Source: Lachnospiraceae bacterium
Lineage (GTDB): Bacteria; Bacillota; Clostridia; Lachnospirales; Lachnospiraceae
Direction: 5' to 3'
Assembly: GCA_017938145.1 (NCBI GenBank)
Contig: JAGBCB010000014.1
Span: 20,262-84,261 of the forward strand
DNA length: 64,000 nucleotides
Part shown: one piece after another, positions 1 to 64,000 of the stretch
Position numbering within the stretch: the stretch's first letter is position 1
How the letters are laid out: the number at the start of each line of letters is the position of its first letter
Translations under genes and position numbers: made by a program
The notes under the pieces: model-generated
What the model was told of the DNA's origin: nothing
Database searches by the model: none
What the model saw: the letters and a program-made list of their open reading frames with translations, nothing else

Positions 1-3000
1 CGGCGTTGGCGTACTCGTCGGTGTCGCTGTTGGTATTGGTGTTACCGTTGGCGTCGGAGTATTAGTTGGTGTTGGCGTCGGGGTTGGTGTCACCGATACC
101 CACTGTGCTGTGAAGGTCACATCTGTATCCTCATTATAGCTCAGTGCTAAATCGCTGCCTTCGGTAGACTCCTCAGCAGCAAAGGTATAAAGCACATTTC
201 TCACTGTTGTTACCCAACCGTCAAAATTGTAGCCTTCTTTAAGTGGTGCCGCAAGCATGGTAACTACATAATTCACCACATCTGCGCCTGTCTGGGTCAT
301 GGTCTGTACAACATTTTCCATGCTGTCACCAAGAATTCCTCCATTCAGGTCAAAGGTAATAGTTGCAGTTGCCTGCTCCTGCCACTGGGCAGTAAAGGTT
401 ATTGTTTGATTAGCAACGGAAGCATAGTCAAGACCGGTTCCTACCTGACCACCTGCCTGGATGTTCTCAAGAACTTCGTCGCCGATAGTTACATTCCAGC
501 CAAGGAAAAACTTGCCTTCCTCAACAGGGAGGTTCTCCGGTGCATACATATTAACAACCGTTTCTTCTGCACTCAAAGTAGCTTTTCCGCTCCATTCCGC
601 GGTTTCCACACCGTCATACAAAAAATCAATCCACTGGGCTTCGATAACTGCTTTCCCATTACTGTTTGTGACATTTTCCCAGTGAAAGGTCATTACTGCA
701 CCCGGCTGACCGTACTGTGGTGTTCCCAGGTTACTGTACCAGGCAAGGAAGGAGCTTCCTTCCTCTCCGGCCGGAATATCTGCAGGTAAGGTTACAGTAA
801 AGGAAGTATCTGCTTCCTCTCCATCAATAGTCTCAGTCTGCACTACCTCTCCATCCGGAACCATAACATAGTTAATAACCGCAGACCTTTTCCAAATTGC
901 GGAAAGCTCATATTCCATGGTAGAACCCGCATCAGCTCCAAAGGACAGCGTTGCAGTGGCAGCATCTCCCGTTTCAAAAATCTGTACTTCTCCTGCTTCA
1001 TTGGTATATTGCCAGCCGCTCAAAATATAACCTGTTCTGGTCACTTCTGCATTTGTTGGCAAAGTTACTTCAAAGTCAGTCTGTCCGACTTCTGTCTGAT
1101 AAATAGTCTGAGCAGTACCTGCATAAGTACCGCCGTTAGCGTTAAATGTAACCCGAGCCATACTGGCATCCTGCCAGTTGGATTGTATTGTCATGGTAGA
1201 ATATGCATAATTTCCGTAATCAAACTCGACTGCCGTGGTTTCCAAACTATCAGCAGACGAAGTTGTAAATATACCACCGGACTCCGCAGAATAAGGGAAA
1301 TCTGCGCCGATAATCGTCCATCCGGTAAATATTTTACCTTCTACCGTTGGTGCTTGCGGAGCCTGCAGGTTAAAGACATTCTCACCTCTGTTTACAACAG
1401 AAGCCAGACCGCTCCAGGACCCTACATCTACCGGAAAATCCTCTGTTCCGTGGATAAAGGCCTGTCTCAGCCATAAGGATACAAAATTAATGGAATTTTC
1501 GTATTCTGCCAGATTATCCCAGTATACAGTGACCGTTTCTCCCGGCAGATAAAATGCCCGGTCTGCGCTGATACTGTTCAAACTGTCGCTCCAAATGAGA
1601 AACACTGCATCATTAGGAACCGTTGTTGCCAGACTTTCCTGCGGAAGTGTCAGTGTAAACTCCGTTTCGCCCTCAACCTGCGTCCGGACAATTTCTTCTT
1701 GTAAAGGTATTCCGCTCGGGTCAGCATAATTGATGGCAGCCTCCGCCAACCAAAGTGCGGTAAATGTCGGAGGAACTTCTGTCTCACCAAAATTCCAGGT
1801 AAAGTCAGGTGTTTCATTTGCCGCATACACAAAGGTTTCTGCTTCCGTCACATACTCCCATCCCGCAAAGGTATAACCTGCCCTGGTCGGCGTACCGGAT
1901 GGCATGGTTACAGTGTAGGTTGTCTGAGTCTTTTCTGATTGATATACAGTGTGATAATACATACTTTGATGGGTTATGTTTTCCTCATCAACATACTCAC
2001 CCATCTCACTCAAATCAAAGATTACTTCTGCAGAATCTGCTGTAATCCAGTTGGCGGCAAAACTGACAGTCGTATCTTCCCCATAGGAAAACGAATACGG
2101 AACCAAATCTTCTTCCGTGGACACAACCCCTCCTGCTTCTGCAGAAAGTCCTGTATCCAGAGAATCGGTATAAACCATCCAGTTGTTAAAAATATACGAA
2201 GGATCTTCTGCAACCGGAATTTCCTTTGGCGCCTGAAGCGTATATCCGGCGGACGCTGCAGTTCCTGCAGGAATCACGGAAACACTACCGCTATACGTGC
2301 CAAAAGAAATATCGCTGCTTTCAAATTCTGCTGTCAGCCAAGTAGCTCTCAAATCCACTATATTAGAGGATTGCATAGACTGCCAGGTTGCATATTCTAT
2401 GGTTTCTCCCGGCAAATAGTAAGACTGCCCAAAATTATTATACCAGGACAAAAAAGATTTCCCATCTGCCGCAGGAGCCTCACCAACCGTAATTACCGGC
2501 GGAACATCTTCTCCGCCTTCTCCCACATTTACTACATTATACGGCGTTGTGGCAGACACACTGTCATAATATATTACCATTGCCTGATTTTCGGTTAAAG
2601 GAGAAACATCATAGACTGAATCACCATTAGCTTTGGCATAAGTAAACTGCACCGGAATACCATCACTATTTACAAATTCCCCGAGTTCGAAATCATAATT
2701 AAAGGTCTGTTTAGTTGCCGCTTCCGTCAGTTGCCAGCCAATAAAATTATAACCGTACATCTCAGGCGTTCCGCCAGGCGGCTGAATCGTATAGGTATCA
2801 TCTGCGCCATGCACCACTGTGCACTTTCCGATAACATCCGCATTACTTATCTTGGTTGCTTCCAATATAACCTGAACAAAAACAGGTTTCAAGGAAACTT
2901 GAATATTTTGGTTATAATCGATAGTTTCACCGGTTGATATTTCTTCCCAGGAGATTGTTTTTTGCTGACCTGCTCCGATATAAACCGGAAAAGAAGAACC

Positions 3001-3303
3001 ATCCGCAGAAACCACCTGCCACATTAACAATTCACCATAAGTCCCGGTGGTTTCCGGCGCCCCTGATGTATCAATCGTTACCGTATAGCCTTCCGCTTCA
3101 CTTCCACTTTGATAAAAGACGCCGGTACTGCCCGTTTCAGACCCGCTTTCATCCAAGTAGCTAACCGTTACGCTTGTTACACCGGGTTCAGCGCTTATCC
3201 TGATTTCCGGCACACCAAACACCATCGCTCCCACAATTAGTGCGAACGTCAGCGTCCATGCCAGTAACGACCTAGCCCTGTTTTTTAATTCTCTTACCCC
3301 CAT
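1..3303 (-). CDS. Secreted InlB-type B-repeat surface protein, C-terminus beyond window
   Basis: Minus-strand open frame from an ATG at 3303 to the left edge, with no stop in 1101 codons, so the C-terminus lies outside. The start follows a strong AGGAGG site. The N-terminus has basic residues, a hydrophobic stretch (LLAWTLTFALIVGAMVFGV) and a probable cleavage after ISA. The rest is a string of about 60-80-residue repeats of the Listeria-Bacteroides (InlB B-repeat) type, recognisable from recurring phrases such as GYTFAGWEY, GKIFTGWTI, GYNFDGWVT and FTAQW. Several unusual repeats read FLAWYSN or FLSWYNN. The last visible 20 or so residues are a Thr-Pro linker (TPTPTPTNTPTPTVTPIPT), which suggests another domain or an anchor follows. 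Likely an extracellular adhesin or structural protein; ligand unknown. Its first codons overlap the end of the upstream membrane-protein gene, suggesting translational coupling. Confidence 0.85.
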   Translation of the reverse strand, partial: MGVRELKNRARSLLAWTLTFALIVGAMVFGVPEIRISAEPGVTSVTVSYLDESGSETGSTGVFYQSGSEAEGYTVTIDTSGAPETTGTYGELLMWQVVSADGSSFPVYIGAGQQKTISWEEISTGETIDYNQNIQVSLKPVFVQVILEATKISNADVIGKCTVVHGADDTYTIQPPGGTPEMYGYNFIGWQLTEAATKQTFNYDFELGEFVNSDGIPVQFTYAKANGDSVYDVSPLTENQAMVIYYDSVSATTPYNVVNVGEGGEDVPPVITVGEAPAADGKSFLSWYNNFGQSYYLPGETIEYATWQSMQSSNIVDLRATWLTAEFESSDISFGTYSGSVSVIPAGTAASAGYTLQAPKEIPVAEDPSYIFNNWMVYTDSLDTGLSAEAGGVVSTEEDLVPYSFSYGEDTTVSFAANWITADSAEVIFDLSEMGEYVDEENITHQSMYYHTVYQSEKTQTTYTVTMPSGTPTRAGYTFAGWEYVTEAETFVYAANETPDFTWNFGETEVPPTFTALWLAEAAINYADPSGIPLQEEIVRTQVEGETEFTLTLPQESLATTVPNDAVFLIWSDSLNSISADRAFYLPGETVTVYWDNLAEYENSINFVSLWLRQAFIHGTEDFPVDVGSWSGLASVVNRGENVFNLQAPQAPTVEGKIFTGWTIIGADFPYSAESGGIFTTSSADSLETTAVEFDYGNYAYSTMTIQSNWQDASMARVTFNANGGTYAGTAQTIYQTEVGQTDFEVTLPTNAEVTRTGYILSGWQYTNEAGEVQIFETGDAATATLSFGADAGSTMEYELSAIWKRSAVINYVMVPDGEVVQTETIDGEEADTSFTVTLPADIPAGEEGSSFLAWYSNLGTPQYGQPGAVMTFHWENVTNSNGKAVIEAQWIDFLYDGVETAEWSGKATLSAEETVVNMYAPENLPVEEGKFFLGWNVTIGDEVLENIQAGGQVGTGLDYASVANQTITFTAQWQEQATATITFDLNGGILGDSMENVVQTMTQTGADVVNYVVTMLAAPLKEGYNFDGWVTTVRNVLYTFAAEESTEGSDLALSYNEDTDVTFTAQWVSVTPTPTPTPTNTPTPTVTPIPTATPTSTPTP

Positions 3304-4700
3304 TTTTTTCTCCTCCTTCGTAAAAACTCCCAATCAAACAGGTGTATAATTCCTGCCGAAAAGCAAATAATTGTCCCATATAAGGAACGATATACAAAAA
3401 AACAATGCTCTGTAGAATGATTGTTTAACACCATCATCCGTAACATTGGTATTGCTCCAAGTAAAAACAGGATACCGGACAGCACTTCCACCGGCCCCGG
3501 TTTCCGGAATAAATATATGACCGCCGCTATTATCAGTCCGATAACCAACAATAACAATGCCAGTTTTTCCAAACTGATTTTTCCGCTGAGTCCCAGTAAT
3601 AAGCGGATATTGATAACCACCGCCGACAAAAACTGCGGAAGTACATCTCCTCCTGCATTTTGCAAAGCTTCCGCCGGAATGCCGTTCCCGCTCAGGCTGT
3701 CGATGGCATAATTGGTAACGCTGTTTCCCTGTCTTCCCGCCAGTTGGGAAAGCGCCGCTGAAAACCTTTCTTCTCCGTAAAAAGCGGAAGCCAGGGTCCA
3801 CTTTACCAGATAGGAACCTATATAAGCCATTCCCCAGCAACAACCCGCACGGAGCAAATACAAAACTTCCTCTTTGAAGCTTTTTAGAGTTCCCTTCCTG
3901 CGCCAAATCCCGTAAACAATTGCCATCGGAATCACAAAGGCCAGTGTTTCCGTTGTCAGAAAATCAAAAAATGCAACACATACTCCGCTGACAATGCAAA
4001 GCTGAATAATCCGCTCTCTTTTTTCCTCCCACAGCACCATGCAAACGGAGCAGAGAAACGTAATCAGAAATACCGGAAAATATTCAATGCAGAAGCCTGC
4101 CATCCAAACCTGTACCGATAGGGCACCAAGCCACAGGAGTATAGTAGACAAGTACTGTTTTTGCCGTACCAGCAACGTAGTGAGTACCAGCATGCAGACA
4201 AGTAATGTCCCGATAAAAATCCAACGAATTTGCTGTAATGTGAACAGCACAAATAGTGGTTTTAAGACCATTAGCATTCCATGCCAATAACGGTCATACA
4301 AAGTATCATTCGGTTTCTCAAACCTTATTCTTTCTGTCAAAAGCTCCGTCATGCTTTTTTCTAAATTCATTTTATCCGAATAAAACGGCGACATTACCGT
4401 TTCCCAAAGCAGATTTTCCCCGTCCACGGAATACAAAATATTCATAGTGGTAGCATCCGCATAATTATGTATTTCCGTTCTGCGGTCGCCGGGTTTCAGC
4501 TGATGAAAAAGCTCTTCATTCTCCAGCAAATAATTTGCAGACTCCAGCAAATTTTCCCTGATTTTATATTTAGGAATACAGCATGCAAAAAAGAGCAAGG
4601 CAAACAAAATTCCTAACGTTATCAGAAAACACAAAATTCCCTTGCCCGCATTTTTTACAAACCATTTCAACTTGTCATTATTATTGTCTTTTTTATACAT
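3294..4700 (-). CDS. Polytopic membrane protein of unknown function
   Basis: 468 residues. There is one N-terminal membrane segment (about residues 17-41), an extracytoplasmic domain of roughly 110 residues (containing NYADATTMNILYSV), then about eight or nine hydrophobic segments to the C-terminus. The layout, with a first helix, a large first outer loop and many later helices, is like GT-C type membrane glycosyltransferases, but I see no catalytic motif I can name, so the function stays open. It has its own sigma-A-like promoter at 4740-4768. The stop codon lies inside the start region of the downstream B-repeat protein (10-base overlap), so the two proteins are probably made together. An export or surface-modification role for that protein would fit but is inference. 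Confidence 0.75.
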   Translation of the reverse strand: MYKKDNNNDKLKWFVKNAGKGILCFLITLGILFALLFFACCIPKYKIRENLLESANYLLENEELFHQLKPGDRRTEIHNYADATTMNILYSVDGENLLWETVMSPFYSDKMNLEKSMTELLTERIRFEKPNDTLYDRYWHGMLMVLKPLFVLFTLQQIRWIFIGTLLVCMLVLTTLLVRQKQYLSTILLWLGALSVQVWMAGFCIEYFPVFLITFLCSVCMVLWEEKRERIIQLCIVSGVCVAFFDFLTTETLAFVIPMAIVYGIWRRKGTLKSFKEEVLYLLRAGCCWGMAYIGSYLVKWTLASAFYGEERFSAALSQLAGRQGNSVTNYAIDSLSGNGIPAEALQNAGGDVLPQFLSAVVINIRLLLGLSGKISLEKLALLLLVIGLIIAAVIYLFRKPGPVEVLSGILFLLGAIPMLRMMVLNNHSTEHCFFVYRSLYGTIICFSAGIIHLFDWEFLRRRRKKWG

Positions 4701-4739
4701 TTTTACATCCTGCTTTTATGTAAAAATCCCCTACTATAG

Positions 4740-4768
4740 ATTTTACTAATCTGCACTTTTTCTGTCAA
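4740..4768 (-). promoter_or_regulatory. Sigma-A-type promoter for the membrane/B-repeat protein operon
   Basis: Minus strand TTGACA at 4768-4763, 17-base spacer, TAAAAT at 4745-4740, about 40 bases before the ATG at 4700. Confidence 0.6.
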
Positions 4769-4804
4769 CTTATTTCCATTAAAATATGTTCAAATAAAAG
4801 AAGA

Positions 4805-4818
4805 GTACCCTATGGTAC
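4805..4818 (-). terminator. Weak terminator-like hairpin after the MATE gene
   Basis: Short GTACC/GGTAC stem followed on the minus strand by a T-rich stretch (TCTTCTTTTATTTG). The stem is only five pairs, so this is a tentative call. Confidence 0.3.
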
Positions 4819-4837
4819 CCTACTTATTCCCCCGGAA

Positions 4838-6199
4838 TTACCCCCGGATTGCCTTTGTCTTCCAGCCGCCCTGCACATATCTGCCCATTGCCAAAAGAAG
4901 CGATATAATCCATCCAAGATTAAAGCCCCACCAGATTACATCCACACCAAACCGGCCGGCAAATCCAACCGTAACCACCAGTCGGATTACAAAGCTGAGC
5001 AAGGTTGTCAGAACGAACCAGCACATGTCACCGCTTCCTTTAAACGTTGCCTTAACCAGCATATATGCTGCAAAGATAATCAGGCAGGCGCCAACCACCC
5101 GGATGTACTCCGCTCCTACCGATAATGCCAGTGTCACATCCGCCTCCGTATCCGATAAAAACAGGCGGATAATCGGCTCTGCAAAAATTTCAAACAGCAC
5201 AGTAATTCCTAAAGAGACTGCACCACAACAAACAATGGAAGACCTAAGACCCGGCCAAATCCGTTCTGTTTTTCCTGCTCCCATATTCTGGCCTACAAAA
5301 CCGGAATAAGCGTTAGCATAATTGATTGGAATGGCAATGGCAAGATTAATAACCTTGGATGCAGCGGCTGTTCCCGCCATTACCGCAGAACCAAAACTAT
5401 TAATAGTTGCCTGCACCACCACCGAGCCCACAGAAACAATGGACTGTTGAAGAGCAGAAGGAAGCGCAAACCGAAGCATGGTCATCAGCAATTTACCGTC
5501 AAAGAAAGCACTTCTTCCGTCTTCAGTTTTTAGCGCCGGAAATTCCTTCAGGAGTCTTGGCATATCCGTAAGGGCCAGCACCATGGCAAGCAGCTGGGAA
5601 ATTGCTGTAGCTGCAGCTGCCCCTGCCACACCCCAGTGAAAGTTCACAATAAACACCAGGTCAAAAACCACGTTTACTACAGAAGAAATTATTAAAAACT
5701 TCAGCGGTGTTTTTGAATTTCCGAGGGCCATATATACGCTGCTTAAAGCATTATATAAGAAAATCGGCACACTGCCCAAAAAGTAAAAACGCAAATAATC
5801 TACCCCCATCGGAACGATCTCCAACGGTGTTTTTACATAAATCAGAAGTGGTTCGGCATAAATCCACATCAAAATTGTGCTTAACAGCCCTACAACTGTA
5901 GAAAACACGGATGAGGTAGTGGCGCAAAGTCGTATTTTATCTGACTTTCCCGCACCAAAATACTGAGAAATAACGATACCCGCTCCCAATGCAAGGCCTG
6001 TGGCCAGCTGTGCAAATACCGCCGTAATACTGCCTGCACTGCCTACCGCTGCCAACGCATCCTGTCCCAGATAGTTTCCCACAATCAATGTATCAATCAC
6101 ATTGTAAAATTGCTGAAATAAATTGGACAGTATCATCGGCACCGCAAAGAAAAATATGGTTTTAAACGGATTCCCTTCTGTCATGTTAGTCGTCTTCAT
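4838..6199 (-). CDS. MATE family multidrug/sodium antiporter
   Basis: Polytopic transporter with two related halves of six helices, about 453 residues from the chosen start. The N-terminal signature NVIDTLIVGNYLGQDALAAVG and the later FVGQNMGAGKTERI segment are typical of the DinF/NorM-like MATE group, which exports cationic drugs or metabolites using Na+ or H+ gradients. I start at the ATG at 6199 (MKTTNMTEGNPFK), which matches the family N-terminus. A longer TTG-initiated frame from 6277 would read through a terminator-like hairpin at 6234-6261 and adds 26 residues with no family character. Substrate unknown. A second MATE gene lies at 47858-49225, but the two are clearly divergent copies. 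Confidence 0.92.
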   Translation of the reverse strand: MKTTNMTEGNPFKTIFFFAVPMILSNLFQQFYNVIDTLIVGNYLGQDALAAVGSAGSITAVFAQLATGLALGAGIVISQYFGAGKSDKIRLCATTSSVFSTVVGLLSTILMWIYAEPLLIYVKTPLEIVPMGVDYLRFYFLGSVPIFLYNALSSVYMALGNSKTPLKFLIISSVVNVVFDLVFIVNFHWGVAGAAAATAISQLLAMVLALTDMPRLLKEFPALKTEDGRSAFFDGKLLMTMLRFALPSALQQSIVSVGSVVVQATINSFGSAVMAGTAAASKVINLAIAIPINYANAYSGFVGQNMGAGKTERIWPGLRSSIVCCGAVSLGITVLFEIFAEPIIRLFLSDTEADVTLALSVGAEYIRVVGACLIIFAAYMLVKATFKGSGDMCWFVLTTLLSFVIRLVVTVGFAGRFGVDVIWWGFNLGWIISLLLAMGRYVQGGWKTKAIRG

Positions 6200-6226
6200 T
6201 CCACTGCGCCTATTCTTTCTAAGTAT

Positions 6227-6261
6227 ATTAAAACCGGCAGAAGTAGTATTCCTCCTGCCGG
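6227..6261 (-). terminator. Hairpin terminator upstream of MATE gene
   Basis: CCGGCAG/CTGCCGG arms at 6255-6261 and 6234-6240 with further pairing inside, followed on the minus strand by TTTTAAT. It sits in the MATE leader 28 bases before the chosen start, so it may end readthrough from thrS or act as an attenuator. Confidence 0.5.
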
Positions 6262-6303
6262 CCTCTTTTATGCTCAACTATTCAGTCCCTTCATAGTTAA
6301 GCA

Positions 6304-6345
6304 GGCAAAAATCCATCTCAAATTGCTACACAATGGATTTTTGCC
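6304..6345 (-). repeat. Perfect 13-bp inverted repeat after thrS, probable terminator
   Basis: GGCAAAAATCCAT (6304-6316) and ATGGATTTTTGCC (6333-6345) flank a 16-base loop, 58 bases past the thrS stop. The U-run would be inside the 3' arm, so termination is likely but not textbook. Confidence 0.5.
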
Positions 6346-6402
6346 CACTTGAATCACTGTTATACGACCTCAGCAGCCAGTGCTTCGGTCTGTAATAAAC
6401 AA

Positions 6403-8367
6403 CTACTTACTTTCTTCTACCACTTCAATCTTGCGGATTTCTCTGGTACGGATTTCCTTGCAGATATCATCAATGAATGTCTGCAATGGCTTCTGGCCTT
6501 CGTCACCAAGGAAGCGGCTTCTTACGGAAACAACGCCTTCCTCTTCTTCCTTCTGGCCAACCACCAGCATGTATGGTACACGGTCTAATCTGGAAGCACG
6601 GATTCTGTAACCAATCTTTTCGGAACGGTTATCTACAGTTGCAAGCACGCCGTTCTTCTTTAATTCCTTCTGTACCTTTTCTGCATAGTCGTTGTACTTT
6701 TCGGAGATTGGAAGCACACGAACCTGCTCCGGACACAGCCAGGTTGGGAATAAGCCGGCATACTTTTCAGTTAACCATGCCAGTGTTCTTTCATAGCAGC
6801 CCATGGATGTTCTGTGGATGATATATGGGCGAACCTTATCACCGTTCTGGTCGATATAGTACATATCAAACTGCTCAGCAAGCAGGGCATCCCACTGGAT
6901 GGTAATCATGGTATCTTCCTTACCGTATACGTTCTTTGCCTGAATATCTACCTTTGGTCCGTAGAATGCTGCTTCGCCAACACCTTCCACGAACTTGATG
7001 TCTAACTCATTTAATACGTCTCGAATGTGCTGCTGTGTCTCTTCCCAAACTTCTGCGGAACCGATATACTTTTCGGAATTGTCAGGGTCCCACTTGGAGA
7101 GACGGTAGGTTACATCTTCTTCTACGCCAAGAGTCTGTAAGCAGTGCTTAGCAAGAGCAAGACAGTTCTTAAATTCTTCTACCATCTGGTCCGGACGCAC
7201 AATTAAGTGACCCTCGGAAATGGTGAACTGACGAACTCTTGTTAAACCGTGCATTTCGCCGGAATCTTCGTTACGGAACAGTGTGGATGTTTCACCGTAG
7301 CGGATAGGCAGATCCTTATAGGACTTCTGGCTTGCCTTATATACATAGTACTGGAATGGGCAGGTCATCGGACGGAGAGCAAATACTTCCTTGTCCTTTT
7401 CTTCTTCGCCCATAACGAACATGCCGTCCTTGTAGTGATCCCAGTGACCGGAAATCTTGTAAAGGTCGCTCTTTGCCATTAAAGGAGTCTTGGTACGAAC
7501 GTAGCCCCACTCGTTATCTTCTAAGTCTTCAATCCAACGCTGCATGGTCTGAATTATCTTAGCGCCCTTTGGCATTAAGAGTGGCAGACCCTGGCCGATA
7601 ACGTCAACGGTGGTGAAGAGTTCCATTTCACGGCCAAGCTTGTTGTGGTCGCGAAGCTTGATATCCTCTAAATGCTTTAAATACGTATCTAAGTCTGCGC
7701 TCTTTGTAAATGCAGTACCGTAAACTCTGGTTAACATCTTGTTCTTTTCGCTGCCTCTCCAGTAAGCGCCGGAGGAGGAAATGAGCTTGATTGCCTTTAA
7801 AGGCTTTGTGCTCATCAGGTGAGGACCTGCACAAAGGTCGGTAAACTCGCCCTGGCTGTAGAAGGAAATTACTGCATCCTCAGGGAGATCGTTGATTAAC
7901 TCAACCTTGTATGGTTCGCCCTTGCCCTCCATGTACTTGATAGCTTCGGAACGAGGAAGCTCGAAACGTGTGATTTCTGCGCCTTCCTTGATAATCTTCT
8001 TCATTTCTGCTTCGATAGCATCTAATGCGGCACGGTCCAAGGATGGAAGATCAAAGTCATAATAGAAACCGGTATCGATGGATGGACCAATGGCTAACTT
8101 TGCTTCCGGATACAGTCTCTTTACTGCTTCTGCCAATACATGGGAAGCGGTATGACGGTATGCAGCCTTACCTGCCTCGTCATTAAACGTTAAAATGTTT
8201 AATTCTGCGTCTGCCTCTACTACAGTTCTTAAGTCTACTACCTGACCGTTAAGTTCAGCGGCACAAGCCATTCTTGCAAGGCCTTCGCTGATGTCCTTTG
8301 CGATGTCGATAATCGCCATAGAATTTGCGTACTCTTTAAAAGAGCCGTCTTTTAATGTGATTTTCAT
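6403..8367 (-). CDS. thrS: Threonyl-tRNA synthetase
   Basis: Class II aminoacyl-tRNA synthetase that charges tRNA-Thr, about 654 residues, as expected for the family. Domain order: N-terminal TGS domain (MKITLKDGSFKEY), editing domain with HTASHVLAEAVKRLYP and the zinc-binding-like CAGPHL segment, catalytic core with motif 2 region GETSTLFRNEDSGEMHGLTR and motif 3 around HRTSMGCYERTLA, then the C-terminal anticodon-binding domain (LPISEKYNDYAEKVQKEL). I chose the ATG at 8367 because AAAGGAG lies just before it and the sequence begins at the TGS domain; an upstream in-frame ATG at 8424 falls inside the leader terminator. Expression is controlled by the T-box leader at 8425-8690. Confidence 0.97.
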   Translation of the reverse strand: MKITLKDGSFKEYANSMAIIDIAKDISEGLARMACAAELNGQVVDLRTVVEADAELNILTFNDEAGKAAYRHTASHVLAEAVKRLYPEAKLAIGPSIDTGFYYDFDLPSLDRAALDAIEAEMKKIIKEGAEITRFELPRSEAIKYMEGKGEPYKVELINDLPEDAVISFYSQGEFTDLCAGPHLMSTKPLKAIKLISSSGAYWRGSEKNKMLTRVYGTAFTKSADLDTYLKHLEDIKLRDHNKLGREMELFTTVDVIGQGLPLLMPKGAKIIQTMQRWIEDLEDNEWGYVRTKTPLMAKSDLYKISGHWDHYKDGMFVMGEEEKDKEVFALRPMTCPFQYYVYKASQKSYKDLPIRYGETSTLFRNEDSGEMHGLTRVRQFTISEGHLIVRPDQMVEEFKNCLALAKHCLQTLGVEEDVTYRLSKWDPDNSEKYIGSAEVWEETQQHIRDVLNELDIKFVEGVGEAAFYGPKVDIQAKNVYGKEDTMITIQWDALLAEQFDMYYIDQNGDKVRPYIIHRTSMGCYERTLAWLTEKYAGLFPTWLCPEQVRVLPISEKYNDYAEKVQKELKKNGVLATVDNRSEKIGYRIRASRLDRVPYMLVVGQKEEEEGVVSVRSRFLGDEGQKPLQTFIDDICKEIRTREIRKIEVVEESK

Positions 8368-8424
8368 ACTTTTTGTCTCCTTTCTTCTCTGACTTGCGTG
8401 ATAAGCATTTTGCTTATTCCGCAA

Positions 8425-8690
8425 ATAAAAAGCCCGTCACTTCTAATACCTGTTGGTACTAAAAGGGACGAGCGTACAATACAATTTACCCGCGGTTCCA
8501 CCCTAGTTAAAGGAATACTCCTTCCGGCTTCATTCTGATGGTAACGGAATCACCGGGACGCTTAATTCACGCCCACTCCGAGGTGGTCTTCGGCTGCTTC
8601 GTGTTAGAATGCTTACACCTTTTACATTCCTCTCTGAAACGGTTCACAGCGTACTCTTCTCTTCAACGCATTGGGTTTATGAAACTGTAA
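8425..8690 (-). promoter_or_regulatory. T-box riboswitch leader of thrS
   Basis: The canonical T-box sequence AGGGTGGAACCGCG is on the minus strand at 8504-8491. Downstream is the competing terminator: GCTCGTC (8475-8469 region) pairs with GACGGGC, followed by CTTTTTATTT near 8425. Upstream, the stem I region contains the GAAGAGAAGAGTACG segment and an AAGACCACCTCGGAG stretch, with two possible ACC (Thr) specifier triplets. Uncharged tRNA-Thr would pair with the specifier and the T-box bulge, favour the antiterminator and raise thrS expression. The specifier identity agrees with the downstream gene. Confidence 0.93.
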
Positions 8691-8693
8691 ATT

Positions 8694-8723
8694 AGTATAG
8701 CACCGTGTACTTCATTTTGTCAA
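8694..8723 (-). promoter_or_regulatory. Promoter of the thrS T-box transcript
   Basis: TTGACA (8723-8718), 18-base spacer, TATACT (8699-8694) on the minus strand, directly before the leader. Confidence 0.75.
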
Positions 8724-8810
8724 TGAAAAGATATTAATTTTGTTTTGCACCCCGGCACACCTATCGCCATATACTAACATCAGAAAAGAGAGTATATATT
8801 GGAGAATCCC

Positions 8811-9614
8811 ATGGATAATTACGTTTTACTGGCACTGCTTGCCACTTTAGGTACATGGTTTGTGACGGCCCTGGGTGCAGCAACCGTTGTCTTTTTTTCC
8901 ACACCGAACCCAAAGATACTTAACCTGATGCTGGGCTTTGCTTCCGGTGTCATGATTGCCGCCAGTTTCTGGTCGCTGTTACAGCCCGCCATCGAACGGG
9001 CAGAAGCCATGGACGGTCTGCCGGCCTATTTGGTGGCCACCATCGGTTTTCTGCTGGGTGCCGGCTTTATGTGGGCTTCGGATAAAATAGTAACCAGGGC
9101 AACCACCCGGGCAAATTCTTCCACAGGCAAGCAAAACGAAAAACTAAACCGCATTATTATGCTGGTACTTTCCATTACCCTGCACAATATTCCGGAGGGT
9201 CTTGCGGTTGGTGTTGCCTTTGGTGCCCTCGCCGGAGAAGGTTATACCACGGAAGCCCTTCTCGGTGCCGTTTCCGTTGCCATCGGTATCGGCCTGCAAA
9301 ACTTTCCGGAGGGCGCAGCAGTTTCCCTTCCTCTCCGTCGGGAAGGATATTCCCGCAAGAAAAGCTTTTTCCTCGGTCAGTCCTCCGGTATGGTGGAACC
9401 AATTGCGGGCGTACTCGGCGCTCTATTGGTGGTTTATGTAGAACCTATTTTGCCATACGCTCTGGCTTTCGCTGCCGGCGCCATGATTTTAGTTGCGGTA
9501 CACGAACTGATTCCGGAATGCCAGAAAAATCAAAAATCCCAGCCCTATACTGCCACTATCGGCATTGTGCTGGGATTTGCGGTCATGATGCTGTTGGATG
9601 TTATGCTGGGTTAA
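8811..9614 (+). CDS. ZIP family divalent metal transporter
   Basis: 267 residues with eight predicted helices. The metal-site motifs of ZIP proteins are clear: HNIPEGLAVGVAFGALAGEG in helix IV and NFPEGAAVSLPLRREGYSRK in helix V, plus GMVEPIAGVLGALLV in helix VI. It resembles the bacterial ZupT/GufA group that imports zinc, iron or manganese. The ATG at 8811 has GGAG six bases before it and begins DNYVLLALLATLGTWF; a TTG four codons upstream is less likely. A possible -10 (TATACT, 8770-8775) precedes it. It converges on the dihydrouridine synthase gene and the two stop codons overlap. Confidence 0.92.
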   Translation: MDNYVLLALLATLGTWFVTALGAATVVFFSTPNPKILNLMLGFASGVMIAASFWSLLQPAIERAEAMDGLPAYLVATIGFLLGAGFMWASDKIVTRATTRANSSTGKQNEKLNRIIMLVLSITLHNIPEGLAVGVAFGALAGEGYTTEALLGAVSVAIGIGLQNFPEGAAVSLPLRREGYSRKKSFFLGQSSGMVEPIAGVLGALLVVYVEPILPYALAFAAGAMILVAVHELIPECQKNQKSQPYTATIGIVLGFAVMMLLDVMLG

Positions 9615-10624
9615 AAAACCTGCTCTGCCAGGCGCTCATACTCCTCTATTTTATTTGCTTTTACCATTTTCTTTATGAGCCGCTCTTTCTCCGGAAACTG
9701 CCGGCTCATAAAGCCCCACAATTCCTTCATTTTAAACAGCACATTATTGCCGTCGCCGTTCATCCGGTCTAAATATCCCTGAAGCAGCTTGTCGTGGAAT
9801 TTTTTCAACAGTACCATGGAGTTTTCATAACCGTTCCACTCCCTGCCGGACTCCATGCACTCCTCGTACGCTTGAAGTTCCTGCACCAGCTCCGGATTTG
9901 CCATGAGTGGGCGGCCAATCATTATTTTCTTAACAGATGGAAACAATTCACGAATCCTAATATAGTCTTCCAAAGTCCAAATGTCGCCGTTATAGCAAAG
10001 AGAATGCTTTGTTTCTTTTACCGCATCCCCAAAGGCGTCCAAGTGTGGCTCCCCTTTGTAGAATTCTTTCTGTACCCTTGCATGAATAATCAATTCCGAC
10101 AACGGATACTTATTATATACCCGCAATATCTCAACAAATTCTTCCACAGAATCTAATCCGAGTCTTGTTTTTACCGAAATCCGCGGATAAATATTTTCTG
10201 CAGAACCCGGTTCGCTCTGTGAGGATGCCGCTTCCACCGCCGAAAACACCTCATCAAAGAAACGGTCCAGTTTTTCCGTATCCTCTAAAAACCCGGAGCC
10301 CTTGTGTTTGGACACCACAGTTTTTGACGGACAACCCAAATTCAAATTCACTTCGTTATAACCATATTTTTCTTTTAATTCCCTGGCGGACCACAAAAAC
10401 AATTCCGCCTTGTTTGTCAACACCTGCGGAATAACCGGCACGCCTGCATTATTGGCCTGCACCACATCCCGGTGCTCCTTGGGATTTACCGCATGGTACT
10501 GGTTTGGAGCAATGAACGGCGTAAAATAGGCATCTACGCCCGGATAACAGGCATGATGCACATTGCGCAGGGTATAGCCGGTAACACCCTCCATGGGTGC
10601 AAAATAAAATTTTATGTCAGACAT
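9611..10624 (-). CDS. tRNA-dihydrouridine synthase
   Basis: FMN-dependent enzyme reducing uridines in the tRNA D-loop, 337 residues. Family motifs: APMEGVTGYTLRN at the N-terminus (FMN site), NLNLGCPSKTVVSKHKGSG with the catalytic Cys, a VKTRLGL segment, HARVQKEFYKG, and YNGDIWTLEDY/IMIGRPLMANP for phosphate binding. Which Dus subfamily (A, B or C) cannot be settled by eye. It follows the C_GCAxxG_C_C gene with one base between stop and start, so they are probably co-transcribed. Its stop codon TAA shares bases with the stop of the convergent ZIP gene. Confidence 0.93.
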   Translation of the reverse strand: MSDIKFYFAPMEGVTGYTLRNVHHACYPGVDAYFTPFIAPNQYHAVNPKEHRDVVQANNAGVPVIPQVLTNKAELFLWSARELKEKYGYNEVNLNLGCPSKTVVSKHKGSGFLEDTEKLDRFFDEVFSAVEAASSQSEPGSAENIYPRISVKTRLGLDSVEEFVEILRVYNKYPLSELIIHARVQKEFYKGEPHLDAFGDAVKETKHSLCYNGDIWTLEDYIRIRELFPSVKKIMIGRPLMANPELVQELQAYEECMESGREWNGYENSMVLLKKFHDKLLQGYLDRMNGDGNNVLFKMKELWGFMSRQFPEKERLIKKMVKANKIEEYERLAEQVF

Positions 10625-10625
10625 G

Positions 10626-11201
10626 CTAGTTCTCCTGTGACGCCGTTTCTATCGGCTTTGTCCGTTCCAAAATGAATTCTGTATAATTTACGTCAGTGCG
10701 AAGATATTCCTTACCTTCTGCATCTGTTTCTACCAAGCCATCCAGTAACATCCGCTCTACAATTGCCGCTGCTCCCTGAATCGTCTTTAAGCAAGGACGT
10801 TTTTTGTAGTACTCCTCTGTTCTTGCTTCCGGTGTGGTATCTCCTAAAGCAATCCTTCCTCCGTCTTTATTTAACCCTAACAGTTCACGACAAATATAGG
10901 AGCCACCGTTTTCTTTTTTAAATTCGGAAGCTAACCGCTGTACAACCTCATAGTTGTTTTTCTTCGCCAGCTGATTTTTGCCCTCCACAGAACCGGTTAG
11001 CATACCTGCCACTAAAAACATACCGTTAGCCGCACCGCAAACCTCCCGCATCCGGCCAATGCCTCCGCCAAATGACGCCGACACCCGAAGTGCTGTTTCT
11101 TTATCCATGTCAAACAAATCCGCATATGCAGCAAATACAGACTGACTGCAATTAAAACCTTCTAAAAACAAAGCCACTGACTGTTCTGTTCTCGATTTCA
11201 T
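10626..11201 (-). CDS. C_GCAxxG_C_C family redox protein
   Basis: 191 residues. The N-terminal part carries the conserved Cys pattern of the C_GCAxxG_C_C family: a Cys in EGFNCSQSVF, then CGAANGMFLV, then Cys later in YICRELLGL and KKRPCLK. Family members are thought to be redox-active and may bind a metal or disulphide; the reaction is not established. About 40 C-terminal residues past the last Cys (LVETDAEGKEYLRTDV...) look like an extension. It is the first gene of a two-gene unit with the dihydrouridine synthase gene one base downstream. The ATG at 11201 is followed at once by the typical family start. Confidence 0.85.
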   Translation of the reverse strand: MKSRTEQSVALFLEGFNCSQSVFAAYADLFDMDKETALRVSASFGGGIGRMREVCGAANGMFLVAGMLTGSVEGKNQLAKKNNYEVVQRLASEFKKENGGSYICRELLGLNKDGGRIALGDTTPEARTEEYYKKRPCLKTIQGAAAIVERMLLDGLVETDAEGKEYLRTDVNYTEFILERTKPIETASQEN

Positions 11202-11230
11202 GATACGTTACTCCCATTCCTGTAGCTTAA

Positions 11231-11261
11231 CAAAAGCCATGCACTTATGTCATGGCTTTTG
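11231..11261 (-). terminator. Terminator of the dut-chemoreceptor unit
   Basis: CAAAAGCCATG and CATGGCTTTTG, perfect 11-bp arms with a 9-base loop, 25 bases past the chemoreceptor stop. Confidence 0.75.
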
Positions 11262-11285
11262 CATATTATACTATTTTGTGCTCTT

Positions 11286-13034
11286 TTACTGAAGCTTAAA
11301 CTTGTGAACCTCGTTATCCAGTTCTTCGGAAACCTTCTGGTTCTTATTTGCCTGTTCCTCCAAGGTCATCATGTTCTGGGTTAAACCGGATACGGTTTCA
11401 GTAACTCCGGATACACCCTTTGCATTTTCTTCCATTGCAAAGTCTACTGCCTTAATCGCATCATCTACTTCGGAAATTGTTCCCTGAAGAGACTGGGACT
11501 GCTCTTCAAAATGAACCATGGTTCTCTGCAGATTGTCTGCATCCTGGCTGTAAGTTTCACAGGTTTCCATCAATTTATTGTAACCGGCCATTGCCGTTGT
11601 TTCAATGAAGGTTACCATATTGCCGGTTTCTGCAGCTAATGCCTCTACCGCTTCCATAACTGTCTTACTTACTTCCTGAATTTTCGCTGCTGCATTTGCG
11701 GAGTTCTGTGCCAGCTTACCGATTTCTCCTGCAACCACTGCAAATCCGCGACCCGCTTCGCCGGCTCTTGCTGCTTCAATGCTGGCATTTAATGCAAGCA
11801 GGTTGGTTTCTTCTGCAATTTCTAAGATATTACCGGTAAGCACTTCTATTTCAGCCGCTGCCTTAGAACGTTCCATAGCTTCTTCGGCACGCTCTGCCAT
11901 TTCTCTGGATTTTGCCTTGGCATCCGACTGCTCTGTAGCAGCATTTACTTTAATTTCCTGTGCCTTTGCATTAATCTTTGTGGTATACTCAGCGCCCCAT
12001 TTTGCATTGGATGCCATATCGGTAATTGCTTCATTCATTACACCGACAGACTCAGTTACATGGTCAACGGAAGCAGAGGTTTCTTCAATTGCTGCATTCA
12101 TTTCTTCCATGGTTGCGGATACATCCACAATGCCTTCCTTGGCGTCTACCATACCGTGAAGCATGGTCACGGAAGCGTCCGTAAGAACTTCGGAGTTGTT
12201 GGACACATTCACCATGATTTCACGGATATATGCTAATAAGCCATTGATGAGGCCACCCATAACTTCCATTTCATCACCGGTCTTAACGGTTAATGTCTGG
12301 GTTAAATCACCGTCGCTGTTAATGAGTTCGTCTAACTTATCATTTACCTGTTTGATACTCTTTACAATACGACCGGTTGCAAAATAAAGCAATGCAATAG
12401 AAATAATACAGCCAACCAAAACAATCAAAATAATCTGTAACTGCAGATTCGTAAGTTCTTCCTTAAATCCTGTTGCATCGTAGTCAACACCAAGAGCACC
12501 GACAATATCTCCTCCGAAATCAATCAAAGGAACATAAGACGTAACCAGACATTCTCCGTCCGACTCGTCCAATTCCGGAATTGCAAGCATTTCTCCTTTT
12601 TCAAATACCGGCTTTAAATACTCATAATCTTCCGGAAATTCTTCTCCGATACGACAAAGATCTTCAGATATATCGCCGTCTACACCATAGTATACCGTGG
12701 TTCCGTCTGTATACAACGTATACATATATTTTACGTTGCTGGCTTCCTTCATATCATAAATCAAATTGCGAATCCGAACATACTTTGTGCCTTCCTCATC
12801 TCCAGGCTGAAAGCTTGAAACAATGGTCTTATCAATTTGCTTTGCAGCCAAAACACCAATGGCCTGCGCTTTATCCGCTGCCATTTCAAGCATTTCTTCC
12901 TGCATGGTGTAATAAGAAATACCGCCAATCGTAAACGATACCAATAAAATACACGCAGCAGCAATCAGCATAAATTTTTGCCGGATACTTAAGAATCTCA
13001 CCTTTCTTTTTCTAAGCTGTTTTCTCATTTTCAT
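11286..13034 (-). CDS. Methyl-accepting chemotaxis protein with periplasmic-type Cache sensor
   Basis: 582 residues. One N-terminal helix (about 20-41), an extracellular sensor of about 155 residues with Cache features ([41 protein letters not shown]), a second helix (about 199-220), a HAMP region and a long cytoplasmic signalling coiled coil. The highly conserved hairpin tip is present: [20 protein letters not shown] followed by [18 protein letters not shown]. It would pass ligand information to CheA/CheW; the ligand is unknown. AAGGGGG eight bases before the ATG supports the start. It lies 14 bases after the dUTPase gene and ends at the 11231-11261 terminator. No chemotaxis kinase genes are in the window. 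Confidence 0.93.
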
Positions 13035-13048
13035 TTGTAAATCCCCCT

Positions 13049-13558
13049 TTACTTTGTTGTACTTCCGAAACCGCCGTTACGAAGTTCTATAGCATTGTCA
13101 TCTTCTGTAAGTCCAAACTGAAGAAAAATTCCTTGGGCAAACCCGGCCCCTTCTGCCTGGGTCAATACCTTTTCTTCGTTGGAATCGTTGGTTAATTTTA
13201 TAAAAATATGTCCTTCGTTATCGGAATAATAATAGTCGCTGTCAATAATACCTACGGTATTGTTTAACTGCAATCGGTACTTAAAACCCAAACCGCTGCG
13301 TGGGAACACCATCAGCACATAATCTTCTCTCATAGAAGCCCTGATTCCGGTTGGAATCTTGATGGTCTCTCCCGGTTTTAATGTAAATTCCAGCGGGCTG
13401 TAAAAATCATATCCCGCAGAACCTTTGGTAGCACGTTTTGGAAGCTTCAGATTTTCATAAACCTGTAATGCCGAAGCTTCTTCTCCTCCAAAGGTATCCA
13501 ACCAATCCGCAAGAAAACGCTCTTTGCTGACTTTTTCAAACTTTGCCACTTTCTCCAT
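13049..13558 (-). CDS. dut: dUTP diphosphatase
   Basis: Trimeric dUTPase fold, about 169 residues. It hydrolyses dUTP to dUMP, keeping uracil out of DNA and feeding thymidylate synthesis. The motifs are in order: AGYDFYSP (motif 1), [11 protein letters not shown] (motif 2), [12 protein letters not shown] (motif 3, with the catalytic Asp), the GFAQGIF region (motif 4) and [10 protein letters not shown] (motif 5, the phosphate-closing arm). About 45 residues before motif 1 ([20 protein letters not shown]) are longer than in E. coli Dut, a form common in Clostridia. The ATG at 13558 has GGGGG before it; a longer frame to 13636 would run through the hairpin at 13610-13652. Confidence 0.93.
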
Positions 13559-13609
13559 ATAAGTCCCCCATTCTCTCTTATACTGCTTTTCTCCCTCTAA
13601 GCAGTACAA

Positions 13610-13652
13610 GGGCAAGCTGTGAATTTGTCTATGCAAATTTACAGCTGTGCCC
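13610..13652. repeat. Long imperfect hairpin between aminopeptidase and dut genes
   Basis: GGGCA-AGCTGT-GAATTTG at 13610-13626 pairs with CAAATTT-ACAGCT-GTGCCC ending at 13652, with a few mismatches. The T-rich side is on the plus strand, yet the neighbouring genes run minus, so it is only a possible terminator. Confidence 0.5.
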
Positions 13653-13664
13653 TGTTTGTTTTTC

Positions 13665-15080
13665 TTATAATTCCTTTAAGAATGCCACATAGCCCTGCTT
13701 AGCTTCGTAAACATCGGACTTGCTGACAATTTCCCAAGGAGCGTGCATATTTAATACAGGCACTCCACTGTCGATAACCTGCATGTTGTACTTTGCCATA
13801 ATATAAGCAATAGTACCGCCGCCGCCTTCATCTACACGGCCAAGCTCTGCGGTCTGGAAAGGAACCTTGTGTGCCTCCAGCGCTGCACGAAGCTTTGCAA
13901 TGTATTCCGGATTTGCGTCATTGGAACCGGACTTACCGCGGCTGCCGGTATACTTATTAAATACCAGACCCTTGCCGAAGTAAGCGGTGTTCTTTCTTTC
14001 GTTAACACCCGGATAATTCGGATCAAATGCCGCACTAACATCGGAAGAAAGCATATGGGAATTTGCCAATGCTCTTCTTACCTTTAATTCGGAGTAGTCG
14101 CCCATGCGGTCCATTACCTCTGCCACTGCATTTTCAAAGAATACAGACTGCATACCGGTAGCACCCACGCTGCCGATTTCTTCTTTATCTACTAAGAGAC
14201 AAACTGCAGTACGGTCTGTCTTTTTAAGCTCAAATAATGCCACTGCGGAAGTATATGCACATACTCTGTCGTCGTGACCGTAGCCCATAACCATGCTTCT
14301 GTCAAGACCGAAGTCTCTTGCTGCACCGGCAGGAACTGCTTCGATTTCTGCGGAAAGGAAATCCTCTGCTTCGATATCGTAGGTATCCTTTAACATCTTA
14401 AGAACATTTGCCTTCACCGCATCCTTTTCTTCACCCTCAAGCGGCATACTGCCGATAAGGATATTTAAGTCTTCACCCTCGATAACTTCGGATGCCTTTT
14501 TACCCATCTGCTTTGCAGAAAGGTGAATTAATAAATCGGTAATACCAACTACCGGGTCATCTGCCTTTTCACCGATGCAGACATTAACTACGGTGCCGTC
14601 CTTCTTAACTACAACGCCGTGGAGTGCCAGAGGAAGGGTTACCCACTGGTACTTTTTGATACCGCCGTAATAATGGGTATCCATTAACGCCATTTCGGTA
14701 TCCTCATAGAACGGAACCTGCTTTAAATCGATTCTTGGTGAATCTACATGGGCACCTAAAATCTTCATGCCCTTTTCCAGCGGTTCGGAACCGATAAGGA
14801 ACAGCGCCAGAGCCTTACCCATGTTGTTGAAGTAAACCTTGTCACCGGCCTTTAATGTTTTGTTTTCTGCGATAACAGTGTTTAAATCAACATAGCCCTG
14901 CGCTTCTGCCATGCGCACGGTTTCTGTTACACATTCTCTTTCTGTTTTGCAGTCAGAGATGAACTTTTTATATCCTTCGTTTAACTTGAATACGTCCTTT
15001 TTAACCTTTTCGGAATATCCAAGCCATGCATTTTTCTTTTCAGGCGCCTTTGCGTCTGCTTTTGCTTTTTTTGTAGCCAT
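13665..15080 (-). CDS. M18 family aminopeptidase
   Basis: 471 residues. Zinc-dependent aspartyl-type aminopeptidase, removing N-terminal residues from peptides in the cytosol. Metal and catalytic signatures of the M18/M20-M42 fold: GAHVDSPRIDLKQVPFYE (first metal His and Asp), VDKEEIGSVGATGMQS (catalytic Glu pair), SSDVSAAFDPNYP, and MHAPWEIVSKSDVYEAKQGY near the C-terminus (last His). The Lys-rich start (MATKKAKADAKAPEKK) is low-complexity and lies before the conserved domain, but GGAGA precedes the ATG so I keep it. It lies 68 bases downstream of the ABC permease gene with no clear terminator between, so readthrough is possible. Confidence 0.93.
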   Translation of the reverse strand: MATKKAKADAKAPEKKNAWLGYSEKVKKDVFKLNEGYKKFISDCKTERECVTETVRMAEAQGYVDLNTVIAENKTLKAGDKVYFNNMGKALALFLIGSEPLEKGMKILGAHVDSPRIDLKQVPFYEDTEMALMDTHYYGGIKKYQWVTLPLALHGVVVKKDGTVVNVCIGEKADDPVVGITDLLIHLSAKQMGKKASEVIEGEDLNILIGSMPLEGEEKDAVKANVLKMLKDTYDIEAEDFLSAEIEAVPAGAARDFGLDRSMVMGYGHDDRVCAYTSAVALFELKKTDRTAVCLLVDKEEIGSVGATGMQSVFFENAVAEVMDRMGDYSELKVRRALANSHMLSSDVSAAFDPNYPGVNERKNTAYFGKGLVFNKYTGSRGKSGSNDANPEYIAKLRAALEAHKVPFQTAELGRVDEGGGGTIAYIMAKYNMQVIDSGVPVLNMHAPWEIVSKSDVYEAKQGYVAFLKEL

Positions 15081-15148
15081 AACAGCAATACTCTCCTTCT
15101 ATTTTCGCGATAAATTCAGTATACTCCTTTTTTTGACAGAAAACAAGA

Positions 15149-18100
15149 CTATTCTGCACTTTTCAGCGACGTAGCCATGTCAATTTTTCTCAATTTGTAG
15201 AACATACCGATGTTAATGAAAATCGCAAAAACAAACGTCAAAACGATACTGTAAACAAAGCTGAGTGCTTCGATATCACGGCCGAACATCATCATATCTA
15301 TCTCCACCGTCATAATGACAAACCGGTGCAGGAATAAGCCCATAATAACGCCTGCCGCTGCTCCGAGTATCGTCAGCAGGACATTTTCACGATAAACATA
15401 ATTGGCAACTTCCATATCATAAAAACCAAGTACCTTTAAGGTAGCCAGTTCGCGACGCCGTTCAATGATATTGATGTTATTTAAGTTATAGAGAACAATA
15501 AACGCCAGCATACCCGCTGCTACAATCAGTACCACAATAACCAGTTCCAAAGATTTCATCATCACTGCCACGGATTCCCGCAGTTCTTCCACATAGGTAA
15601 CGGAATCCACACCGTCGTCCGACAGCATCCGGCCGGAAAAGACTTCCTTTTCCTCTTCGGTCATGTCCACAGTTTTCAGATACAACTGATTATACTCCGG
15701 CACTTCGTTGCACAACTGTTCATATTTTTCCGCACTGAGATACACATAGTGGAACATATAGTTTTCTGCAATAGCATCAACCGTTACCTGATATCTGGTC
15801 ACATCATCAAAATTCAGTTCTATGGTATCTCCTACGGAAACATCCAAAAGCTTGGCCAGTTTTTCCGTAATAATGGTGTTCTCTTCGGTTAAACGGTATT
15901 TCTCTCCGCTGACTCTGTCCTGAAGTACTACAAAGTCCTCCAAATCTTCCAAACGTTCCGGAACAAAGAGGGTTGAGGACACCACGTTTTCATCGGAACC
16001 CACATCCATTGTCTTGGTGTGGATGAACATATGATTTTTAATATCATCCGCCTGCATTTTTTCTTCCAAGGATACTGCCTCATCATTAATGGAGAGATAA
16101 GCATCATAGGTCCACACTTCCGCATACTGCTTGTTTACAATATCCATAATGGAATCCCTGAGACCAAAGCCCACCAGAAGGAGCGCCATACAGCCGCCGA
16201 TTCCGAAAATGGTCATAAAGAACCGTTTCTTATAACGGAACAGGTTACGGCAGGTTGCTTTCCAGGAGAAATTTAACGCATTCCATACCGGTTTCACATA
16301 CTCTAAGAACACTCTTCTACCTGCAGGAGGAGCCACCGGACGCATCAAAATTGCAGGTGCGGCAACCATCTCCTTATAGCAGGAGGACATAGTTGCAACC
16401 ACGGTACAAACCACTGCAATCGCCACGGAAATACCGGACACACCCCATTGGATTGGTGTCAGGATATACGGTATATTGGTATATAATATACCGTATGCTT
16501 TCATGATAACCCATGGGAACAGATAACTTCCCACCACAATACCAAGAACACCGCCAAGCAATGTTGCGGATAAGGAATACCATAAATATTTGGACACAAT
16601 GGCACCTTTGCCATAGCCCAGTGCCTTCATAGTGCCAATCTGGGTACGTTCTTCCTCAATCATACGGGTCATCGTAGTTAAACTAACCAGTGCCGCCACC
16701 AGATAAAAGACTGCCGGGAACACATCACCAAGATTGCCAACACGTTCTGTATTGGAACCGTATTCCACAAACTGCTGCACGGTGCCCCGGTCTAATACAT
16801 ACCATTCCGGTACTTCCACATCTTCCAGCTCAGCCTTTGCGTCGGCCAGTTCTTTCTTACCGTCCTCCAGTTCTTTTTTACCGTCTGCAATTTCTGTCTT
16901 TGCATCGGTAATCTCAACTCTGGCATCCTCTACCTTTTTCTTAGCGTCCGCCAGTTCTTTCTTACCGTCTTCTAAATCAAGCTTTGCCTGCTCAAGCTCT
17001 GCCAGACCATCCTCGTACTGCTTTTTGCCGTCTGCAAGGTCCAGCTTTGCCTGCTCATATTCTGTCAAACCATCTTCGTACTGCTTTTTGCCGTCTGCAA
17101 GATCCAGCTTTGCCTGCTCATATTCTGCCAAACCGTCTTCATACTGCTTTTTGCCGTCTGCCAGGTCCAGCTTGGCCTGTTCCAGTTCTGCCAGACCTTC
17201 TTCATACTGCTTTTTGCCATCTGCCAAATCAAGCTTGGCCTGTTCCAGTTCTGCCAAACCTTCTTCATACTGTTTCTTACCGTCTTCCAAATCCAGCTTG
17301 GCCTGCTCAACCTCCGCCAGACCTTCTTCGTACTGCTTTTTACCGTCTGCCAAATCAAGCTTGGCCTGTTCCAGTTCTGCTAAACCTTCTTCGTACTGCT
17401 TTCTACCGTCCTCAAGCTCCGCCTTAGCCGTTTCCAATTCCGCACGTCCGTCAGCCAGCTGCCATCCGGCATACCAAAGTTCGTCTTTCGCCGCTGCAAT
17501 CTGTTTTTTGCCGGCTTCTACTTCCTGCTTTGCCGCTTCCAGTTCGTTCTTTCCTGCAATTATTTCCGCTTCGGAAGCTGCCAGTTGCTGTTCTCCGGCT
17601 AATAATTCCGCTTCTTTTCCTTCCAACAGCTGCTTAGCTGCGAGAATTTCTGCTTCTGCTGCCAAAAGCTCCGGAGTAAGAGGGAGCCCGTTTGCCTCCA
17701 GCAGCTCTTTTGCCGCATTAAATTCTGCTTCTTTCTGTGCCAGGGCTGTCTTTCCCGCCTCCAGCTCGTTTTTTCCTGCTGCCAGCTGTTCTTTTGCTAC
17801 AACAAGTGCCGCTTCACCTGCTGCCAATTCCTGTTCGCCGGCTTCAATTTCTTTTTCGGCTCCGGCTATTTTAGCTTCGTTATCGGCAATTGTACGCTCT
17901 GCCCAGTACAATTCCCATTCACCGGCTGCGATTTCCTGCTCCGCATCCGAAATCTGTGCCTCGCCATCTTGAATTTCTGCTAAAGCATCCGCCAGCTCTT
18001 TTTCGCCATCGGCTATTTGCTGTTCACCGTCTTTTATTTCTGATAAGGCATCCGCCAGTTCTTTTTCCGCATCTGCCAGCTTTTGTTCACCGTCTTTTAT

Positions 18101-19327
18101 TTCTGATAAGGCATCCGCCAGCTCTTTTTCACCGTCCGCAATTTGCTGTTCACCGTCTTTTATTTCTGCCAAGGCATCTGCCAGCTCTTTTTCGCCGTCC
18201 GCAATTTGCTGTTCGCCGTCTTTTATTTCTGCTAAAGCATCTGCCAGTTCTTTTTCCGCATCTGCCAGCTGACGTTCACCGTCTTCAATTTCTGCCAATG
18301 CATCCGCCAATTCTTTTTCTGCATCTGCTAACTGCTGTTCGCCGTCTTCGATTTCCGCCTTTGCATCGGCCAGTTCCTTTTCGCCGTCTGCAATTTCTAT
18401 TTCACCATCGGCAATTTTCTTTTCGGCATCTGCGATTTCCACTTCCGCATCCGCCAGTTCCTGTTCTGCATCCGCCAGTTCTTTTTCGCCATCCGCCAGT
18501 TCTTTTTCACCGTCGGCAATCTCAGCTTCTGCCTCACGGATGTCTTCCCAGTATGGGTCGGTTACTTCCGCATACCGGACTTCGCACCGTGCATCCGCAA
18601 TCGCCTCAATACGCTCAATTATTTCGTCAATATAATTCTCATATTCTTCCCGATAAGGATTTAACTCCTTAGCACCTTCCACCGTAGCATAAACCACGGT
18701 ATAAACCTCCATGGAGAACGCCTCCTTCGGAAGAAACAGGAAACCGTCTTCCACGCCGGTACCAATGCTTACGGAACCTCTCTGCCAGGATAAGTAGTTA
18801 GGAAAAATACCTGCGCCCACAATAGTAAAGGTATCTACCGCCAACACATCGGAAAGCTCTGTATCCTTATCCGTACGGAGTGTAATTGTATCGCCGATTT
18901 TATAGCCACAGCTTGACATAAAATCCCGGTCAACAAAACATTCATTTGCCGCCTCCGGTACCCGGCCCTCTGTAACATAAACCTGGTTCAATGCATCTCC
19001 CATGGAATACACCGACATCTGGTAATCTCTTTGGCCCGCTTCTAAAAACAGTTCTGTCTGATAACCACCCTCAGCCATGGCCACACCGTCTATTGCACCG
19101 ATTTCCTTTACGTCATCATCGGTCATTCCCAGCGTACCCAGCACCCGGACATCCATGTAGTTTGTTTCATCAAAATATTGTTTTGCACTCAACTGCATGT
19201 CCGGTTCCGAAGAACGTACTCCGGCATAAAACGCCACGCCCAGCGCCATAATAGCGAGAATGGAAATATAGCGGTTGAAGCTTTTTTTCATTTCTCTAAC
19301 TAAGTCTGTTCTTTGTGCTTTTTTCAT
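15149..19327 (-). CDS. FtsX-like ABC permease with giant repetitive coiled coil
   Basis: 1392 residues. Layout: basic N-terminus and first helix (about 17-36); a MacB-like outer domain to about residue 260; a coiled coil from about 262 to 835; a first FtsX permease block (VFPAVFYLVAALVSLTTMTRMIEEER); a second MacB-like domain; and a second FtsX block (VIVVLIVAAGMLAFIVLYNL) with ERRRELATLKVLGF. The coiled coil is made of near-identical 21-residue (three-heptad) units, an ADGEKELADAL family and a YEEGLAELEQAKLDLADG family. The ATPase gene ends 15 bases upstream, so the pair forms one transporter. FtsX/MacB-type pumps often push or signal mechanically rather than transport across a channel. The coil probably stands tens of nanometres off the membrane (inference). 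Substrate unknown. Confidence 0.9.
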   Translation of the reverse strand: MKKAQRTDLVREMKKSFNRYISILAIMALGVAFYAGVRSSEPDMQLSAKQYFDETNYMDVRVLGTLGMTDDDVKEIGAIDGVAMAEGGYQTELFLEAGQRDYQMSVYSMGDALNQVYVTEGRVPEAANECFVDRDFMSSCGYKIGDTITLRTDKDTELSDVLAVDTFTIVGAGIFPNYLSWQRGSVSIGTGVEDGFLFLPKEAFSMEVYTVVYATVEGAKELNPYREEYENYIDEIIERIEAIADARCEVRYAEVTDPYWEDIREAEAEIADGEKELADGEKELADAEQELADAEVEIADAEKKIADGEIEIADGEKELADAKAEIEDGEQQLADAEKELADALAEIEDGERQLADAEKELADALAEIKDGEQQIADGEKELADALAEIKDGEQQIADGEKELADALSEIKDGEQKLADAEKELADALSEIKDGEQQIADGEKELADALAEIQDGEAQISDAEQEIAAGEWELYWAERTIADNEAKIAGAEKEIEAGEQELAAGEAALVVAKEQLAAGKNELEAGKTALAQKEAEFNAAKELLEANGLPLTPELLAAEAEILAAKQLLEGKEAELLAGEQQLAASEAEIIAGKNELEAAKQEVEAGKKQIAAAKDELWYAGWQLADGRAELETAKAELEDGRKQYEEGLAELEQAKLDLADGKKQYEEGLAEVEQAKLDLEDGKKQYEEGLAELEQAKLDLADGKKQYEEGLAELEQAKLDLADGKKQYEDGLAEYEQAKLDLADGKKQYEDGLTEYEQAKLDLADGKKQYEDGLAELEQAKLDLEDGKKELADAKKKVEDARVEITDAKTEIADGKKELEDGKKELADAKAELEDVEVPEWYVLDRGTVQQFVEYGSNTERVGNLGDVFPAVFYLVAALVSLTTMTRMIEEERTQIGTMKALGYGKGAIVSKYLWYSLSATLLGGVLGIVVGSYLFPWVIMKAYGILYTNIPYILTPIQWGVSGISVAIAVVCTVVATMSSCYKEMVAAPAILMRPVAPPAGRRVFLEYVKPVWNALNFSWKATCRNLFRYKKRFFMTIFGIGGCMALLLVGFGLRDSIMDIVNKQYAEVWTYDAYLSINDEAVSLEEKMQADDIKNHMFIHTKTMDVGSDENVVSSTLFVPERLEDLEDFVVLQDRVSGEKYRLTEENTIITEKLAKLLDVSVGDTIELNFDDVTRYQVTVDAIAENYMFHYVYLSAEKYEQLCNEVPEYNQLYLKTVDMTEEEKEVFSGRMLSDDGVDSVTYVEELRESVAVMMKSLELVIVVLIVAAGMLAFIVLYNLNNINIIERRRELATLKVLGFYDMEVANYVYRENVLLTILGAAAGVIMGLFLHRFVIMTVEIDMMMFGRDIEALSFVYSIVLTFVFAIFINIGMFYKLRKIDMATSLKSAE
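16957..17400 (-). repeat. Seven tandem 63-bp repeats in the permease coiled coil
   Basis: Seven in-frame copies encoding Y-E-(E/D)-G-L-A-E-x-E-Q-A-K-L-D-L-(A/E)-D-G-K-K, 21 residues each. Codon-level differences show the copies are not all recent. Limits are approximate. Confidence 0.8.
17972..18350 (-). repeat. Six tandem 63-bp repeats, second family, in the permease coiled coil
   Basis: Six in-frame 21-residue copies of the I-(E/K)-D-G-E-Q-Q-(I/L)-A-D-x-E-K-E-L-A-D-A-L type. Limits are approximate. Confidence 0.75.
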
Positions 19328-19342
19328 AACTATAATCCTTTA

Positions 19343-20044
19343 CTACCATTCAATCCGGGAAACATCCACCGGATTCTCATTCACACGCATGGCACCCACT
19401 TTACCGTTTTTGATTTCAATCACACGGTCTGCCATCGGCGCAATTGCCTTGTTATGAGTAATAACAACTACCGTCGTTTCGGTTTTACGGCAGGTGTCCT
19501 GTAACAATTTCAAAATCGCCTTACCTGTCTGGTAGTCCAGGGCACCTGTCGGTTCGTCACAAAGTAACAATTTTGGATTTTTAGCCAGGGCTCTTGCAAT
19601 GGAAACTCTCTGCTGCTCACCGCCAGAGAGCTGTGCCGGAAAGTTCTTCATACGGTCCTTTAAACCAACCTCTTCCAATGCTTCTGCGGAACTCTTCGGA
19701 TTTTTTACAATCTGCTGGGCAAGCTCTACATTTTCCTGCGCGGTTAAGTTCTGCACCAGGTTATAAAACTGGAACACAAATCCAACGTCTTCCCTGCGGT
19801 ATCTGGTCAGGCGCTTTGCATTGTATTTTGCCACATCCTCACCATCTACCAATACGGTTCCGGAGGTTGCACTGTCCATACCTCCCAATATATTTAGCAC
19901 GGTAGTTTTTCCCGCACCGCTCGGTCCTACAATTACGACAAACTCACTCTTCTCCATTTCAAAGGAGATACCGTCTGCCGCATGAATTTCAATTTCACCG
20001 GTCTTATATACTTTTGTCACATCCTGCAATGCAATATATGCCAT
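19343..20044 (-). CDS. ABC transporter ATP-binding protein, LolD/MacB type
   Basis: 233 residues, a single nucleotide-binding domain. Walker [10 protein letters not shown] (about residue 40), Q-loop in FVFQFYNL, signature [15 protein letters not shown], Walker [13 protein letters not shown], and switch His in VVVITHNK. The [20 protein letters not shown] segment is characteristic of the LolD/MacB/FtsE-like class that pairs with FtsX-type permeases. It powers the large coiled-coil permease encoded 15 bases downstream. A perfect -10 with extended TGC (20108-20116) lies upstream, suggesting that the two genes form their own transcription unit. Confidence 0.95.
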
Positions 20045-20107
20045 AATGGTTCACCAAAATTCCTTTCTTTTCACGTTTATTCGTTAATTTTCGACTCTCT
20101 TCTCCCT

Positions 20108-20116
20108 ATTATAGCA
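20108..20116 (-). promoter_or_regulatory. Extended -10 promoter of the ABC transporter operon
   Basis: TGCTATAAT on the minus strand about 64 bases before the ATPase start; no good -35 at the usual distance. Confidence 0.45.
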
Positions 20117-20186
20117 TGATACTTGCAAAACGTGTATGAATTTTTTATAAAGATACCAAACTCTCCAACCTGCCTTTTGTACATAA

Positions 20187-20247
20187 AAACACCATATCTC
20201 TGCACGAACCGTTAGCGGTGAGCGGGTTCGAAAGAGATATGGTGTTT
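20187..20247 (-). terminator. Strong terminator after the three-part lipoprotein gene
   Basis: AAACACCATATCTCT and AGAGATATGGTGTTT arms with inner pairing (CGAACC/GGTTCG), followed on the minus strand by TTTTT. It lies just past the stop at 20253. Confidence 0.8.
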
Positions 20248-20252
20248 GAAAT

Positions 20253-23207
20253 TTAGTCATTGGACATTAAAGTATGCAATGCCCGGATATATTCGGTGCC
20301 GTTGGTTCCAACGGCATACACATAATTTCCTTTCAGCAGGAAAACGGTGTCATTACACCAGCTTACCAGATAAGAATTGTCATTCTCATAAAGCACCTGA
20401 TTTTCTTTTACAATGACATGGTCAGCCAGCACATAAATGTTTTCGTAATCTTCAAATACACTTTCGCTTTCTGCCGTCAATACGTCTCCTGTCTGCAAAA
20501 TCCAAAGGTTATAGCCATTGGACAATTCATATATGTAGTCCAGATTCATACCTTTTCCGGTGGCAACAAGTTCACCACCGTAATACAGGAATTTTTCATA
20601 CAGCGGAATCATCTCCGGCAGATTTGTGTACGGACTTTGAACTTCTTCTCCGCAGTCCTGATTTATCATAACATAACCGTTCTCAGAATAGGAAACCTCC
20701 AGATTCTTCATGGTGTCAGGAAGCTCTACACTAAACAGAATCAAGTCACCGTCTGCAGTGTACTCTTCCATAAACAAACGGCCGTTATAAGTGCGGTACA
20801 TCAAATAACCGTTGTTGCCCCAGTTGGTTTCAATATGCTCCGGAGTCATACCGTTAGACATGTTGATGGTTTCTCCCTCGTAGGCACCATATACCCAGTC
20901 ACCTAACGAATCATCCCTGTAGTAACAGAATTTTTCATAAAAATCGGCGCTGTCAAAGGCATTTACCATGGCCGGATTATCAATGATCCGAAGAAGATTT
21001 GCGCTGCCGTCAAACAGATATACCTCATTTTTATACAGAACGGCATAACACCGGTCTTCTTCCGCTTCGGTAACATTATAGAATGAAGTTTTTACCTCCA
21101 TATTTTCGCCGTCGCCGTACTTATCTAAAAAGGTTGCCCAGTTTAAGACAACTTCGCCGTCGGCATCCACCAGACATCCCTGCTCATCCAAAAGAATATA
21201 GTCAACGCCATCCAACATATCAGCATCATCCGGCATACCAATCATTTTCTGGAAATACACCTTTTTGAGGTTCAGATTTGCATCGTAATAACGGAAAATC
21301 GTACCATTTTCCCAGTTATTATAATCGTAGACATATTCAAGATAACCGTTGCCCGTCTTACTGATAGTCAGCCAGTCAGACATTTCCACCGGAGAAAGAA
21401 TCACCTTACCGGTGCCGTCAATGATACTCCACTTCATCCAGGAAAAGTCGTCCTCCAGCCAGTTTTCCGGCGGAACCGCATAATAGCCCCGCTTCACATC
21501 AAGCATTTCCATACCACCGTAAGAAGGCGCTATGGAATATGTACCCTGTTCCAAATCATAGACACCGTAAAGCACCTTTTGTGTGCCGTCTGTGCTTTGG
21601 CGGATTTGCCCAACCGGGAGATAACGGTTTGTATATACACCCTGTACTCCATGATTTAACGTCACGTTGTAGAAGTTGGCAATTTCTTTCCACTCGTGGT
21701 TATATACGGTCATGTCTCCGTAATAGTAGTCGGAAACCATGTTCTGCGGATTTACAAATACAAAGTACTGCCCCTCTGCCAGTGGTTCCTTGGCAAGTAT
21801 TTCTACCTTCTGCTGCTGTTCTACCTTGGCATCGGAAATATCGGCACCGGCCGGCATCTGCACCGGCACATAGCCAAGGTCAAGCACTAATTGCTGACCC
21901 GCCTCACCGGTAAGCCAGTCAAAAATTTTATGGGCGTTGGAATCTGCCGGTTCATCCGGGCGCACCACTGCATAAAAGGCATTGGCAAGCTTGTAGGAAC
22001 CGTCATAAATAGTCCGGGTTGACGGAAGTACACCGTCCACACCCATAAGCTTTAAATCCTTTTCAAAATACATGTTATTGGCATAGTAAAATACAGAATA
22101 GCCAAGGGTATTATCCTCGTTATTGTAGGAAAGCATGCCTTCCAGAATATCGGACATGGTGCTGTAGCGGAATACATTGTCGCCATCCACCATAGGAACA
22201 TCCTTCATTACAAGCTTCTGCATCAGGGTCTGGCTGCCGGAATTCACCGGACGCTGGAAGGCTAACAATTCTCTGTCAAGACCGCCTACCTCTGCCCAGT
22301 TAGTAATTTTTCCGGAATAAATATCCACCAGCTGCTCCATGGTAAGGCCCTGCAGCGGATTTGCCGTATTCGCAAGAAATACCAGCGCATCCAGGCCGAT
22401 TGGCTTGATGCACAGCGGCTCTGTTTTCATGCGTTCTACAATAACCTCTGCCGGTTCATACACAATCAGCAAATCTACCTCGCCGCTATATAACCGATTG
22501 TAGGAATTGGTTGTTTTGGTATGCACTACTTCACTTGCCGCCACCTCGGCGCTTTCACCGGTAGCCGCCATAAATACCGCCTCGGAAAGCGGCAGGGTTG
22601 CAGTGGAACCATCCACCCGAGGATAAGTATCAACTGTCATGGTGCCCGCAATATCCACAACCTCATTCTGTGGTACCGGAGAAACCATGGCAAATGGTGA
22701 TTCCACTTCCACGGGAGCGTTAGTTGGTATCGGAGTTGGGTCGTCCTTTGGTTGTTCGGTTGGAACCGGGGTAGTTGTAGAAATAATACGTTCTCTGATT
22801 TTGAAATTATCCACAATACCCTCTGCGTTGTAATAAACAATCAGAATACGTTCTTCATCCAGATGCCAAATATCACCCCATAACCCTGAGAGCATACTAT
22901 TCGGCTTTCCCCAGAATTTCTGCAATTGTTCTACTCCCCTGCCATACAGAGCATCTCCGGTATATTCCTTGCCCTGCGCCAGGCTATCCTTTGCAATCTG
23001 GTCTAAGGTTGGAATTCCCGCATAGATTGGTATTTCGGTTGGTTCAACCGTTGCCGTTGGTTCAGTCGTTGGCACAACCGTTGAAGTTGGTGTCGGAGCT
23101 GATGTAGGTGCTGTAGTAGGTGTAACCGCCGGAGTATCCTTGCCGCAGCCCGCCAGCACTAACACACCTAACAGCGCCATGCATAAAATCATTCTTTTTA
23201 GTTTCAT
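20253..23207 (-). CDS. Lipoprotein joining a BamE-like, a PstS-like and a repeat domain
   Basis: 984 residues. Lipobox LVLAGC with Cys21, then a Thr/Pro/Val linker. About residues 65-140 (LYGRGVEQLQKFWGKPNS, ERILIVYYNAEGIVDNFKI) resemble the SmpA/OmlA (BamE) fold. About 165-450 are a type 2 phosphate-binding-like domain: YPRVDGSTATLPLSEAVF, LVDIYSGKITNWAEVGG and RPVNSGSQTLMQKLV. The remaining roughly 500 residues hold repeated units of the WG or beta-propeller kind (YYAVPPENW, WSIIDGTGKVILSP, YMLYDEQG-like stretches). It is presumably anchored outside the membrane. The Ser-rich anion loop is kept, but no pst genes are near, so phosphate uptake is unlikely; a sensing or binding role is inference. 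ATG overlaps the stop of the upstream membrane protein. Confidence 0.8.
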   Translation of the reverse strand: MKLKRMILCMALLGVLVLAGCGKDTPAVTPTTAPTSAPTPTSTVVPTTEPTATVEPTEIPIYAGIPTLDQIAKDSLAQGKEYTGDALYGRGVEQLQKFWGKPNSMLSGLWGDIWHLDEERILIVYYNAEGIVDNFKIRERIISTTTPVPTEQPKDDPTPIPTNAPVEVESPFAMVSPVPQNEVVDIAGTMTVDTYPRVDGSTATLPLSEAVFMAATGESAEVAASEVVHTKTTNSYNRLYSGEVDLLIVYEPAEVIVERMKTEPLCIKPIGLDALVFLANTANPLQGLTMEQLVDIYSGKITNWAEVGGLDRELLAFQRPVNSGSQTLMQKLVMKDVPMVDGDNVFRYSTMSDILEGMLSYNNEDNTLGYSVFYYANNMYFEKDLKLMGVDGVLPSTRTIYDGSYKLANAFYAVVRPDEPADSNAHKIFDWLTGEAGQQLVLDLGYVPVQMPAGADISDAKVEQQQKVEILAKEPLAEGQYFVFVNPQNMVSDYYYGDMTVYNHEWKEIANFYNVTLNHGVQGVYTNRYLPVGQIRQSTDGTQKVLYGVYDLEQGTYSIAPSYGGMEMLDVKRGYYAVPPENWLEDDFSWMKWSIIDGTGKVILSPVEMSDWLTISKTGNGYLEYVYDYNNWENGTIFRYYDANLNLKKVYFQKMIGMPDDADMLDGVDYILLDEQGCLVDADGEVVLNWATFLDKYGDGENMEVKTSFYNVTEAEEDRCYAVLYKNEVYLFDGSANLLRIIDNPAMVNAFDSADFYEKFCYYRDDSLGDWVYGAYEGETINMSNGMTPEHIETNWGNNGYLMYRTYNGRLFMEEYTADGDLILFSVELPDTMKNLEVSYSENGYVMINQDCGEEVQSPYTNLPEMIPLYEKFLYYGGELVATGKGMNLDYIYELSNGYNLWILQTGDVLTAESESVFEDYENIYVLADHVIVKENQVLYENDNSYLVSWCNDTVFLLKGNYVYAVGTNGTEYIRALHTLMSND

Positions 23208-23695
23208 TTATTCCCCTCCTTTTGTCTATTGACAAATTTTCTTATGATAAACCATAAAAAATGAACGATAAGAAGCACAATTGCCTGGACAATCCAAAAC
23301 AAAAGCGTTGTTGTTACGGAAGTAAATTCATTTCCGAATGAAATAAACCCTTGCGCCGGATGTGCCAAATAACGGTGCTTTACGCTTTCCCCGAAAATAA
23401 AGTAGCAGATATACCATGCTGCCATGTAAAGAGGCAGATTAATCCAGGTATATTTTACTTTGGTCTTTAACGAAAACAACACCGGAATGCCAAACAATCC
23501 GAGCCGGAAAATAATTCTTCCGGTAGGATCACTTACTTTTAACGAAAATTCATGGTGTCCGTCCGGATATTCTATGTAATCATGTATGGTTCCCTCGATG
23601 CCGATTAAGCCGTCTGCAACTACCATACACACCAGCACGGTTAAAAGTCCAATGATAAAAGCAAATAAATAGCCTTGTTTCATTTTATTTTCCAT
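23204..23695 (-). CDS. Small four-helix membrane protein, unknown function
   Basis: About 163 residues with helices near the N-terminus (GYLFAFIIGLLTVLVCMVVA), two in the middle and one near the C-terminus (TLLFWIVQAIVLLIVHFLWF). The outer loop contains the Gly/His-rich YIEYPDGHHEFSLKV. I do not recognise a family. The ATG at 23695 is preceded by GGGAGG. It shares an ATGA overlap with the lipoprotein gene downstream, so the two are likely to be made in equal amounts and may work as a pair. Confidence 0.75.
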   Translation of the reverse strand: MENKMKQGYLFAFIIGLLTVLVCMVVADGLIGIEGTIHDYIEYPDGHHEFSLKVSDPTGRIIFRLGLFGIPVLFSLKTKVKYTWINLPLYMAAWYICYFIFGESVKHRYLAHPAQGFISFGNEFTSVTTTLLFWIVQAIVLLIVHFLWFIIRKFVNRQKEGNK

Positions 23696-23748
23696 AGATT
23701 TTCCTCCCGACACTTCTGTCTGCGTGTCCTAACACTTCGCAAGCTAAC

Positions 23749-23778
23749 AAAAAAGAGTATGTCACTACCAACATACTC
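23749..23778 (-). terminator. Terminator after hslO
   Basis: GAGTATGT/ACATACTC stem with an 8-base loop, followed on the minus strand by TTTTTTG. The plus strand also has a T-run, so it may work both ways. It marks the end of the long operon that starts near 31325. Confidence 0.8.
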
Positions 23779-23835
23779 CATTTTTATGTCATTTCCCAGT
23801 CAGAAATGTTACAATTTCTTTGATTTTTTAGCAAA

Positions 23836-24720
23836 TTACTTTGAATACTTCATCAGATTCTTTAAATCTTCTACCGTAAACTCATACTTCTTATCGCAGA
23901 AGTGGCAGTTTACTTCAATTGGTTTGCCTTCTTCAATCATTTCCTGTAAATCCTTTTTGCCAACGCTGGCAACCGCCTTTTCCACACGCTCCTTGGAGCA
24001 GTTGCAGTAATACTCTGCAGGAACCTTGTCTAAAATCTTTGGTTCGAAATCTGCCAGTACATACTCAATGAGTTCTTCCGGAGTCATTCCTTCGTCAAGC
24101 AGGGAAGAAATGTGGGTTACCTCGGTAAGCTTCTGCTCTAAGCGGGCAATTACCGCTTCTTCTGCAAACGGCATGAGCTGGATGATAAAACCACCGGCCT
24201 GACGTACCGTGTTGTCCTTATTCATAAGAACGCCCAGGGCAACTGCAGACGGAACCTGCTCGGACACCGCAAAATAGCAGGTGATATCTTCCGCAATTTC
24301 ACCGGAAATCAAGTCCACCTGGCCTACATATGGCTCTTTTAAACCAACATCGCGGATAACCTGCAGCATACCGTGGCCTACCGCACCACCGACATCCAAC
24401 TTACCCTCTGCACTCGGAGGCAGCATTACGTTTGGATTGTGCACATAACCCTTAACTCTTGCCTTGGAATCCGCAGTTACCACAAGTCCGCCGATAGGAC
24501 CGTCGCCGCGAATCTGCAGGGTGATTAAGTCCTTATCACCTTTCATCATGCTTCCCATCATGGCGCCGGCTGTAAGCAGACGACCGAGAGCCGCAGATGC
24601 TACCGGACTGGTATTATGCATTTTTCTGGCTTCTTCTACTAAATTTCTGGTGGTTGCAGCAAAGGCACGTACCTGGCCGTTCGCTGCGGTTCCTCTAACA
24701 ATATAATCCTGATATTCCAT
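23836..24720 (-). CDS. hslO: Hsp33 redox-regulated chaperone
   Basis: 294 residues, full length. Holdase chaperone of the cytosol that is switched on by oxidative unfolding. The C-terminal zinc switch has all four cysteines: NCSKERV with YYCNC before it (CxC), and NCHFCDKKYEF (CxxC). The N-terminal core shows the family phrases ALGRLLTAGAMMGSMMKGD and GDGPIGGLVVTADS. It is the last gene of the long minus-strand operon, 27 bases after the 5-formyltetrahydrofolate cyclo-ligase gene and ahead of the terminator at 23749-23778. Confidence 0.97.
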   Translation of the reverse strand: MEYQDYIVRGTAANGQVRAFAATTRNLVEEARKMHNTSPVASAALGRLLTAGAMMGSMMKGDKDLITLQIRGDGPIGGLVVTADSKARVKGYVHNPNVMLPPSAEGKLDVGGAVGHGMLQVIRDVGLKEPYVGQVDLISGEIAEDITCYFAVSEQVPSAVALGVLMNKDNTVRQAGGFIIQLMPFAEEAVIARLEQKLTEVTHISSLLDEGMTPEELIEYVLADFEPKILDKVPAEYYCNCSKERVEKAVASVGKKDLQEMIEEGKPIEVNCHFCDKKYEFTVEDLKNLMKYSK

Positions 24721-24747
24721 CGTAAAAATTCCTCTTTTCTAATGCGT

Positions 24748-25437
24748 TTAATCTATTACTTCGGCAATCAGTTCCAAACCAACCTCAATGGCGATTTCCA
24801 CCACGTCGGCGATAATGTCCAGTTTGCTGCCCTTTTCTACCCTAGGCATTATAACCCGACGCTCGGTTAAAATGCAATCCATTTTTTTATCATGTTCTTC
24901 TGCCGGCAGCTTTTTCGGGGAAATCTGGCAAGCAAATGCAAGTCCGATGAGATACGGCTGATAACCATACGCTTCAAATATTTTGCTAATATACTTGTCA
25001 TAATATCCGCCGCCGTATCCGAAACGTCCGCCCTGATGGTCAAACACAGAACCCGGCACAACCATCACATCACTGCTTGCCGGCACAAGCGGTTCTCTTC
25101 CTTCATTCTGTGGTTCTAAGATGCCCTGATAACCCGGAAACAGTTCCTCCCATGATTGAATTTCATAAAAGAACATATCCTCTCCATGTACCTTTGGCAC
25201 AGCAACCCGCTTTCCCTGACGAAGTGCCCCCTGAATAATTTCCTTTGTTTCTACTTCGCTCTTGTAAGAAGCATACACAAACACTGTCTGTGCCGCCTTA
25301 TAGTGTTTATTGGCAAACAGCCACTCTTTTATTTTCTTTGAAGCCGCTTTTCTCTTTTCCGGCTCCAGCTGATTTCTTTTTTCCAAATATTTTGTACGGA
25401 TTGTTTTCTTTAACTCCGCTTTTGTTAATTTACTCAT
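24748..25437 (-). CDS. 5-formyltetrahydrofolate cyclo-ligase
   Basis: 229 residues. ATP-dependent conversion of 5-formyl-THF to 5,10-methenyl-THF. Family segments: RKAASKKIKEWL near the N-terminus, FVYASYKSEVET, KRVAVPKV, and the conserved GSVFDHQGGRFGYGGGYYDK with the folate/ATP-binding glycines. After the usual end it has about 30 extra residues (LDIIADVVEIAIEVGLELIAEVID), a hydrophobic/acidic helix not typical of the family. The gene starts 8 bases inside the end of the methyltransferase gene, so the two are translationally coupled. Confidence 0.92.
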   Translation of the reverse strand: MSKLTKAELKKTIRTKYLEKRNQLEPEKRKAASKKIKEWLFANKHYKAAQTVFVYASYKSEVETKEIIQGALRQGKRVAVPKVHGEDMFFYEIQSWEELFPGYQGILEPQNEGREPLVPASSDVMVVPGSVFDHQGGRFGYGGGYYDKYISKIFEAYGYQPYLIGLAFACQISPKKLPAEEHDKKMDCILTERRVIMPRVEKGSKLDIIADVVEIAIEVGLELIAEVID

Positions 25438-26248
25438 AATATTTATTCTCCTGATAGGTTTCTTTCGCTACAAAATAGATTCTTCCGTCCTCCGGCTTTG
25501 GTGCTTCCTTCGTGCCGTCTCCGTATACCGCCACAAATTCAAGACCTGCTTTTTCGAGCAATTCCTTTATCTTGTCTACAGTGTAAGCACGCTGCACGTG
25601 GGATTCTTCCATCCGTTCAAAAAGAGGCGGCATATCTTCCTCATCCTCGTCCTCTTCTTCAAACTCTGCCTTGGAATAAATGGTAATGTCGTACTGGTTC
25701 AGCTGCTTTTCCTTATCATAGAAATTTTCCCAAATAAGGCTGCAATCCTCCCGGTTATCCACAATGGTACGATTGCCCATGAGCTTTTCGTAATGATATT
25801 CCGTCTTCATATCGAAGATGAAATATCCGCCCGGGTCCAAATAATTATTTACCAGCTTGAATACCTGAAGCAAATCCTCTTCGGAGATTAAGTAGTTCAT
25901 GGAATCACAAAGACTAATTACCGCTGCCACCGTGCCATAAAGCTCAAACTCCCGCATGTCCTGATTCAGGTACAAAATGTCCTGCTCACATTCCGGATGC
26001 TCATACCTGGCAATGTCTAACATTTCCTCCGACAAATCAATGCCAATCATATCGTAACCCGCTTCTGCCAGGCGCCTTGTCATACTACCAGTGCCACAGC
26101 CAAGCTCGCAAAGAAGGCTGCCCTGTGCCACACCGTATTCCGTTAACATGCATTTAATATAGGTTGTCCATTCCTCATATGGAATGTTGTCCATAAAGGT
26201 TTCGTATACTTTTGCAAAGCCTGTGTAGGCGTTCATTGGTTTACTCAT
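25430..26248 (-). CDS. Class I SAM-dependent methyltransferase
   Basis: 272 residues. Motif I LLCELGCGTGSMTRRL, motif II IGIDLSEEMLDIA, and a motif III region VISLCDSMNYLISEEDL place it among small-molecule class I methyltransferases. An acidic insert EFEEEDEDEEDMPP lies in the C-terminal half, as in several Firmicutes homologues. Substrate cannot be told. It overlaps its upstream neighbour (nucleotidyltransferase-fold gene) by 8 bases and its downstream neighbour by 8 bases. It is therefore in the same transcript as the peptide-processing genes, but may belong to the housekeeping end. Confidence 0.88.
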   Translation of the reverse strand: MSKPMNAYTGFAKVYETFMDNIPYEEWTTYIKCMLTEYGVAQGSLLCELGCGTGSMTRRLAEAGYDMIGIDLSEEMLDIARYEHPECEQDILYLNQDMREFELYGTVAAVISLCDSMNYLISEEDLLQVFKLVNNYLDPGGYFIFDMKTEYHYEKLMGNRTIVDNREDCSLIWENFYDKEKQLNQYDITIYSKAEFEEEDEDEEDMPPLFERMEESHVQRAYTVDKIKELLEKAGLEFVAVYGDGTKEAPKPEDGRIYFVAKETYQENKYYE

Positions 26249-27422
26249 TTACCTCTCCTTTTTTGTCCGTTTTTCCAAAAAGATTTTTGACTGTTTTTAC
26301 CTCTCTGCTAACAGACCGTCTGCGCTTTCCCGTAAAGGTCACAATAAAGATTCTGCAAAACCATCCCACAACCGACTGTAGAACTCTTCCTTTCACGTTA
26401 GGAGCATAAAACTTATAGGTATCATACCCCGGAAACAATCTGTCCCACGCATAACGGAGCTTTGCCATTTTCAAACCCTCTTTACGATACTGTTTCACAC
26501 GGTTTTCTATACCGCGCCCCACCGTACCGTACGCACCGGAGGTAAGGTAATACAAAAGCATTTCCCATTCTTCCTCTGAAAGGCTATGTTCCAATGACTC
26601 CATTCCCTTTAAGACTTCTCCGGAAAATGCCTTCCTGCAAAGGCTCCTGTTCCGCTTTTCAAACTCCGCAATACCAAGCACTTTGCATTCTTTTTCAATA
26701 TAAGAAAAATCAAGTTCCGGCTTCGCTTTCAGATACGCATAAAAATCGAGTAACGAACGCAGTCCCGTACCACTGCCAGCATAATGCTTATAGGTATGGG
26801 AAGTAATGTACACATAAAAATCCTCGTCCGTAAAGCGATACTCACAGGCGGTTCCTTCGGTTAACACAAGCCTGCCTTTTATATTCCCATAATACTCTGC
26901 CCATCCGTCCTGATGGGTTTCGCTGTATAAGGCACTGTGTAATTCAAAATTGTAGACAGGCTCCTTATGATACACATCATGGTTACCTACGCCCACATGA
27001 ACGGCTTCGTACCCCGCTGATTCCATGTAACCCTGTACCGCATCACAAAAGCTGTAATCAAATAGAATATCATTATCCGACATTTGCCGCATTCCCACCG
27101 TCGGGTAATAGTCCTTTAGGATAATTCCCTTTAACGGCAGATGCCAGATGCCCTTCTGCTCCATAAAGGAAAACAGCTTTGCACGTTCCGTATCAAACAA
27201 AACCACCTTGCGGATTGCCTTAGATATATGCTCATTCCAATACTGCGGTACCGGGATACCAGCCTTTTTCAGTGATGTACCCACAAGTGCATCCAAAAAA
27301 TGCATATAACTTATGCGGTACAATTCCTTTTCATTCACTTCGCCGAGCACTGCCCTGTCCGGACAAATACCGTTGATGCCACAGGCAGACAAATAAAGCA
27401 TGTCATATTGTAACTTATCCAT
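26241..27422 (-). CDS. Nucleotidyltransferase family protein (NTP_transf_5 type)
   Basis: About 393 residues. The core KGIWHLPLKGIILKDYYP followed by MRQMSDNDILFDY is the active-site pattern of the NTP_transf_5 (PF14907) family, with Asp pairs expected to bind Mg2+. FELHSALYS and the later YITSHTYKHY are also typical. Such proteins are often encoded in lasso-peptide and other RiPP clusters of Firmicutes, though their reaction is mostly unproven; nucleotidylation of a substrate or kinase product has been proposed. ATG at 27422 has GGAGG nine bases before it. It overlaps the ABC exporter gene by 8 bases. Start codons further upstream (27458) are less likely. Confidence 0.85.
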   Translation of the reverse strand: MDKLQYDMLYLSACGINGICPDRAVLGEVNEKELYRISYMHFLDALVGTSLKKAGIPVPQYWNEHISKAIRKVVLFDTERAKLFSFMEQKGIWHLPLKGIILKDYYPTVGMRQMSDNDILFDYSFCDAVQGYMESAGYEAVHVGVGNHDVYHKEPVYNFELHSALYSETHQDGWAEYYGNIKGRLVLTEGTACEYRFTDEDFYVYITSHTYKHYAGSGTGLRSLLDFYAYLKAKPELDFSYIEKECKVLGIAEFEKRNRSLCRKAFSGEVLKGMESLEHSLSEEEWEMLLYYLTSGAYGTVGRGIENRVKQYRKEGLKMAKLRYAWDRLFPGYDTYKFYAPNVKGRVLQSVVGWFCRIFIVTFTGKRRRSVSREVKTVKNLFGKTDKKGEVNE

Positions 27423-29109
27423 GGTCTGCCACCTCCAATCCCTGCAAAACTCTTCCATTGTCCGAAAACTCCAACCTGCGGTTGCAGATATTCAGTGCTT
27501 CCGGTCTGTGGGTTACGATAAACACTGTCTTATCAGTAAGCTGCTTCAGGTTGTAAAGCAAAGCTTTTTCCGTGTCACTGTCCAAAGCACTGGTTGCTTC
27601 ATCCAGAATCAATACCGGAGCATCCGTATACAGTGCCCTTGCGATTGCGATTCTCTGCATCTGTCCTTCGGAAAGTCCGGCTCCCTTTTCGCCAAGCACC
27701 GTATCAAGTCCATTTGGAAGCTCAGAAACGAACTCCCCACAAGAAAGCTTTAATGCCCGTTCCACCGTCATAGTTTGTTCCGCTTCCTCTCTTCCAAAGG
27801 TAATTACTTCCCGTATGGTTCCTCCCATGAGGAAATTTCCTTGCGGAACATAGGCAAACAGACGCTTTAAGGATGCAACAGGCATTCTCTCCATATTGCT
27901 TAATAAAACCTCAATCCTGCCGCATTTCGGCTCATATACGCCCATCAGAAGCTTTAACAACGTGGACTTGCCGCAGCCGGAAGCTCCGGTAAAGGCAATA
28001 AAATCGCCCTTGTAAGCGGAAAATCCCACATCGCACAACACAGCTTCCCCATTATCATAATCAAAGGACACCTTATCAAACACGATTTCACGGATACGCT
28101 CCGCATAAAGCTCCTTCGTTTCTTTCAAACCCAACACCTGCAATCTGCAAGCGTCCTTGTATTCCTCCGCTTCCATCAGGCGCTCAGCACTTGCAAGACA
28201 GGCATAAAACCTTGGTACAAAGCCGCTGAGACCGGATAAAGGAGCCTGTAACTGACCGATTAACTGTATAATGGCAGTTAATGTTCCATAGCTGACCACT
28301 CCGTTTACGATACCAAATCCACAGTACCCGATACCGATGAGATACATTCCGTTTATTGCCACGGAAAAGCCGGAATTGCATAAATTAGAAACAAACGTCT
28401 TTCTCATTCTCGCCTTTCTGTATTCGGAAAGCTCCACATCTGCCCCTTTTAAGGCTTCCTGCTCCACACCAAAGGTGCGGAGAATGAGCATACTGCTGAT
28501 ACGCTCCTGTAAATATACACGAACAGCACCGTCTTTTTCCTGTACTCTTTTGTGCTGTCCTTTCAAATACTTTCTAAGCCAAAGGGTAATCCCTACAAAG
28601 GCAATCCCGCCCGGTACCAAAAGATAAGCAAGCCCCGGCTGTAACACAAGCATCATACCAAGGGCACCCACCATGCGCACAAGCATTCCCGTAAATCCCG
28701 GCACGATATCCGTCATGCCCCCTGCACAGACGGAAGTATCCGAGGTCATGCGGTTCATCCATTCTTCAGAATGAACGGCACTAACCTGTGCATAATCCTT
28801 GGATAAGAGTTTTTCAAACAGCCTTTTCCTCAGTCCGCTCTCCAATCCGCTTTTGGTAGCTTCCTCTATCTGCCGGAGCAGAATGCGAAGCAGAATCAGT
28901 ACGGCCATCAGCAAGCCAAAGGTAATAAGTCCCCTTATAAAATCTGTGCGGTTACCAGACACGGCACTATCCACCATTTTTTTCATCACAAGGGCATAGC
29001 AAACCGCCCCTCCGTTGACTAACATTTGGAGAAGCAATAAAAGCACCATATTTACCTTGTAACCGTTGGCTGCACCATACAACCATCTTATCGCCTTTTT
29101 ATCCGTCAT
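27415..29109 (-). CDS. ABC exporter, fused permease and ATPase
   Basis: 564 residues. Six N-terminal helices (first VNMVLLLLLQMLVNGGAVCY) and a C-terminal ATPase with Walker A GASGCGKST, a variant signature (LSEGQMQRIAIARAL), Walker B VLILDEATSALD and switch His in VFIVTHRPE. There is no C39 peptidase domain at the N-terminus, so leader removal must be done by another protein, plausibly the neighbouring S24/S26-like peptidase. ATG at 29109 forms an ATGA overlap with that peptidase's stop. In this context it is the likely exporter of the peptide product. Confidence 0.92.
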   Translation of the reverse strand: MTDKKAIRWLYGAANGYKVNMVLLLLLQMLVNGGAVCYALVMKKMVDSAVSGNRTDFIRGLITFGLLMAVLILLRILLRQIEEATKSGLESGLRKRLFEKLLSKDYAQVSAVHSEEWMNRMTSDTSVCAGGMTDIVPGFTGMLVRMVGALGMMLVLQPGLAYLLVPGGIAFVGITLWLRKYLKGQHKRVQEKDGAVRVYLQERISSMLILRTFGVEQEALKGADVELSEYRKARMRKTFVSNLCNSGFSVAINGMYLIGIGYCGFGIVNGVVSYGTLTAIIQLIGQLQAPLSGLSGFVPRFYACLASAERLMEAEEYKDACRLQVLGLKETKELYAERIREIVFDKVSFDYDNGEAVLCDVGFSAYKGDFIAFTGASGCGKSTLLKLLMGVYEPKCGRIEVLLSNMERMPVASLKRLFAYVPQGNFLMGGTIREVITFGREEAEQTMTVERALKLSCGEFVSELPNGLDTVLGEKGAGLSEGQMQRIAIARALYTDAPVLILDEATSALDSDTEKALLYNLKQLTDKTVFIVTHRPEALNICNRRLEFSDNGRVLQGLEVADHG

Positions 29110-29549
29110 GTCCTGTCTTTCCTTAACATTCTTTTGCATCTAAGCTTACACTTCATCACAAATCTCCGTAGCGGATAGAAGAAATACCACACAGCCGCAT
29201 ACATCCGATAACCCTTGTGACTGACTGGAATTTCCTTTCCGTTTCTGACAAAGGATGTCATAACACCGATGATATCTTCGTCACGAATTCCATGCTCTTT
29301 ATTTAAACAGTTATCACCGAGTATCACATAGTCCGTTTCCCGAACCTCCACTATACGGTGCAGTACATAGGACTTCGGCGGTCTTTTATACAACACCACA
29401 TCGAACTTCTCATACCGGCCCTGCTTCTTTTCAATGGTGAAAAGGTCTTTGTGCTGCCTTAGAAGCGGAAGCATGCTGACACCGCTGCAGGTATAGGTAA
29501 ACCTGCCTGTTCTGTTCAATTCTTCCTCGTAAGTGGTCTTAATCATCAA
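29106..29549 (-). CDS. S24/S26 family signal-peptidase-like serine protease
   Basis: 147 residues. The SGVSMLPLL motif holds the likely catalytic Ser25, and YVLHRIVEV gives His64, with GDNCLNKEHGI further on. The Ser plus His arrangement follows the archaeal/ER type of signal peptidase rather than the bacterial Ser-Lys type. It lacks the N-terminal membrane anchor of normal signal peptidases, having instead a short hydrophobic/basic C-terminus (AAVWYFFYPLRRFVMK). Proteins like this recur next to PqqD-like and HPr-kinase-like genes in RiPP-type loci. Here it is a reasonable candidate for leader-peptide cleavage. It overlaps the PqqD-like gene by 11 bases and the exporter gene by 4. Confidence 0.85.
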   Translation of the reverse strand: MMIKTTYEEELNRTGRFTYTCSGVSMLPLLRQHKDLFTIEKKQGRYEKFDVVLYKRPPKSYVLHRIVEVRETDYVILGDNCLNKEHGIRDEDIIGVMTSFVRNGKEIPVSHKGYRMYAAVWYFFYPLRRFVMKCKLRCKRMLRKDRT

Positions 29550-29799
29550 TCGCTCCTATGCTTCGTAACTGCTCCAAAATCTTTTCTACGTCTTTTTCCA
29601 TCACTTCCCTTGGAGCATCATACTTCTCAAGCATTTTAGAGATAATATCATCTTTTGTCACATCGTTTTTTAAGCACTCCACAATAAAGCCTGCGGTCCG
29701 ATTACTACGAATCATCCCGTTAAATGCCGTATTTCCGCCAGTCACCGTAATGTGTTCTCCGTTACTTGCATGGGTAATAAATCCGTCTCTTAACTTCAT
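29539..29799 (-). CDS. PqqD-like RiPP recognition element protein
   Basis: 86 residues with the PqqD winged-helix pattern: MKLRDGFITHASNGEHITVT, GMIRSNRTAGFIVECLKN and a C-terminal helix (MEKDVEKILEQLRSIGAIDD). Such stand-alone proteins (B1 in lasso clusters) bind a leader peptide and hand it to a modifying enzyme or protease. It sits one base after the HPr-kinase-like gene and overlaps the peptidase gene. The small peptide encoded at 31224-31325 is the obvious partner in the locus. Confidence 0.88.
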   Translation of the reverse strand: MKLRDGFITHASNGEHITVTGGNTAFNGMIRSNRTAGFIVECLKNDVTKDDIISKMLEKYDAPREVMEKDVEKILEQLRSIGAIDD

Positions 29800-29800
29800 G

Positions 29801-30568
29801 TCAATCCTCCGTCTTATCTCCGTTCATCCCCTCAAAAGCCACCCTTGCAGCTTCCGGGGACATGTTGCAGCCTAATCTGTAGAATCTTATGTTCTTCATC
29901 ACTCTGTCAATCAGTTCCAGGGTCTGTAGCATAAAAGCACCGTTCTTTGGACGATAAGTCTGCTGTAACAGCATCTGATAGGCTTCCCCGGGCGAAATCT
30001 CTTCTATGTGGTTTTCCTCGCTTCTGGTAAGGATGCAAATTGCCTTTAACGGCACGGAACAATTGGTACTCAGTCTGTGCTTGCCATCCCAAGGCGTACC
30101 GTAGGCTATCACACTGTCTTCCGTCACCTTCAAAAGGGGCTTGTCGTCATTTACCATCACCGCCCGGTTCCCGAACCGTTCCCTCCACAGCCTTGTATGG
30201 GTGGACTTCCCGGTACCGCTCTTTGCGGTAAATAAATATCCCATACCGTCCACCGCAATCACAGAACCATGAAACAGTAAGGTATCAAGCATAGGTAATC
30301 GTTCCGCAATCTGACGGTACACAGCCAATGTTTCCAGATAGGCATCGGAAAATTCCATGACAGGACTTCCTTCTCTCTCTGCTTCCCTTCTGGAACGCTC
30401 ACGCTCAAAGGCAATATCCTCCGGTTCTGTCCTGACTGCAAAAGCAGCCTGTTCTTCTGTAATGTATTCCTGACAATACTCTTTCATATAGTCATACATA
30501 GGTTCAATGCGGATAACCACATCTGCCAGCTTTATACGAAAGGGAATTGCCCTGTTATTTTCTGTCAT
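29801..30568 (-). CDS. HPr-kinase-like protein of a RiPP-type locus
   Basis: 255 residues. P-loop YLFTAKSGTGKSTHTRLW (SGTGKS at about 117-122), an AVMVNDDKPLL segment with the acidic pair used by HPr kinases (about 139-145), and FHGSVIAVDG before the P-loop. It lacks the N-terminal domain of true HPr kinase and is closer to the small kinases seen in Firmicutes lasso-peptide clusters, such as the paeninodin kinase that phosphorylates the C-terminal Ser of its precursor. The peptide here ends in Glu, so a C-terminal Ser target is absent; the core contains Ser and Thr. Encoded 24 bases after the lipoprotein gene. Confidence 0.86.
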   Translation of the reverse strand: MTENNRAIPFRIKLADVVIRIEPMYDYMKEYCQEYITEEQAAFAVRTEPEDIAFERERSRREAEREGSPVMEFSDAYLETLAVYRQIAERLPMLDTLLFHGSVIAVDGMGYLFTAKSGTGKSTHTRLWRERFGNRAVMVNDDKPLLKVTEDSVIAYGTPWDGKHRLSTNCSVPLKAICILTRSEENHIEEISPGEAYQMLLQQTYRPKNGAFMLQTLELIDRVMKNIRFYRLGCNMSPEAARVAFEGMNGDKTED

Positions 30569-30592
30569 AGCTTCACATCTTTTCTTGATAAA

Positions 30593-31099
30593 TTAAAATG
30601 CCGGAACAAAAGGTAACTCTATCGGAGCTTCGGTTGGCTCCTCAGTCGGTTCTTCGGTTGGAGCTTCTGTGGTTGGTGTAGTCGGCTCCTCAGTTGGACT
30701 CTCCGTCGGCTCTGTGGTAGGTGTTTCTGTCGGTCTTTCCGTTGGTGCAGAAGTCGGCTCCTCGGTTGGTTCTTCCGCTGGTGCATTTGTCGGTGCTTCT
30801 GTAGGCTTTACAACAGGCTTTTCGGTAGGGGCATCTGTCGGTACTGCTATAGCTGTACCCGCTTGCGTACCCTCGCTCGCCTGTGTCGCAGTCGGCTCCT
30901 CAAGACCAATTATAGGCAAATCTCCTACTACTTCACTTTGCTTCTGTGGTTCTTCCGTTTCCATAGGCTCAGCTGTCTGCGAAACAGACTCTTTATCTAC
31001 GATGTTGTTTGAAGTCTCCTTTGCCTGCTCCTGCTTACCACAAGCTACAAGGCAAACAATCAAGGTTAATACTAAAATAAGACTATATATTCTTTTCAT
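30593..31099 (-). CDS. PT/E-rich lipoprotein ending in the peptide's core sequence
   Basis: 168 residues. Lipobox CLVACG with Cys20, a short acidic region, then about 90 residues of degenerate PTE repeats (TEEPTSAPTERPTETPTTEP-like), probably extended and surface-exposed. The last residues are IELPFVPAF and stop. The seven residues ELPFVPA are the same as in the 33-residue peptide encoded at 31224-31325, and the DNA is partly identical there (CCTTTTGTTCC). It lies between the peptide gene and the kinase gene in one transcript. It may be a second substrate, an immunity factor or a receptor carrying the epitope; none is shown. Confidence 0.78.
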   Translation of the reverse strand: MKRIYSLILVLTLIVCLVACGKQEQAKETSNNIVDKESVSQTAEPMETEEPQKQSEVVGDLPIIGLEEPTATQASEGTQAGTAIAVPTDAPTEKPVVKPTEAPTNAPAEEPTEEPTSAPTERPTETPTTEPTESPTEEPTTPTTEAPTEEPTEEPTEAPIELPFVPAF

Positions 31100-31116
31100 A
31101 CCAATTTCCTCTCTCT

Positions 31117-31150
31117 AAAAAGTGACAGGCATCATTATGACACCTGCCAC
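31117..31150 (-). terminator. Probably leaky terminator after the small peptide gene
   Basis: GTGGCAGG (31150-31143) pairs with CCTGTCAC (31129-31122), one G-U pair, then TTTTT at 31121-31117 on the minus strand. Genes continue downstream without a visible new promoter, so partial termination would give more peptide mRNA than processing-enzyme mRNA. Confidence 0.65.
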
Positions 31151-31223
31151 CCCTTACTTCCATTCATTCTACTGTTACCAGCTAATCAGAATTTTTTATG
31201 TAATTTTACATACTAAGCAGATA

Positions 31224-31325
31224 TTACTCAGCAGGAACAAAAGGAAGTTCTCCACTTGCAGTAATAATGTCCTCTGTCTCGAACTCTACTACTTCCATTT
31301 CCGGTGTTTCATATACCTCTTTCAT
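31224..31325 (-). CDS. 33-residue putative RiPP precursor peptide
   Basis: ATG at 31325 with GGAG seven bases before it, stop TAA at 31226-31224. The N-terminal half reads MKEVYETPEMEVVEFETED, is strongly acidic and carries YxxPxM close to the start, similar to the YxxPxL leader motif that lasso RiPP recognition proteins bind. The middle is IITASG, and the C-terminus is GELPFVPAE. No Cys is present. It starts 29 bases after the BspA-like gene and is followed by a terminator and then the lipoprotein and processing genes. The position, size, leader-like motif and shared C-terminal core together support a ribosomally made, processed peptide. The product structure cannot be read from the sequence. 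Confidence 0.8.
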   Translation of the reverse strand: MKEVYETPEMEVVEFETEDIITASGELPFVPAE

Positions 31326-31354
31326 TGTCACACTCCATTCTCTTCTATAAAAAT

Positions 31355-34300
31355 TTAATTGTTACCCGAAACATAAACCTCAGACTTCTGCTGATATACA
31401 CGAAGTGCTGAAATCAACTGTATCAATGTGTCCGGATAAGTGCTGTTTCCCTTATTCAAGACACTATATCCATAAGACAATGCGCTGCAAGAAAATTCTA
31501 ATTCTACACTGCCATTAGATACCTTAAATGCATAACTTGTATCCAAATCCCAAGCCTTGATGTTCTCCAAAGACAACACATAATAATCTCCGGATTTAGT
31601 AGGTGTTACTGTTTGTCCATTAGCTGTAAATGTCAAATTACTTACATCCACACCCTCAGCCGGCTTGAAATATGCCTTTAATGTAGTTTCAGACTTTAAT
31701 GTAAGACTATATCCGGCAAATGTACCTAATTCATTACTTGTAGCAGATACCTTGTATGTTTCAAGGTCACTCGCTATAAGCGTTGTTACCGTTTGGTCTG
31801 CTTCATCAAGGTTCTTATTGGCAAGATTGCCTGTTTCTACTTCAAAATATGTCTGTGAGCAAGCTCCATAATTCAACAAAGCCTTTGCAAAAGCCACATC
31901 ATCAGTAGAATAGCTTGCTGTATTGTTAATGATATACTCTGCGTAATCTCTTACGGTGTAGCTGTATTCCTTACCACCGTTTCCGTTTCCGTCAAACATC
32001 TGAGCCTTAATGCTCTGTGCCATCTCATAAGAAGCTACTTCGCAGGAGAATATATAATAAGTCTTGCCTTCTACAAGTGTTGTATTTTGGGTTGCATCTG
32101 CAATAGCTACCTGCTCTGTATCGCCATTTGGTAATGTAAAGAGCATGTATGCTCCGGTATCACCCACTACCTCTGTGTCAAGTTCCATATAGAAGTTTAC
32201 ACCGATGTTACCATTTAAGCTGATTGTGTATCCTGCCAAATTCGCTCCGATACCATCTGTAAATAAACCACAAACATCACACTTTCCATCGGAATTTGCA
32301 TCTACATGACCTGCTTCTGTCGTTACTTTGCCACATACGCTACAGGTTATTGCTGTCGTACAGTCTCCGTCATCTGCATTTGGTGTACAAGTAATTGTCA
32401 GTATAATGGTATCTTCTACTGCATTATAATTATCAGTTTCAGACACATTTACCTTTACATCATATATTCCGCAATCACTCGGAAGTCCGGCTGTATATTC
32501 TGCATCACCCTGTACTTTATATGAGTATGCAAGCACCACTTCCGGATTGTCGTTTCCGATAAATGTAAGCGTTGGTGCAGTAAGTTCTGCCTCCTCACCC
32601 GTACTTGCAAGCGTCTGATCATTCCATGTAATAACTGTGTTTGCCTTTGTAATCTCAAACTCATCATAAACTGTTACTTCTTCTTCATAAGTAATCTTTG
32701 CTGTATATGTTCCTGCATTGACAGGAGCGTCGGTACCAATTAAAGTATCACCTTGATAGTAATTAACAATAACTTCCTCATTTTCGAATATGCCTGTCTT
32801 TTCAACGGTTGCACCGTAAGCGGTTGTTCCGTCATAAATGCCGCCCTCAGCGGTAATGATAATGTAGCCTTTTTCGCCGCAAGCGGTACATTTCTTAGTA
32901 ATTTTGTTTTCCACTACGCTATATTCGTCCGTGCATTCCTGAATTGCAACAGAATTACATACGGTACAGGTAAAGCTGTGTGTTCCATTGCCGTTGTTGG
33001 TGGCGGTGGTGTGGGCGCTGTCTATGTGGTCACAGGACACGCCGCAGACGGTGCAGGCGCCGCCCACCCAGTTATGCACCTTGTTCACGGTCACACCCTC
33101 GTCAAAGGTGTACAGGCTGCCGTCCCAAGTGCAGGGCACATTCACGGTGGTCAACGCGCTGCAGTTCGAAAACGCGTTATATGCAATACTGGTCACGCTG
33201 GCGGGGATGGTAACGGTGGTCAGCGCTGTACAGCCAGAGAATGCCCACATATCAATGGTCGTCACACCCGCAGGGATGGTCACCGCGGTCAATGCGGTGC
33301 AGTCATAGAATGTGTTGGCTTCAATGGTTGTCACACCCGCGGGGATGGTGATGGTGGTCAGCGCCTCGCAGCCGCCGAACGCCGAACTTCCAATCTTCTG
33401 CACACCGTCGGGGATGGTGATAGTAGCAAGATTCTCGCAGCCGTAGAATGCTTCTTTGCAAATCTCGGTCACGGTGGAGGGGATGGTGTAAGTCTCTACT
33501 TCTATGTTCGGACGGCAGTAAATCAAGGTGGTTTTATCCTTGTCAAACAGCACGCCGTGTTCATCAGAGGAATAGTTGGGGTTATCCTCAGCCACGGTGA
33601 TCTTTGCCGGGCTATACCCAAAAGCACCCTCATCTATGGTGGTCACGGACGCAGGAACCGTCACTGATGTGAGATTTTTGCATTCGCTAAACGCCCGATA
33701 ACCGATGGTTGTAAGTCCCTCGGGCAGGGTGACGCTCTCCAACGCGCACCCAAGGAAAGCCCAGCCTTCGATGGTTTTTAAGTTAGCCGGGAAGTTCACT
33801 GTTTTCAGCGCCGTGCATCCATAGAATGCTTGCTGCGATATGGTCGTAAGGCTGTCTGGCAGCTTTGCAGTGGTGAGTTTCTGGAAACGCCAAAATGCAG
33901 CCTCACCAATAGAGGTGATGCCGTCGTTCACCACGATTGTGGTGATCTGGTCTACATATTCTTCCCAGGGACGGTTATCGTAATTATCGCGCTGATCCGC
34001 TATAGCACCGGTACCGCTGATGGTCAGCGTTCCGTTCGCGTAAGTCCAAATGACATTCTGCTCATTGCCTTCCTCACCACAGTAGCCGCCGATCACTCCG
34101 CAGCCGGTGCAAGCACCGTCGGTGAAGGTGTGACTTTCGGTGAAAGGATTTCCGCAGGAAGAACAGGTATAGCTGTGTGTGCCGTCGGCATTGACGGTGT
34201 AGCCAGCTGCATTGGGGCTGTGACCGCCCACTTCGCCATAACTTGCGCCGCAGGATTCGCAGACTGCCAGAGTGGTGCAGGTCGCCGTACCGCCGGTGTG

Positions 34301-37147
34301 GGCGCAGTCTTCGCCGCAGTCTTCGCACTTGCCGTCAACGTAGCTATGCTTAAATGTGATGGACTTGAAGGTGTAGCTCAGGTCTTCTCTTACCTGCCAG
34401 GTTGCTGTGCCGTCATCATGAAAAGTCACGGCATCTTTCTTATCGCAGCACAGCACCAAGTCAACCTTACCGGAATAGTTCTGCGATGCTATGTTGAAAT
34501 GATTACTGCCATTGAAGGTGATATTGCCCGCAGCGGTCAGCTCCAGCGGGAAGGGCATAGGATTATTTTCGGTCGTAAATTTTGCTCCAACCAGCAATCC
34601 GCCCTGTTCAATGGTCGTCACCTTCGGGAATTTGGCAGAGGACAAGGTCCAGGTACCGCTGAACATATCAGTGGGGATCGTCGTCAATTCGGGAAATTCT
34701 ACGGATGTAAGTGCTGTATAGCCAAATGCCTGCGCTCCAATTGTCTGCGCCTTGGGAGCTGAGACAGAAACCAGATTTTCACAAAAATAAAACGCCTGAG
34801 CACCAATTTCTGTCACATCGGGGAGATTGATAGATGCCAATTGGGTAACGAGTTCCTGATCTACAATTTCTCCGGCTTCATCATATATGTCACCGGGGCC
34901 AAAAGCAACACCGTCCCAGTTGGTGGTACCGGGAATCGTAGTCACGCCCTTGAGGGTGAGGTGGATGCTGCCGTCGGCAACGCCCTCGGTGTCGCAGATG
35001 GCGCGGCGGATGGCGGTGATCATCCCGGCTTCTGCATCGACAGGAAGCTCCACCGTAAAGGTTCTGCTGCCGGTTTCCAGAATTGCGGTTACTGCCTGAT
35101 TCAGCGTTGCTGCATCGGCTGCATAGCAGGTGTTCGTGCCATCGGTGACGGTGGCAATCGAAGCATCCGCGCCGCACGCACTGCACTTGCCTGTGGTAAC
35201 ATCCAAGGTGTGCGGCACCTCGGCAACAGCAGCGCCGCAGGCACAGGTATAGCTGTGGGTGCCGTCGCCGTTGTCGGTGAAAATGGTACCTTCCGTAGGG
35301 GTGTGAATATTCGCATCCTTATCGCCGTAGCTTACGCCGCAGGCTTCACAGACTGCCGGATCCTGACAGGTAGCCGTGCCGCCGGTGTGCTCTGTAGCTT
35401 CGCCTATCGTCCAGTTGCAGACAGAGCAGACAGGGGTATGGGTGGTTTCGGTGGTGATATAATCCAGTTTAACATCTTTGTGATCGCAGATGGCGCGGAT
35501 GGTAATGTCGCCCTTATCGGTGATGCTGGTAGCATCATCAGCCACGGTGAGCATGGTATCCTTGTCTTCCACCTTGCCCCAATAGGTTGCAACTTCGGTA
35601 GCCAGCAATTCAGCCAATGTAGTACTTACAACGGTAATACCGCCGGGGAAAGTGGCACCCTCAGTCTTAACCTCGTCCAAGGTAAGATTCAAAATACTGT
35701 CAGATACTCCTACATACAGATCAACCGTTCCGCCGGAAATGGAGCCTCCGGTGATGGTGGCGCTTCCGCGTTCGTTATACACGCCATAGGCCGTGCTGGT
35801 GATGGTTCCGCCAGTGATTTTGACCGTTCCGCCATCGTGGACATACACACCGGTGTCATATGTCTTACCAGCGATGGCGCTGAAAGTACCACCGCTGATG
35901 GTAAGTTCAGCACTGTCGAAAACCTCCACGGCATTTTCAGCACTACTTGCTGTGATAGTGCCACCACTAATGGTAGCCGTACCACCGGAAACAACAATAT
36001 CACCCGTATAGCTGCCGCCACTAATGGTAGCTGTGCCTCCGGTAATATTTATACCACCTGTATAGTTGCCGCCGGTGATGGTAAGCGTACTATCTTGAGA
36101 CTCTACCCTCGACTTTACAGAACAAACGGTGCCGGTGATATTGGTGTTGCCACTGATGTTCGCAGTACCGCGATTATCCACACCGATAGAACCGCTTATG
36201 GTGCTGTCTGTAATAGTCAAAGTTCCTATGTTATCAATTGCAGATGCAGCCGAACTCGAATGGGTATTGAGAATCTGACTGTTAAATACATTCAGCGTGG
36301 TCTCATTGGTCATATCGATTGTAGCAACAACTGAATTGCTTTCCACAGTACTGCCGCTGACTGTCATGGAGGTACCCGACACCGTCTTAACCGATCCACT
36401 TACAGTGCAGCCGTCGATGTATGCCGATGCGCTGCGAGCTGTATATGCCCCAGGCTCTCCTAACATTAGAGCATAGTCAGTACCCGTTCCGTCCAGCTTA
36501 CCGCCGCCGACACTATCGATAATCGTCAGCTTTGTGTTGTTGGTTGTGATCGCCACCATCGTTTCATAGTCATCAGCAAAATAAGCTGTACAGGACAGAG
36601 TATTGCCGTTCAGATCCAGCGTTGCGCTGTTGGTAATGTCCAAGCGTTCTCCAGTGGTGGTATCTTGCAGGAGGGTAATGGTGGCATTGCCGGACTCATT
36701 GGCTTTGGCGACTGCATCCTTGATGGAGGTATAATAGGTGGTTTCGCCGTTGATGGTAACGGATACCTTATCGCCCTCCGTATAAACCACAGCCGTATCG
36801 GTGCCAGTGCATTTGGCATAGTCAAAGCCGCAGACATCGCACCAGAAGTTCTGGGTCTCCACCCCGCAGGCTTCCGCACAGCTGCACACGGGATTCTCAG
36901 GAGCCACATACACCGCACAGGTGGTGGCGTGGATCGCCGGGTCATCGGTTCCGCAGGTGCATTCTGTTGTAGCAGACGCATCATTCGATGAAACACTCTC
37001 TACTATCAGTTCATCACTTATAATTGTATCCGTCCCTTCTGCCGATACCGTCAGGATATTCCCCGGCATTAGTCCTACCATTAAGGCTACGGTCAGCACG
37101 AAGCTTAGTATTCTCCTTCCGAGTTTGTTTGATTTTACTTTTTTCAC
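31355..37147 (-). CDS. Giant BspA-like secreted protein, mosaic
   Basis: About 1930 residues from the GTG at 37147, chosen because AGGAGG lies seven bases before it; a TTG six codons upstream lies before that site. A signal peptide ends near VSAEG. Then come a Cys-rich stretch, a right-handed beta-helix-like part with many TISGGT-type rungs, several CSVC/CEAC-like zinc-ribbon motifs (CDVCGF, CSVCNW, CEACGVSYG), and two LRR_5/BspA blocks with phrases such as LTTIGYRAFSECKNLTSV. The C-terminal 350 residues form an unnamed domain ending in YQQKSEVYVSGNN. I see no LPXTG, SLH or choline-binding anchor. Base composition is clearly more GC-rich at about 33000-36960 than at either end. Confidence 0.85.
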   Translation of the reverse strand: MKKVKSNKLGRRILSFVLTVALMVGLMPGNILTVSAEGTDTIISDELIVESVSSNDASATTECTCGTDDPAIHATTCAVYVAPENPVCSCAEACGVETQNFWCDVCGFDYAKCTGTDTAVVYTEGDKVSVTINGETTYYTSIKDAVAKANESGNATITLLQDTTTGERLDITNSATLDLNGNTLSCTAYFADDYETMVAITTNNTKLTIIDSVGGGKLDGTGTDYALMLGEPGAYTARSASAYIDGCTVSGSVKTVSGTSMTVSGSTVESNSVVATIDMTNETTLNVFNSQILNTHSSSAASAIDNIGTLTITDSTISGSIGVDNRGTANISGNTNITGTVCSVKSRVESQDSTLTITGGNYTGGINITGGTATISGGSYTGDIVVSGGTATISGGTITASSAENAVEVFDSAELTISGGTFSAIAGKTYDTGVYVHDGGTVKITGGTITSTAYGVYNERGSATITGGSISGGTVDLYVGVSDSILNLTLDEVKTEGATFPGGITVVSTTLAELLATEVATYWGKVEDKDTMLTVADDATSITDKGDITIRAICDHKDVKLDYITTETTHTPVCSVCNWTIGEATEHTGGTATCQDPAVCEACGVSYGDKDANIHTPTEGTIFTDNGDGTHSYTCACGAAVAEVPHTLDVTTGKCSACGADASIATVTDGTNTCYAADAATLNQAVTAILETGSRTFTVELPVDAEAGMITAIRRAICDTEGVADGSIHLTLKGVTTIPGTTNWDGVAFGPGDIYDEAGEIVDQELVTQLASINLPDVTEIGAQAFYFCENLVSVSAPKAQTIGAQAFGYTALTSVEFPELTTIPTDMFSGTWTLSSAKFPKVTTIEQGGLLVGAKFTTENNPMPFPLELTAAGNITFNGSNHFNIASQNYSGKVDLVLCCDKKDAVTFHDDGTATWQVREDLSYTFKSITFKHSYVDGKCEDCGEDCAHTGGTATCTTLAVCESCGASYGEVGGHSPNAAGYTVNADGTHSYTCSSCGNPFTESHTFTDGACTGCGVIGGYCGEEGNEQNVIWTYANGTLTISGTGAIADQRDNYDNRPWEEYVDQITTIVVNDGITSIGEAAFWRFQKLTTAKLPDSLTTISQQAFYGCTALKTVNFPANLKTIEGWAFLGCALESVTLPEGLTTIGYRAFSECKNLTSVTVPASVTTIDEGAFGYSPAKITVAEDNPNYSSDEHGVLFDKDKTTLIYCRPNIEVETYTIPSTVTEICKEAFYGCENLATITIPDGVQKIGSSAFGGCEALTTITIPAGVTTIEANTFYDCTALTAVTIPAGVTTIDMWAFSGCTALTTVTIPASVTSIAYNAFSNCSALTTVNVPCTWDGSLYTFDEGVTVNKVHNWVGGACTVCGVSCDHIDSAHTTATNNGNGTHSFTCTVCNSVAIQECTDEYSVVENKITKKCTACGEKGYIIITAEGGIYDGTTAYGATVEKTGIFENEEVIVNYYQGDTLIGTDAPVNAGTYTAKITYEEEVTVYDEFEITKANTVITWNDQTLASTGEEAELTAPTLTFIGNDNPEVVLAYSYKVQGDAEYTAGLPSDCGIYDVKVNVSETDNYNAVEDTIILTITCTPNADDGDCTTAITCSVCGKVTTEAGHVDANSDGKCDVCGLFTDGIGANLAGYTISLNGNIGVNFYMELDTEVVGDTGAYMLFTLPNGDTEQVAIADATQNTTLVEGKTYYIFSCEVASYEMAQSIKAQMFDGNGNGGKEYSYTVRDYAEYIINNTASYSTDDVAFAKALLNYGACSQTYFEVETGNLANKNLDEADQTVTTLIASDLETYKVSATSNELGTFAGYSLTLKSETTLKAYFKPAEGVDVSNLTFTANGQTVTPTKSGDYYVLSLENIKAWDLDTSYAFKVSNGSVELEFSCSALSYGYSVLNKGNSTYPDTLIQLISALRVYQQKSEVYVSGNN

Positions 37148-37243
37148 TTTTATTCCTCCTATCAAAAAATCCTATGTATATCTATCCATTATCTATATAA
37201 ATGGTGAAAACCATAATTTGTAAATTATTTCTCTTTTACTCTT

Positions 37244-37930
37244 CTATCGTTTTCCATAGTTTTCTTTCATTTTTTCTTCCACAAAGCTGTAGAACTCCTC
37301 AAACACATGATTCCCGCTACTCCGATAATCCATTGCCATGACTTCTTTTAAGACACTTTGCCGAATATCTTTCGGCACTTCATATACTTTCATGATTGCA
37401 TCCAAACTGCTTGTGACTCTCTGTTCCAATGTAAGCTTTTGTGCATTCTCTGTCATAAACATGGCACATTCAATACCGGAGGCTACATTCTCTGCCTGTA
37501 TATACTCTGTCTCACTCCACTCCTTACAAAACTCCGCAAAGGTTCTTTTTGACCTTTCAGTATCATTTGCACGGATAACGGCAAGAGGTAATGGCTGTGT
37601 ATATGAAGCGATTAGCAAATCCTTAATATTCGGATTCTCCTCACAAACAGAAGCAAACATTGCCAGTTCAAACAGATATTCAATCAATAGAGAATATTTC
37701 TTATCTGCTTTTTTGGCATCTGCTTGTGCCTGAAATGCACACAACTCTTTCATCATTTCTGCAAGGATATGTTCCTTTGTTGGAAACCAGAACGTCAGGT
37801 TTCCGGTGCTTATCTGCAATGTATTTGCTATGGTGGTAACATAGGCATTCGTATAGCCTTTTTCCAAGAAAAGTTTGGTTGCACACTGTAATATTGCATA
37901 CTTTGTGCCCTGTGATTTTATTTGAGCCAT
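37244..37930 (-). CDS. TetR/AcrR family transcriptional regulator
   Basis: About 228 residues. N-terminal helix-turn-helix domain with the TetR pattern ILQCATKLFLEKGYTNAYVT followed by ANTLQISTGNLTFWFPTKEH; the C-terminal ligand-binding domain is unclassified. I start at the ATG at 37930, six bases after GGGGAG, rather than the ATG at 37936 that abuts it. It has its own promoter (37975-38003) and lies 97 bases upstream of the giant surface-protein gene on the same strand. It may therefore regulate that protein and the peptide locus, but no operator can be pointed to. Confidence 0.88.
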   Translation of the reverse strand: MAQIKSQGTKYAILQCATKLFLEKGYTNAYVTTIANTLQISTGNLTFWFPTKEHILAEMMKELCAFQAQADAKKADKKYSLLIEYLFELAMFASVCEENPNIKDLLIASYTQPLPLAVIRANDTERSKRTFAEFCKEWSETEYIQAENVASGIECAMFMTENAQKLTLEQRVTSSLDAIMKVYEVPKDIRQSVLKEVMAMDYRSSGNHVFEEFYSFVEEKMKENYGKR

Positions 37931-37974
37931 CTTCATCTCCCCTTAGTACAAATCTGCATTTTAGCATCGTTCCT

Positions 37975-38003
37975 AGTATAGTATTTTACTGCGATAAAGT
38001 CAA
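37975..38003 (-). promoter_or_regulatory. Promoter of the TetR gene
   Basis: TTGACT (38003-37998), 17-base spacer, TATACT (37980-37975) on the minus strand. Confidence 0.65.
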
Positions 38004-38125
38004 TAGGATTATTGCTAATTAGGACAAAAGGCAGGCCATAAATTATAATTTTATAGACTTTTTTCTGCTTTTGGTATAAAATTACACTCAAATAGATTCT
38101 GCTTAAATATCGCTAGGAGGAAACC

Positions 38126-38875
38126 ATGAACCTGATTTTTATCCGCCACGGAGACCCGGACTACAGCATCGACTCCCTCACCGAAAAGGGCTGGCGGGAA
38201 GCCGAGCTTCTTTCTGCCCGCACCACCAAATGGGACGTGAAAGAATTTTACTGCTCCCCGCTTGGCCGTGCTAAGGACACCGCGTCCCTTACGTTAAATA
38301 AACTGGGCCGTACCGCCACCATCCACGAATGGTTAAAGGAATTTTATGTAGATGTGAAAGACCCGGAAACCGGCAACAACCGCATTCCGTGGGACTTCAT
38401 GCCAAATTACTGGACCAATGTTCCGGAGCTTTACCATAAGGATACCTGGCTGAATGCTCCTGTCATGCAAACCGGTGATGTATCAATAAAATTTGAAGAA
38501 GTAAAGCAAGGCATTGACGCTGTTTTAGCAGAGCATGGCTATGAACGCACCGGAAACTACTATAAGGTTGTAAACGGAAATTCCGATACCTTGGTTTTCT
38601 TCTGCCACTTAGGGGTACAGTTTGTAATTCTCTCCCACTTGCTTGGAATTCCGGCACCGCTTCTTTGGCAAGGTGCTTTTGTGGCACCGACCTCCGTTAC
38701 CGTACTTACCACCGAAGAACGTGTACCGGGCGATGCTTATTTCCGTCTGCGCACCTTAGGCGATTGTGCACATTTATATGTTGGCGGGGAACCTTACTCC
38801 AGATCCGGATTTTTTAGAGAACAATGCTTTGATAAAATTGACAGAGAAAATCCGCCGGAAATAAAGAGTTTTTAA
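38126..38875 (+). CDS. Histidine phosphatase superfamily protein
   Basis: 249 residues. The N-terminal IFIRHGDPDYS gives the catalytic RHG triad, followed by SLTEKGWREAELLSAR and FYCSPLGRAKDTASL, the phosphate-pocket Arg region; the second His is in FFCHLGVQFVILSHLL. It is a phosphoglycerate-mutase-like phosphatase with unknown substrate. AGGAGG precedes the ATG. One of the few plus-strand genes. Ends at a strong two-way terminator. Confidence 0.9.
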   Translation: MNLIFIRHGDPDYSIDSLTEKGWREAELLSARTTKWDVKEFYCSPLGRAKDTASLTLNKLGRTATIHEWLKEFYVDVKDPETGNNRIPWDFMPNYWTNVPELYHKDTWLNAPVMQTGDVSIKFEEVKQGIDAVLAEHGYERTGNYYKVVNGNSDTLVFFCHLGVQFVILSHLLGIPAPLLWQGAFVAPTSVTVLTTEERVPGDAYFRLRTLGDCAHLYVGGEPYSRSGFFREQCFDKIDRENPPEIKSF

Positions 38876-38877
38876 TA

Positions 38878-38913
38878 AACATATCAGGGCGGCAAATGCC
38901 GCCCTGATATGTT
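38878..38913. terminator. Perfect 17-bp bidirectional terminator
   Basis: AACATATCAGGGCGGCA and its exact complement separated by AA, between the convergent phosphatase and Rpn genes. It overlaps the Rpn stop codon by two bases. Confidence 0.8.
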
Positions 38914-39925
38914 ATAAATTATACTGTAAATAATACTTTTTTCTTAGTTCAGCATCAGAAGCCACTTTTTGTACCTCATCAAATTGGCGGTTCTTACATA
39001 AAATGCTGATTAAACTGCCAAGGCGTTCTTCTCCTTCTTCTCGCCCTTCTTCTCGCCCTTCTTCTCGCCCTTTTTTCAGTCCTGCCGCCCTGCCTTCTTC
39101 TAATCCTCTTTTTTCTGCATCTTCTCTAACCATTTCCCAAAATTCTTCAAGGCCTTTACACACGTTACCAACTCCCTTCTCTAAGTCCCTCTCGATTTCC
39201 AGTTTTGCATCTAAACAAATGTTTAGCAAGTCAATTGCCTCGCTACTTAAATTTTCCCATCTTGTTCTTTTTGTTTCAAAAGCATTACTAAACTTTTTAC
39301 CGTTTGCCGCTGAATTAATGAACTCCAGCAACGGTCCCATTTCTGTCTTAAACTTATCAAAATCTTCGATTTCATTCGGAATAATTAAATTCAACTTATA
39401 GTCAGAGACATACTTTAAAATTACCTCATCGCTGACATCCAACATTTCATGCAGGCTTCTTGCTCCGTCCCAACTGCCCGCATTCCAATAAATGGTTAGT
39501 GTAATAACCGGAACCAACTTGTCATCTTTGGCAAAGCCGGACAAAAATTCTGCCTTTCTCAAATCTTTATCCTTTCGATGTTGTTTTGCTATTTTCTCCA
39601 CCTGGGATGAATAATTAAGCGCATCATAGAGCATATTACGGACTACCATGGCGTAGTGAGTGTCGTTTTGGTTTTCAATACCAATAATCAGATAGGTAAC
39701 ACCGTCTGCTGTTTTGACACAGCAGCCTTTTAATATATCGCGGATTTTTTCCACTGTTTCTGCACTTTCAAGTCCCTTTGGAAGTGCCAGCTCCGTAACA
39801 TCCTTCTCTGCCAGATTCTCCGGCTTAATTACCTGCTGTCCGTCAAACAAATAATAATTGCAGATGTCAGCAAAACGCGCGTTATCCTGCATATAATGCT
39901 TGGTCACAATATTTTGTTTCCCCAT
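38912..39925 (-). CDS. Rpn family recombination-promoting nuclease/putative transposase
   Basis: 337 residues. N-terminal segment MQDNARFADICNYYLFDGQQ and YLIIGIENQNDTHYAMVVRN fit the Rpn (PDDEXK_2) family, with the Glu in GIENQ as part of the PD-(D/E)xK site. YWNAGSWDGARSLHEML is a further family hallmark. The C-terminal part is a charged coil with REEG repeats from three perfect 12-bp direct repeats at 39035-39070. Rpn proteins are mobile-DNA-associated nucleases that can promote RecA-independent recombination, or phage-defence factors in some species. No transposon ends were found. Promoter not clear; AGGAGG lies before the ATG. Confidence 0.85.
   Translation of the reverse strand: MGKQNIVTKHYMQDNARFADICNYYLFDGQQVIKPENLAEKDVTELALPKGLESAETVEKIRDILKGCCVKTADGVTYLIIGIENQNDTHYAMVVRNMLYDALNYSSQVEKIAKQHRKDKDLRKAEFLSGFAKDDKLVPVITLTIYWNAGSWDGARSLHEMLDVSDEVILKYVSDYKLNLIIPNEIEDFDKFKTEMGPLLEFINSAANGKKFSNAFETKRTRWENLSSEAIDLLNICLDAKLEIERDLEKGVGNVCKGLEEFWEMVREDAEKRGLEEGRAAGLKKGREEGREEGREEGEERLGSLISILCKNRQFDEVQKVASDAELRKKYYLQYNL
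39035..39070 (-). repeat. Three perfect 12-bp tandem repeats in the Rpn gene
   Basis: Unit TTCTTCTCGCCC three times on the plus strand, encoding REEG units; copy number could vary by slippage without a frameshift. Confidence 0.85.
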
Positions 39926-40165
39926 TCCAATCCTCCTCTATTATTGTTTGCAGGAGGCACGAAAACCCCTGCTTTTTCTTGGAATAAAAGCATGAATTTT
40001 CAGAATGATCATATCAAAAGATTTTTAGAATGGTGGCCACCGATTGCTATGGAAATTATGCTTTGTGCAGAGTATAACACGCACTCACAAATAAAGCAAC
40101 TTTTTGAAAAAATTTTCGGCATAATGCACAAAAATCGGAGCAAAAAAAGCCGAAAGAGCGGGGTC
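39926..40165. other. Intergenic region with no visible gene
   Basis: About 240 bases between the Rpn start and the xylB terminator. I see a low-complexity AT-rich stretch and no convincing frame, promoter or RNA. Confidence 0.5.
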
Positions 40166-40221
40166 AAAAAAAAGACAGGCAGGAACCTCCAAGAAAAACC
40201 GGACGATTCTTACCTGTCTTT
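40166..40221 (-). terminator. Terminator after xylB
   Basis: AAGACAGG/CCTGTCTT stem with further weak pairing, then eight T on the minus strand. Confidence 0.8.
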
Positions 40222-40228
40222 ATTTTAC

Positions 40229-41704
40229 TTATACATTAGCTACATCATCAAAAACATCCTTAAGTGCAGGATATAACTTCTTAAATACCTGATACTTCTT
40301 CTCGTACTTTGCAACCAGTTCTGCGTCAGGCTCGGTAACATCAACCACACGGATTAACTTGTCGCCTGCTTCTTCTACGTTTGCAAAGGCGCCGCAGCCA
40401 ACTGCTGCAAGGATTGCACCGCCGTAACCAGGGCCTTCCTCACTGTTGATGATTTCTACACTAACGTTCATGATGTTAGCAATCATCTTTCTCCAAAGCG
40501 GGCTCTTAGCACCGCCGCCGGTTGCACGGACGCGGTCGATCTTTACGCCAAGACTTCTTGCAATTTCTACGGAATCACGGAGTGCAAAGGTAACACCCTC
40601 AAGCACTGCCTGAGTCATGTCGGCACGGGTAGTATCCATGGTCATACCGGTGAAGGTACCTCTTGCATTTGGATTGTTGTGAGGTGTACGCTCACCCATT
40701 AAGTATGGCAGGTAGTATACGTGGTTTTCGCCAAGTGTGGTAATCCGCTTCTGTTCTTCTGCGTATTCCTTTGTGCCGATGATTTCGTCCATCCACCACT
40801 TGTTGGAGGAAGCTGCGGAAAGCATACAGCCCATTAAGTGATACTTGCCGTTTGCATGGGCAAACATATGTAATGCGTTAGCATCGTCCACTGCAAACTT
40901 GTCGCAGGAAACGAATACGGTACCGGAAGTACCGAGGGAAACGATGCACATACCGTCCTTTGTGGTACCTGTACCAACGGCACCAGCAGCGTTGTCGCCG
41001 GCACCTGCAATAATCTTAACATCCTTAGACAAACCGAGGCGTTCAGCCACGTCTGCCTTGATAGTTCCAACTACGTCGTAGCTTTCGAAAATCTTAGCAA
41101 GCTGTTCTTCCTTAACATCGCAGATTTCCATCATTTCCTTGGACCAGCACTTATTCTCAACATCCATAAGAAGCATACCGGAAGCATCGGAAACATCGGT
41201 GCAGTGTACGCCGGATAAAAGATATGCAAGGTAATCCTTTGGAAGCATAATCTTTGCAATCTTTGCGAAGTTTTCAGGCTCATTCTTCTTTACCCAGAGA
41301 ATCTTAGGTGCTGTGAAGCCGGTAAGAGCCATATTTGCTGTATATGCGGAAATCTTTTCTCTGCCGATGGTCTTGTTTAAGTAGTCGCACTCTTCCTGAG
41401 TACGTCCGTCATTCCAAAGAATAGCAGGACGGATTACGTTGTCGTTTTCATCTAAGATAACGAGACCGTGCATCTGACCGCCGAAGCTGATGCCTGCGAT
41501 TTCCTTTAAATCAATCTTGCTGCCAAGTGCCTTAATGGAAGCCTCCATCTGAGCCACCCAGTCGGATGGATTCTGCTCAGACCAGCCCGGCTTTGGAAAG
41601 CTTAAACCGTACTCGCCGCCTGCACTTGCCTTAATTTCACCGTTTTCATCCATAACAACCAGCTTGATGGACGATGTTCCTAAATCGATACCCAAAAATA
41701 ACAT
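40229..41704 (-). CDS. xylB: Xylulokinase
   Basis: 491 residues, FGGY carbohydrate kinase. It phosphorylates D-xylulose to xylulose 5-phosphate for entry to the pentose phosphate pathway. Family features: LGIDLGTSSIKLVV (ATP phosphate-1), ISFGGQMHGLVILDEND, PAILWNDGRTQEEC, and the GAGDNAAGAVGTGT segment with the catalytic Asp. The SFPKPGWSEQNPSDW and ISFGGQMHGLV phrases separate it from glycerol and gluconate kinases. It stands alone, with no xylose isomerase or transporter nearby. A promoter lies at 41757-41785 and RBS AAGGAGG precedes the ATG. It ends at the 40166-40221 terminator. Confidence 0.95.
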   Translation of the reverse strand: MLFLGIDLGTSSIKLVVMDENGEIKASAGGEYGLSFPKPGWSEQNPSDWVAQMEASIKALGSKIDLKEIAGISFGGQMHGLVILDENDNVIRPAILWNDGRTQEECDYLNKTIGREKISAYTANMALTGFTAPKILWVKKNEPENFAKIAKIMLPKDYLAYLLSGVHCTDVSDASGMLLMDVENKCWSKEMMEICDVKEEQLAKIFESYDVVGTIKADVAERLGLSKDVKIIAGAGDNAAGAVGTGTTKDGMCIVSLGTSGTVFVSCDKFAVDDANALHMFAHANGKYHLMGCMLSAASSNKWWMDEIIGTKEYAEEQKRITTLGENHVYYLPYLMGERTPHNNPNARGTFTGMTMDTTRADMTQAVLEGVTFALRDSVEIARSLGVKIDRVRATGGGAKSPLWRKMIANIMNVSVEIINSEEGPGYGGAILAAVGCGAFANVEEAGDKLIRVVDVTEPDAELVAKYEKKYQVFKKLYPALKDVFDDVANV

Positions 41705-41756
41705 TGTATAATCCTCCTTAGAAGTTTTGGCCTTTCAGCCCTATTTTCCTATTATC

Positions 41757-41785
41757 ATAATAAAATATCCTGTCCTCTTATTCAA
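41757..41785 (-). promoter_or_regulatory. Promoter of xylB
   Basis: TTGAAT (41785-41780), 17-base spacer, TATTAT (41762-41757) on the minus strand. Confidence 0.55.
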
Positions 41786-41822
41786 GTCAGATATTGCTTT
41801 TCCTAACTCAGTTTTTAGCACG

Positions 41823-42725
41823 CTACATCATAATGGACAAAAGTTCCTTTCGCAACGCCAAAATCTGCGCCACATGATAATTGGTGATAGTGTCCTTGTC
41901 GGTCCACTCTGAAAGCTCCGGCTGCTCTGCGATATTGGCACCGCCCTTTCTTAATTCTGCCAGATTTTCATCGTTTAACTGCCCCGGCACCTCCATGGCG
42001 CAAAGCACCTCCAAGTGGGATACCAGTCTTCTTGCCCTGCCCTCGCACATGCGGAACAGCTTTAGCTTTTCCTTTTGTCTTGCCTTATGAAACGGAAGCA
42101 CCTGGTTTGCAAAAATGCTGAGCTGATAAGCGATATCTGCCAGCTTCTTTTCCATGATATCCGCATCCGGCAAGGAATTATCACCGTCGAAAATGTCCTC
42201 TAAAAATAAAATCAGTTCCGCGTCCAGATTCTGCACCGCCTGCCTGAATTTCTTACTGTTATCGTAAGGGAACACCAACACATTGATAAGCATACCAACC
42301 GCCAGACCGATGGCACTGTCCCAGATTCTTCCCAGGGCATACAGCACCGGATGCACATCCGATGTGGTACAAATCATGACCACGATAAAACACGCTAAGG
42401 ACGGTGAATACGGGAGTTTTAACATATTGTAAAATACAATAACAATAAGAATGCCGATACCTGCCGCTACAATATCCGGAATCGGCAGAGTGTGGAGCAG
42501 TACTGCTGCCAAGGCTCCCACTACAATGCCGATGAACTGGGAAAGCACCGCTTCCACCGATTCTTTAAAGGTAGGGCGCACCGCCTCCATGGCACCCATC
42601 ATAGCAAAAATAAGCCTGGAAGACGTAGTACCGAAATACTCTGCTGCCAGCATGGCAATGACTACTGCTGCCACGGTTTTTATGGTACGGCGGCCGATAT
42701 GAATTTTTTCTAAGGTGAGTTTCAT
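41823..42725 (-). CDS. FUSC/aromatic acid exporter-like membrane protein
   Basis: 300 residues. Hydrophobic N-terminal half (about five helices: RTIKTVAAVVIAMLAAEYF, FIGIVVGALAAVLLHTLPIP, IVAAGIGILIVIVFYNML, FIVVMICTTSDVHP, AIGLAVGMLINVLVFPYD) and a soluble C-terminal helical half. This is the layout of the FUSC/ArAE_1 (DUF939) group, related to p-hydroxybenzoate efflux pumps; the C-terminal part probably forms a cytoplasmic helical domain. Substrate unknown. The gene follows the XRE regulator by 24 bases and is likely controlled by it. Confidence 0.82.
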   Translation of the reverse strand: MKLTLEKIHIGRRTIKTVAAVVIAMLAAEYFGTTSSRLIFAMMGAMEAVRPTFKESVEAVLSQFIGIVVGALAAVLLHTLPIPDIVAAGIGILIVIVFYNMLKLPYSPSLACFIVVMICTTSDVHPVLYALGRIWDSAIGLAVGMLINVLVFPYDNSKKFRQAVQNLDAELILFLEDIFDGDNSLPDADIMEKKLADIAYQLSIFANQVLPFHKARQKEKLKLFRMCEGRARRLVSHLEVLCAMEVPGQLNDENLAELRKGGANIAEQPELSEWTDKDTITNYHVAQILALRKELLSIMM

Positions 42726-42749
42726 GGAGGATGCCCCTTTCTCAGTGAT

Positions 42750-43439
42750 TTATTCTTCGGTTTCTATTTTCACAACATCTGCAATATCTACATTTGTTTC
42801 CATCAACCGGTTTTTCAGCTGCAACACTGCTTGTTTCTCTGAAAACACCAACAATTCTGCCTCTCTGAACTCCCTGTCCTTTCCGAAAATTCCATCAAAG
42901 AACCGGCGCTCATTTAAGCTTACATTTACCTGTTTTCCGATAAAATATTCTTTGGAAACCGTTTCATACCTGCTTAAATCAACCTGCTTTTTTGCTTCCG
43001 GAAGAATTTCTATTTCCGTAATATACTGCTTTGCCAAACAACCGATAAATGCACGCTTCTTCTCCGGTACGACATAATACAAGAAGCTTTCATCCTGACC
43101 GATAAGGTATCCTTCTGAAAATCCATCGTTCCAATCGGACAATTCAACCCGGCAACACTGTAAAAGATACTTATTAAACTTATCCATCGCTACCGGTATA
43201 GCTTGTACCGGAGTATCTTCTTTACTTTGTTCCGCCGTATTTTCAATGACATTACCAACCAGTTCATCAATGCTGCAGCCCAAAACTTTGGACAATGCCT
43301 TCAGATTTTCAATATCAGGCATGCCGTTATCACTCTCCCATTTTGCTACCGCAGAACGGGAAACTAAAAGTGCTTCCGCCAGCTGTTCCTGGGACATCCC
43401 AAGGTTCTTTCTTTTTTGTGCAATTATTGTTCCTATCAT
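42750..43439 (-). CDS. XRE family helix-turn-helix regulator
   Basis: 229 residues. The N-terminal HTH_3 is clear: IIAQKRKNLGMSQEQLAEAL, then VSRSAVAKWESDNGMP and LSKVLGCSIDELVG. The C-terminal 150 residues (ELSDWNDGFSEGYLIGQDES, YFIGKQVNVSLNERRFF) are not assigned. Own promoter at 43473-43501. Because it is the first gene of a pair with the FUSC-like exporter, it probably senses a compound that the exporter removes; this is inference. Confidence 0.88.
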   Translation of the reverse strand: MIGTIIAQKRKNLGMSQEQLAEALLVSRSAVAKWESDNGMPDIENLKALSKVLGCSIDELVGNVIENTAEQSKEDTPVQAIPVAMDKFNKYLLQCCRVELSDWNDGFSEGYLIGQDESFLYYVVPEKKRAFIGCLAKQYITEIEILPEAKKQVDLSRYETVSKEYFIGKQVNVSLNERRFFDGIFGKDREFREAELLVFSEKQAVLQLKNRLMETNVDIADVVKIETEE

Positions 43440-43472
43440 CGTAGAAACCTCCTTAATTTGTTTGATGCCCTC

Positions 43473-43501
43473 ATCTTATGCAGGCAACATTCAAATTGCA
43501 A
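43473..43501 (-). promoter_or_regulatory. Promoter of the XRE-exporter operon
   Basis: TTGCAA (43501-43496), 17-base spacer, TAAGAT (43478-43473) on the minus strand. A 7-bp TGTTACG/CGTAACA hairpin at 43522-43538 lies upstream, near the HD-gene stop. Confidence 0.5.
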
Positions 43502-43544
43502 GACACTCTTCGTTGCAGCGGTGTTACGCTCCGTAACATTAGCC

Positions 43545-44027
43545 TTACAGCCCCAGCTCGTTCACCAATGCCGGCACTCTTCCCCGTTCAAACCAGAAAT
43601 CCTCCATGGGATTTCGGAGGAAATGCTGCAATGCATCCGCATCTTTCAGCACCTCATCAAACGGGGTATCTACTCTTCCCTTGTCACTATGGTTATATAC
43701 GGCGTTTGTTACCATTTCGATTTCTTCGTCCGTAAATTCTCCTGTTTCCGTAAGAAGCGCCTTCACATACGGTGCAGATTTATGAGCGTGGTCATCGCTT
43801 TCTTCCACAAAATAAGAAGTATAGTCATGGAGCATTCCTGCAATTTCTGCAAGCTCTGCCACTTTTCTACCCATGCCGCGCTTTAAAGCAAGCATAGCAG
43901 CCGCCTGACCCACACCATACAAATGGACATAGGCGCATCTGTGCTGGTCTGCATCCTCAATGGCATTGATTTTTTCATCCAACACCTGCCTTACCGTGTC
44001 AATTCTTGTATATTGTCTTTCGTACAT
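43545..44027 (-). CDS. HD domain phosphohydrolase
   Basis: 160 residues. HD-superfamily metal phosphohydrolase: His in YVHLYGVGQAAAML, the HD pair in IAGMLHDYTSYF, and later YNHSDKGRVDTPFDEVLKDADAL with the final Asp. Small proteins of this kind act on nucleotides or phosphonate-like substrates; the substrate is unknown. It lies in a minus-strand run with HAD and S41 genes, about 30 bases apart. Confidence 0.85.
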   Translation of the reverse strand: MYERQYTRIDTVRQVLDEKINAIEDADQHRCAYVHLYGVGQAAAMLALKRGMGRKVAELAEIAGMLHDYTSYFVEESDDHAHKSAPYVKALLTETGEFTDEEIEMVTNAVYNHSDKGRVDTPFDEVLKDADALQHFLRNPMEDFWFERGRVPALVNELGL

Positions 44028-44059
44028 TATGTTTTCCTCCTTACACCCTATGTAAACTT

Positions 44060-44734
44060 TTAATTCTCCAAATATTTAAAAATCTCCAACGGACTTTCTG
44101 CCTGCATAAACTCCGGCTTTCTCCAGGTTGGTTGCTTGCTTCCCTGTTGCAAATACCAAACCGCCTGCACCGGTTTCATGCCAAGTTTTTCGGCTGTTTC
44201 CAGTTCATGACTTCCGCCGTCGCCAACATACAAACATTCCTCATAGCTCACATCAAGTTCCTCTATGCACCGGCGAAAGATTTCCTCCTCCGGCTTGGCA
44301 ACGCCCTGCTCGCAGGAAAGACAGGCTACATCAAAATACTGCCATAACACACTGTTTTTTATTACTGCTGCTTCCTCGAAGTAACAATTGCTGAGCAAAC
44401 CAATGCGATAGCCCTTACGTTTTAATTCTTCCATCATCGGAAGAATTTCTTCATGCAGATGATTAAAACACTCTACCTTACAGGCAGTACGTTTATCTGC
44501 AAGTTTCTTCACCAGATTCGCATCGTATTTATCACTCGCTCTAAGAATCTGCCCAAACACCTCTTCCAACGTCATTTTGCCGATAGTTCTGTCATAGTCC
44601 GTCGGGTCCCAGATTTCACGGAGCTTTGCCTCCGGAATATCCATGTCCTCTGCTATTTGCTTTCCAAAATACAGCGGACTTTTAAAATGGGTGATTAAGG
44701 TTTCGAACATATCGAAGATTACTGCTTTTGTCAT
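44060..44734 (-). CDS. HAD family hydrolase
   Basis: 224 residues from the ATG at 44734 (AAGGA before it). Motif I VIFDMFETL with the nucleophile Asp, motif II LLSNCYFEE, motif III Lys in GVAKPEEEIF, and motif IV YVGDGGSHELETAEK. The cap sits between motifs I and II, as in the phosphoglycolate-phosphatase-like subclass. The Met in place of the common second Asp (DxD becomes DMF) suggests a haloacid-dehalogenase-like or atypical phosphatase activity, since phosphatases usually keep the second Asp as general acid. Substrate not known. Confidence 0.88.
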   Translation of the reverse strand: MTKAVIFDMFETLITHFKSPLYFGKQIAEDMDIPEAKLREIWDPTDYDRTIGKMTLEEVFGQILRASDKYDANLVKKLADKRTACKVECFNHLHEEILPMMEELKRKGYRIGLLSNCYFEEAAVIKNSVLWQYFDVACLSCEQGVAKPEEEIFRRCIEELDVSYEECLYVGDGGSHELETAEKLGMKPVQAVWYLQQGSKQPTWRKPEFMQAESPLEIFKYLEN

Positions 44735-44768
44735 GGTTTCACATCCTTTTACTTTTTGATTCCATATA

Positions 44769-45722
44769 TTATATCGTTGCACGCTTTATCATGGCAACCA
44801 CATCGGCCACTTCAAACTCACCATAAATATCCGGCGCAAAACCTCCCAATTCATCGATATTCTGTGTTCCGTTATAGAGGATACGTCCGGTACCATAATA
44901 TATACAAAGCCCGGTGTTCGGAAGATAAATATTCATGCAGTTTCCGCAAAAATAGCAACCACCGCTGTTTTCACCAAGCACTACCGTTCCCTCGATTGCT
45001 TTTAAATTTGCAATGGCAGACTCCCCGCTGGAAGAAACATAGCGGTCAATCAGCACGTAAATCTTTTGTCCGGCAGATACCATCTTGCCAGCAGAATTAT
45101 ATGTTTCAATACCCTGCTCCACAATTTCTTCTCCGTACTCTTCTTTTAGCAACGCCACAAACGTGTCGGAATTTTTCTGAAGAAAATCCATTGGTGGCTC
45201 CGGTTCCTCTCCTGTCAAGCCTACCAGAAACTCCCACAAATAAGCATCGCTTCCACCATTATTCATCCGCAAATCAAAAAGCAAGTACGGGCAATTTTTG
45301 TAGTCTGCCCCGCTTTTCGCAAACTTCTCCAGTTGAAGCTTTTCTTCCTCCGTATCATAATAAAACTTTTTTATATCAAACACCGGAATTCCTTCTGTTT
45401 CCCATACTTTTACTGCATAATCAAATGTTTTGGGACATATTCTGTCCCGATGATGTAACGGAATACCGTCTACTTTAAAATGTCCATCGTAAATAAACGA
45501 AGTAAATTCTTCACGTAACACAGAAACTGCATTTTCAAAAGAATACCCATTTTCTATTTGTCTAAGTACATTCTCTTTAGCAAGTAAAAAACGCTCCTCG
45601 CCAAAATGCTCATAACCGCCGTAGCTGTTCTTCAGTTCATCAAACAGAATATCTAAATCTGCAATAAACTCCGCTTTGGTGGCTGCAGTGTTTTTTTCTT
45701 TTTTTATGATTAGTTCTTTCAA
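44769..45722 (-). CDS. S41 family peptidase-like protein
   Basis: 317 residues, TTG start with AGGAAA eight bases before it. C-terminal-processing-peptidase fold: LLFDLRMNNGGSDAYLWEFL, the VLIDRYVSSSGESAIANLK segment with the likely catalytic Ser, and VVLGENSGGCYFCGN. There is no signal peptide or PDZ domain, so it is unusual for CTP and probably works inside the cell, or belongs to the tricorn-core-like subgroup. Ten bases separate it from the toxN stop upstream, so it may be co-transcribed with the toxin. Confidence 0.82.
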   Translation of the reverse strand: MKELIIKKEKNTAATKAEFIADLDILFDELKNSYGGYEHFGEERFLLAKENVLRQIENGYSFENAVSVLREEFTSFIYDGHFKVDGIPLHHRDRICPKTFDYAVKVWETEGIPVFDIKKFYYDTEEEKLQLEKFAKSGADYKNCPYLLFDLRMNNGGSDAYLWEFLVGLTGEEPEPPMDFLQKNSDTFVALLKEEYGEEIVEQGIETYNSAGKMVSAGQKIYVLIDRYVSSSGESAIANLKAIEGTVVLGENSGGCYFCGNCMNIYLPNTGLCIYYGTGRILYNGTQNIDELGGFAPDIYGEFEVADVVAMIKRATI

Positions 45723-45732
45723 CTTCGTTTTC

Positions 45733-46260
45733 CTACTTTCTCATATTGTATTTTTCACATTCTGCCTCTAATCTTTTAAAGTCGAGACATCTCATCTTTC
45801 CTTTATAATTTGATTCACTTGTACACAATTGATACAAGCAGTTTGCTTTATTTATTATAACATCTGCGTGCTTACGACACCAGTTTAATTCATCAATACA
45901 TAATTGTTTATAGTATTTTTCTCCTACTGAATCATCTTTATCTGCTTTTAGGTCTACTTTCAGCAATTGATGTTCTTCTACCGGAATCATTAGATTGTAA
46001 TTTAAAACTCCTAGTAGTTTACCATTTTTATTTATTATTTTATCAAAATCAGCTCGGGGATTCATTCTTTTATGTTTTTCAACAGGATGAGATAGAGGAA
46101 TTAAATATTTTCTTTCATTACAGATAACAACTATACCAACGTAAATTCGATGTTGCTTGCCAATTTGAGGTGACACCGAGGATACCCGGTTATCAACATT
46201 ATGTAGATTTCTTATGTACTTCATATCGATTCGATATAGATTAAGTCTTTCTTGCTTCAT
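45733..46260 (-). CDS. ToxN/AbiQ family type III toxin endoribonuclease
   Basis: 175 residues. Typical opening LNLYRIDMKYIRNLHNVDNR, then IGKQHRIYVGIVV, KYLIPLSHPVEKHKRM (the Ser/Lys/His segment is part of the active site), LGVLNYNLMIPVEEHQ, and a C-terminal ANCLYQLCTS region. These match the ToxN/AbiQ family, which cuts cellular mRNA and is held inactive by a short RNA antitoxin in a trimeric complex. The gene is preceded by the classic order promoter, antitoxin repeat RNA and terminator (46275-46407). Such loci act in plasmid stability and phage abortive infection. Confidence 0.92.
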   Translation of the reverse strand: MKQERLNLYRIDMKYIRNLHNVDNRVSSVSPQIGKQHRIYVGIVVICNERKYLIPLSHPVEKHKRMNPRADFDKIINKNGKLLGVLNYNLMIPVEEHQLLKVDLKADKDDSVGEKYYKQLCIDELNWCRKHADVIINKANCLYQLCTSESNYKGKMRCLDFKRLEAECEKYNMRK

Positions 46261-46274
46261 GATACTCCTTAGAT

Positions 46275-46305
46275 AAAAATGTGGTTATGCATGAAGCATA
46301 ACCAC
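46275..46305 (-). terminator. Terminator between antitoxin RNA and toxN
   Basis: GTGGTTATGC/GCATAACCAC 10-bp perfect stem with a 5-base loop, then TTTTT on the minus strand. In type III loci this terminator makes most transcripts end as antitoxin and a minority read into the toxin gene. Confidence 0.9.
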
Positions 46306-46371
46306 AACTGTGGAATCACTCACAAGCGATTCCAACGCTTTTACAACTTCCACTTAAGGTAGGACTCACCT
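46306..46371 (-). ncRNA. ToxI-like RNA antitoxin, apparently one full repeat
   Basis: Directly upstream of the toxN terminator and downstream of a promoter. Minus-strand reading from 46371 begins AGGTGAGTCCTACCTTAAGT and continues with GGAAGTTGTAAAAGCG to 46336. AGGT pairs with ACCT as in the ToxI pseudoknot unit. The order AGGTGA...TACCTT-AAGTG resembles the 36-nt ToxI unit of the Pectobacterium system as I remember it. The remaining bases form a 10-bp hairpin (TGGAATCGCT/AGTGATTCCA). I see only one clear unit, whereas described systems usually have two or more. Confidence 0.75.
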
Positions 46372-46376
46372 CTACT

Positions 46377-46407
46377 ATTATACTAACATATTTTCAGAAT
46401 TAGTCAA
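46377..46407 (-). promoter_or_regulatory. Promoter of the toxIN locus
   Basis: TTGACT (46407-46402), 19-base spacer, perfect TATAAT (46382-46377) on the minus strand, just after the upstream kinase gene ends at 46429. Confidence 0.65.
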
Positions 46408-46428
46408 CAATTTTCAAAAATCCAATCT

Positions 46429-46917
46429 CTACCTCCACTCATTCTCTATCCACACATCCACTTCATCCCGCTCCGGTTCTTCAAAGATTCCGTCAAACTT
46501 GGCCGCCAGTCCTTCATCCACAAAATAAGCGGAGGTTCTTCCTGCTAACACATCTGCATTCCGCTTTTCCAGATTCTTCTGCCACTGCTCATTGGAAACA
46601 TTCACATAGTGTATCTCACAAGGAATATTATGTGCTTTGTAAAATTCCCTCGCTTCGATTCTTTCCTCTTTCATCCAAAGACCCCAGTCCAAAATGACAT
46701 TACAGCCGATTTCAATTATCTCTAAAGACTTCCCAAACAAATACTTCTGGCAGCGTTCCACGATGTCGTCATGCTTTTCTCCCACGTTACCATCAAATAA
46801 AGCCAGTGTAATTTCATCACAGGAAAGCAAGACTGCTTTTTCTGACTTTCTTAACTTTTCCGCATAGGTACTTTTTCCTGCACCGATTTTTCCACAGGTG
46901 ATAATTACTTTTGGCAT
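46429..46917 (-). CDS. P-loop ATPase/kinase, AAA_33 type
   Basis: 162 residues. Walker A ITCGKIGAGKSTYAEKL at the start, an LLSCDEITLALF segment with acidic residue, a VILDWGLWMKEERIEAREFY region and a lid LEKRNADVLAGRTS. These are typical of the AAA_33/polynucleotide-kinase-like small kinases that phosphorylate small molecules or RNA ends. Weak similarity in size to zeta toxins is not supported by their motifs. It diverges from the TPR gene and is followed by the toxIN promoter. Substrate unknown. Confidence 0.85.
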   Translation of the reverse strand: MPKVIITCGKIGAGKSTYAEKLRKSEKAVLLSCDEITLALFDGNVGEKHDDIVERCQKYLFGKSLEIIEIGCNVILDWGLWMKEERIEAREFYKAHNIPCEIHYVNVSNEQWQKNLEKRNADVLAGRTSAYFVDEGLAAKFDGIFEEPERDEVDVWIENEWR

Positions 46918-46933
46918 GATTTTTCTCCTTACA

Positions 46934-46962
46934 TTGACATTTTTCTTTCCCTTTGATAGAAT
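46934..46962 (+). promoter_or_regulatory. Promoter of the TPR gene
   Basis: TTGACA (46934-46939), 17-base spacer, TAGAAT (46957-46962). Confidence 0.7.
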
Positions 46963-47003
46963 TGCCTCGGAATAAGGTCTTTACAAAAGACAAGGGGGAA
47001 ACT

Positions 47004-47840
47004 ATGAAAAACAAACTATTACTTGTACTGAACATTCTTGTAATTTTATTTTGTGTTGTTATGCTGATTTTGCATTTTACCGGCATTGCTGAAATGACTA
47101 CCAAAACCTTAATGAAGGCCGGCATTTTACTGGTAACCTACTTCCTGGGTGTATTCAACTACCTTACAAAATCCCGGGCAAGCCTTCCAAAAGCCACCCA
47201 ATATGCCGAATTGTACAAACATATTATACGGGATGCCTTTGCAAATGACAAGACCGGCTACCGGAAATTGATGCAGGGCATTACCTACTTTAATAATGAC
47301 CAGTACGACAAAGCCATCAGCCACCTGACCAAGTTAGAAAACCGCTGTGCCTCCTATCGTGACACTTCTGCCGTACTCTTTTTTATCGCCAAGAGCTATA
47401 AAGACAAAGGCCAGACCAGCAAAGCTATCGAAACCTACGAACGGTTGTTAAAAACAGATGCTTCCTGCTCCTCTGCCTGGTCAAACCTTGGTCTGATTCA
47501 TCACGAGGCGGGACGGGTTTCCGATGCCAAATATGCGTTAAACCAAGCTCTCCTGTATAATCCGGAAAACCCATATGCCCACGTTAATCTGGCAAATGTG
47601 CTCTACAAAAACGGCGAATTTGAAGAAGCAAAAAACTTAGGATTAAAAGCGTTTCAGTTGAACAATCAGATTCCGGCCGCAGCCAGCATTACCGCACTTT
47701 GCTATGCCAGCCTGGGTGACGCGGAAAACGCCAGAAAGTTCTGCCAAATTTACGGCACTACCGAAAACAATAAAGATTTAGTTGCTATGGTGGAACGCCA
47801 GTTAAAACTCACTGATATTTTAAAGGATGTTGCAAAGTAA
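47004..47840 (+). CDS. Membrane-anchored TPR repeat protein
   Basis: 278 residues from the ATG at 47004, chosen for the GGGGG site just before it. Two N-terminal helices (KNKLLLVLNILVILFCVVML and LMKAGILLVTYFLGVFNYL) are followed by a soluble part with about four to five tetratricopeptide repeats: YFNNDQYDKAISHLTKLE, YKDKGQTSKAIETYERLL, WSNLGLIHHEAGRVSDAKYA, NLANVLYKNGEFEEAKNL. Such repeats bind partner proteins; partner not known. The stop codon lies inside the terminator hairpin. Confidence 0.85.
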   Translation: MKNKLLLVLNILVILFCVVMLILHFTGIAEMTTKTLMKAGILLVTYFLGVFNYLTKSRASLPKATQYAELYKHIIRDAFANDKTGYRKLMQGITYFNNDQYDKAISHLTKLENRCASYRDTSAVLFFIAKSYKDKGQTSKAIETYERLLKTDASCSSAWSNLGLIHHEAGRVSDAKYALNQALLYNPENPYAHVNLANVLYKNGEFEEAKNLGLKAFQLNNQIPAAASITALCYASLGDAENARKFCQIYGTTENNKDLVAMVERQLKLTDILKDVAK

Positions 47841-47859
47841 ATTGCAACATCCTCTTTTT
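47824..47859 (+). terminator. Terminator overlapping the TPR stop codon
   Basis: AGGATGTTGCAA/TTGCAACATCCT 12-bp stem whose loop holds the TAA, followed by CTTTTT. The 5' arm codes for the last residues KDVAK, so coding and termination share bases. Confidence 0.8.
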
Positions 47860-49225
47860 ATTCCGTCTCCTGTTCTTTTGCCAGCCTGCACACCTCGTTC
47901 CACTGCTTAGAGCACGGGAAATAAATCAGCACGCAAATCAAACCAAAAATATAATTTATCGGCATGGAATACATAAAATAGGTTCCGTCATAGAACCAGT
48001 CGATGGCATAGCTCACCGGAATACGTACTGCCCACAACATCAGTAAATTGATGATGGTTGGATACTTTACAGCACCGATGCCGTTTAAATACTTAGTCAG
48101 CACGCTGAATACCGCAAAAGTCCAGAACCACGGCAATACAATTCCGATGTAGCGTACTGCATAAAACAGCACCTCCGGGTCATCAGAGAAAATGCACAGT
48201 ATCGGACGGCTGAATATGGTACCGATAATACCTGTTGTAAACATAATGATGCCCGCTGCCAGGGAAATCTGTTTAACCCCCTTGCGCAGGCGCACATAAT
48301 TTTCTGCGCCCTTGTTTTGTCCTGCAAAGGTGGTTGCCGCAGAGGCAAAGGAAGAGTTTGCAAACTTACAAAGCCCCGTCAGCTTGGTTGCGATGGAAAA
48401 TGCCGCCATAAAGCTGGTTCCCTGGGCATTTACTACCGCCTGCACCAGCAGGTGTCCCACGGAATAAATGGAGCTGTTCATGCCAAGAGGAAGTCCCACG
48501 GAAACCACATCCTTGATAACACTTTTTTCAATACGCTTTGGTAACAGCGGAAACTCCAGTTCCGGATACTTTTTTCTGATATATAGGATACTGCACACCC
48601 AGGAAGTCACCATAGCAATCATGGTAGCCAGTGCCGCTCCTGTCACATCCATATGAAATCCTGCCACAAACACTAAATCAAGTGCAATATTCACACAGCA
48701 GGAAATAATCAAAAACCGCAGGGTGGAACGGCTGTCTCCAAGACCGCGTAAGATTCCGGCATTCATGTTATAACCTAGATTTCCGAGGGTGCCGAGAAAT
48801 ATGATTCTGATATAGGCCGACGCCATATCAAAGGCATCCTCCGGCACCTGCATAATATGCAACACCAGCGGACCGAACAACACACCCAGCACCGACAACG
48901 GAATTGCGCACATAAATAAAAAGGATGCCACCGTATTTACTACGTTCTGCATCCGCACTTTATCACCACTGCCCGCACTTTGGGACACTAAGATGGATGC
49001 TGCCGCACCAAGCCCCATGAAGATGCATAAGAAAATCTCCACCGGCTGGGCACTGGTGCCTACTGCCGCCAGGGAAGCGGAACTGCAGAAATTTCCGATA
49101 ATCAGGGTATCCACCGTATTATATAGCTGCTGCAGCATATCCCCGATGCAGATGGGAATGGCAAATAAAATCACTGCTTTTAAGATAGAACCTTTTGTCA
49201 TGTCAACTTTACGTGTAGTGGCCAT
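47858..49225 (-). CDS. MATE family multidrug/sodium antiporter, second copy
   Basis: 455 residues, twelve helices in two halves. YNTVDTLIIGNFCSSASLAAVG and the later TTFAGQNKGAENYVRLRKG match DinF-like MATE proteins. It is about the same length as the copy at 4838-6199 but the sequences differ widely. It converges on the TPR gene, with stops within 20 bases. Substrate unknown; no regulator is adjacent apart from the PadR operon upstream that ends at its own terminator. Confidence 0.92.
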   Translation of the reverse strand: MATTRKVDMTKGSILKAVILFAIPICIGDMLQQLYNTVDTLIIGNFCSSASLAAVGTSAQPVEIFLCIFMGLGAAASILVSQSAGSGDKVRMQNVVNTVASFLFMCAIPLSVLGVLFGPLVLHIMQVPEDAFDMASAYIRIIFLGTLGNLGYNMNAGILRGLGDSRSTLRFLIISCCVNIALDLVFVAGFHMDVTGAALATMIAMVTSWVCSILYIRKKYPELEFPLLPKRIEKSVIKDVVSVGLPLGMNSSIYSVGHLLVQAVVNAQGTSFMAAFSIATKLTGLCKFANSSFASAATTFAGQNKGAENYVRLRKGVKQISLAAGIIMFTTGIIGTIFSRPILCIFSDDPEVLFYAVRYIGIVLPWFWTFAVFSVLTKYLNGIGAVKYPTIINLLMLWAVRIPVSYAIDWFYDGTYFMYSMPINYIFGLICVLIYFPCSKQWNEVCRLAKEQETE

Positions 49226-49294
49226 GAAATTTTAACTCTCTTTCTATTATCCTTAGTAATACTTTCCTACAGTATACCACAAATGTTCATAAAG

Positions 49295-49327
49295 AAAAAG
49301 ACCGGCAAATCACTTTGCCGGTCTTTT
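49295..49327 (-). terminator. Terminator of the PadR operon
   Basis: AAAGACCGGCAAA/TTTGCCGGTCTTT with a 4-base loop, then a T-run on the minus strand. It separates the DUF6440 gene from the MATE gene. Confidence 0.85.
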
Positions 49328-49357
49328 CCCTGTTATTCTCCTGATTCCCGTTATTAT

Positions 49358-49534
49358 TTACTTTGCAAATCTTGGATCCAATAACGGTTTGCCGTCTTTA
49401 TCCACCAGAACAGTAATACCACCGATGTTGGTCCAGTGTGCCATCAGATACTGCACTCCGGTTTCTGTGTCCACAATGATTCTTGTTCCTTCGATAAATC
49501 CATCTTTGTCCTTAATAATAAATCTGCTTCCCAT
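49358..49534 (-). CDS. DUF6440-like small protein
   Basis: 58 residues from the ATG at 49534 (GGAGG nine bases before it) to TAA at 49358. It reads MGSRFIIKDKDGFIEGTRII, then VDTETGVQYLM...IGGITVLVDKDGKPLL. The GVQYL and GGITVLVDKDGKPL phrases match the DUF6440 family of short Firmicutes proteins, function unknown. It is the last gene of the PadR operon, before the terminator. An ATG three codons earlier in another frame gives only eight codons. Confidence 0.78.
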   Translation of the reverse strand: MGSRFIIKDKDGFIEGTRIIVDTETGVQYLMAHWTNIGGITVLVDKDGKPLLDPRFAK

Positions 49535-49550
49535 TTTTCATTTCCTCCTT

Positions 49551-50474
49551 TTATTCAAACGACACATCCACATAAATAGATCCGCCTTCAAACTCAGAAA
49601 AGTATATACTGTACAATCCCTTGTCAAGCCACAAGCGGATATTTTCTTCCTCAAATTCCGTATCTCTTGTAGTATAAATTACATTCATCTCTTCATCCAC
49701 AAGAGACACCCGAAGCGGTGCACTTGCATCAATTTTCAAATCCAGGTAATAGTTATCCGGATATTTTACTTCCATTGGAAGCCAATTCACTGCTTCATCC
49801 AAATCGGCAGAGATTGGGTAATACTCCGCCGACCGGTTCGACCAGCTGCAATATGGTCTTGCTTCAATCAAGGAAAAGTATATGATTCCGCCAAGAATTC
49901 CCCATACAAAGAAGAACGGCATCAGCCACTTATCAAATCTGGATTTTTTACTGGAGTCCGATTTACGCATTACCAATACACCGCGTAACACTACCGCAAA
50001 AATCACTCCCAAATAAATCATTCCGAACAAAGTGGTAAGCTTTGGTTTTGTAATCATCCATATTAGATAAAACATTAAATATATAAATAAAAAAGCAAGA
50101 CATACCATGCCCACAATGGCCCAGCGGTTGTTCATTTCCTTTGCGGAACTTATGTCTGTGAAAATTTCATATTCTTCCTCCGGCTTAGACGCATCGTACA
50201 GCTTACGGAAATAATGCCAGCCGTTAAAAGTGCTGCTTACATACTCCCAACCCTGTTCACGGAAGGTTTCAATATAGCGTCCCTTATCTTCGATGCTTGG
50301 TTGGAAATCCAGCTGATACCGGTACTGAATATCCGGATTTTTCTTAAACTTGTTAGAAAAACATCCACCTTTGATTAACTGCCAACCCTGCTCGGACATT
50401 TTGTTTAAATCTTCAATTTCCAATTCATAATTCCATGCGGAATAAATACCGAATTTTCTTTTATATTTGCCCAT
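49551..50474 (-). CDS. DUF2812 domain membrane protein
   Basis: 307 residues. N-terminal DUF2812 domain (about 1-100) with typical YSAWNYELEIEDLNKMSEQG, GWQLIKGGCFSNKF, and FREQGWEYVSSTFNGWHYFR. It is followed by three or so helices (WAIVGMVCLAFLFIYLMFYL, LTTLFGMIYLGVIFAVVL and FFFVWGILGGIIYFSLIE) and an outer C-terminal domain. DUF2812 proteins are found next to PadR regulators very widely, and here the PadR gene lies 15 bases upstream. The function is not known; a membrane-stress sensor role is a guess. Confidence 0.88.
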   Translation of the reverse strand: MGKYKRKFGIYSAWNYELEIEDLNKMSEQGWQLIKGGCFSNKFKKNPDIQYRYQLDFQPSIEDKGRYIETFREQGWEYVSSTFNGWHYFRKLYDASKPEEEYEIFTDISSAKEMNNRWAIVGMVCLAFLFIYLMFYLIWMITKPKLTTLFGMIYLGVIFAVVLRGVLVMRKSDSSKKSRFDKWLMPFFFVWGILGGIIYFSLIEARPYCSWSNRSAEYYPISADLDEAVNWLPMEVKYPDNYYLDLKIDASAPLRVSLVDEEMNVIYTTRDTEFEEENIRLWLDKGLYSIYFSEFEGGSIYVDVSFE

Positions 50475-50489
50475 GTTAATTCTCCTCTC

Positions 50490-50792
50490 TTATACACTTT
50501 CCAACATGCGTCTGAGTCTGGCAATTTCGTTTTGTAACGCTTCTTCTCCCGCTGTTGTTAAACAGTACAGACGCTTCCTTTCCATACCCACTCCGTCAGA
50601 CATAATTTCTTTAATCCAGCCCTTTTTCATCATATTGCTGGTGGCTCCGTACATGGTGCCGGAACCGATGGTTACTTCACCCTTTGACAACTGTGATGTC
50701 ATCTGCATAATACCGTAACCATGGTTTGCTCCCTTGGACAAACAAAGCAAAATGTAATAGTAGCTTTCCGACATAGGTTCACTCTTTTTCAT
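50490..50792 (-). CDS. PadR family transcriptional regulator
   Basis: 100 residues from the ATG at 50792 (GAGG six bases before it). Winged helix with YYYILLCLSKGANHGYGIMQ, the GEVTIGSGTMYGATSNMMKK recognition helix and YCLTTAGEEALQNE, matching the short PadR-s2-type subfamily. It is the second gene of a four-gene operon whose promoter (51438-51466) contains a palindrome that is the likely operator, pointing to self-regulation. Effector unknown. Confidence 0.92.
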   Translation of the reverse strand: MKKSEPMSESYYYILLCLSKGANHGYGIMQMTSQLSKGEVTIGSGTMYGATSNMMKKGWIKEIMSDGVGMERKRLYCLTTAGEEALQNEIARLRRMLESV

Positions 50793-50830
50793 GGTAATCC
50801 TCATCTCCCTGTTTCATGATAATCAATTTT

Positions 50831-51361
50831 CTATTTTCGTATTTCAACAATAAAAGTCTTAATAACTTCTTTTTTTATCATCAGAATTATCCAAACTACG
50901 ATGATTAACGTAGCAGCCCCACTTACAAATAAGGGATGATAATCGTGGGTAAAGTTATACAAAAATTTTGTAACGTCGTCGCCCGCAGGGGCGTTACCCT
51001 GCATATATACAAACGGTATTATTACCCAGGCAAACAAAGAACCAACCGGTATAAGACAAAACATGTATGAGAAGATGTGATAAAACATGCTTCTGCTTTC
51101 TTTTTTATAAAACAGCATATATACGAATGACACAATTACCGGAAGAAGAGCTCCATTTGCATGGAGCCACAAATCAGATACATTGGTATAGTTTCCTCCT
51201 ACCCCGCTGACATGGGCTGTTAATATGCTGAAATCTGTAATTGTTGCACCTGCAGAAAGCATCACAATCATGTGACCCCCTTCGTGTAAAATAATATATA
51301 TAAATATTGCAAGCAATGCTGAAGCAAAAACATATAGTACTTTTTTAACCTTATTATCCAT
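50831..51361 (-). CDS. M50-type membrane metalloprotease
   Basis: 176 residues, six hydrophobic segments. The zinc motif HEGGH (an HExxH variant) follows the first helix in IIYIILHEGGHMIV, and the second site is probably near GDDVTKFL with Asp residues. Like other short M50 proteins it may cut membrane or exported peptides inside the bilayer. It heads the PadR operon and starts after AGGAGG. A link with membrane-damage sensing, as for other PadR-controlled operons, is possible. Confidence 0.85.
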   Translation of the reverse strand: MDNKVKKVLYVFASALLAIFIYIILHEGGHMIVMLSAGATITDFSILTAHVSGVGGNYTNVSDLWLHANGALLPVIVSFVYMLFYKKESRSMFYHIFSYMFCLIPVGSLFAWVIIPFVYMQGNAPAGDDVTKFLYNFTHDYHPLFVSGAATLIIVVWIILMIKKEVIKTFIVEIRK

Positions 51362-51437
51362 ATCCTTCCTCCTGTTTTGTTATTCTCCCTTATATTATAT
51401 ACTGTATCGCCTCTCGTTATGTCGTCTTACGATATAT

Positions 51438-51466
51438 ATCATATCACGACATATGTCGAGTGTCAA
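51438..51466 (-). promoter_or_regulatory. Promoter with PadR-type operator
   Basis: TTGACA (51466-51461), 17-base spacer, TATGAT (51443-51438). The spacer contains the 12-bp palindrome CGACATATGTCG (51447-51458), and TATGTCGT/ACGACATA copies (51418-51425, 51446-51453) lie around it, as expected for an autoregulated PadR gene. Confidence 0.75.
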
Positions 51467-51497
51467 CATATATTTTAAATTTTGTAAAATTGATGTG

Positions 51498-51530
51498 CAA
51501 TCGAGGTATTGCCTCGCAACACCTCGATTG
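51498..51530. repeat. Hairpin next to the large palindrome
   Basis: CAATCGAGGT (51498-51507) and ACCTCGATTG (51521-51530), with TTGC/GCAA nested inside. Function not known. Confidence 0.6.
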
Positions 51531-51589
51531 GGACGGCTCGGAAGTGCGTGGCAGATTACAGCCTATGCAGGTCCTCCTTTTGATTTTGA

Positions 51590-51981
51590 GTATGTTTTCT
51601 TTTTCACGACATTCTTAAGCTTTGCCGAAGGTTCCAAGAGGCTTGTCACAGGAGGTATGGGTGCTGCCGGCGTTTTAGCTATTTGTCTGAAGTGACGGAA
51701 AGTAAAAGTTTTTTGCTAAAGTTAGTTGCCGATTAAAGTGCAAAGCACTTTATAAAAAGGGTAGTAATGGCGTCTCTGGAAAACCCGTGTTTTCCGAGAG
51801 CGCCTTCACTACCCTTTTGTAAAAGCGTCCCTTGGACGCTTCGGCAACTAACTTCTTATATACTTCACCTTTCCGTCACTGAGTTATAGTAAAACGCCGG
51901 CGGTACCCATTAATCACCTTTGTGACAGGCCGATTGGCTAACCCTCCTACAAAGCTTAAGAGTCTGAAAAAGAAAACATAC
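51590..51981. repeat. 392-base imperfect palindrome, possible MITE or long hairpin RNA
   Basis: The outer arms GTATGTTTTCTTTTT (51590) and AAAAAGAAAACATAC (to 51981) are complementary. The next pairs are CTTAAGCTTT with AAAGCTTAAG, a CTTGTCACAGGAGGTATGGG/CGGTACCCATT...TGTGACAG block, GTGACGGAAAG with CTTTCCGTCAC, TTAGTTGCCG with CGGCAACTAA, and AAAGGGTAGT with ACTACCCTTT. The centre is GGAAAAC-CCGT-GTTTTCC near 51786. There is no coding potential. The region 51476-51589 before it and the palindrome together form about 500 bases without a gene. Confidence 0.8.
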
Positions 51982-51982
51982 G

Positions 51983-52014
51983 AAAAAAAGAGGACTGCAT
52001 GGCTGCAATCCTCT
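51983..52014 (-). terminator. Terminator after the second chemoreceptor
   Basis: AAGAGGATTGCA/TGCAGTCCTCTT stem, then TTTTTTT on the minus strand. It is very similar to the terminator at 54145-54180. Confidence 0.85.
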
Positions 52015-52046
52015 TCTACTCCTCTCGCTATAACAAAAATCTAACT

Positions 52047-54044
52047 CTATAACTTAAACTGTCCAACCATGTTATCCAGGGAAATTGCCTGTGCGGATAA
52101 TTCCTCACTGGTAGCGGCAACTTCCTGTGCAATAGCGGAATTTCCCTGTACAACTTCGGAAATCTGCTCTACACCAAGCTCCAGCTGTCCCATCATTTCT
52201 GCCTGCTGTACGGAGTTTTTGCTGGATGCTTCTGCACCCTGTGCCAACTGGTTTAATCCCTCAATTACTTCCTGCATTACCTTGGTGGTGCGTTCCGTAA
52301 TCTGGTTACCCTGTTCTACCTCTGCAAGGGAGGACTCAATCAGCTTTCTTGTATTTACCGCAGACTGGGCACTGTCTTCTGCCAGCTTTCTGATTTGATC
52401 AGCTACAACTGCGAAGCCCCGGCCCGCATCTCCCGCTCTGGCAGCTTCGATTGCTGCATTTAAAGAAAGCAGGTTGGTCTGAGACGCAATTTCTTCGATT
52501 TCGCCGATGATATTTACAATTTCCTGAGAGGTAGAGGTAATACGCTCCATCGCCTCGGTCATGTGGCTCATTTCTTCGTTACTTGCCTGTGCTCTGGAAA
52601 CAACATCCAAGGCCATGGTTGCAGCTCCCTGACTTACTTTTGCATTTTCATCTACCTGCGCAGTAACGTCTGTAATGGTAGCTGTAAGTTCTTCAATAGA
52701 GCCGGCCTGGTCGGTTGCACCTTCCGCAAGATTTTGTGCACCGTCTGTCAGCTGGGTTGCGCCAAGGGATACCTGGGCAGCACCCTCTTTAATTCTGTTG
52801 AGGGCATCAATCATCTTCAGCTTCATGTCACGGGCAGATAAAATAAGGCGCTTATACTCGCCCACATAAGCACTGTCGCCTATCTTAGACTTTACGGTAA
52901 AGTCTCCACCGGCCATTTTTTCCAACACATAACCCAAGTCGCCGATAATTGCCGCCTGAGCTTCTACAATAATTCTTGTAGCTTCAGCAAGCACCAAGGT
53001 CTCGTCCTTTGTTGTAACTGTTGGAACCGGAGTATATAAATCTCCCTCCGCCAAAAGTGCCAGACGTTCTGCACACTGATGAATCGGGGTTCCGATAGAA
53101 GTTCCCAGCTTTCTTGCCATAGCTCCTGCCGCACCGTTTACAATAAGTATACTGATAAGAATGATTGCAATACAAAGAATTGTAGTACCGATAAATTCTC
53201 TCTGTACCGCACAAATAGCCAGTGACCAACCGTTATTATCGATAGGCACATACGCTGACATTTCGGAATGACCCTCGTACCGGTAACTGCCGGTTCCGGT
53301 CTCTCCTGCAATCATCTTTCTTTCAATGGCTGCCAGTTTTCTTAAGGAAGAGTCTGTTTCCGAATTCTTTATGGTATTTTCTACATTAAGTACGGAATCA
53401 TAATCGCTACTGGCAATTACGTCACCGTTTTTATTAATCATATAAGCGCTTCCGCCATCACACACAAGCAAGGATGACATCATATCAGAAAAAACAGAAG
53501 CATCTGCTGTTACTACAATAACACCGATTACTTTGCTTCCTGCTACACCGTTTTTCCATAACGGAGCAGCATAGTTAATAACTACTTTGCCTAACTGTTC
53601 CTGGTAAGCAGGGTCATTGGTGCAAGCCACACCGGACACTGCCTTTTGAAAATACTCTTTATCAGCTATGCTGTAGTTTGCATTTCCAAGCAAAGTACCG
53701 TTTGCGTCAAAGATATTGGCAGACAACCAACCATAATTTTCTTTATAACCGTTTAGTACCTCATTTTTGTCCTCCACCGGAGCCCCTTCTATGCCAAGGT
53801 CAGGCATGGTTCCCAGCATTTCCACCTGACCGAGATAAATCTCCAATTCAGCCTGAACATGCGCTCCCGACTCTTTTGCAATCAACTCCATGGAATCTTC
53901 CAGATTAGAAATGGTAGAGGTATAATTCAAAATACAGGCAATTATACCTACCAAGAACAATGCTACACCAACTACGGCCAGCATATAGTTCTGAATCTGG
54001 GCTCTGATTGTTACTTGCTTTTCTTTCTTCTCCTTTTTTTTCAC
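52047..54044 (-). CDS. Methyl-accepting chemotaxis protein with dCache sensor
   Basis: About 665 residues from the GTG at 54044 (GGGG upstream), an in-frame ATG at 54107 lacks a ribosome binding site. Layout: first helix, large extracellular double-Cache domain ([35 protein letters not shown]-like, [20 protein letters not shown]), second helix, HAMP region, signalling coil with the hairpin tip [20 protein letters not shown] and [20 protein letters not shown]. dCache receptors often bind amino acids or organic acids. Lies between two near-identical terminators, so it forms a single-gene unit. Confidence 0.92.
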
Positions 54045-54144
54045 AAAAAACACCCCACATTCTTTTGTAAAATAAATACACAAATATTTTAGCAAATCAT
54101 TCTGCATTTTTCAATCTTTTTGCGAATATTTATTGTTAAAATCA

Positions 54145-54180
54145 GAAAAAAGAGGACTGCAACATCTGCAATCCTCTTTT
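54145..54180 (-). terminator. Terminator after the DHHW gene
   Basis: AAGAGGATTGCA/TGCAGTCCTCTT stem, 5-base loop, then TTTTTT on the minus strand. Confidence 0.85.
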
Positions 54181-54190
54181 ACTTCTCTTA

Positions 54191-55342
54191 TTATCTTAAA
54201 AATGCCCCCGTATGGGTATCGGTTGCAAAGGTTACCGCATTATAAAGCACCAGAATATCGGTAACTCTGTACTGCATAATAAACTGGGAAATCGGCATAT
54301 TGAAATACCGGAAATCCACCAGATAAACCTTCTGATAATCGCCCAGTGTCAGCGGTGCAAAGCAATGGGAATAAGAATCCTTAATAATAAGCAGGGTTCC
54401 CTTACCCTCGCTGTTACTTGCAATTTCAGTCAGCGCGTGGTTGCCGTCCAGATAGTAGGAATACTTATCTTTCTGGCTTAAATATTCATCATTATATAAA
54501 CCGTTGAACTTTTCTGCCATATCCACCGTCATCTGAATTTTAGATGGTGTATTCGGCAGTGTCACGGTGTGCATGCTGTCTTTGCTAAGTTCCAGATTCA
54601 GCTTAGAATATACCGTACCAAGAAATTCATTGGAAACCTCGGTAAAGGTTGCATCTTCTAAAGCCGGAACTTCAAAACCCTTTGCTTCACAATATGCCTG
54701 ATATGCGTAAAATGCACCAAGACTGGTCCAGTGATGGTCGGTCTTGTAATAAATATACTCGTCGGCATGCTCCTTTAAGATATCCCGGACATCTACTGCA
54801 ACGCCTTCCGGCAAAGATGCGTACACCTCATCGATCATGCCGTTCTGGTCGAATCCTTCCGCAAAAGGAGGAAGCTTATCAAGCAACACCTCAGATGCGG
54901 TTGGAACCAGCATTACTTTTACGCTATCCTTACCAAGACGCTTGGTATAACGCTCCACAAACTGTATCAGGTATTCCTTACTCTTTGCGAGCATTTCAAA
55001 ATCTATTTCTGAATCTTCATGGCGCTCGATGAGGTAACCATCCTTGCCCATGTAAACTCCGTTAATATCCTGCTTGTTCAGTGCCATTTCGGTCATGGTC
55101 TTTAACTGAATCCACTCATCACGAAGGAAGAACTGGTCAGTAATGTACTTCTCGTAGTCCGACATAAACTTACCTTCAAAGAGATTTTCTACACTGAATT
55201 CCGGTGCGGAAGCCAATACACGATTCTCGTTTTCAGAGAAGGTACGGTCCGGCCAAACCATGGACACTGCGGTAAATCCGAACACCAAGAGCAAGAACAG
55301 GATGATTACGGACTTGGAATATTTTCTGTTTTCCATATTCAA
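54191..55342 (-). CDS. DHHW family exported protein
   Basis: 383 residues. N-terminal membrane anchor (VIILFLLLVFGFTAVSMVW), then a SGNH/AlgX-like domain; TDHHWTSLGAFYAYQAYC carries the DHHW motif with the catalytic His/Asp candidates, and LLIIKDSYSHCFAPLTLGDY supplies the Ser-containing block typical of the family. AlgX-like proteins O-acetylate polysaccharides at the cell surface using acetyl groups delivered by an MBOAT partner. The MBOAT gene ends 11 bases upstream, so together they form an acetylation pair. Confidence 0.9.
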   Translation of the reverse strand: MNMENRKYSKSVIILFLLLVFGFTAVSMVWPDRTFSENENRVLASAPEFSVENLFEGKFMSDYEKYITDQFFLRDEWIQLKTMTEMALNKQDINGVYMGKDGYLIERHEDSEIDFEMLAKSKEYLIQFVERYTKRLGKDSVKVMLVPTASEVLLDKLPPFAEGFDQNGMIDEVYASLPEGVAVDVRDILKEHADEYIYYKTDHHWTSLGAFYAYQAYCEAKGFEVPALEDATFTEVSNEFLGTVYSKLNLELSKDSMHTVTLPNTPSKIQMTVDMAEKFNGLYNDEYLSQKDKYSYYLDGNHALTEIASNSEGKGTLLIIKDSYSHCFAPLTLGDYQKVYLVDFRYFNMPISQFIMQYRVTDILVLYNAVTFATDTHTGAFLR

Positions 55343-55353
55343 TTCCCCCTATT

Positions 55354-56820
55354 CTAGAACCTGAAATATAAGAACGGGTTGTATGTTGCATCTACCAGAT
55401 ATGCGGTAGAAATAACAAACACTACTGCTACAAAGGCCAGCTGTAATACTGTGGAAACAGTACCTCCAAGCGTAATTCCCTTCTTTTCTGCAGCTTCATT
55501 GTCTGCTTTCTTTTTGCCTTCCAGCAGGTTCATAACCTTCATTGCCCACTGTCTTGGGTAAGGTGTGGATGCCAGTACAAGAATTACCAACATTACTGCA
55601 TAGCTGATAAGCAAGTACCAGGTTTCTCCGTTCGCGAACCCCGCTCCGGATAAACCGAACATCGCCTTTAAATACTGAATTACTCTTCCCATATCATCAA
55701 AGGCAAAGAGAGCCCAGCCTACCCATACAATAACCAGGGTGTACACATGGGAAAAGATTTTGTGTTTCTTTAAAAAGTCTAACCACAGGAACTTTTCTAA
55801 AATGAGGAACACACCGAAGTATACGCCCCACAAAAGGAAGTTCCAGCTGGCACCGTGCCAGATACCGGTAAGCAGCCAGACAACAGCAATGTTTCGGATT
55901 TGCTTCTTTAAGCCCTGACGGTTACCGCCCAGCGGAATATACACATAAGACCGGAACCAGCTGCCCAGGGAAATATGCCAACGTCTCCAGAACTCGGTAA
56001 TACTTCTGGAAACATACGGATAATTAAAGTTCTCAAGGAAATGGAAGCCCATCATCTTACCAAGACCAATGGCCATATCCGAGTAACCGGAGAAGTCAAA
56101 ATAAATTTGGAAAGCAAAGGCTGTAATACCAAGCCATGCCATTAGTACCGGCACTTCACCGACTCCGCGGGCACTAATCATGTCCCAGAGCAGACCGATA
56201 TTGTTTGCCAGTAATACCTTTTTGCCCACACCGGTCATAAAACGCATCACGCCGGTAGCAAAATCATCCATGGTTTCTTTTCTGCCTTCTAACTGCTCAG
56301 CCACCGTATTGTATGCTACAATAGGTCCGGCAATTAACTGCGGGAACAATGCCACATAGGCACCAAAGGAAATGATATTCTTTTGCGGAAGAGCATCACC
56401 GCGGTAAATATCAATGGTATAGGACATTGTCTGGAAGGTATAGAACGAAATACCAATCGGCAGTGCCAGCTCAAGGAGCGGAATTTCCACACCCGGAATC
56501 AGGTTTAAGTTGCCGATAATAAAGTCCGTATACTTAAAAAAGCCAAGCAGGGAAAGATTGATAATCATAGAAGATATCACAAACAGCTTTGCTTTTTTCA
56601 TTTCCCCTTTTTGCTTATATTTGTACACCAAAAGGCCGTGTGTGTAGTCTACAAGCGTAGAAAACAACATAATTACCACATACACCGGTTCACCCCAGGC
56701 ATAGAAAATAAGACTGGCAATAAATAAAATTGTATTTCTGATTTGTTTTGGTGCTATAAAATACAACAACAGCACAATCGGTAAAAACCGGAACATAAAT
56801 AAAATACTACTAAATACCAT
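55354..56820 (-). CDS. MBOAT family O-acyltransferase, AlgI/DltB type
   Basis: 488 residues with about ten to twelve helices. The conserved SITEFWRRWHISLGSWFRSY and VVWLLTGIWHGASWNFLLWG segments hold the catalytic His of MBOAT proteins. It moves acetyl groups across the membrane for use by the DHHW partner in polymer O-acetylation. It follows the sigma-factor partner gene by 11 bases and is probably in the ECF sigma operon. The polymer is not known, but a wall or capsule polysaccharide is likely. Confidence 0.93.
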   Translation of the reverse strand: MVFSSILFMFRFLPIVLLLYFIAPKQIRNTILFIASLIFYAWGEPVYVVIMLFSTLVDYTHGLLVYKYKQKGEMKKAKLFVISSMIINLSLLGFFKYTDFIIGNLNLIPGVEIPLLELALPIGISFYTFQTMSYTIDIYRGDALPQKNIISFGAYVALFPQLIAGPIVAYNTVAEQLEGRKETMDDFATGVMRFMTGVGKKVLLANNIGLLWDMISARGVGEVPVLMAWLGITAFAFQIYFDFSGYSDMAIGLGKMMGFHFLENFNYPYVSRSITEFWRRWHISLGSWFRSYVYIPLGGNRQGLKKQIRNIAVVWLLTGIWHGASWNFLLWGVYFGVFLILEKFLWLDFLKKHKIFSHVYTLVIVWVGWALFAFDDMGRVIQYLKAMFGLSGAGFANGETWYLLISYAVMLVILVLASTPYPRQWAMKVMNLLEGKKKADNEAAEKKGITLGGTVSTVLQLAFVAVVFVISTAYLVDATYNPFLYFRF

Positions 56821-56831
56821 ACTCTCACCTA

Positions 56832-57359
56832 TTACTTGATTTCAAGATTTGCTATATCGGTTAACACAAGCTCTGTGTATCCGTTATACTCTGATAAAGT
56901 TCCTGTTACAGAAAGCTGTACACCCGGTATAACCTCCTCACTGATTGGTTCCATCATATCCCACTTTATAGTAATGACACTATCTTCAGAAAGAAGCTTA
57001 ATTGTAACGCGTTTTTCTTCGAAATCAACGCTTTCTACCACACCGTCAATCGTTACGTTTTCTGCTTCAGGTCCTATTCTGAGCTGAGCCGCACCGCCGA
57101 GGTCATCTTCTGTCTCGGAGGTTAATGCAATACCGTAGTTTTCTGCAGACGGCATCGGAACCTTGCTTGGAACAGGTTCATTTCCGTTGCCGAGTACCAG
57201 GGAGCCAATACCTGCCAGACCAACACATACAGCAATCATAGCAGCAATTCTGGTAGCCTTAGCCACCCAATTTACTTTAACAACTCTTGTTTCTTTTTCT
57301 TCTGTATATACAGCGGCTTTTTCATAAATGCCCGCAATAAATTCTTCGTTGGATTTCAT
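56832..57359 (-). CDS. Putative anti-sigma-like membrane protein with OB-fold-like domain
   Basis: 175 residues. A cytoplasmic N-terminus of about 33 residues (MKSNEEFIAGIYEKAAVYTE), one membrane segment (AARIAAMIAVCVGLAGIGSL-like), then an outer domain of about 100 residues (NVTIDGVVESVDFEEKRVTI, PGVQLSVTGTLSEYNGYTEL) that looks like an OB fold. The short cytoplasmic part and its place 27 bases after the ECF sigma gene suggest an anti-sigma factor or a sensing partner, although I see no ZAS or RsgI motif. The function is therefore inferred from position. Confidence 0.65.
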   Translation of the reverse strand: MKSNEEFIAGIYEKAAVYTEEKETRVVKVNWVAKATRIAAMIAVCVGLAGIGSLVLGNGNEPVPSKVPMPSAENYGIALTSETEDDLGGAAQLRIGPEAENVTIDGVVESVDFEEKRVTIKLLSEDSVITIKWDMMEPISEEVIPGVQLSVTGTLSEYNGYTELVLTDIANLEIK

Positions 57360-57386
57360 ATTACTCTCTCTTCTTAAACTTTCGTT

Positions 57387-57935
57387 TTATCCCAATTTAC
57401 TTTGAAGTTTCAACAGCAACGCTTTTCTTGCCCTGTGGGCAAGAACCTTTGCCTGGGCTTCCGTCTTTCCCATGACCTTTGCCGCATCCTTCAATTTCAT
57501 TCCCTCTAATTCTGTCAAAACCAGGATTCTCTGGTACTCTTCTTTTAACCCGTCCAGAGCCCGGTATAATTCTTCTTTTCCTTCCTGTTCTAATAAGTGA
57601 ACCTCAGGACTTTGGTCACCGGACATGGCGGTTTCTTCTTCCTGATAAAAGTCTGTCAGAACTTCCCGGTTACTTTTTCTTACATAGTCCACCGCTTTAT
57701 GATGTCCTATGGTGTACAGGTAAGTTTTAAAAGATGCCTTCCCCGGCACAAAACGCTCTTTATGGACATATACTTCCACAAAGGCGTCCTGCGCCAGGTC
57801 TTCGGCAATCGTTATATTCTTAATTATTTTATTCAAATAGTAGATTAACCCGTCTTTATAGCGGATAACCAGACGTTCAAAGCCTGCATTATCGCCCGCA
57901 AGAAATACGGAATAATCCTTTTCGTCTTCTAACAT
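57387..57935 (-). CDS. ECF-type RNA polymerase sigma factor
   Basis: 182 residues. Region 2: FERLVIRYKDGLIYYLNKII, AEDLAQDAFVEVYVH, SFKTYLYTIGHHKAVDYVRK. Region 4: YQRILVLTELEGMKLKDAAK and VMGKTEAQAKVLAHRARKAL, the helix-turn-helix for the -35 element. It heads the operon with the membrane partner, MBOAT and DHHW genes, which suggests that surface stress controls polymer acetylation. GGAGG lies before the ATG. Its own promoter may be TTGCGG-18-TATGAT upstream, seen weakly. Confidence 0.93.
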   Translation of the reverse strand: MLEDEKDYSVFLAGDNAGFERLVIRYKDGLIYYLNKIIKNITIAEDLAQDAFVEVYVHKERFVPGKASFKTYLYTIGHHKAVDYVRKSNREVLTDFYQEEETAMSGDQSPEVHLLEQEGKEELYRALDGLKEEYQRILVLTELEGMKLKDAAKVMGKTEAQAKVLAHRARKALLLKLQSKLG

Positions 57936-58049
57936 GGCGGTCCTCCGTCAATCACTAATGCTATAAGTAACCAATTACCTTATATCATATCATAATTCGA
58001 CAGGAAACCGCAAGTGGTCATATCTGGTTGTTACTGTTTTGTAACCAAA

Positions 58050-59213
58050 TTATTCCCAGATACCGAGATAGCTCTGAAGTGCATAGATTGCATTCATGTT
58101 CATGCTCTCGTAATAAGCTGCAAGCTCCTCATCGTTGGTAATGCCCCATTCTTCCGGATTGTCTACCGCACCGCCAAGGATGGAGAAACATACATAGTCA
58201 CCAACCTGGGCAACTGCTGCAGTCTTTACTCTTGCTTCGTTCATTGGGTACTGTAAAGCTTCTTCTGCTAAATATGTCTTATAGTCCTGTAATGCCTTTA
58301 ATACATTTTCTGCATTTCCTTCGGATGGGTCTACTAAAATTAAAGTATCTACATTTGCGGAAATCATCGGAACTTCAATAATGATATCATCTACCCATGC
58401 TGCATCAATCTTTAATACGTCTTTAAGATAGGTTTCAAGATAAGCTTCATCCTGATGAACCTTTACGTTTGGATAGTAAGTATTGCCGTACCCCTTTACA
58501 ATTTCGTTACGCATCTTATCAAACTCAGTCCAAGGAGTTACTGTGATTTCGCCGCTTACTACGGCTGCAATCATCTGCTTAACCTGCTCATTTGCATCGG
58601 CGTAAGTCTGAATCTGGGTTGCTTCATCTACTTCCCAAAGGTCGCCTACAAAGCCGGTGAAAATCATGTAGCATACATAGTCACCGATGGTTGCAACTAA
58701 AGCAGCCTGACGCTGGGTCATTGTGGAAGGATACTGGAAAGTATCTGCAATCTGTGCCTGCTTATAGTTTTCCATTGCATTCTGTACATTTTCTAAGTTA
58801 CCTTCTGTTGGATGAATCATAATGAACTTATCTGCGCCAAAGGACATCATCGGAACTTCTACATAAGCCGCATCATACCAGGAAGCATCCAGGCCTAAGG
58901 TATCCTTCATGTATGCTTCGTCACTCTGCATCTGCATATCAGGCACATAGGATGCACCAAAAGTTTCCTTTAAGAACTGAGCCACATTCTGAATCATCTG
59001 GTTGTGGTCTACTGTTTCTACAGGAGTTTCTGTAGGAGCCGGAGTAGAAGGACCATCGCCTCTTTCATCGGAGGAAGGAGCTTCTGTCGGAGCTACTGTT
59101 ACGGTAGGGGTTGGGGTTGTGTTGTTTTCTTCGTTATTCTTGTTACCGCATGCTGCTAACATGGAAACCGCTGCAAGCATTGCTACTGTTGTTACTAAGT
59201 ACTTCTTCTTCAT
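58050..59213 (-). CDS. Lipoprotein with two DUF4358 domains
   Basis: 387 residues from the ATG at 59213 (AAGGAG nine bases before it); longer frames add 55 unrelated residues. Lipobox MLAACG, then a Thr/Pro/Glu linker. Two similar domains follow: MIQNVAQFLKETFGASYVPD with IGDYVCYMIFTG, and MRNEIVKGYGNTYYPNVKVH with VGDYVCFSILGG. This is the DUF4358 family, common in Lachnospiraceae. It probably acts outside the membrane. A candidate ECF-type promoter (TGTAAC-16-CGAA) lies upstream, which could place it in the ECF regulon. Confidence 0.82.
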   Translation of the reverse strand: MKKKYLVTTVAMLAAVSMLAACGNKNNEENNTTPTPTVTVAPTEAPSSDERGDGPSTPAPTETPVETVDHNQMIQNVAQFLKETFGASYVPDMQMQSDEAYMKDTLGLDASWYDAAYVEVPMMSFGADKFIMIHPTEGNLENVQNAMENYKQAQIADTFQYPSTMTQRQAALVATIGDYVCYMIFTGFVGDLWEVDEATQIQTYADANEQVKQMIAAVVSGEITVTPWTEFDKMRNEIVKGYGNTYYPNVKVHQDEAYLETYLKDVLKIDAAWVDDIIIEVPMISANVDTLILVDPSEGNAENVLKALQDYKTYLAEEALQYPMNEARVKTAAVAQVGDYVCFSILGGAVDNPEEWGITNDEELAAYYESMNMNAIYALQSYLGIWE

Positions 59214-59296
59214 TATTTTTATCTCCTTTTTTCTTATACCGGAGGTGCTTGTATCATACCACCGGAGTGTTTTTGTTTTTTTGCTTACATCCCTTA

Positions 59297-59322
59297 TTCG
59301 CACAAAAAAGAAAAAGGTTACA
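59297..59322 (-). promoter_or_regulatory. Candidate ECF-type promoter before the DUF4358 gene
   Basis: TGTAAC at 59322-59317 and CGAA at 59300-59297 with 16 bases between on the minus strand, about 84 bases before the start. It is only a pattern match to known ECF sites, so weak. Confidence 0.3.
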
Positions 59323-59358
59323 CTTAAAATAAAATTTTTTTTGATATTTATTTTTTTG

Positions 59359-59387
59359 TTGAAACCTACCCTCGGCAAGCTTATAAT
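59359..59387 (+). promoter_or_regulatory. Promoter of the YitT gene
   Basis: TTGAAA (59359-59364), 17-base spacer, perfect TATAAT (59382-59387), 31 bases before the GTG start. Confidence 0.75.
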
Positions 59388-59418
59388 GTGAATAGAAAAA
59401 TAACGGGAGGATACATCC

Positions 59419-60270
59419 GTGAAAGAGAAAATAAAAGAATATGTTTTACTGACTGTCGGAACATTGTTTGTCGTTGTCGGCGTATACTTTTTTAAATTTC
59501 CGAATAACTATGCTATCGGCGGCGTTACCGGCCTCGCCATGATTGTCAGCAATCTGCTGGGAGGTGCCATCAGTTCCGCTACTCTGGTTACCATTGTTAA
59601 TACCATCCTGCTGGTCATCGGACTTATCGTCCTTGGAAAAGAATTCAGTATCAAAACCATTTACGGAAGTTTTTTGTTATCCGGTACCCTGCAGCTTTTG
59701 GAAGTGATTTATCCGATGGATGCTCCATTTACCACGGAGCCCGTTTTAGAGCTTGCCTTTGCCGTCGGATTTCCGGCCATCGGCGCTGCGATTTTATTTA
59801 ACAGCGGAGGTTCCACCGGCGGCACCGACATCGTTGCCATGATATTAAAAAAATATTCTTCCTTTGATATAGGACAGGCGTTATTTTCCACCGACGTATT
59901 TCTTACACTGCTTGCCTTTCCTACCTTCGGTATGCAGACCGGTTTACTTTCTTTCCTGGGTCTTGTCTTAAAATCTACCGTAGTGGATTCCGCTATTGAA
60001 AGCATGAACCTTCACAAATACTTTACAGTTATCTGTGATGACGCCGAATCCATTAACCGCTACATCGTTAAGGAACTCCGTCGTTCTGCTACCGTATGCG
60101 ATGCCACCGGTGCCTTTTCCGGCCAGAACAAAAAAATAGTGCTTACCGTATTAAACCGTGCACAGGCTGTGCAGTTACGCCAGTTTATTAAAAATGAACA
60201 GCCAACCGCTTTTATTCTCATTACCAATACCAGTGAAATTATCGGCCGCGGCTTCCGTGGTACCAATTAA
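59419..60270 (+). CDS. YitT family membrane protein
   Basis: 283 residues with a GTG start after GGGAGG. About five or six helices (YVLLTVGTLFVVVGVYFFKF at the start, GGVTGLAMIVSNLLGG, VGFPAIGAAILFNSGGSTGG) and a C-terminal DUF2179 soluble domain (SINRYIVKELRRSATVCDAT, RQFIKNEQPTAFILITNTSE). This matches the YitT (DUF161/DUF2179) family, whose transport role is not clear. Ends at a two-way terminator. Confidence 0.93.
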   Translation: MKEKIKEYVLLTVGTLFVVVGVYFFKFPNNYAIGGVTGLAMIVSNLLGGAISSATLVTIVNTILLVIGLIVLGKEFSIKTIYGSFLLSGTLQLLEVIYPMDAPFTTEPVLELAFAVGFPAIGAAILFNSGGSTGGTDIVAMILKKYSSFDIGQALFSTDVFLTLLAFPTFGMQTGLLSFLGLVLKSTVVDSAIESMNLHKYFTVICDDAESINRYIVKELRRSATVCDATGAFSGQNKKIVLTVLNRAQAVQLRQFIKNEQPTAFILITNTSEIIGRGFRGTN

Positions 60271-60273
60271 ACA

Positions 60274-60304
60274 AAAAGGATTGCCCCAACGGAGCAATCC
60301 TTTT
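60274..60304. terminator. Bidirectional terminator between YitT and VanZ genes
   Basis: AAAAGGATTGC/GCAATCCTTTT stem with T-runs on both strands, between convergent genes. Confidence 0.85.
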
Positions 60305-60309
60305 CTTAT

Positions 60310-61188
60310 TTATATTCTTCTTCCGTAATAGTCCTTTTCGATTTCGGAACCATCAAAATTCTTTCCGGTGGTTTTTTGGAACAATGCATTAAATATTACA
60401 AACAGCAGCATTCCGATGAGGCCTCCCAAAAACGAGAAAATAATGTCATCCATATCAAAAGAATTAAACTTTAAAAGGTACTGCAGCATTTCCACAATAA
60501 CCGGAAGCACCAGTACCAGCCCCAAACGAAGCAGACTGTGAATTTTTCTTCCTGCCATGGCAGCAAAGAAGCCGTATGGAAGAAACATACCAATACGCTC
60601 TGCCACAAACCGGATCATGCGTTCCGCCGGAACCGTGTCGGAAATCACCCCGTCAACATAAGCGGCAAAGGTGGCAAACGGAATAAACTGAGCGGAAATT
60701 TCTGTTTTTGGAATGCGGCTGTATGCCACAAACCAGTAAACCAGCACACCAAAATATGCTACATAAAAGAATATTGCAGCTTTTTTATAAAAGGAAGAAA
60801 ACTGAGGAAGTGCAGAGCCTCCTTCTGCCCAGGTAAACAGGCACCCATACACTACAGGCACCAGCCATGCCAGAAAACATCCTACAAACACAGTAGTACT
60901 ATCCGGAAGAATTTCTCCCGAAAGATGCGGCAACAAAAGGCCGACACCTCCGTTACAAAGGCAAGGGAACAATAGATACGGAAAAACTTCTTCTAACTCT
61001 CCCGTAAGTGCATGCACAGCAATTCCGCCAAGCAGGATACAAAGACCTGCCAGCAAAAGTGCAAGCCAGCCTCCATCCAAACAATAAAAAACAAAAAACT
61101 GTATTGCAGTAACCAACAGACTAATTAAAACAATCCATAATGTCTTGCTGGATTCTATTTGATTTCCCAGTACATTTCTGCGATTCAT
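60310..61188 (-). CDS. VanZ family membrane protein
   Basis: 292 residues from the ATG at 61188 (GGAAAGG before it). N-terminal helices are followed by a VanZ domain: MFLPYGFFAAMAGRKIHSLL, LVLVLPVIVEMLQYLLKF, and FDMDDIIFSFLGGLIGMLLF. VanZ proteins raise resistance to teicoplanin in some bacteria, but most members have no proven role. About 150 N-terminal residues with five hydrophobic stretches come before the domain, longer than classical VanZ. Confidence 0.88.
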   Translation of the reverse strand: MNRRNVLGNQIESSKTLWIVLISLLVTAIQFFVFYCLDGGWLALLLAGLCILLGGIAVHALTGELEEVFPYLLFPCLCNGGVGLLLPHLSGEILPDSTTVFVGCFLAWLVPVVYGCLFTWAEGGSALPQFSSFYKKAAIFFYVAYFGVLVYWFVAYSRIPKTEISAQFIPFATFAAYVDGVISDTVPAERMIRFVAERIGMFLPYGFFAAMAGRKIHSLLRLGLVLVLPVIVEMLQYLLKFNSFDMDDIIFSFLGGLIGMLLFVIFNALFQKTTGKNFDGSEIEKDYYGRRI

Positions 61189-61311
61189 TCTATTACCTTT
61201 CCGTAATTCACTGCCACATTCTACAGCAGAAGAATTATCCCGACAAATTAACCGATACACAATAATCATACCGAATCCTACCGTATCTGTCAACTGTTAC
61301 GGGGATATTCC

Positions 61312-61536
61312 TTATTTATCAAAAGCAGGGTTAATCATATAGAAGTTTCTGCTGTCCAATCGCTCCTGTACACTGCGCAGTGCTTCACCAAATCTCTGAT
61401 AATGCACAATTTCACGCTCTCTAAGGAAGCGGATAGGATCACAAACCTCAGGGTCCTTAATCAGGCGGAGAATATTATCATAGGTAGTTCTTGCCTTCTG
61501 CTCTGCTACAACAAACAAGAACAACATTATTGACAT
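61312..61536 (-). pseudogene. cotJC: 3' fragment of a CotJC-type Mn-catalase spore-coat gene
   Basis: From about residue 11 the protein reads AEQKARTTYDNILRLIKDPE, then LREREIVHYQRFGEALRSVQ, the C-terminal part of Mn-catalase/CotJC proteins, which should be about 190-200 residues. The start here (MSIMLFLFVV) has no family likeness. So the N-terminal two thirds, with the metal-binding Glu and His residues of the first half, are missing. The break falls near 61505, about 135 bases from the end of a large serine recombinase gene. It is probably one side of a gene interrupted by an integrated element whose other half lies beyond the right edge. Confidence 0.85.
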
Positions 61537-61641
61537 ATTTTGTTAATCATATCTAATATTTTTCCATATTTTAGCGCATTGTTTCCATTTACTGTAAGCA
61601 AAATGTAAATTTACACCATGTAAATATCAGGATATTATTGT

Positions 61642-63213
61642 TTAAAAATTCCAGTGAATTTCAACCGGGACATCTTTTGTTCCCGGGATGCGTTTACCAA
61701 CAGACACATAATCAATGAGTGTTTCCACCATCTCGCGCGTAAGATGTTCTAAGTTGGTATACTGCTCAATCAATTCTCGACGATTATCCCCTTTCTTTAT
61801 TTTTTCTTCAATTTCTACCAGTTTTTTCTGACCTTCAGCAATAGCATTTTCCAACCGGGTTCGTTCTGATGTAAACTCCTCTGACATCTCCAAAAAATCG
61901 TTTTCAGAAAGCACGCCTTTCACTTTATCTAAATACAATTCTCGGATTCCCCGGGAGTATTCCTTAACCTTTTTTTCATAGGTAGCAATATCCGCAAGAA
62001 GTCGTCGTTTCTGCCCTAACAGATTATCTGAAAACTCTATATTCAGCTCCAACTCATCTTTGTCTAAATACTCGGCAGCAAAACGATTCAGTTCATTGAT
62101 AACAATTCTCTCCAATTTATCAACGGAGATAAAAGAGCCGATACAAGCATCTTTTGCAACATGCCTATTAGAACATTTTAAGTAATGCTTGCTTCCACGC
62201 TGAGGAGCTGATTTTGATGAACGCATCGTATATCCGCAATTTGCACATCGTGCTTTTCTTGCAAACAGTCCGATTGTGCCATCGCTAAATGGTCTCGCCT
62301 TCTCTCTGAGTATTTCCTGAACTCGTTCCCATAACTCACGATCAATGATTGCCTCATGCGTTCCCTCAACAATGTACCATTGATTTTTAGGCCGGGGCTT
62401 ACACTGCTTAGTTTTATAGGAAACACTACCGTATTTTCCCTGGACCATATTGCCGATATAAATCTCATTAATCAGCATATCTGCAATAGCAGAATATTTC
62501 CACAGTGTACTGTTTCGTGATTTCGGCTGCTGATATCGTAATCCATGCAACCTCTTATATTCAGTTGGATTAGGGATTCCTCTGTCATTAAGCATACGTG
62601 CAATAGTCGTTTTGCCATAACCTTGAGAGAACAAAGTAAATACTTCACGTACAACTTCTGCAGCTTCTTCATCAATAATCAAATGCCCCTTGCGGTCTGG
62701 ATCTTTTTTGTATCCGTAAAGCGCAAATGCACCGATATGATAACCATTAACACGCCTGTTAGTTAACACACTGCGGATATTATCAGACATATCTTCTAAA
62801 TACCACTCATTAACAAGTCCATTAATCTGCCGGGATTTTTTGTTTCCTTTGTTTGCTGTATCGGCGTTGTCCACAATACTGATAAAACGAATTCCCCAAA
62901 TAGGAAATAGCCCATGGATATACTTTTCTACCAGTTCCAATTCACGAGTAAAACGCGACTGGGTCTTACACAGAACAATATCAAATCTGTGTGCTTCCGC
63001 ATCTTTCAGCAAACGATTAAATTCCGGCCGACGCCGGTCTGCTCCGGCATAGTCATCATCGCTATAAATGTTGTATAGTTCCCACCCTTGGTCCATAGCA
63101 TATTGCAAGAGCATCGTTTTTTGATTTTGTATGCTATTACTATCATCAGTGGCAGATTGCTTGTTCCTATCTTCTTCAGATAAGCGGCAATAAATTGCTA
63201 CTTTCATATTCAT
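61642..63213 (-). CDS. Large serine recombinase
   Basis: 523 residues. Resolvase N-domain with VAIYCRLSEEDR (catalytic Ser in the CRLS motif) and QSRFTRELELVEKYI, recombinase domain (GFALYGYKKDPDRKGH-like, ARMLNDRGIPNPT), zinc ribbon with CANCGYTMRSS, and a coiled coil before the C-terminus. This is the large-serine-integrase class of phages and Tn4451/Tn916-like elements, which can insert and excise DNA with no need for host repair. It lies next to the broken cotJC fragment, at the expected end of an integrated element. ATG at 63213 after GGAG. Confidence 0.95.
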   Translation of the reverse strand: MNMKVAIYCRLSEEDRNKQSATDDSNSIQNQKTMLLQYAMDQGWELYNIYSDDDYAGADRRRPEFNRLLKDAEAHRFDIVLCKTQSRFTRELELVEKYIHGLFPIWGIRFISIVDNADTANKGNKKSRQINGLVNEWYLEDMSDNIRSVLTNRRVNGYHIGAFALYGYKKDPDRKGHLIIDEEAAEVVREVFTLFSQGYGKTTIARMLNDRGIPNPTEYKRLHGLRYQQPKSRNSTLWKYSAIADMLINEIYIGNMVQGKYGSVSYKTKQCKPRPKNQWYIVEGTHEAIIDRELWERVQEILREKARPFSDGTIGLFARKARCANCGYTMRSSKSAPQRGSKHYLKCSNRHVAKDACIGSFISVDKLERIVINELNRFAAEYLDKDELELNIEFSDNLLGQKRRLLADIATYEKKVKEYSRGIRELYLDKVKGVLSENDFLEMSEEFTSERTRLENAIAEGQKKLVEIEEKIKKGDNRRELIEQYTNLEHLTREMVETLIDYVSVGKRIPGTKDVPVEIHWNF

Positions 63214-63238
63214 ATTCTTATCTCCTTCACGAGATAGA

Positions 63239-63283
63239 ACAAGCCATTTCTGTTTTTATCGTACCACAACAGAAACGGCTTGT
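63239..63283. repeat. 16-bp inverted repeat between the small ORF and the recombinase
   Basis: ACAAGCCATTTCTGTT and AACAGAAACGGCTTGT, one mismatch that pairs as G-U in RNA. It has no T-run; it may be a control hairpin or a binding site. Confidence 0.6.
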
Positions 63284-63285
63284 CA

Positions 63286-63444
63286 TTACTTTTTAGATAT
63301 GTTTACTACCTTTCCTTTCTCCACTTTAATTATCATTTCCGTCCACAATTTGGTTAATTGCACCTTAGATGGTGTACTTTTACCATCTTTAAAAACATTG
63401 CTACACATAACAGTAGGTTCTTGCGCTTTTTCCATCGTTCTCAT
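63286..63444 (-). CDS. Small protein encoded upstream of the recombinase
   Basis: 52 residues from the ATG at 63444 or 49 from the ATG at 63435; AAAGGAG precedes. It reads EKAQEPTVMCSNVFKDGKST and continues TPSKVQLTKLWTEMIIKVEK, ending VVNISKK. Short proteins like this with a DGK(S/T) and a KxW motif occur just before serine recombinases in clostridial elements; role unknown, perhaps in control of direction. It is 73 bases upstream of the recombinase start with the hairpin between. Confidence 0.6.
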   Translation of the reverse strand: MRTMEKAQEPTVMCSNVFKDGKSTPSKVQLTKLWTEMIIKVEKGKVVNISKK

Positions 63445-63456
63445 TTCTCCTTTCAT

Positions 63457-63765
63457 AACGCTAATACAAATATATGAACCTTTGCATGTCCTATAGTATA
63501 TTTATCTATCTTCTAGTTTTTCCGCACATACCTTCCATTGCCGCTTCCTATGCCCTTCCGGCCACGTTCTGGCTGTACTATGTACTATTTAATATAACAG
63601 CTGGCATTCTTTTGGCAGTCAGCCACCTGTCATAACCCATATTCACAATGGCATATGTTTTTAAATTATCAAAGTACATGGATTTTTTATCCTTCTAATT
63701 AATAAATATCCGAAAATCCAAAAAAATTTGAAAAAATTTTATTTTATGTCATCTTTTGATAAAAG
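63457..63765. other. AT-rich region without a gene
   Basis: About 310 bases with no convincing frame. It contains CTGGCATTCTTTTGGCAG (an imperfect inverted repeat) and runs of A/T, probably element-internal control DNA. Confidence 0.5.
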
Positions 63766-63795
63766 TTGACATATAACAAAAATGTATGTTAATAT
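63766..63795 (+). promoter_or_regulatory. Promoter of the right-edge leader RNA
   Basis: TTGACA (63766-63771), then TTAATA at 17 or TAATAT at 18 bases. Confidence 0.6.
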
Positions 63796-63831
63796 AAAGC
63801 CATAAATCATTTATGCTTCCCAGTGGGAATA

Positions 63832-63933
63832 ATGCATACGCAGTTTATGATTGAACGCATGTCAAAGGATACCATTATTTGTAATGGCACTCTTTTGGCA
63901 TTTTTTATTTTCTGCAGTTTGCAGTTCAGATAA
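63832..63933 (+). CDS. Putative leader peptide of an attenuator
   Basis: 33 codons from the ATG at 63832, with GTGGGA upstream, to TAA at 63931-63933. It reads MHTQFMIERMSKDTIICNGT and then a hydrophobic tail (LLAFFIFCSLQF). It runs across terminator hairpin 63860-63911, so translation could stop that hairpin forming. The ribosome binding site region is in a TTCCCAGTGGGAA hairpin. The protein itself is probably not the product of interest. Confidence 0.5.
   Translation: MHTQFMIERMSKDTIICNGTLLAFFIFCSLQFR
63860..63911 (+). terminator. First terminator of the leader
   Basis: Long bulged stem, TGTCAAAGG...ACCATTA with TAATGG...TTTTGGCA, followed by TTTTTTATTT. Confidence 0.75.
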
Positions 63934-63966
63934 AAAAGTTATTTTGTGGATGTACCACACACAGTC

Positions 63967-63999
63967 AGGAATGGATTCTAAGCGAACCATTCCTTTTTT
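63967..63999 (+). terminator. Second terminator at the window edge
   Basis: AGGAATGG (63967-63974) and CCATTCCT (63987-63994) with a TTC/GAA inner pair, followed by TTTTTT. Two terminators in tandem suggest attenuation of a gene just beyond. Confidence 0.8.
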
Positions 64000-64000
64000 A

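Follow-up and report, generated by a model that had tools for sequence, protein, structure and literature searches.

A candidate surface-retention system in Lachnospiraceae built on a leader peptide and a lipoprotein stalk with matching ends

The window analysed here, a 64,000-nucleotide stretch of contig JAGBCB010000014.1 from a gut Lachnospiraceae bacterium, carries a minus-strand locus in which a short leader peptide and an anchored lipoprotein stalk end in nearly the same residues, directly downstream of the gene for a large secreted protein. We propose, with somewhat less than even confidence, that these genes form a system for retaining proteins on the cell surface. At its heart would be a secreted peptide that is linear and phosphorylated, and this peptide and the tip of the stalk would be alternative ligands for the C-terminal domain (CTD1) of the secreted protein. 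The preliminary description of this DNA contained neither of the two central facts, namely the identity between the peptide and the tip of the anchored stalk and the coupling to the secreted protein.

Gene content and boundaries of the locus

The locus spans positions 26241-31325 and comprises the 33-codon leader peptide gene and the HprK-like, PqqD, S26, ABC and NTP_transf_5 genes, the full order being peptide, lipoprotein, kinase, PqqD, S26, ABC, NTP (Table 1). The peptide gene and the five machinery genes named in the preliminary description are confirmed, but the lipoprotein gene in the peptide-kinase interval had been overlooked. The interval originally delimited, 23836..31325, was also too wide: its lower 2.4 kb (23836-26248) is placed outside the locus because none of the genes there has a homologue at E<=1e-10 across the 116 compared loci (L033-L148). 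This part contains a methyltransferase gene, detected by Pfam search, and genes that we take to be Hsp33-like and FTHF-cycloligase-like; on the same comparison the methyltransferase and the next two genes are ruled out as tailoring enzymes. On the same strand, recurrence of ORFs in at least 5 of 91 loci is limited to the module, a radical SAM enzyme and the secreted protein of the CTD type. The spacer between the peptide and lipoprotein genes is structured in 23 of 25 loci. A defence island was rejected, the ABC protein alone among six proteins scanned against PADLOC giving a match (as a generic ATPase), and so was a phage origin, there being no PHROGs match for the four proteins searched.

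Table 1. Features of the locus and of the adjacent secreted protein (window coordinates).
Feature	Position	Strand	Basis
Large Sec-type secreted protein, 1936 aa, BspA-type LRR passenger	31355-37165	-	LRR_5 2e-81; ends 29 nt before peptide
CTD1, C-terminal domain of secreted protein, about 290 aa	31358..32248	-	AF2 pLDDT 93, pTM 0.88
Leader peptide gene, 33 aa, MKEVYETPEMEVVEFETEDIITASGELPFVPAE	31224-31325	-	Leader profile E 7e-14
Predicted leader, residues 1-21, MKEVYETPEMEVVEFETEDII	31263..31325	-	Tyr-17/Pro-14/Met-12 and Ile-2 register of PMC10368454; predicted cut site
Predicted core TASGELPFVPAE	31227..31262	-	Variable sequence after Ser
Near-invariant Ser24 (Ser3 of predicted core), predicted phospho-acceptor	31254..31256	-	Ser in 114/120 unique peptides (profile ignoring this column)
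Terminator-like hairpin (peptide/lipoprotein gene spacer)	31122..31150	-	56-nt stretch, -24.2 kcal/mol, z -6.3
Lipoprotein stalk of 168 aa: lipobox followed by a low-complexity chain rich in PT/E	30593-31099	-	PT repeat, weak lipoprotein matches, sequence
Stalk tip ELPFVPAF, matching peptide end ELPFVPAE	30596..30619	-	Sequence comparison
HprK-like peptide kinase (putative)	29801-30568	-	Hpr_kinase_C E 0.0037, under Pfam cut-off
PqqD-like leader-binding protein (putative)	29539-29799	-	PF05402 54 bits, cut-off 23
S26-like Ser-His protease, candidate leader peptidase	29106-29546	-	Ser and His each 84/84 aligned
ABC exporter (membrane domain and ATPase)	27415-29139	-	Pfam match
NTP_transf_5 nucleotidyltransferase-fold enzyme	26241-27458	-	PF14907 129 bits

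The leader was found in 46 of 391 genomes drawn from the class and in 23 of 397 from the family, with per-genome maxima of 20 leader matches and 51 CTD1 matches, the latter including fragments of a single protein. Culturable commensals with such a locus include Hespellia stercorisuis DSM 15480 (L106) and Ruminococcus flavefaciens FD-1 (L088). Leader and kinase co-occur (44/45 versus 0/13 genomes; 19/20 in the family draw). As to clusters lacking the peptide gene, which the preliminary description regarded as counter-evidence, a search at E<=1e-3 yielded no leader in 9 of the 28 family genomes that carry the kinase, but two of these nine (G285 and G039) contain a divergent one (L044/L045, 14.5 bits). 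A literature search made mostly without subscription papers and without preprints found nothing on this arrangement.

The peptide and its predicted modification

The match of the peptide to the leader profile is far above chance over the whole genome, where it is the single copy, and an SD-like GGAG lies ahead of its ATG. The leader and the near-invariant Ser fit the register of the lasso precursor BsfA, in which an HPr-kinase homologue, helped by the PqqD-like B1, phosphorylates Ser3 (PMC10368454). The Tyr-to-Ser spacing is 19 in 108 of 110 peptides and Val or Ile occupies position -2 in 109 of 110, so that the Ser stands at the known HPr-kinase-type register; it is also the last constant residue among the 120 unique peptides, which are variable beyond it. 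A lasso core calls for a small first residue and an Asp or Glu at positions 7-9; with the cut site predicted from BsfA, the core in the window has neither acid there. A cut after the Ser would give the window a fitting core with G1 and E9, although Gly follows the Ser in just 46 of 120 peptides.

The HprK-like protein matches NCBIfam models only below their cut-offs. Among 11 aligned sequences, residues H100, G118, G120, K121 and D142 are invariant and S122 and D141 are kept at 90% or more. The HPr-rel-A system (TIGR04352/TIGR04353) likewise combines an HprK-related kinase with a PqqD-like protein, but the scores of its models here, 12.4 of the required 200 bits and 18.9 of 35, lie far under cut-off. 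The S26-like protein has no Pfam match, and both its match to sigpep_I_arch (E 5e-7) and its NCBIfam signal peptidase I score (29.7 of the 51.85 bits needed) stay under cut-off; the conservation of its Ser and His agrees with its previous assignment as candidate leader protease. The kinase and the nucleotidyltransferase had been regarded as the sole modifying enzymes. The kinase remains the likely modifier, but the two are not the only ones in the family, because a radical SAM/SPASM enzyme joins in 6 related loci together with Cys in the core. These 6 loci resemble radical SAM/SPASM RiPP pathways, whereas the locus in the window has neither the enzyme nor a core Cys.

Searches for B2 and C bore out the earlier statement that both are missing from the window. 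No lasso B2 was detected in the source genome, which is 78% complete, and the sole Asn_synthase (PF00733) match there covers 43 positions and lies on another contig, so that no C cyclase is linked. Nor is there a distant B2 that is always linked, since none of the 63 leader-bearing genomes has one over the cut-off (two contain weak sub-threshold matches). Given the RiPP-like leader/PqqD logic, the lack of a cyclase and the kinase as likely modifier, the peptide is probably linear and phosphorylated, in agreement with the preliminary description.

Phosphorylated lasso peptides (BsfA/BsfK, paeninodin, pseudomycoidin) have in common with this system a YxxPxL-type leader with Ile or Val at -2, a Ser at the BsfA Ser3 register, a PqqD-like B1, an HPr-kinase homologue, a nucleotidyltransferase and an ABC exporter. 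The locus differs from theirs in having neither B2 nor a linked C cyclase but an S26-like protease, in predicted cores that mostly start with Thr, in a product predicted to be linear, and in the linkage of the set to a secreted protein and its putative stalk.

Matching ends and the secreted protein

In the window the lipoprotein ends in ELPFVPAF and the peptide in GELPFVPAE, and in relatives the two ends covary (GWSGYY/GWTGYY, NIDENEWA/NLDENEWA, GGAGNED/GGAGTED). Over 30 non-redundant loci, in which the stalk was picked blind to its end, the matched mean score was 21.9 against a permuted mean of 14.3 (sd 1.0), a value reached by none of 20,000 permutations, related loci not being independent in these statistics. 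The 30 loci remained from 33 after removal of the near-copies L069, L077 and L105; the drop list also named L045, L120, L137 and L147, each of which lacks the peptide, the stalk or both. Twelve of the 30 (L043, L048, L132 and others) score under the permuted mean, and their ends do not match. The ten tips that are not of the LPxxP type by themselves gave a match reached in 1 of 100,000 permutations, and the 20 LPxxP tips a modest signal (2062/100,000). A first small replicate, with 9 pairs, did not reach significance (8531/100,000, p about 0.09), and a second, which re-used eight of these pairs, gave 755/100,000 (p about 0.008). From the replicates L207 (near-copy of L193), L292 (from the genome of L285) and G531 (from the genus of G469) were removed, and for multi-peptide genomes the peptides read in fetched stretches alone were counted.

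In nine pairs selected because they match, identical residues are encoded by identical codons at 29 of 56 positions against 25.7 expected from codon usage, which argues for selection and does not support recent duplication as the origin of the match. The tip is membrane-distal in both stalk architectures: at the C-terminus of N-anchored stalks, and directly after the signal peptide in the C-anchored stalks L080, L083, L099 and L100. In many distant genomes the peptides follow secreted proteins but no stalk can be recognised.

The upstream 1936-aa secreted protein belongs to the system. An ORF of at least 100 aa ends -40 to 250 nt upstream of the peptide gene for 102 of 114 testable peptides, with a median gap of 21 nt, and the large ORF usually encodes a hydrophobic N-terminus. 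CTD1, modelled alone with AF2, is predicted to consist of two Ig/FnIII-like sandwiches with a helical hairpin after each. The copy in the window belongs to no Pfam family, and nothing stood out on VIA-align of Foldseek's top 1000. The domain is single-copy in the source genome, and in the family draw 12 of 13 genomes with CTD1 also have the kinase, G229 having CTD1 without it. CTD1 is present in the genome for 22 of 26 LPxxP tips and 6 of 15 other tips (p 0.005), under an LPxxP rule set after the tips were seen and with L055 omitted (genome G141, no CTD1), which would make the latter 6/16; L040 and L051 are from one genome, G130. Between L069 and the window the passengers are unrelated, whereas CTD1 is 99.3%, the stalk 99.4% and the peptide 94% identical in amino acids, and the machinery 67-88%. 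The passengers look adhesin-like.

A possible mechanism and its alternatives

In the mechanism we propose, the secreted protein and the peptide would be made from adjacent genes, probably with translational coupling, and the hairpin would part these genes from those for the stalk and the machinery. The YxxPxM leader would be bound by PqqD, the Ser at core position 3 phosphorylated by the HprK-like kinase and the leader removed by the S26 protease; NTP_transf_5 may extend the phosphate with a further group, and the ABC protein would export the product. Outside the cell the peptide end and the like stalk tip would act as alternative ligands of the C-terminal domain, so that the stalk would keep the secreted protein on the cell while the peptide would compete for, or cap, the same site. 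Of this picture, the co-occurrence of the genes, their order, the matching ends, the register of the Ser and the lack of B2 come from the sequence comparisons; phosphorylation, the cleavage site, export, binding and competition are inferred.

An alternative that we judge unlikely is that the phospho-Ser, extended by NTP_transf_5, ties the peptide covalently to a wall polymer or a glycan, the core in turn holding the secreted protein. It would suit the position of the Ser as last constant residue and the activity of PsmN, which adds hexoses to a phosphorylated peptide (PMC8498205), an activity that leaves the nucleotidylated product suggested in the preliminary description without support. In 61 of 91 loci NTP_transf_5 stands close to the kinase, with both Asp of its DxD in 61 of 61 aligned sequences, but it lies beside the kinase on the same strand in only 13 of 40 distant stretches, and the stalk is unexplained by a covalent anchor alone.

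The ABC exporter, the modifying enzymes (including radical SAM in 6 loci) and an anchored stalk with a like tip could also belong to a bacteriocin that attacks a surface receptor of rivals, the end of the stalk occupying the producer's own receptor. We hold this distinctly unlikely in view of the large ORF before the peptide gene, the adhesin-like passengers and the short, acidic, proline-rich cores close to the window's locus. Moreover, some genomes have 9 to 20 scattered leader peptides, and in multi-peptide genomes 40 of the 41 peptides read follow an ORF of at least 75 aa, mostly long and with a signal-like N-terminus. NisI-type immunity lipoproteins are likewise encoded beside a modified peptide, whereas the lipoprotein here is a low-complexity stalk repeating the peptide's own end.

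An improbable third reading makes the motif a substrate tag, recognised on both ends by a common processing or modifying enzyme. The short terminal motif is indeed what the two share, the stalk being without the leader; against a tag, the four C-anchored stalks carry it at their N-terminal end and, judged from sequence, the stalk has a Sec-type signal and the machinery none that is obvious. A small, modified peptide predicted to be exported might also be a pheromone signalling cell density, buffered or presented by the stalk tip, but there is no receptor or regulator among the recurrent same-strand ORFs and the coupling to secreted proteins would be left unexplained, which makes this very improbable. 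A lasso-peptide cluster whose B2 and C act from a different part of the genome deserves next to no credence, for although kinase, PqqD, nucleotidyltransferase and ABC genes occur in lasso clusters too (PMC7533575), the idea is largely refuted by the B2 searches above and by Thr at predicted core position 1 in 91 of 120 peptides.

The proposed retention of the secreted protein can be set beside known systems. Cohesin-dockerin systems also combine modular passengers, one docking domain each and few anchors per cell, whereas the ligand here would be a short linear tip with a free secreted copy. LPXTG sortase substrates carry a short LP-containing motif before a C-terminal membrane segment and are likewise displayed on the surface; the motif here is at the free distal end. 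More tentatively still, the system could represent a new surface-display class of Clostridia, in which modular secreted proteins dock through a C-terminal domain on the stalk tip, a phosphorylated soluble copy of the tip, matured and exported by the cell and made together with the docked protein, caps or releases it, and the two ends evolve together to form a self-specific code. Because peptide and stalk match, short synthetic peptides would allow a direct test of the function.

Sets of kinase and PqqD are commonly interpreted as appendages of lasso peptides; in the arrangement described here, which occurs in many Clostridia, the peptide they serve is probably linear and is linked to secreted surface proteins. 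If the proposal is true, it would assign a role to HprK-like kinases whose substrate is not HPr, offer a genetically encoded, self-specific docking pair, and explain how some gut and rumen bacteria retain large, adhesin-like proteins at the cell surface. Comparable gene sets are found repeatedly in other Clostridia and may constitute an unrecognised way of holding or releasing surface proteins.

Gene content and recurrence of the locus

The genes of the locus run on the minus strand in the order secreted LRR protein, leader peptide, lipoprotein, HprK-like kinase, PqqD, S26-like protein, ABC exporter and NTP_transf_5. The preliminary description had placed a putative RiPP-type locus at 23836-31325; its segment 23836-26248 does not belong, as the three genes there have no homologues among the 116 compared loci. 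In the genome of origin (78% complete) the leader peptide and CTD1, the C-terminal domain of the secreted protein, are each present in a single copy, the lasso protease B2 was not found, and Asn_synthase gave only a 43-position match, elsewhere. The same genome carries a second machinery set, truncated by the contig start, with any peptide or stalk gene missing. Close to the locus in the window is a PT-rich lipoprotein with a PstS-like domain that lacks the tip motif, and a protein that is permease-like by sequence contains a long run of ELADAxxEIADGE-like repeat units.

A kinase match at E≤1e-3 was present in 78 of 299 family genomes and reached E≤1e-35 in 28 of these; a GTDB genome scan gave at least 560 relatives, from which the 80 best loci were carried forward. 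Among 91 non-redundant loci, some of them contig-cut, PqqD lay near the kinase in 76, S26 in 74, ABC in 65 and NTP in 61. The S26 Ser and His are retained in all 84 aligned sequences, and two Asp residues of NTP_transf_5 in all 61.

A hairpin with a T run (z -6.3) separates the peptide gene from that of the lipoprotein, or stalk, a membrane-anchored low-complexity protein. Spacer z was -2.3 or lower against mononucleotide shuffles in 23 of 25 loci, three near-copies included (exceptions L036 and L110; the L048 spacer was too short). This structured spacer suggests that the secreted protein and peptide are produced together, in excess of the stalk and machinery.

Coordinates of features in the window and in compared loci (L-numbers; G000:C, contigs of the genome)
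Feature	Location	Positions	Strand
Secreted LRR protein, 1936 aa	window	31355-37165	minus
Leader peptide, 33 aa	window	31224-31325	minus
Hairpin and T run	window	31122-31150	
Lipoprotein (stalk), 168 aa	window	30593-31099	minus
HprK-like kinase, PqqD, S26-like, ABC exporter, NTP_transf_5	window	after lipoprotein, ending 26241	minus
PT-rich lipoprotein, 984 aa	window	20253-23207	
Permease-like protein, 1392 aa	window	15149-19327	
Second kinase-PqqD-S26-ABC-NTP set	L038 (G000:C53)	179-4552	
Two identical leader peptides	L053	9096-9263; 11039-11206	
Radical SAM/SPASM-type enzymes, adjoining leader peptide	L108	930-2342	
	L138	8533-10002	
	L133	8635-9999	
	L145	2001-3380	
	L113	892-2247	
	L129	10456-12105	
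Longer peptides	L068 (G000:C72)	8967-9335	
	L065	10353-10634	
	L066	8391-8636; 11909-12253	

Serine register and peptide classes

The leader profile picked up peptides in 60 of 117 stretches; at the class level 46 of 391 genomes contained them, and at the family level 23 of 397. Among class genomes the kinase was present in 44 of 45 leader-positive versus 0 of 13 leader-negative members, the latter being the top of the list and no random draw. Among 299 family genomes it was found at E≤1e-35 in 19 of 20 leader-positive versus 9 of 279 others; three more leader-positive genomes fall outside the 299. Ser occupies the third position past the profile end in 114 of 120 unique peptides, with variable sequence thereafter; the profile ended before the leader end, and all 32 seed peptides had Ser, so that the later-found peptides are the real test. 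The leader Tyr/Phe lies 19 residues before this Ser in 108, and position -2 is Val/Ile in 109, of 110 peptides (four of the 114 lack the motif). Both features reproduce the register of BsfA, whose Ser3, according to PMC10368454, is phosphorylated by the HPr-kinase homologue BsfK with help of the PqqD-like B1, with Ile at -2. Lasso B2 exceeded the cut-off in 0 of 63 leader-bearing genomes (two sub-threshold matches). From the shared register and B2 absence, leader recognition follows the logic of BsfA-type lasso phosphorylation, phosphorylation probably does so too, and the system is not a lasso system. In L053 two identical leader peptides each lie directly 3' of a different secreted protein.

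Six loci additionally encode a radical SAM/SPASM-type enzyme, that of L108 matching PF04055 at 2.7e-19 and NCBIfam maturase models only below cut-off. The cores of the leader peptides contain Cys in each of the six (TTSC..., TTSTC..., TTSGNC...); elsewhere among the 60 peptide loci, core Cys was seen only in the near-copies L044/L045. The six loci represent a variant of this system that carries one further modification, and the coincidence of Cys cores with the enzyme speaks for a modified product of RiPP type. L068, L065 and L066 encode peptides that are longer and mostly rich in Cys and whose leader start is related; these adjoin a more distant HprK, ABC, S26 and NTP set and may be a second class of product from the same toolkit.

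Match between peptide core and stalk tip

The peptide of the window ends in GELPFVPAE and the lipoprotein in ELPFVPAF. Stalks were recognized by a membrane anchor plus low-complexity chain, a rule blind to their ends, and 33 loci had both peptide and stalk, 30 once three near-copies were removed. Over these 30 the mean peptide-tip score was 21.9 for matched versus 14.3 (sd 1.0) for permuted pairs, reached in 0 of 20,000 permutations; 13 loci scored 20 or more and 12 fell below the permuted mean. Five unusual tags ranked first among the 30 tips: GWSGYY/GWTGYY (L040), PPEGEEVE/PPEGEEID (L076), GEIDPDE/GEIDPDL (L125), GGAGNED/GGAGTED (L135) and NIDENEWA/NLDENEWA (L138). Permutation gave 1/100,000 for the ten tips outside the LPxxP motif class alone and 2062/100,000 for the twenty LPxxP tips alone. 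A replicate of nine pairs from other searches gave 8531/100,000, and a second of 18 genomes or loci, clear misses included and eight of those nine pairs shared (L164 as G388), gave 755/100,000. In genome G510 the pair GDGVILPDE/GEGIVLPDD is separated by about 8 kb. Identical residues in nine matching pairs use identical codons in 29 of 56 cases versus 25.7 expected from local codon usage, and the match is thus maintained at the protein level. The anchor is C-terminal in the proteins of L080, L083, L099 and L100, and there the tip immediately follows the signal peptide, so that the membrane-distal position is the constant.

A W-T-G-L-aromatic end, comparable to GWTGYY of L040, recurs in different genomes in the stalks of L333 and L340 (..NWTGLY) and the peptide of L246 (..QGWTGLF). 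Stalk-like C-anchored proteins of L106, L131 and L095 have a longer, less simple N-terminal region in place of the short tip, those of L106 and L131 adjoining a secreted protein whose C-terminal domain is a different one; they are perhaps another docking pair.

Joint movement of CTD1, peptide and stalk, and a docking proposal

Against the nearest relative, L069, the DNA of the passenger (the remainder of the secreted protein) is unalignable (45-52% if forced), whereas CTD1 is 97-100% and the stalk about 100% identical; identity drops from 96 to 72% within the kinase and is 66-83% over the remainder. At the protein level the values are 99.3% for CTD1, 99.4% for the stalk, 94% for the peptide (leader residues identical, the core with two differences and one added residue) and 67-88% for the machinery. 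By this comparison CTD1, peptide and stalk move jointly while the passenger is swapped.

Alongside the association, gene order, tip match, Ser register and B2 absence established here, we propose that the kinase would phosphorylate Ser24 (Ser3 of the predicted core), the S26 protein would cleave the leader and the ABC protein would export the product; the C-terminal domain of the secreted protein would bind both tip and core, which may compete for it. Docking is proposed because of the distal tip, an exploratory CTD1/LPxxP association, the shared recombination block and the high copy number of CTD1 in certain genomes. The proposal leaves unexplained the genomes without a visible stalk and the 12 of 30 loci without a core-tip match. 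No system known to us combines a docking-type secreted protein with a membrane stalk whose tip is repeated in a modified secreted peptide, and our literature search found no paper on such a combination. In lasso clusters, as passages of PMC8498205 describe, kinases and nucleotidyltransferases of this sort phosphorylate and phosphoglycosylate the peptide, and the maturation arm appears to be a variant of the phosphorylation arm of lasso systems.
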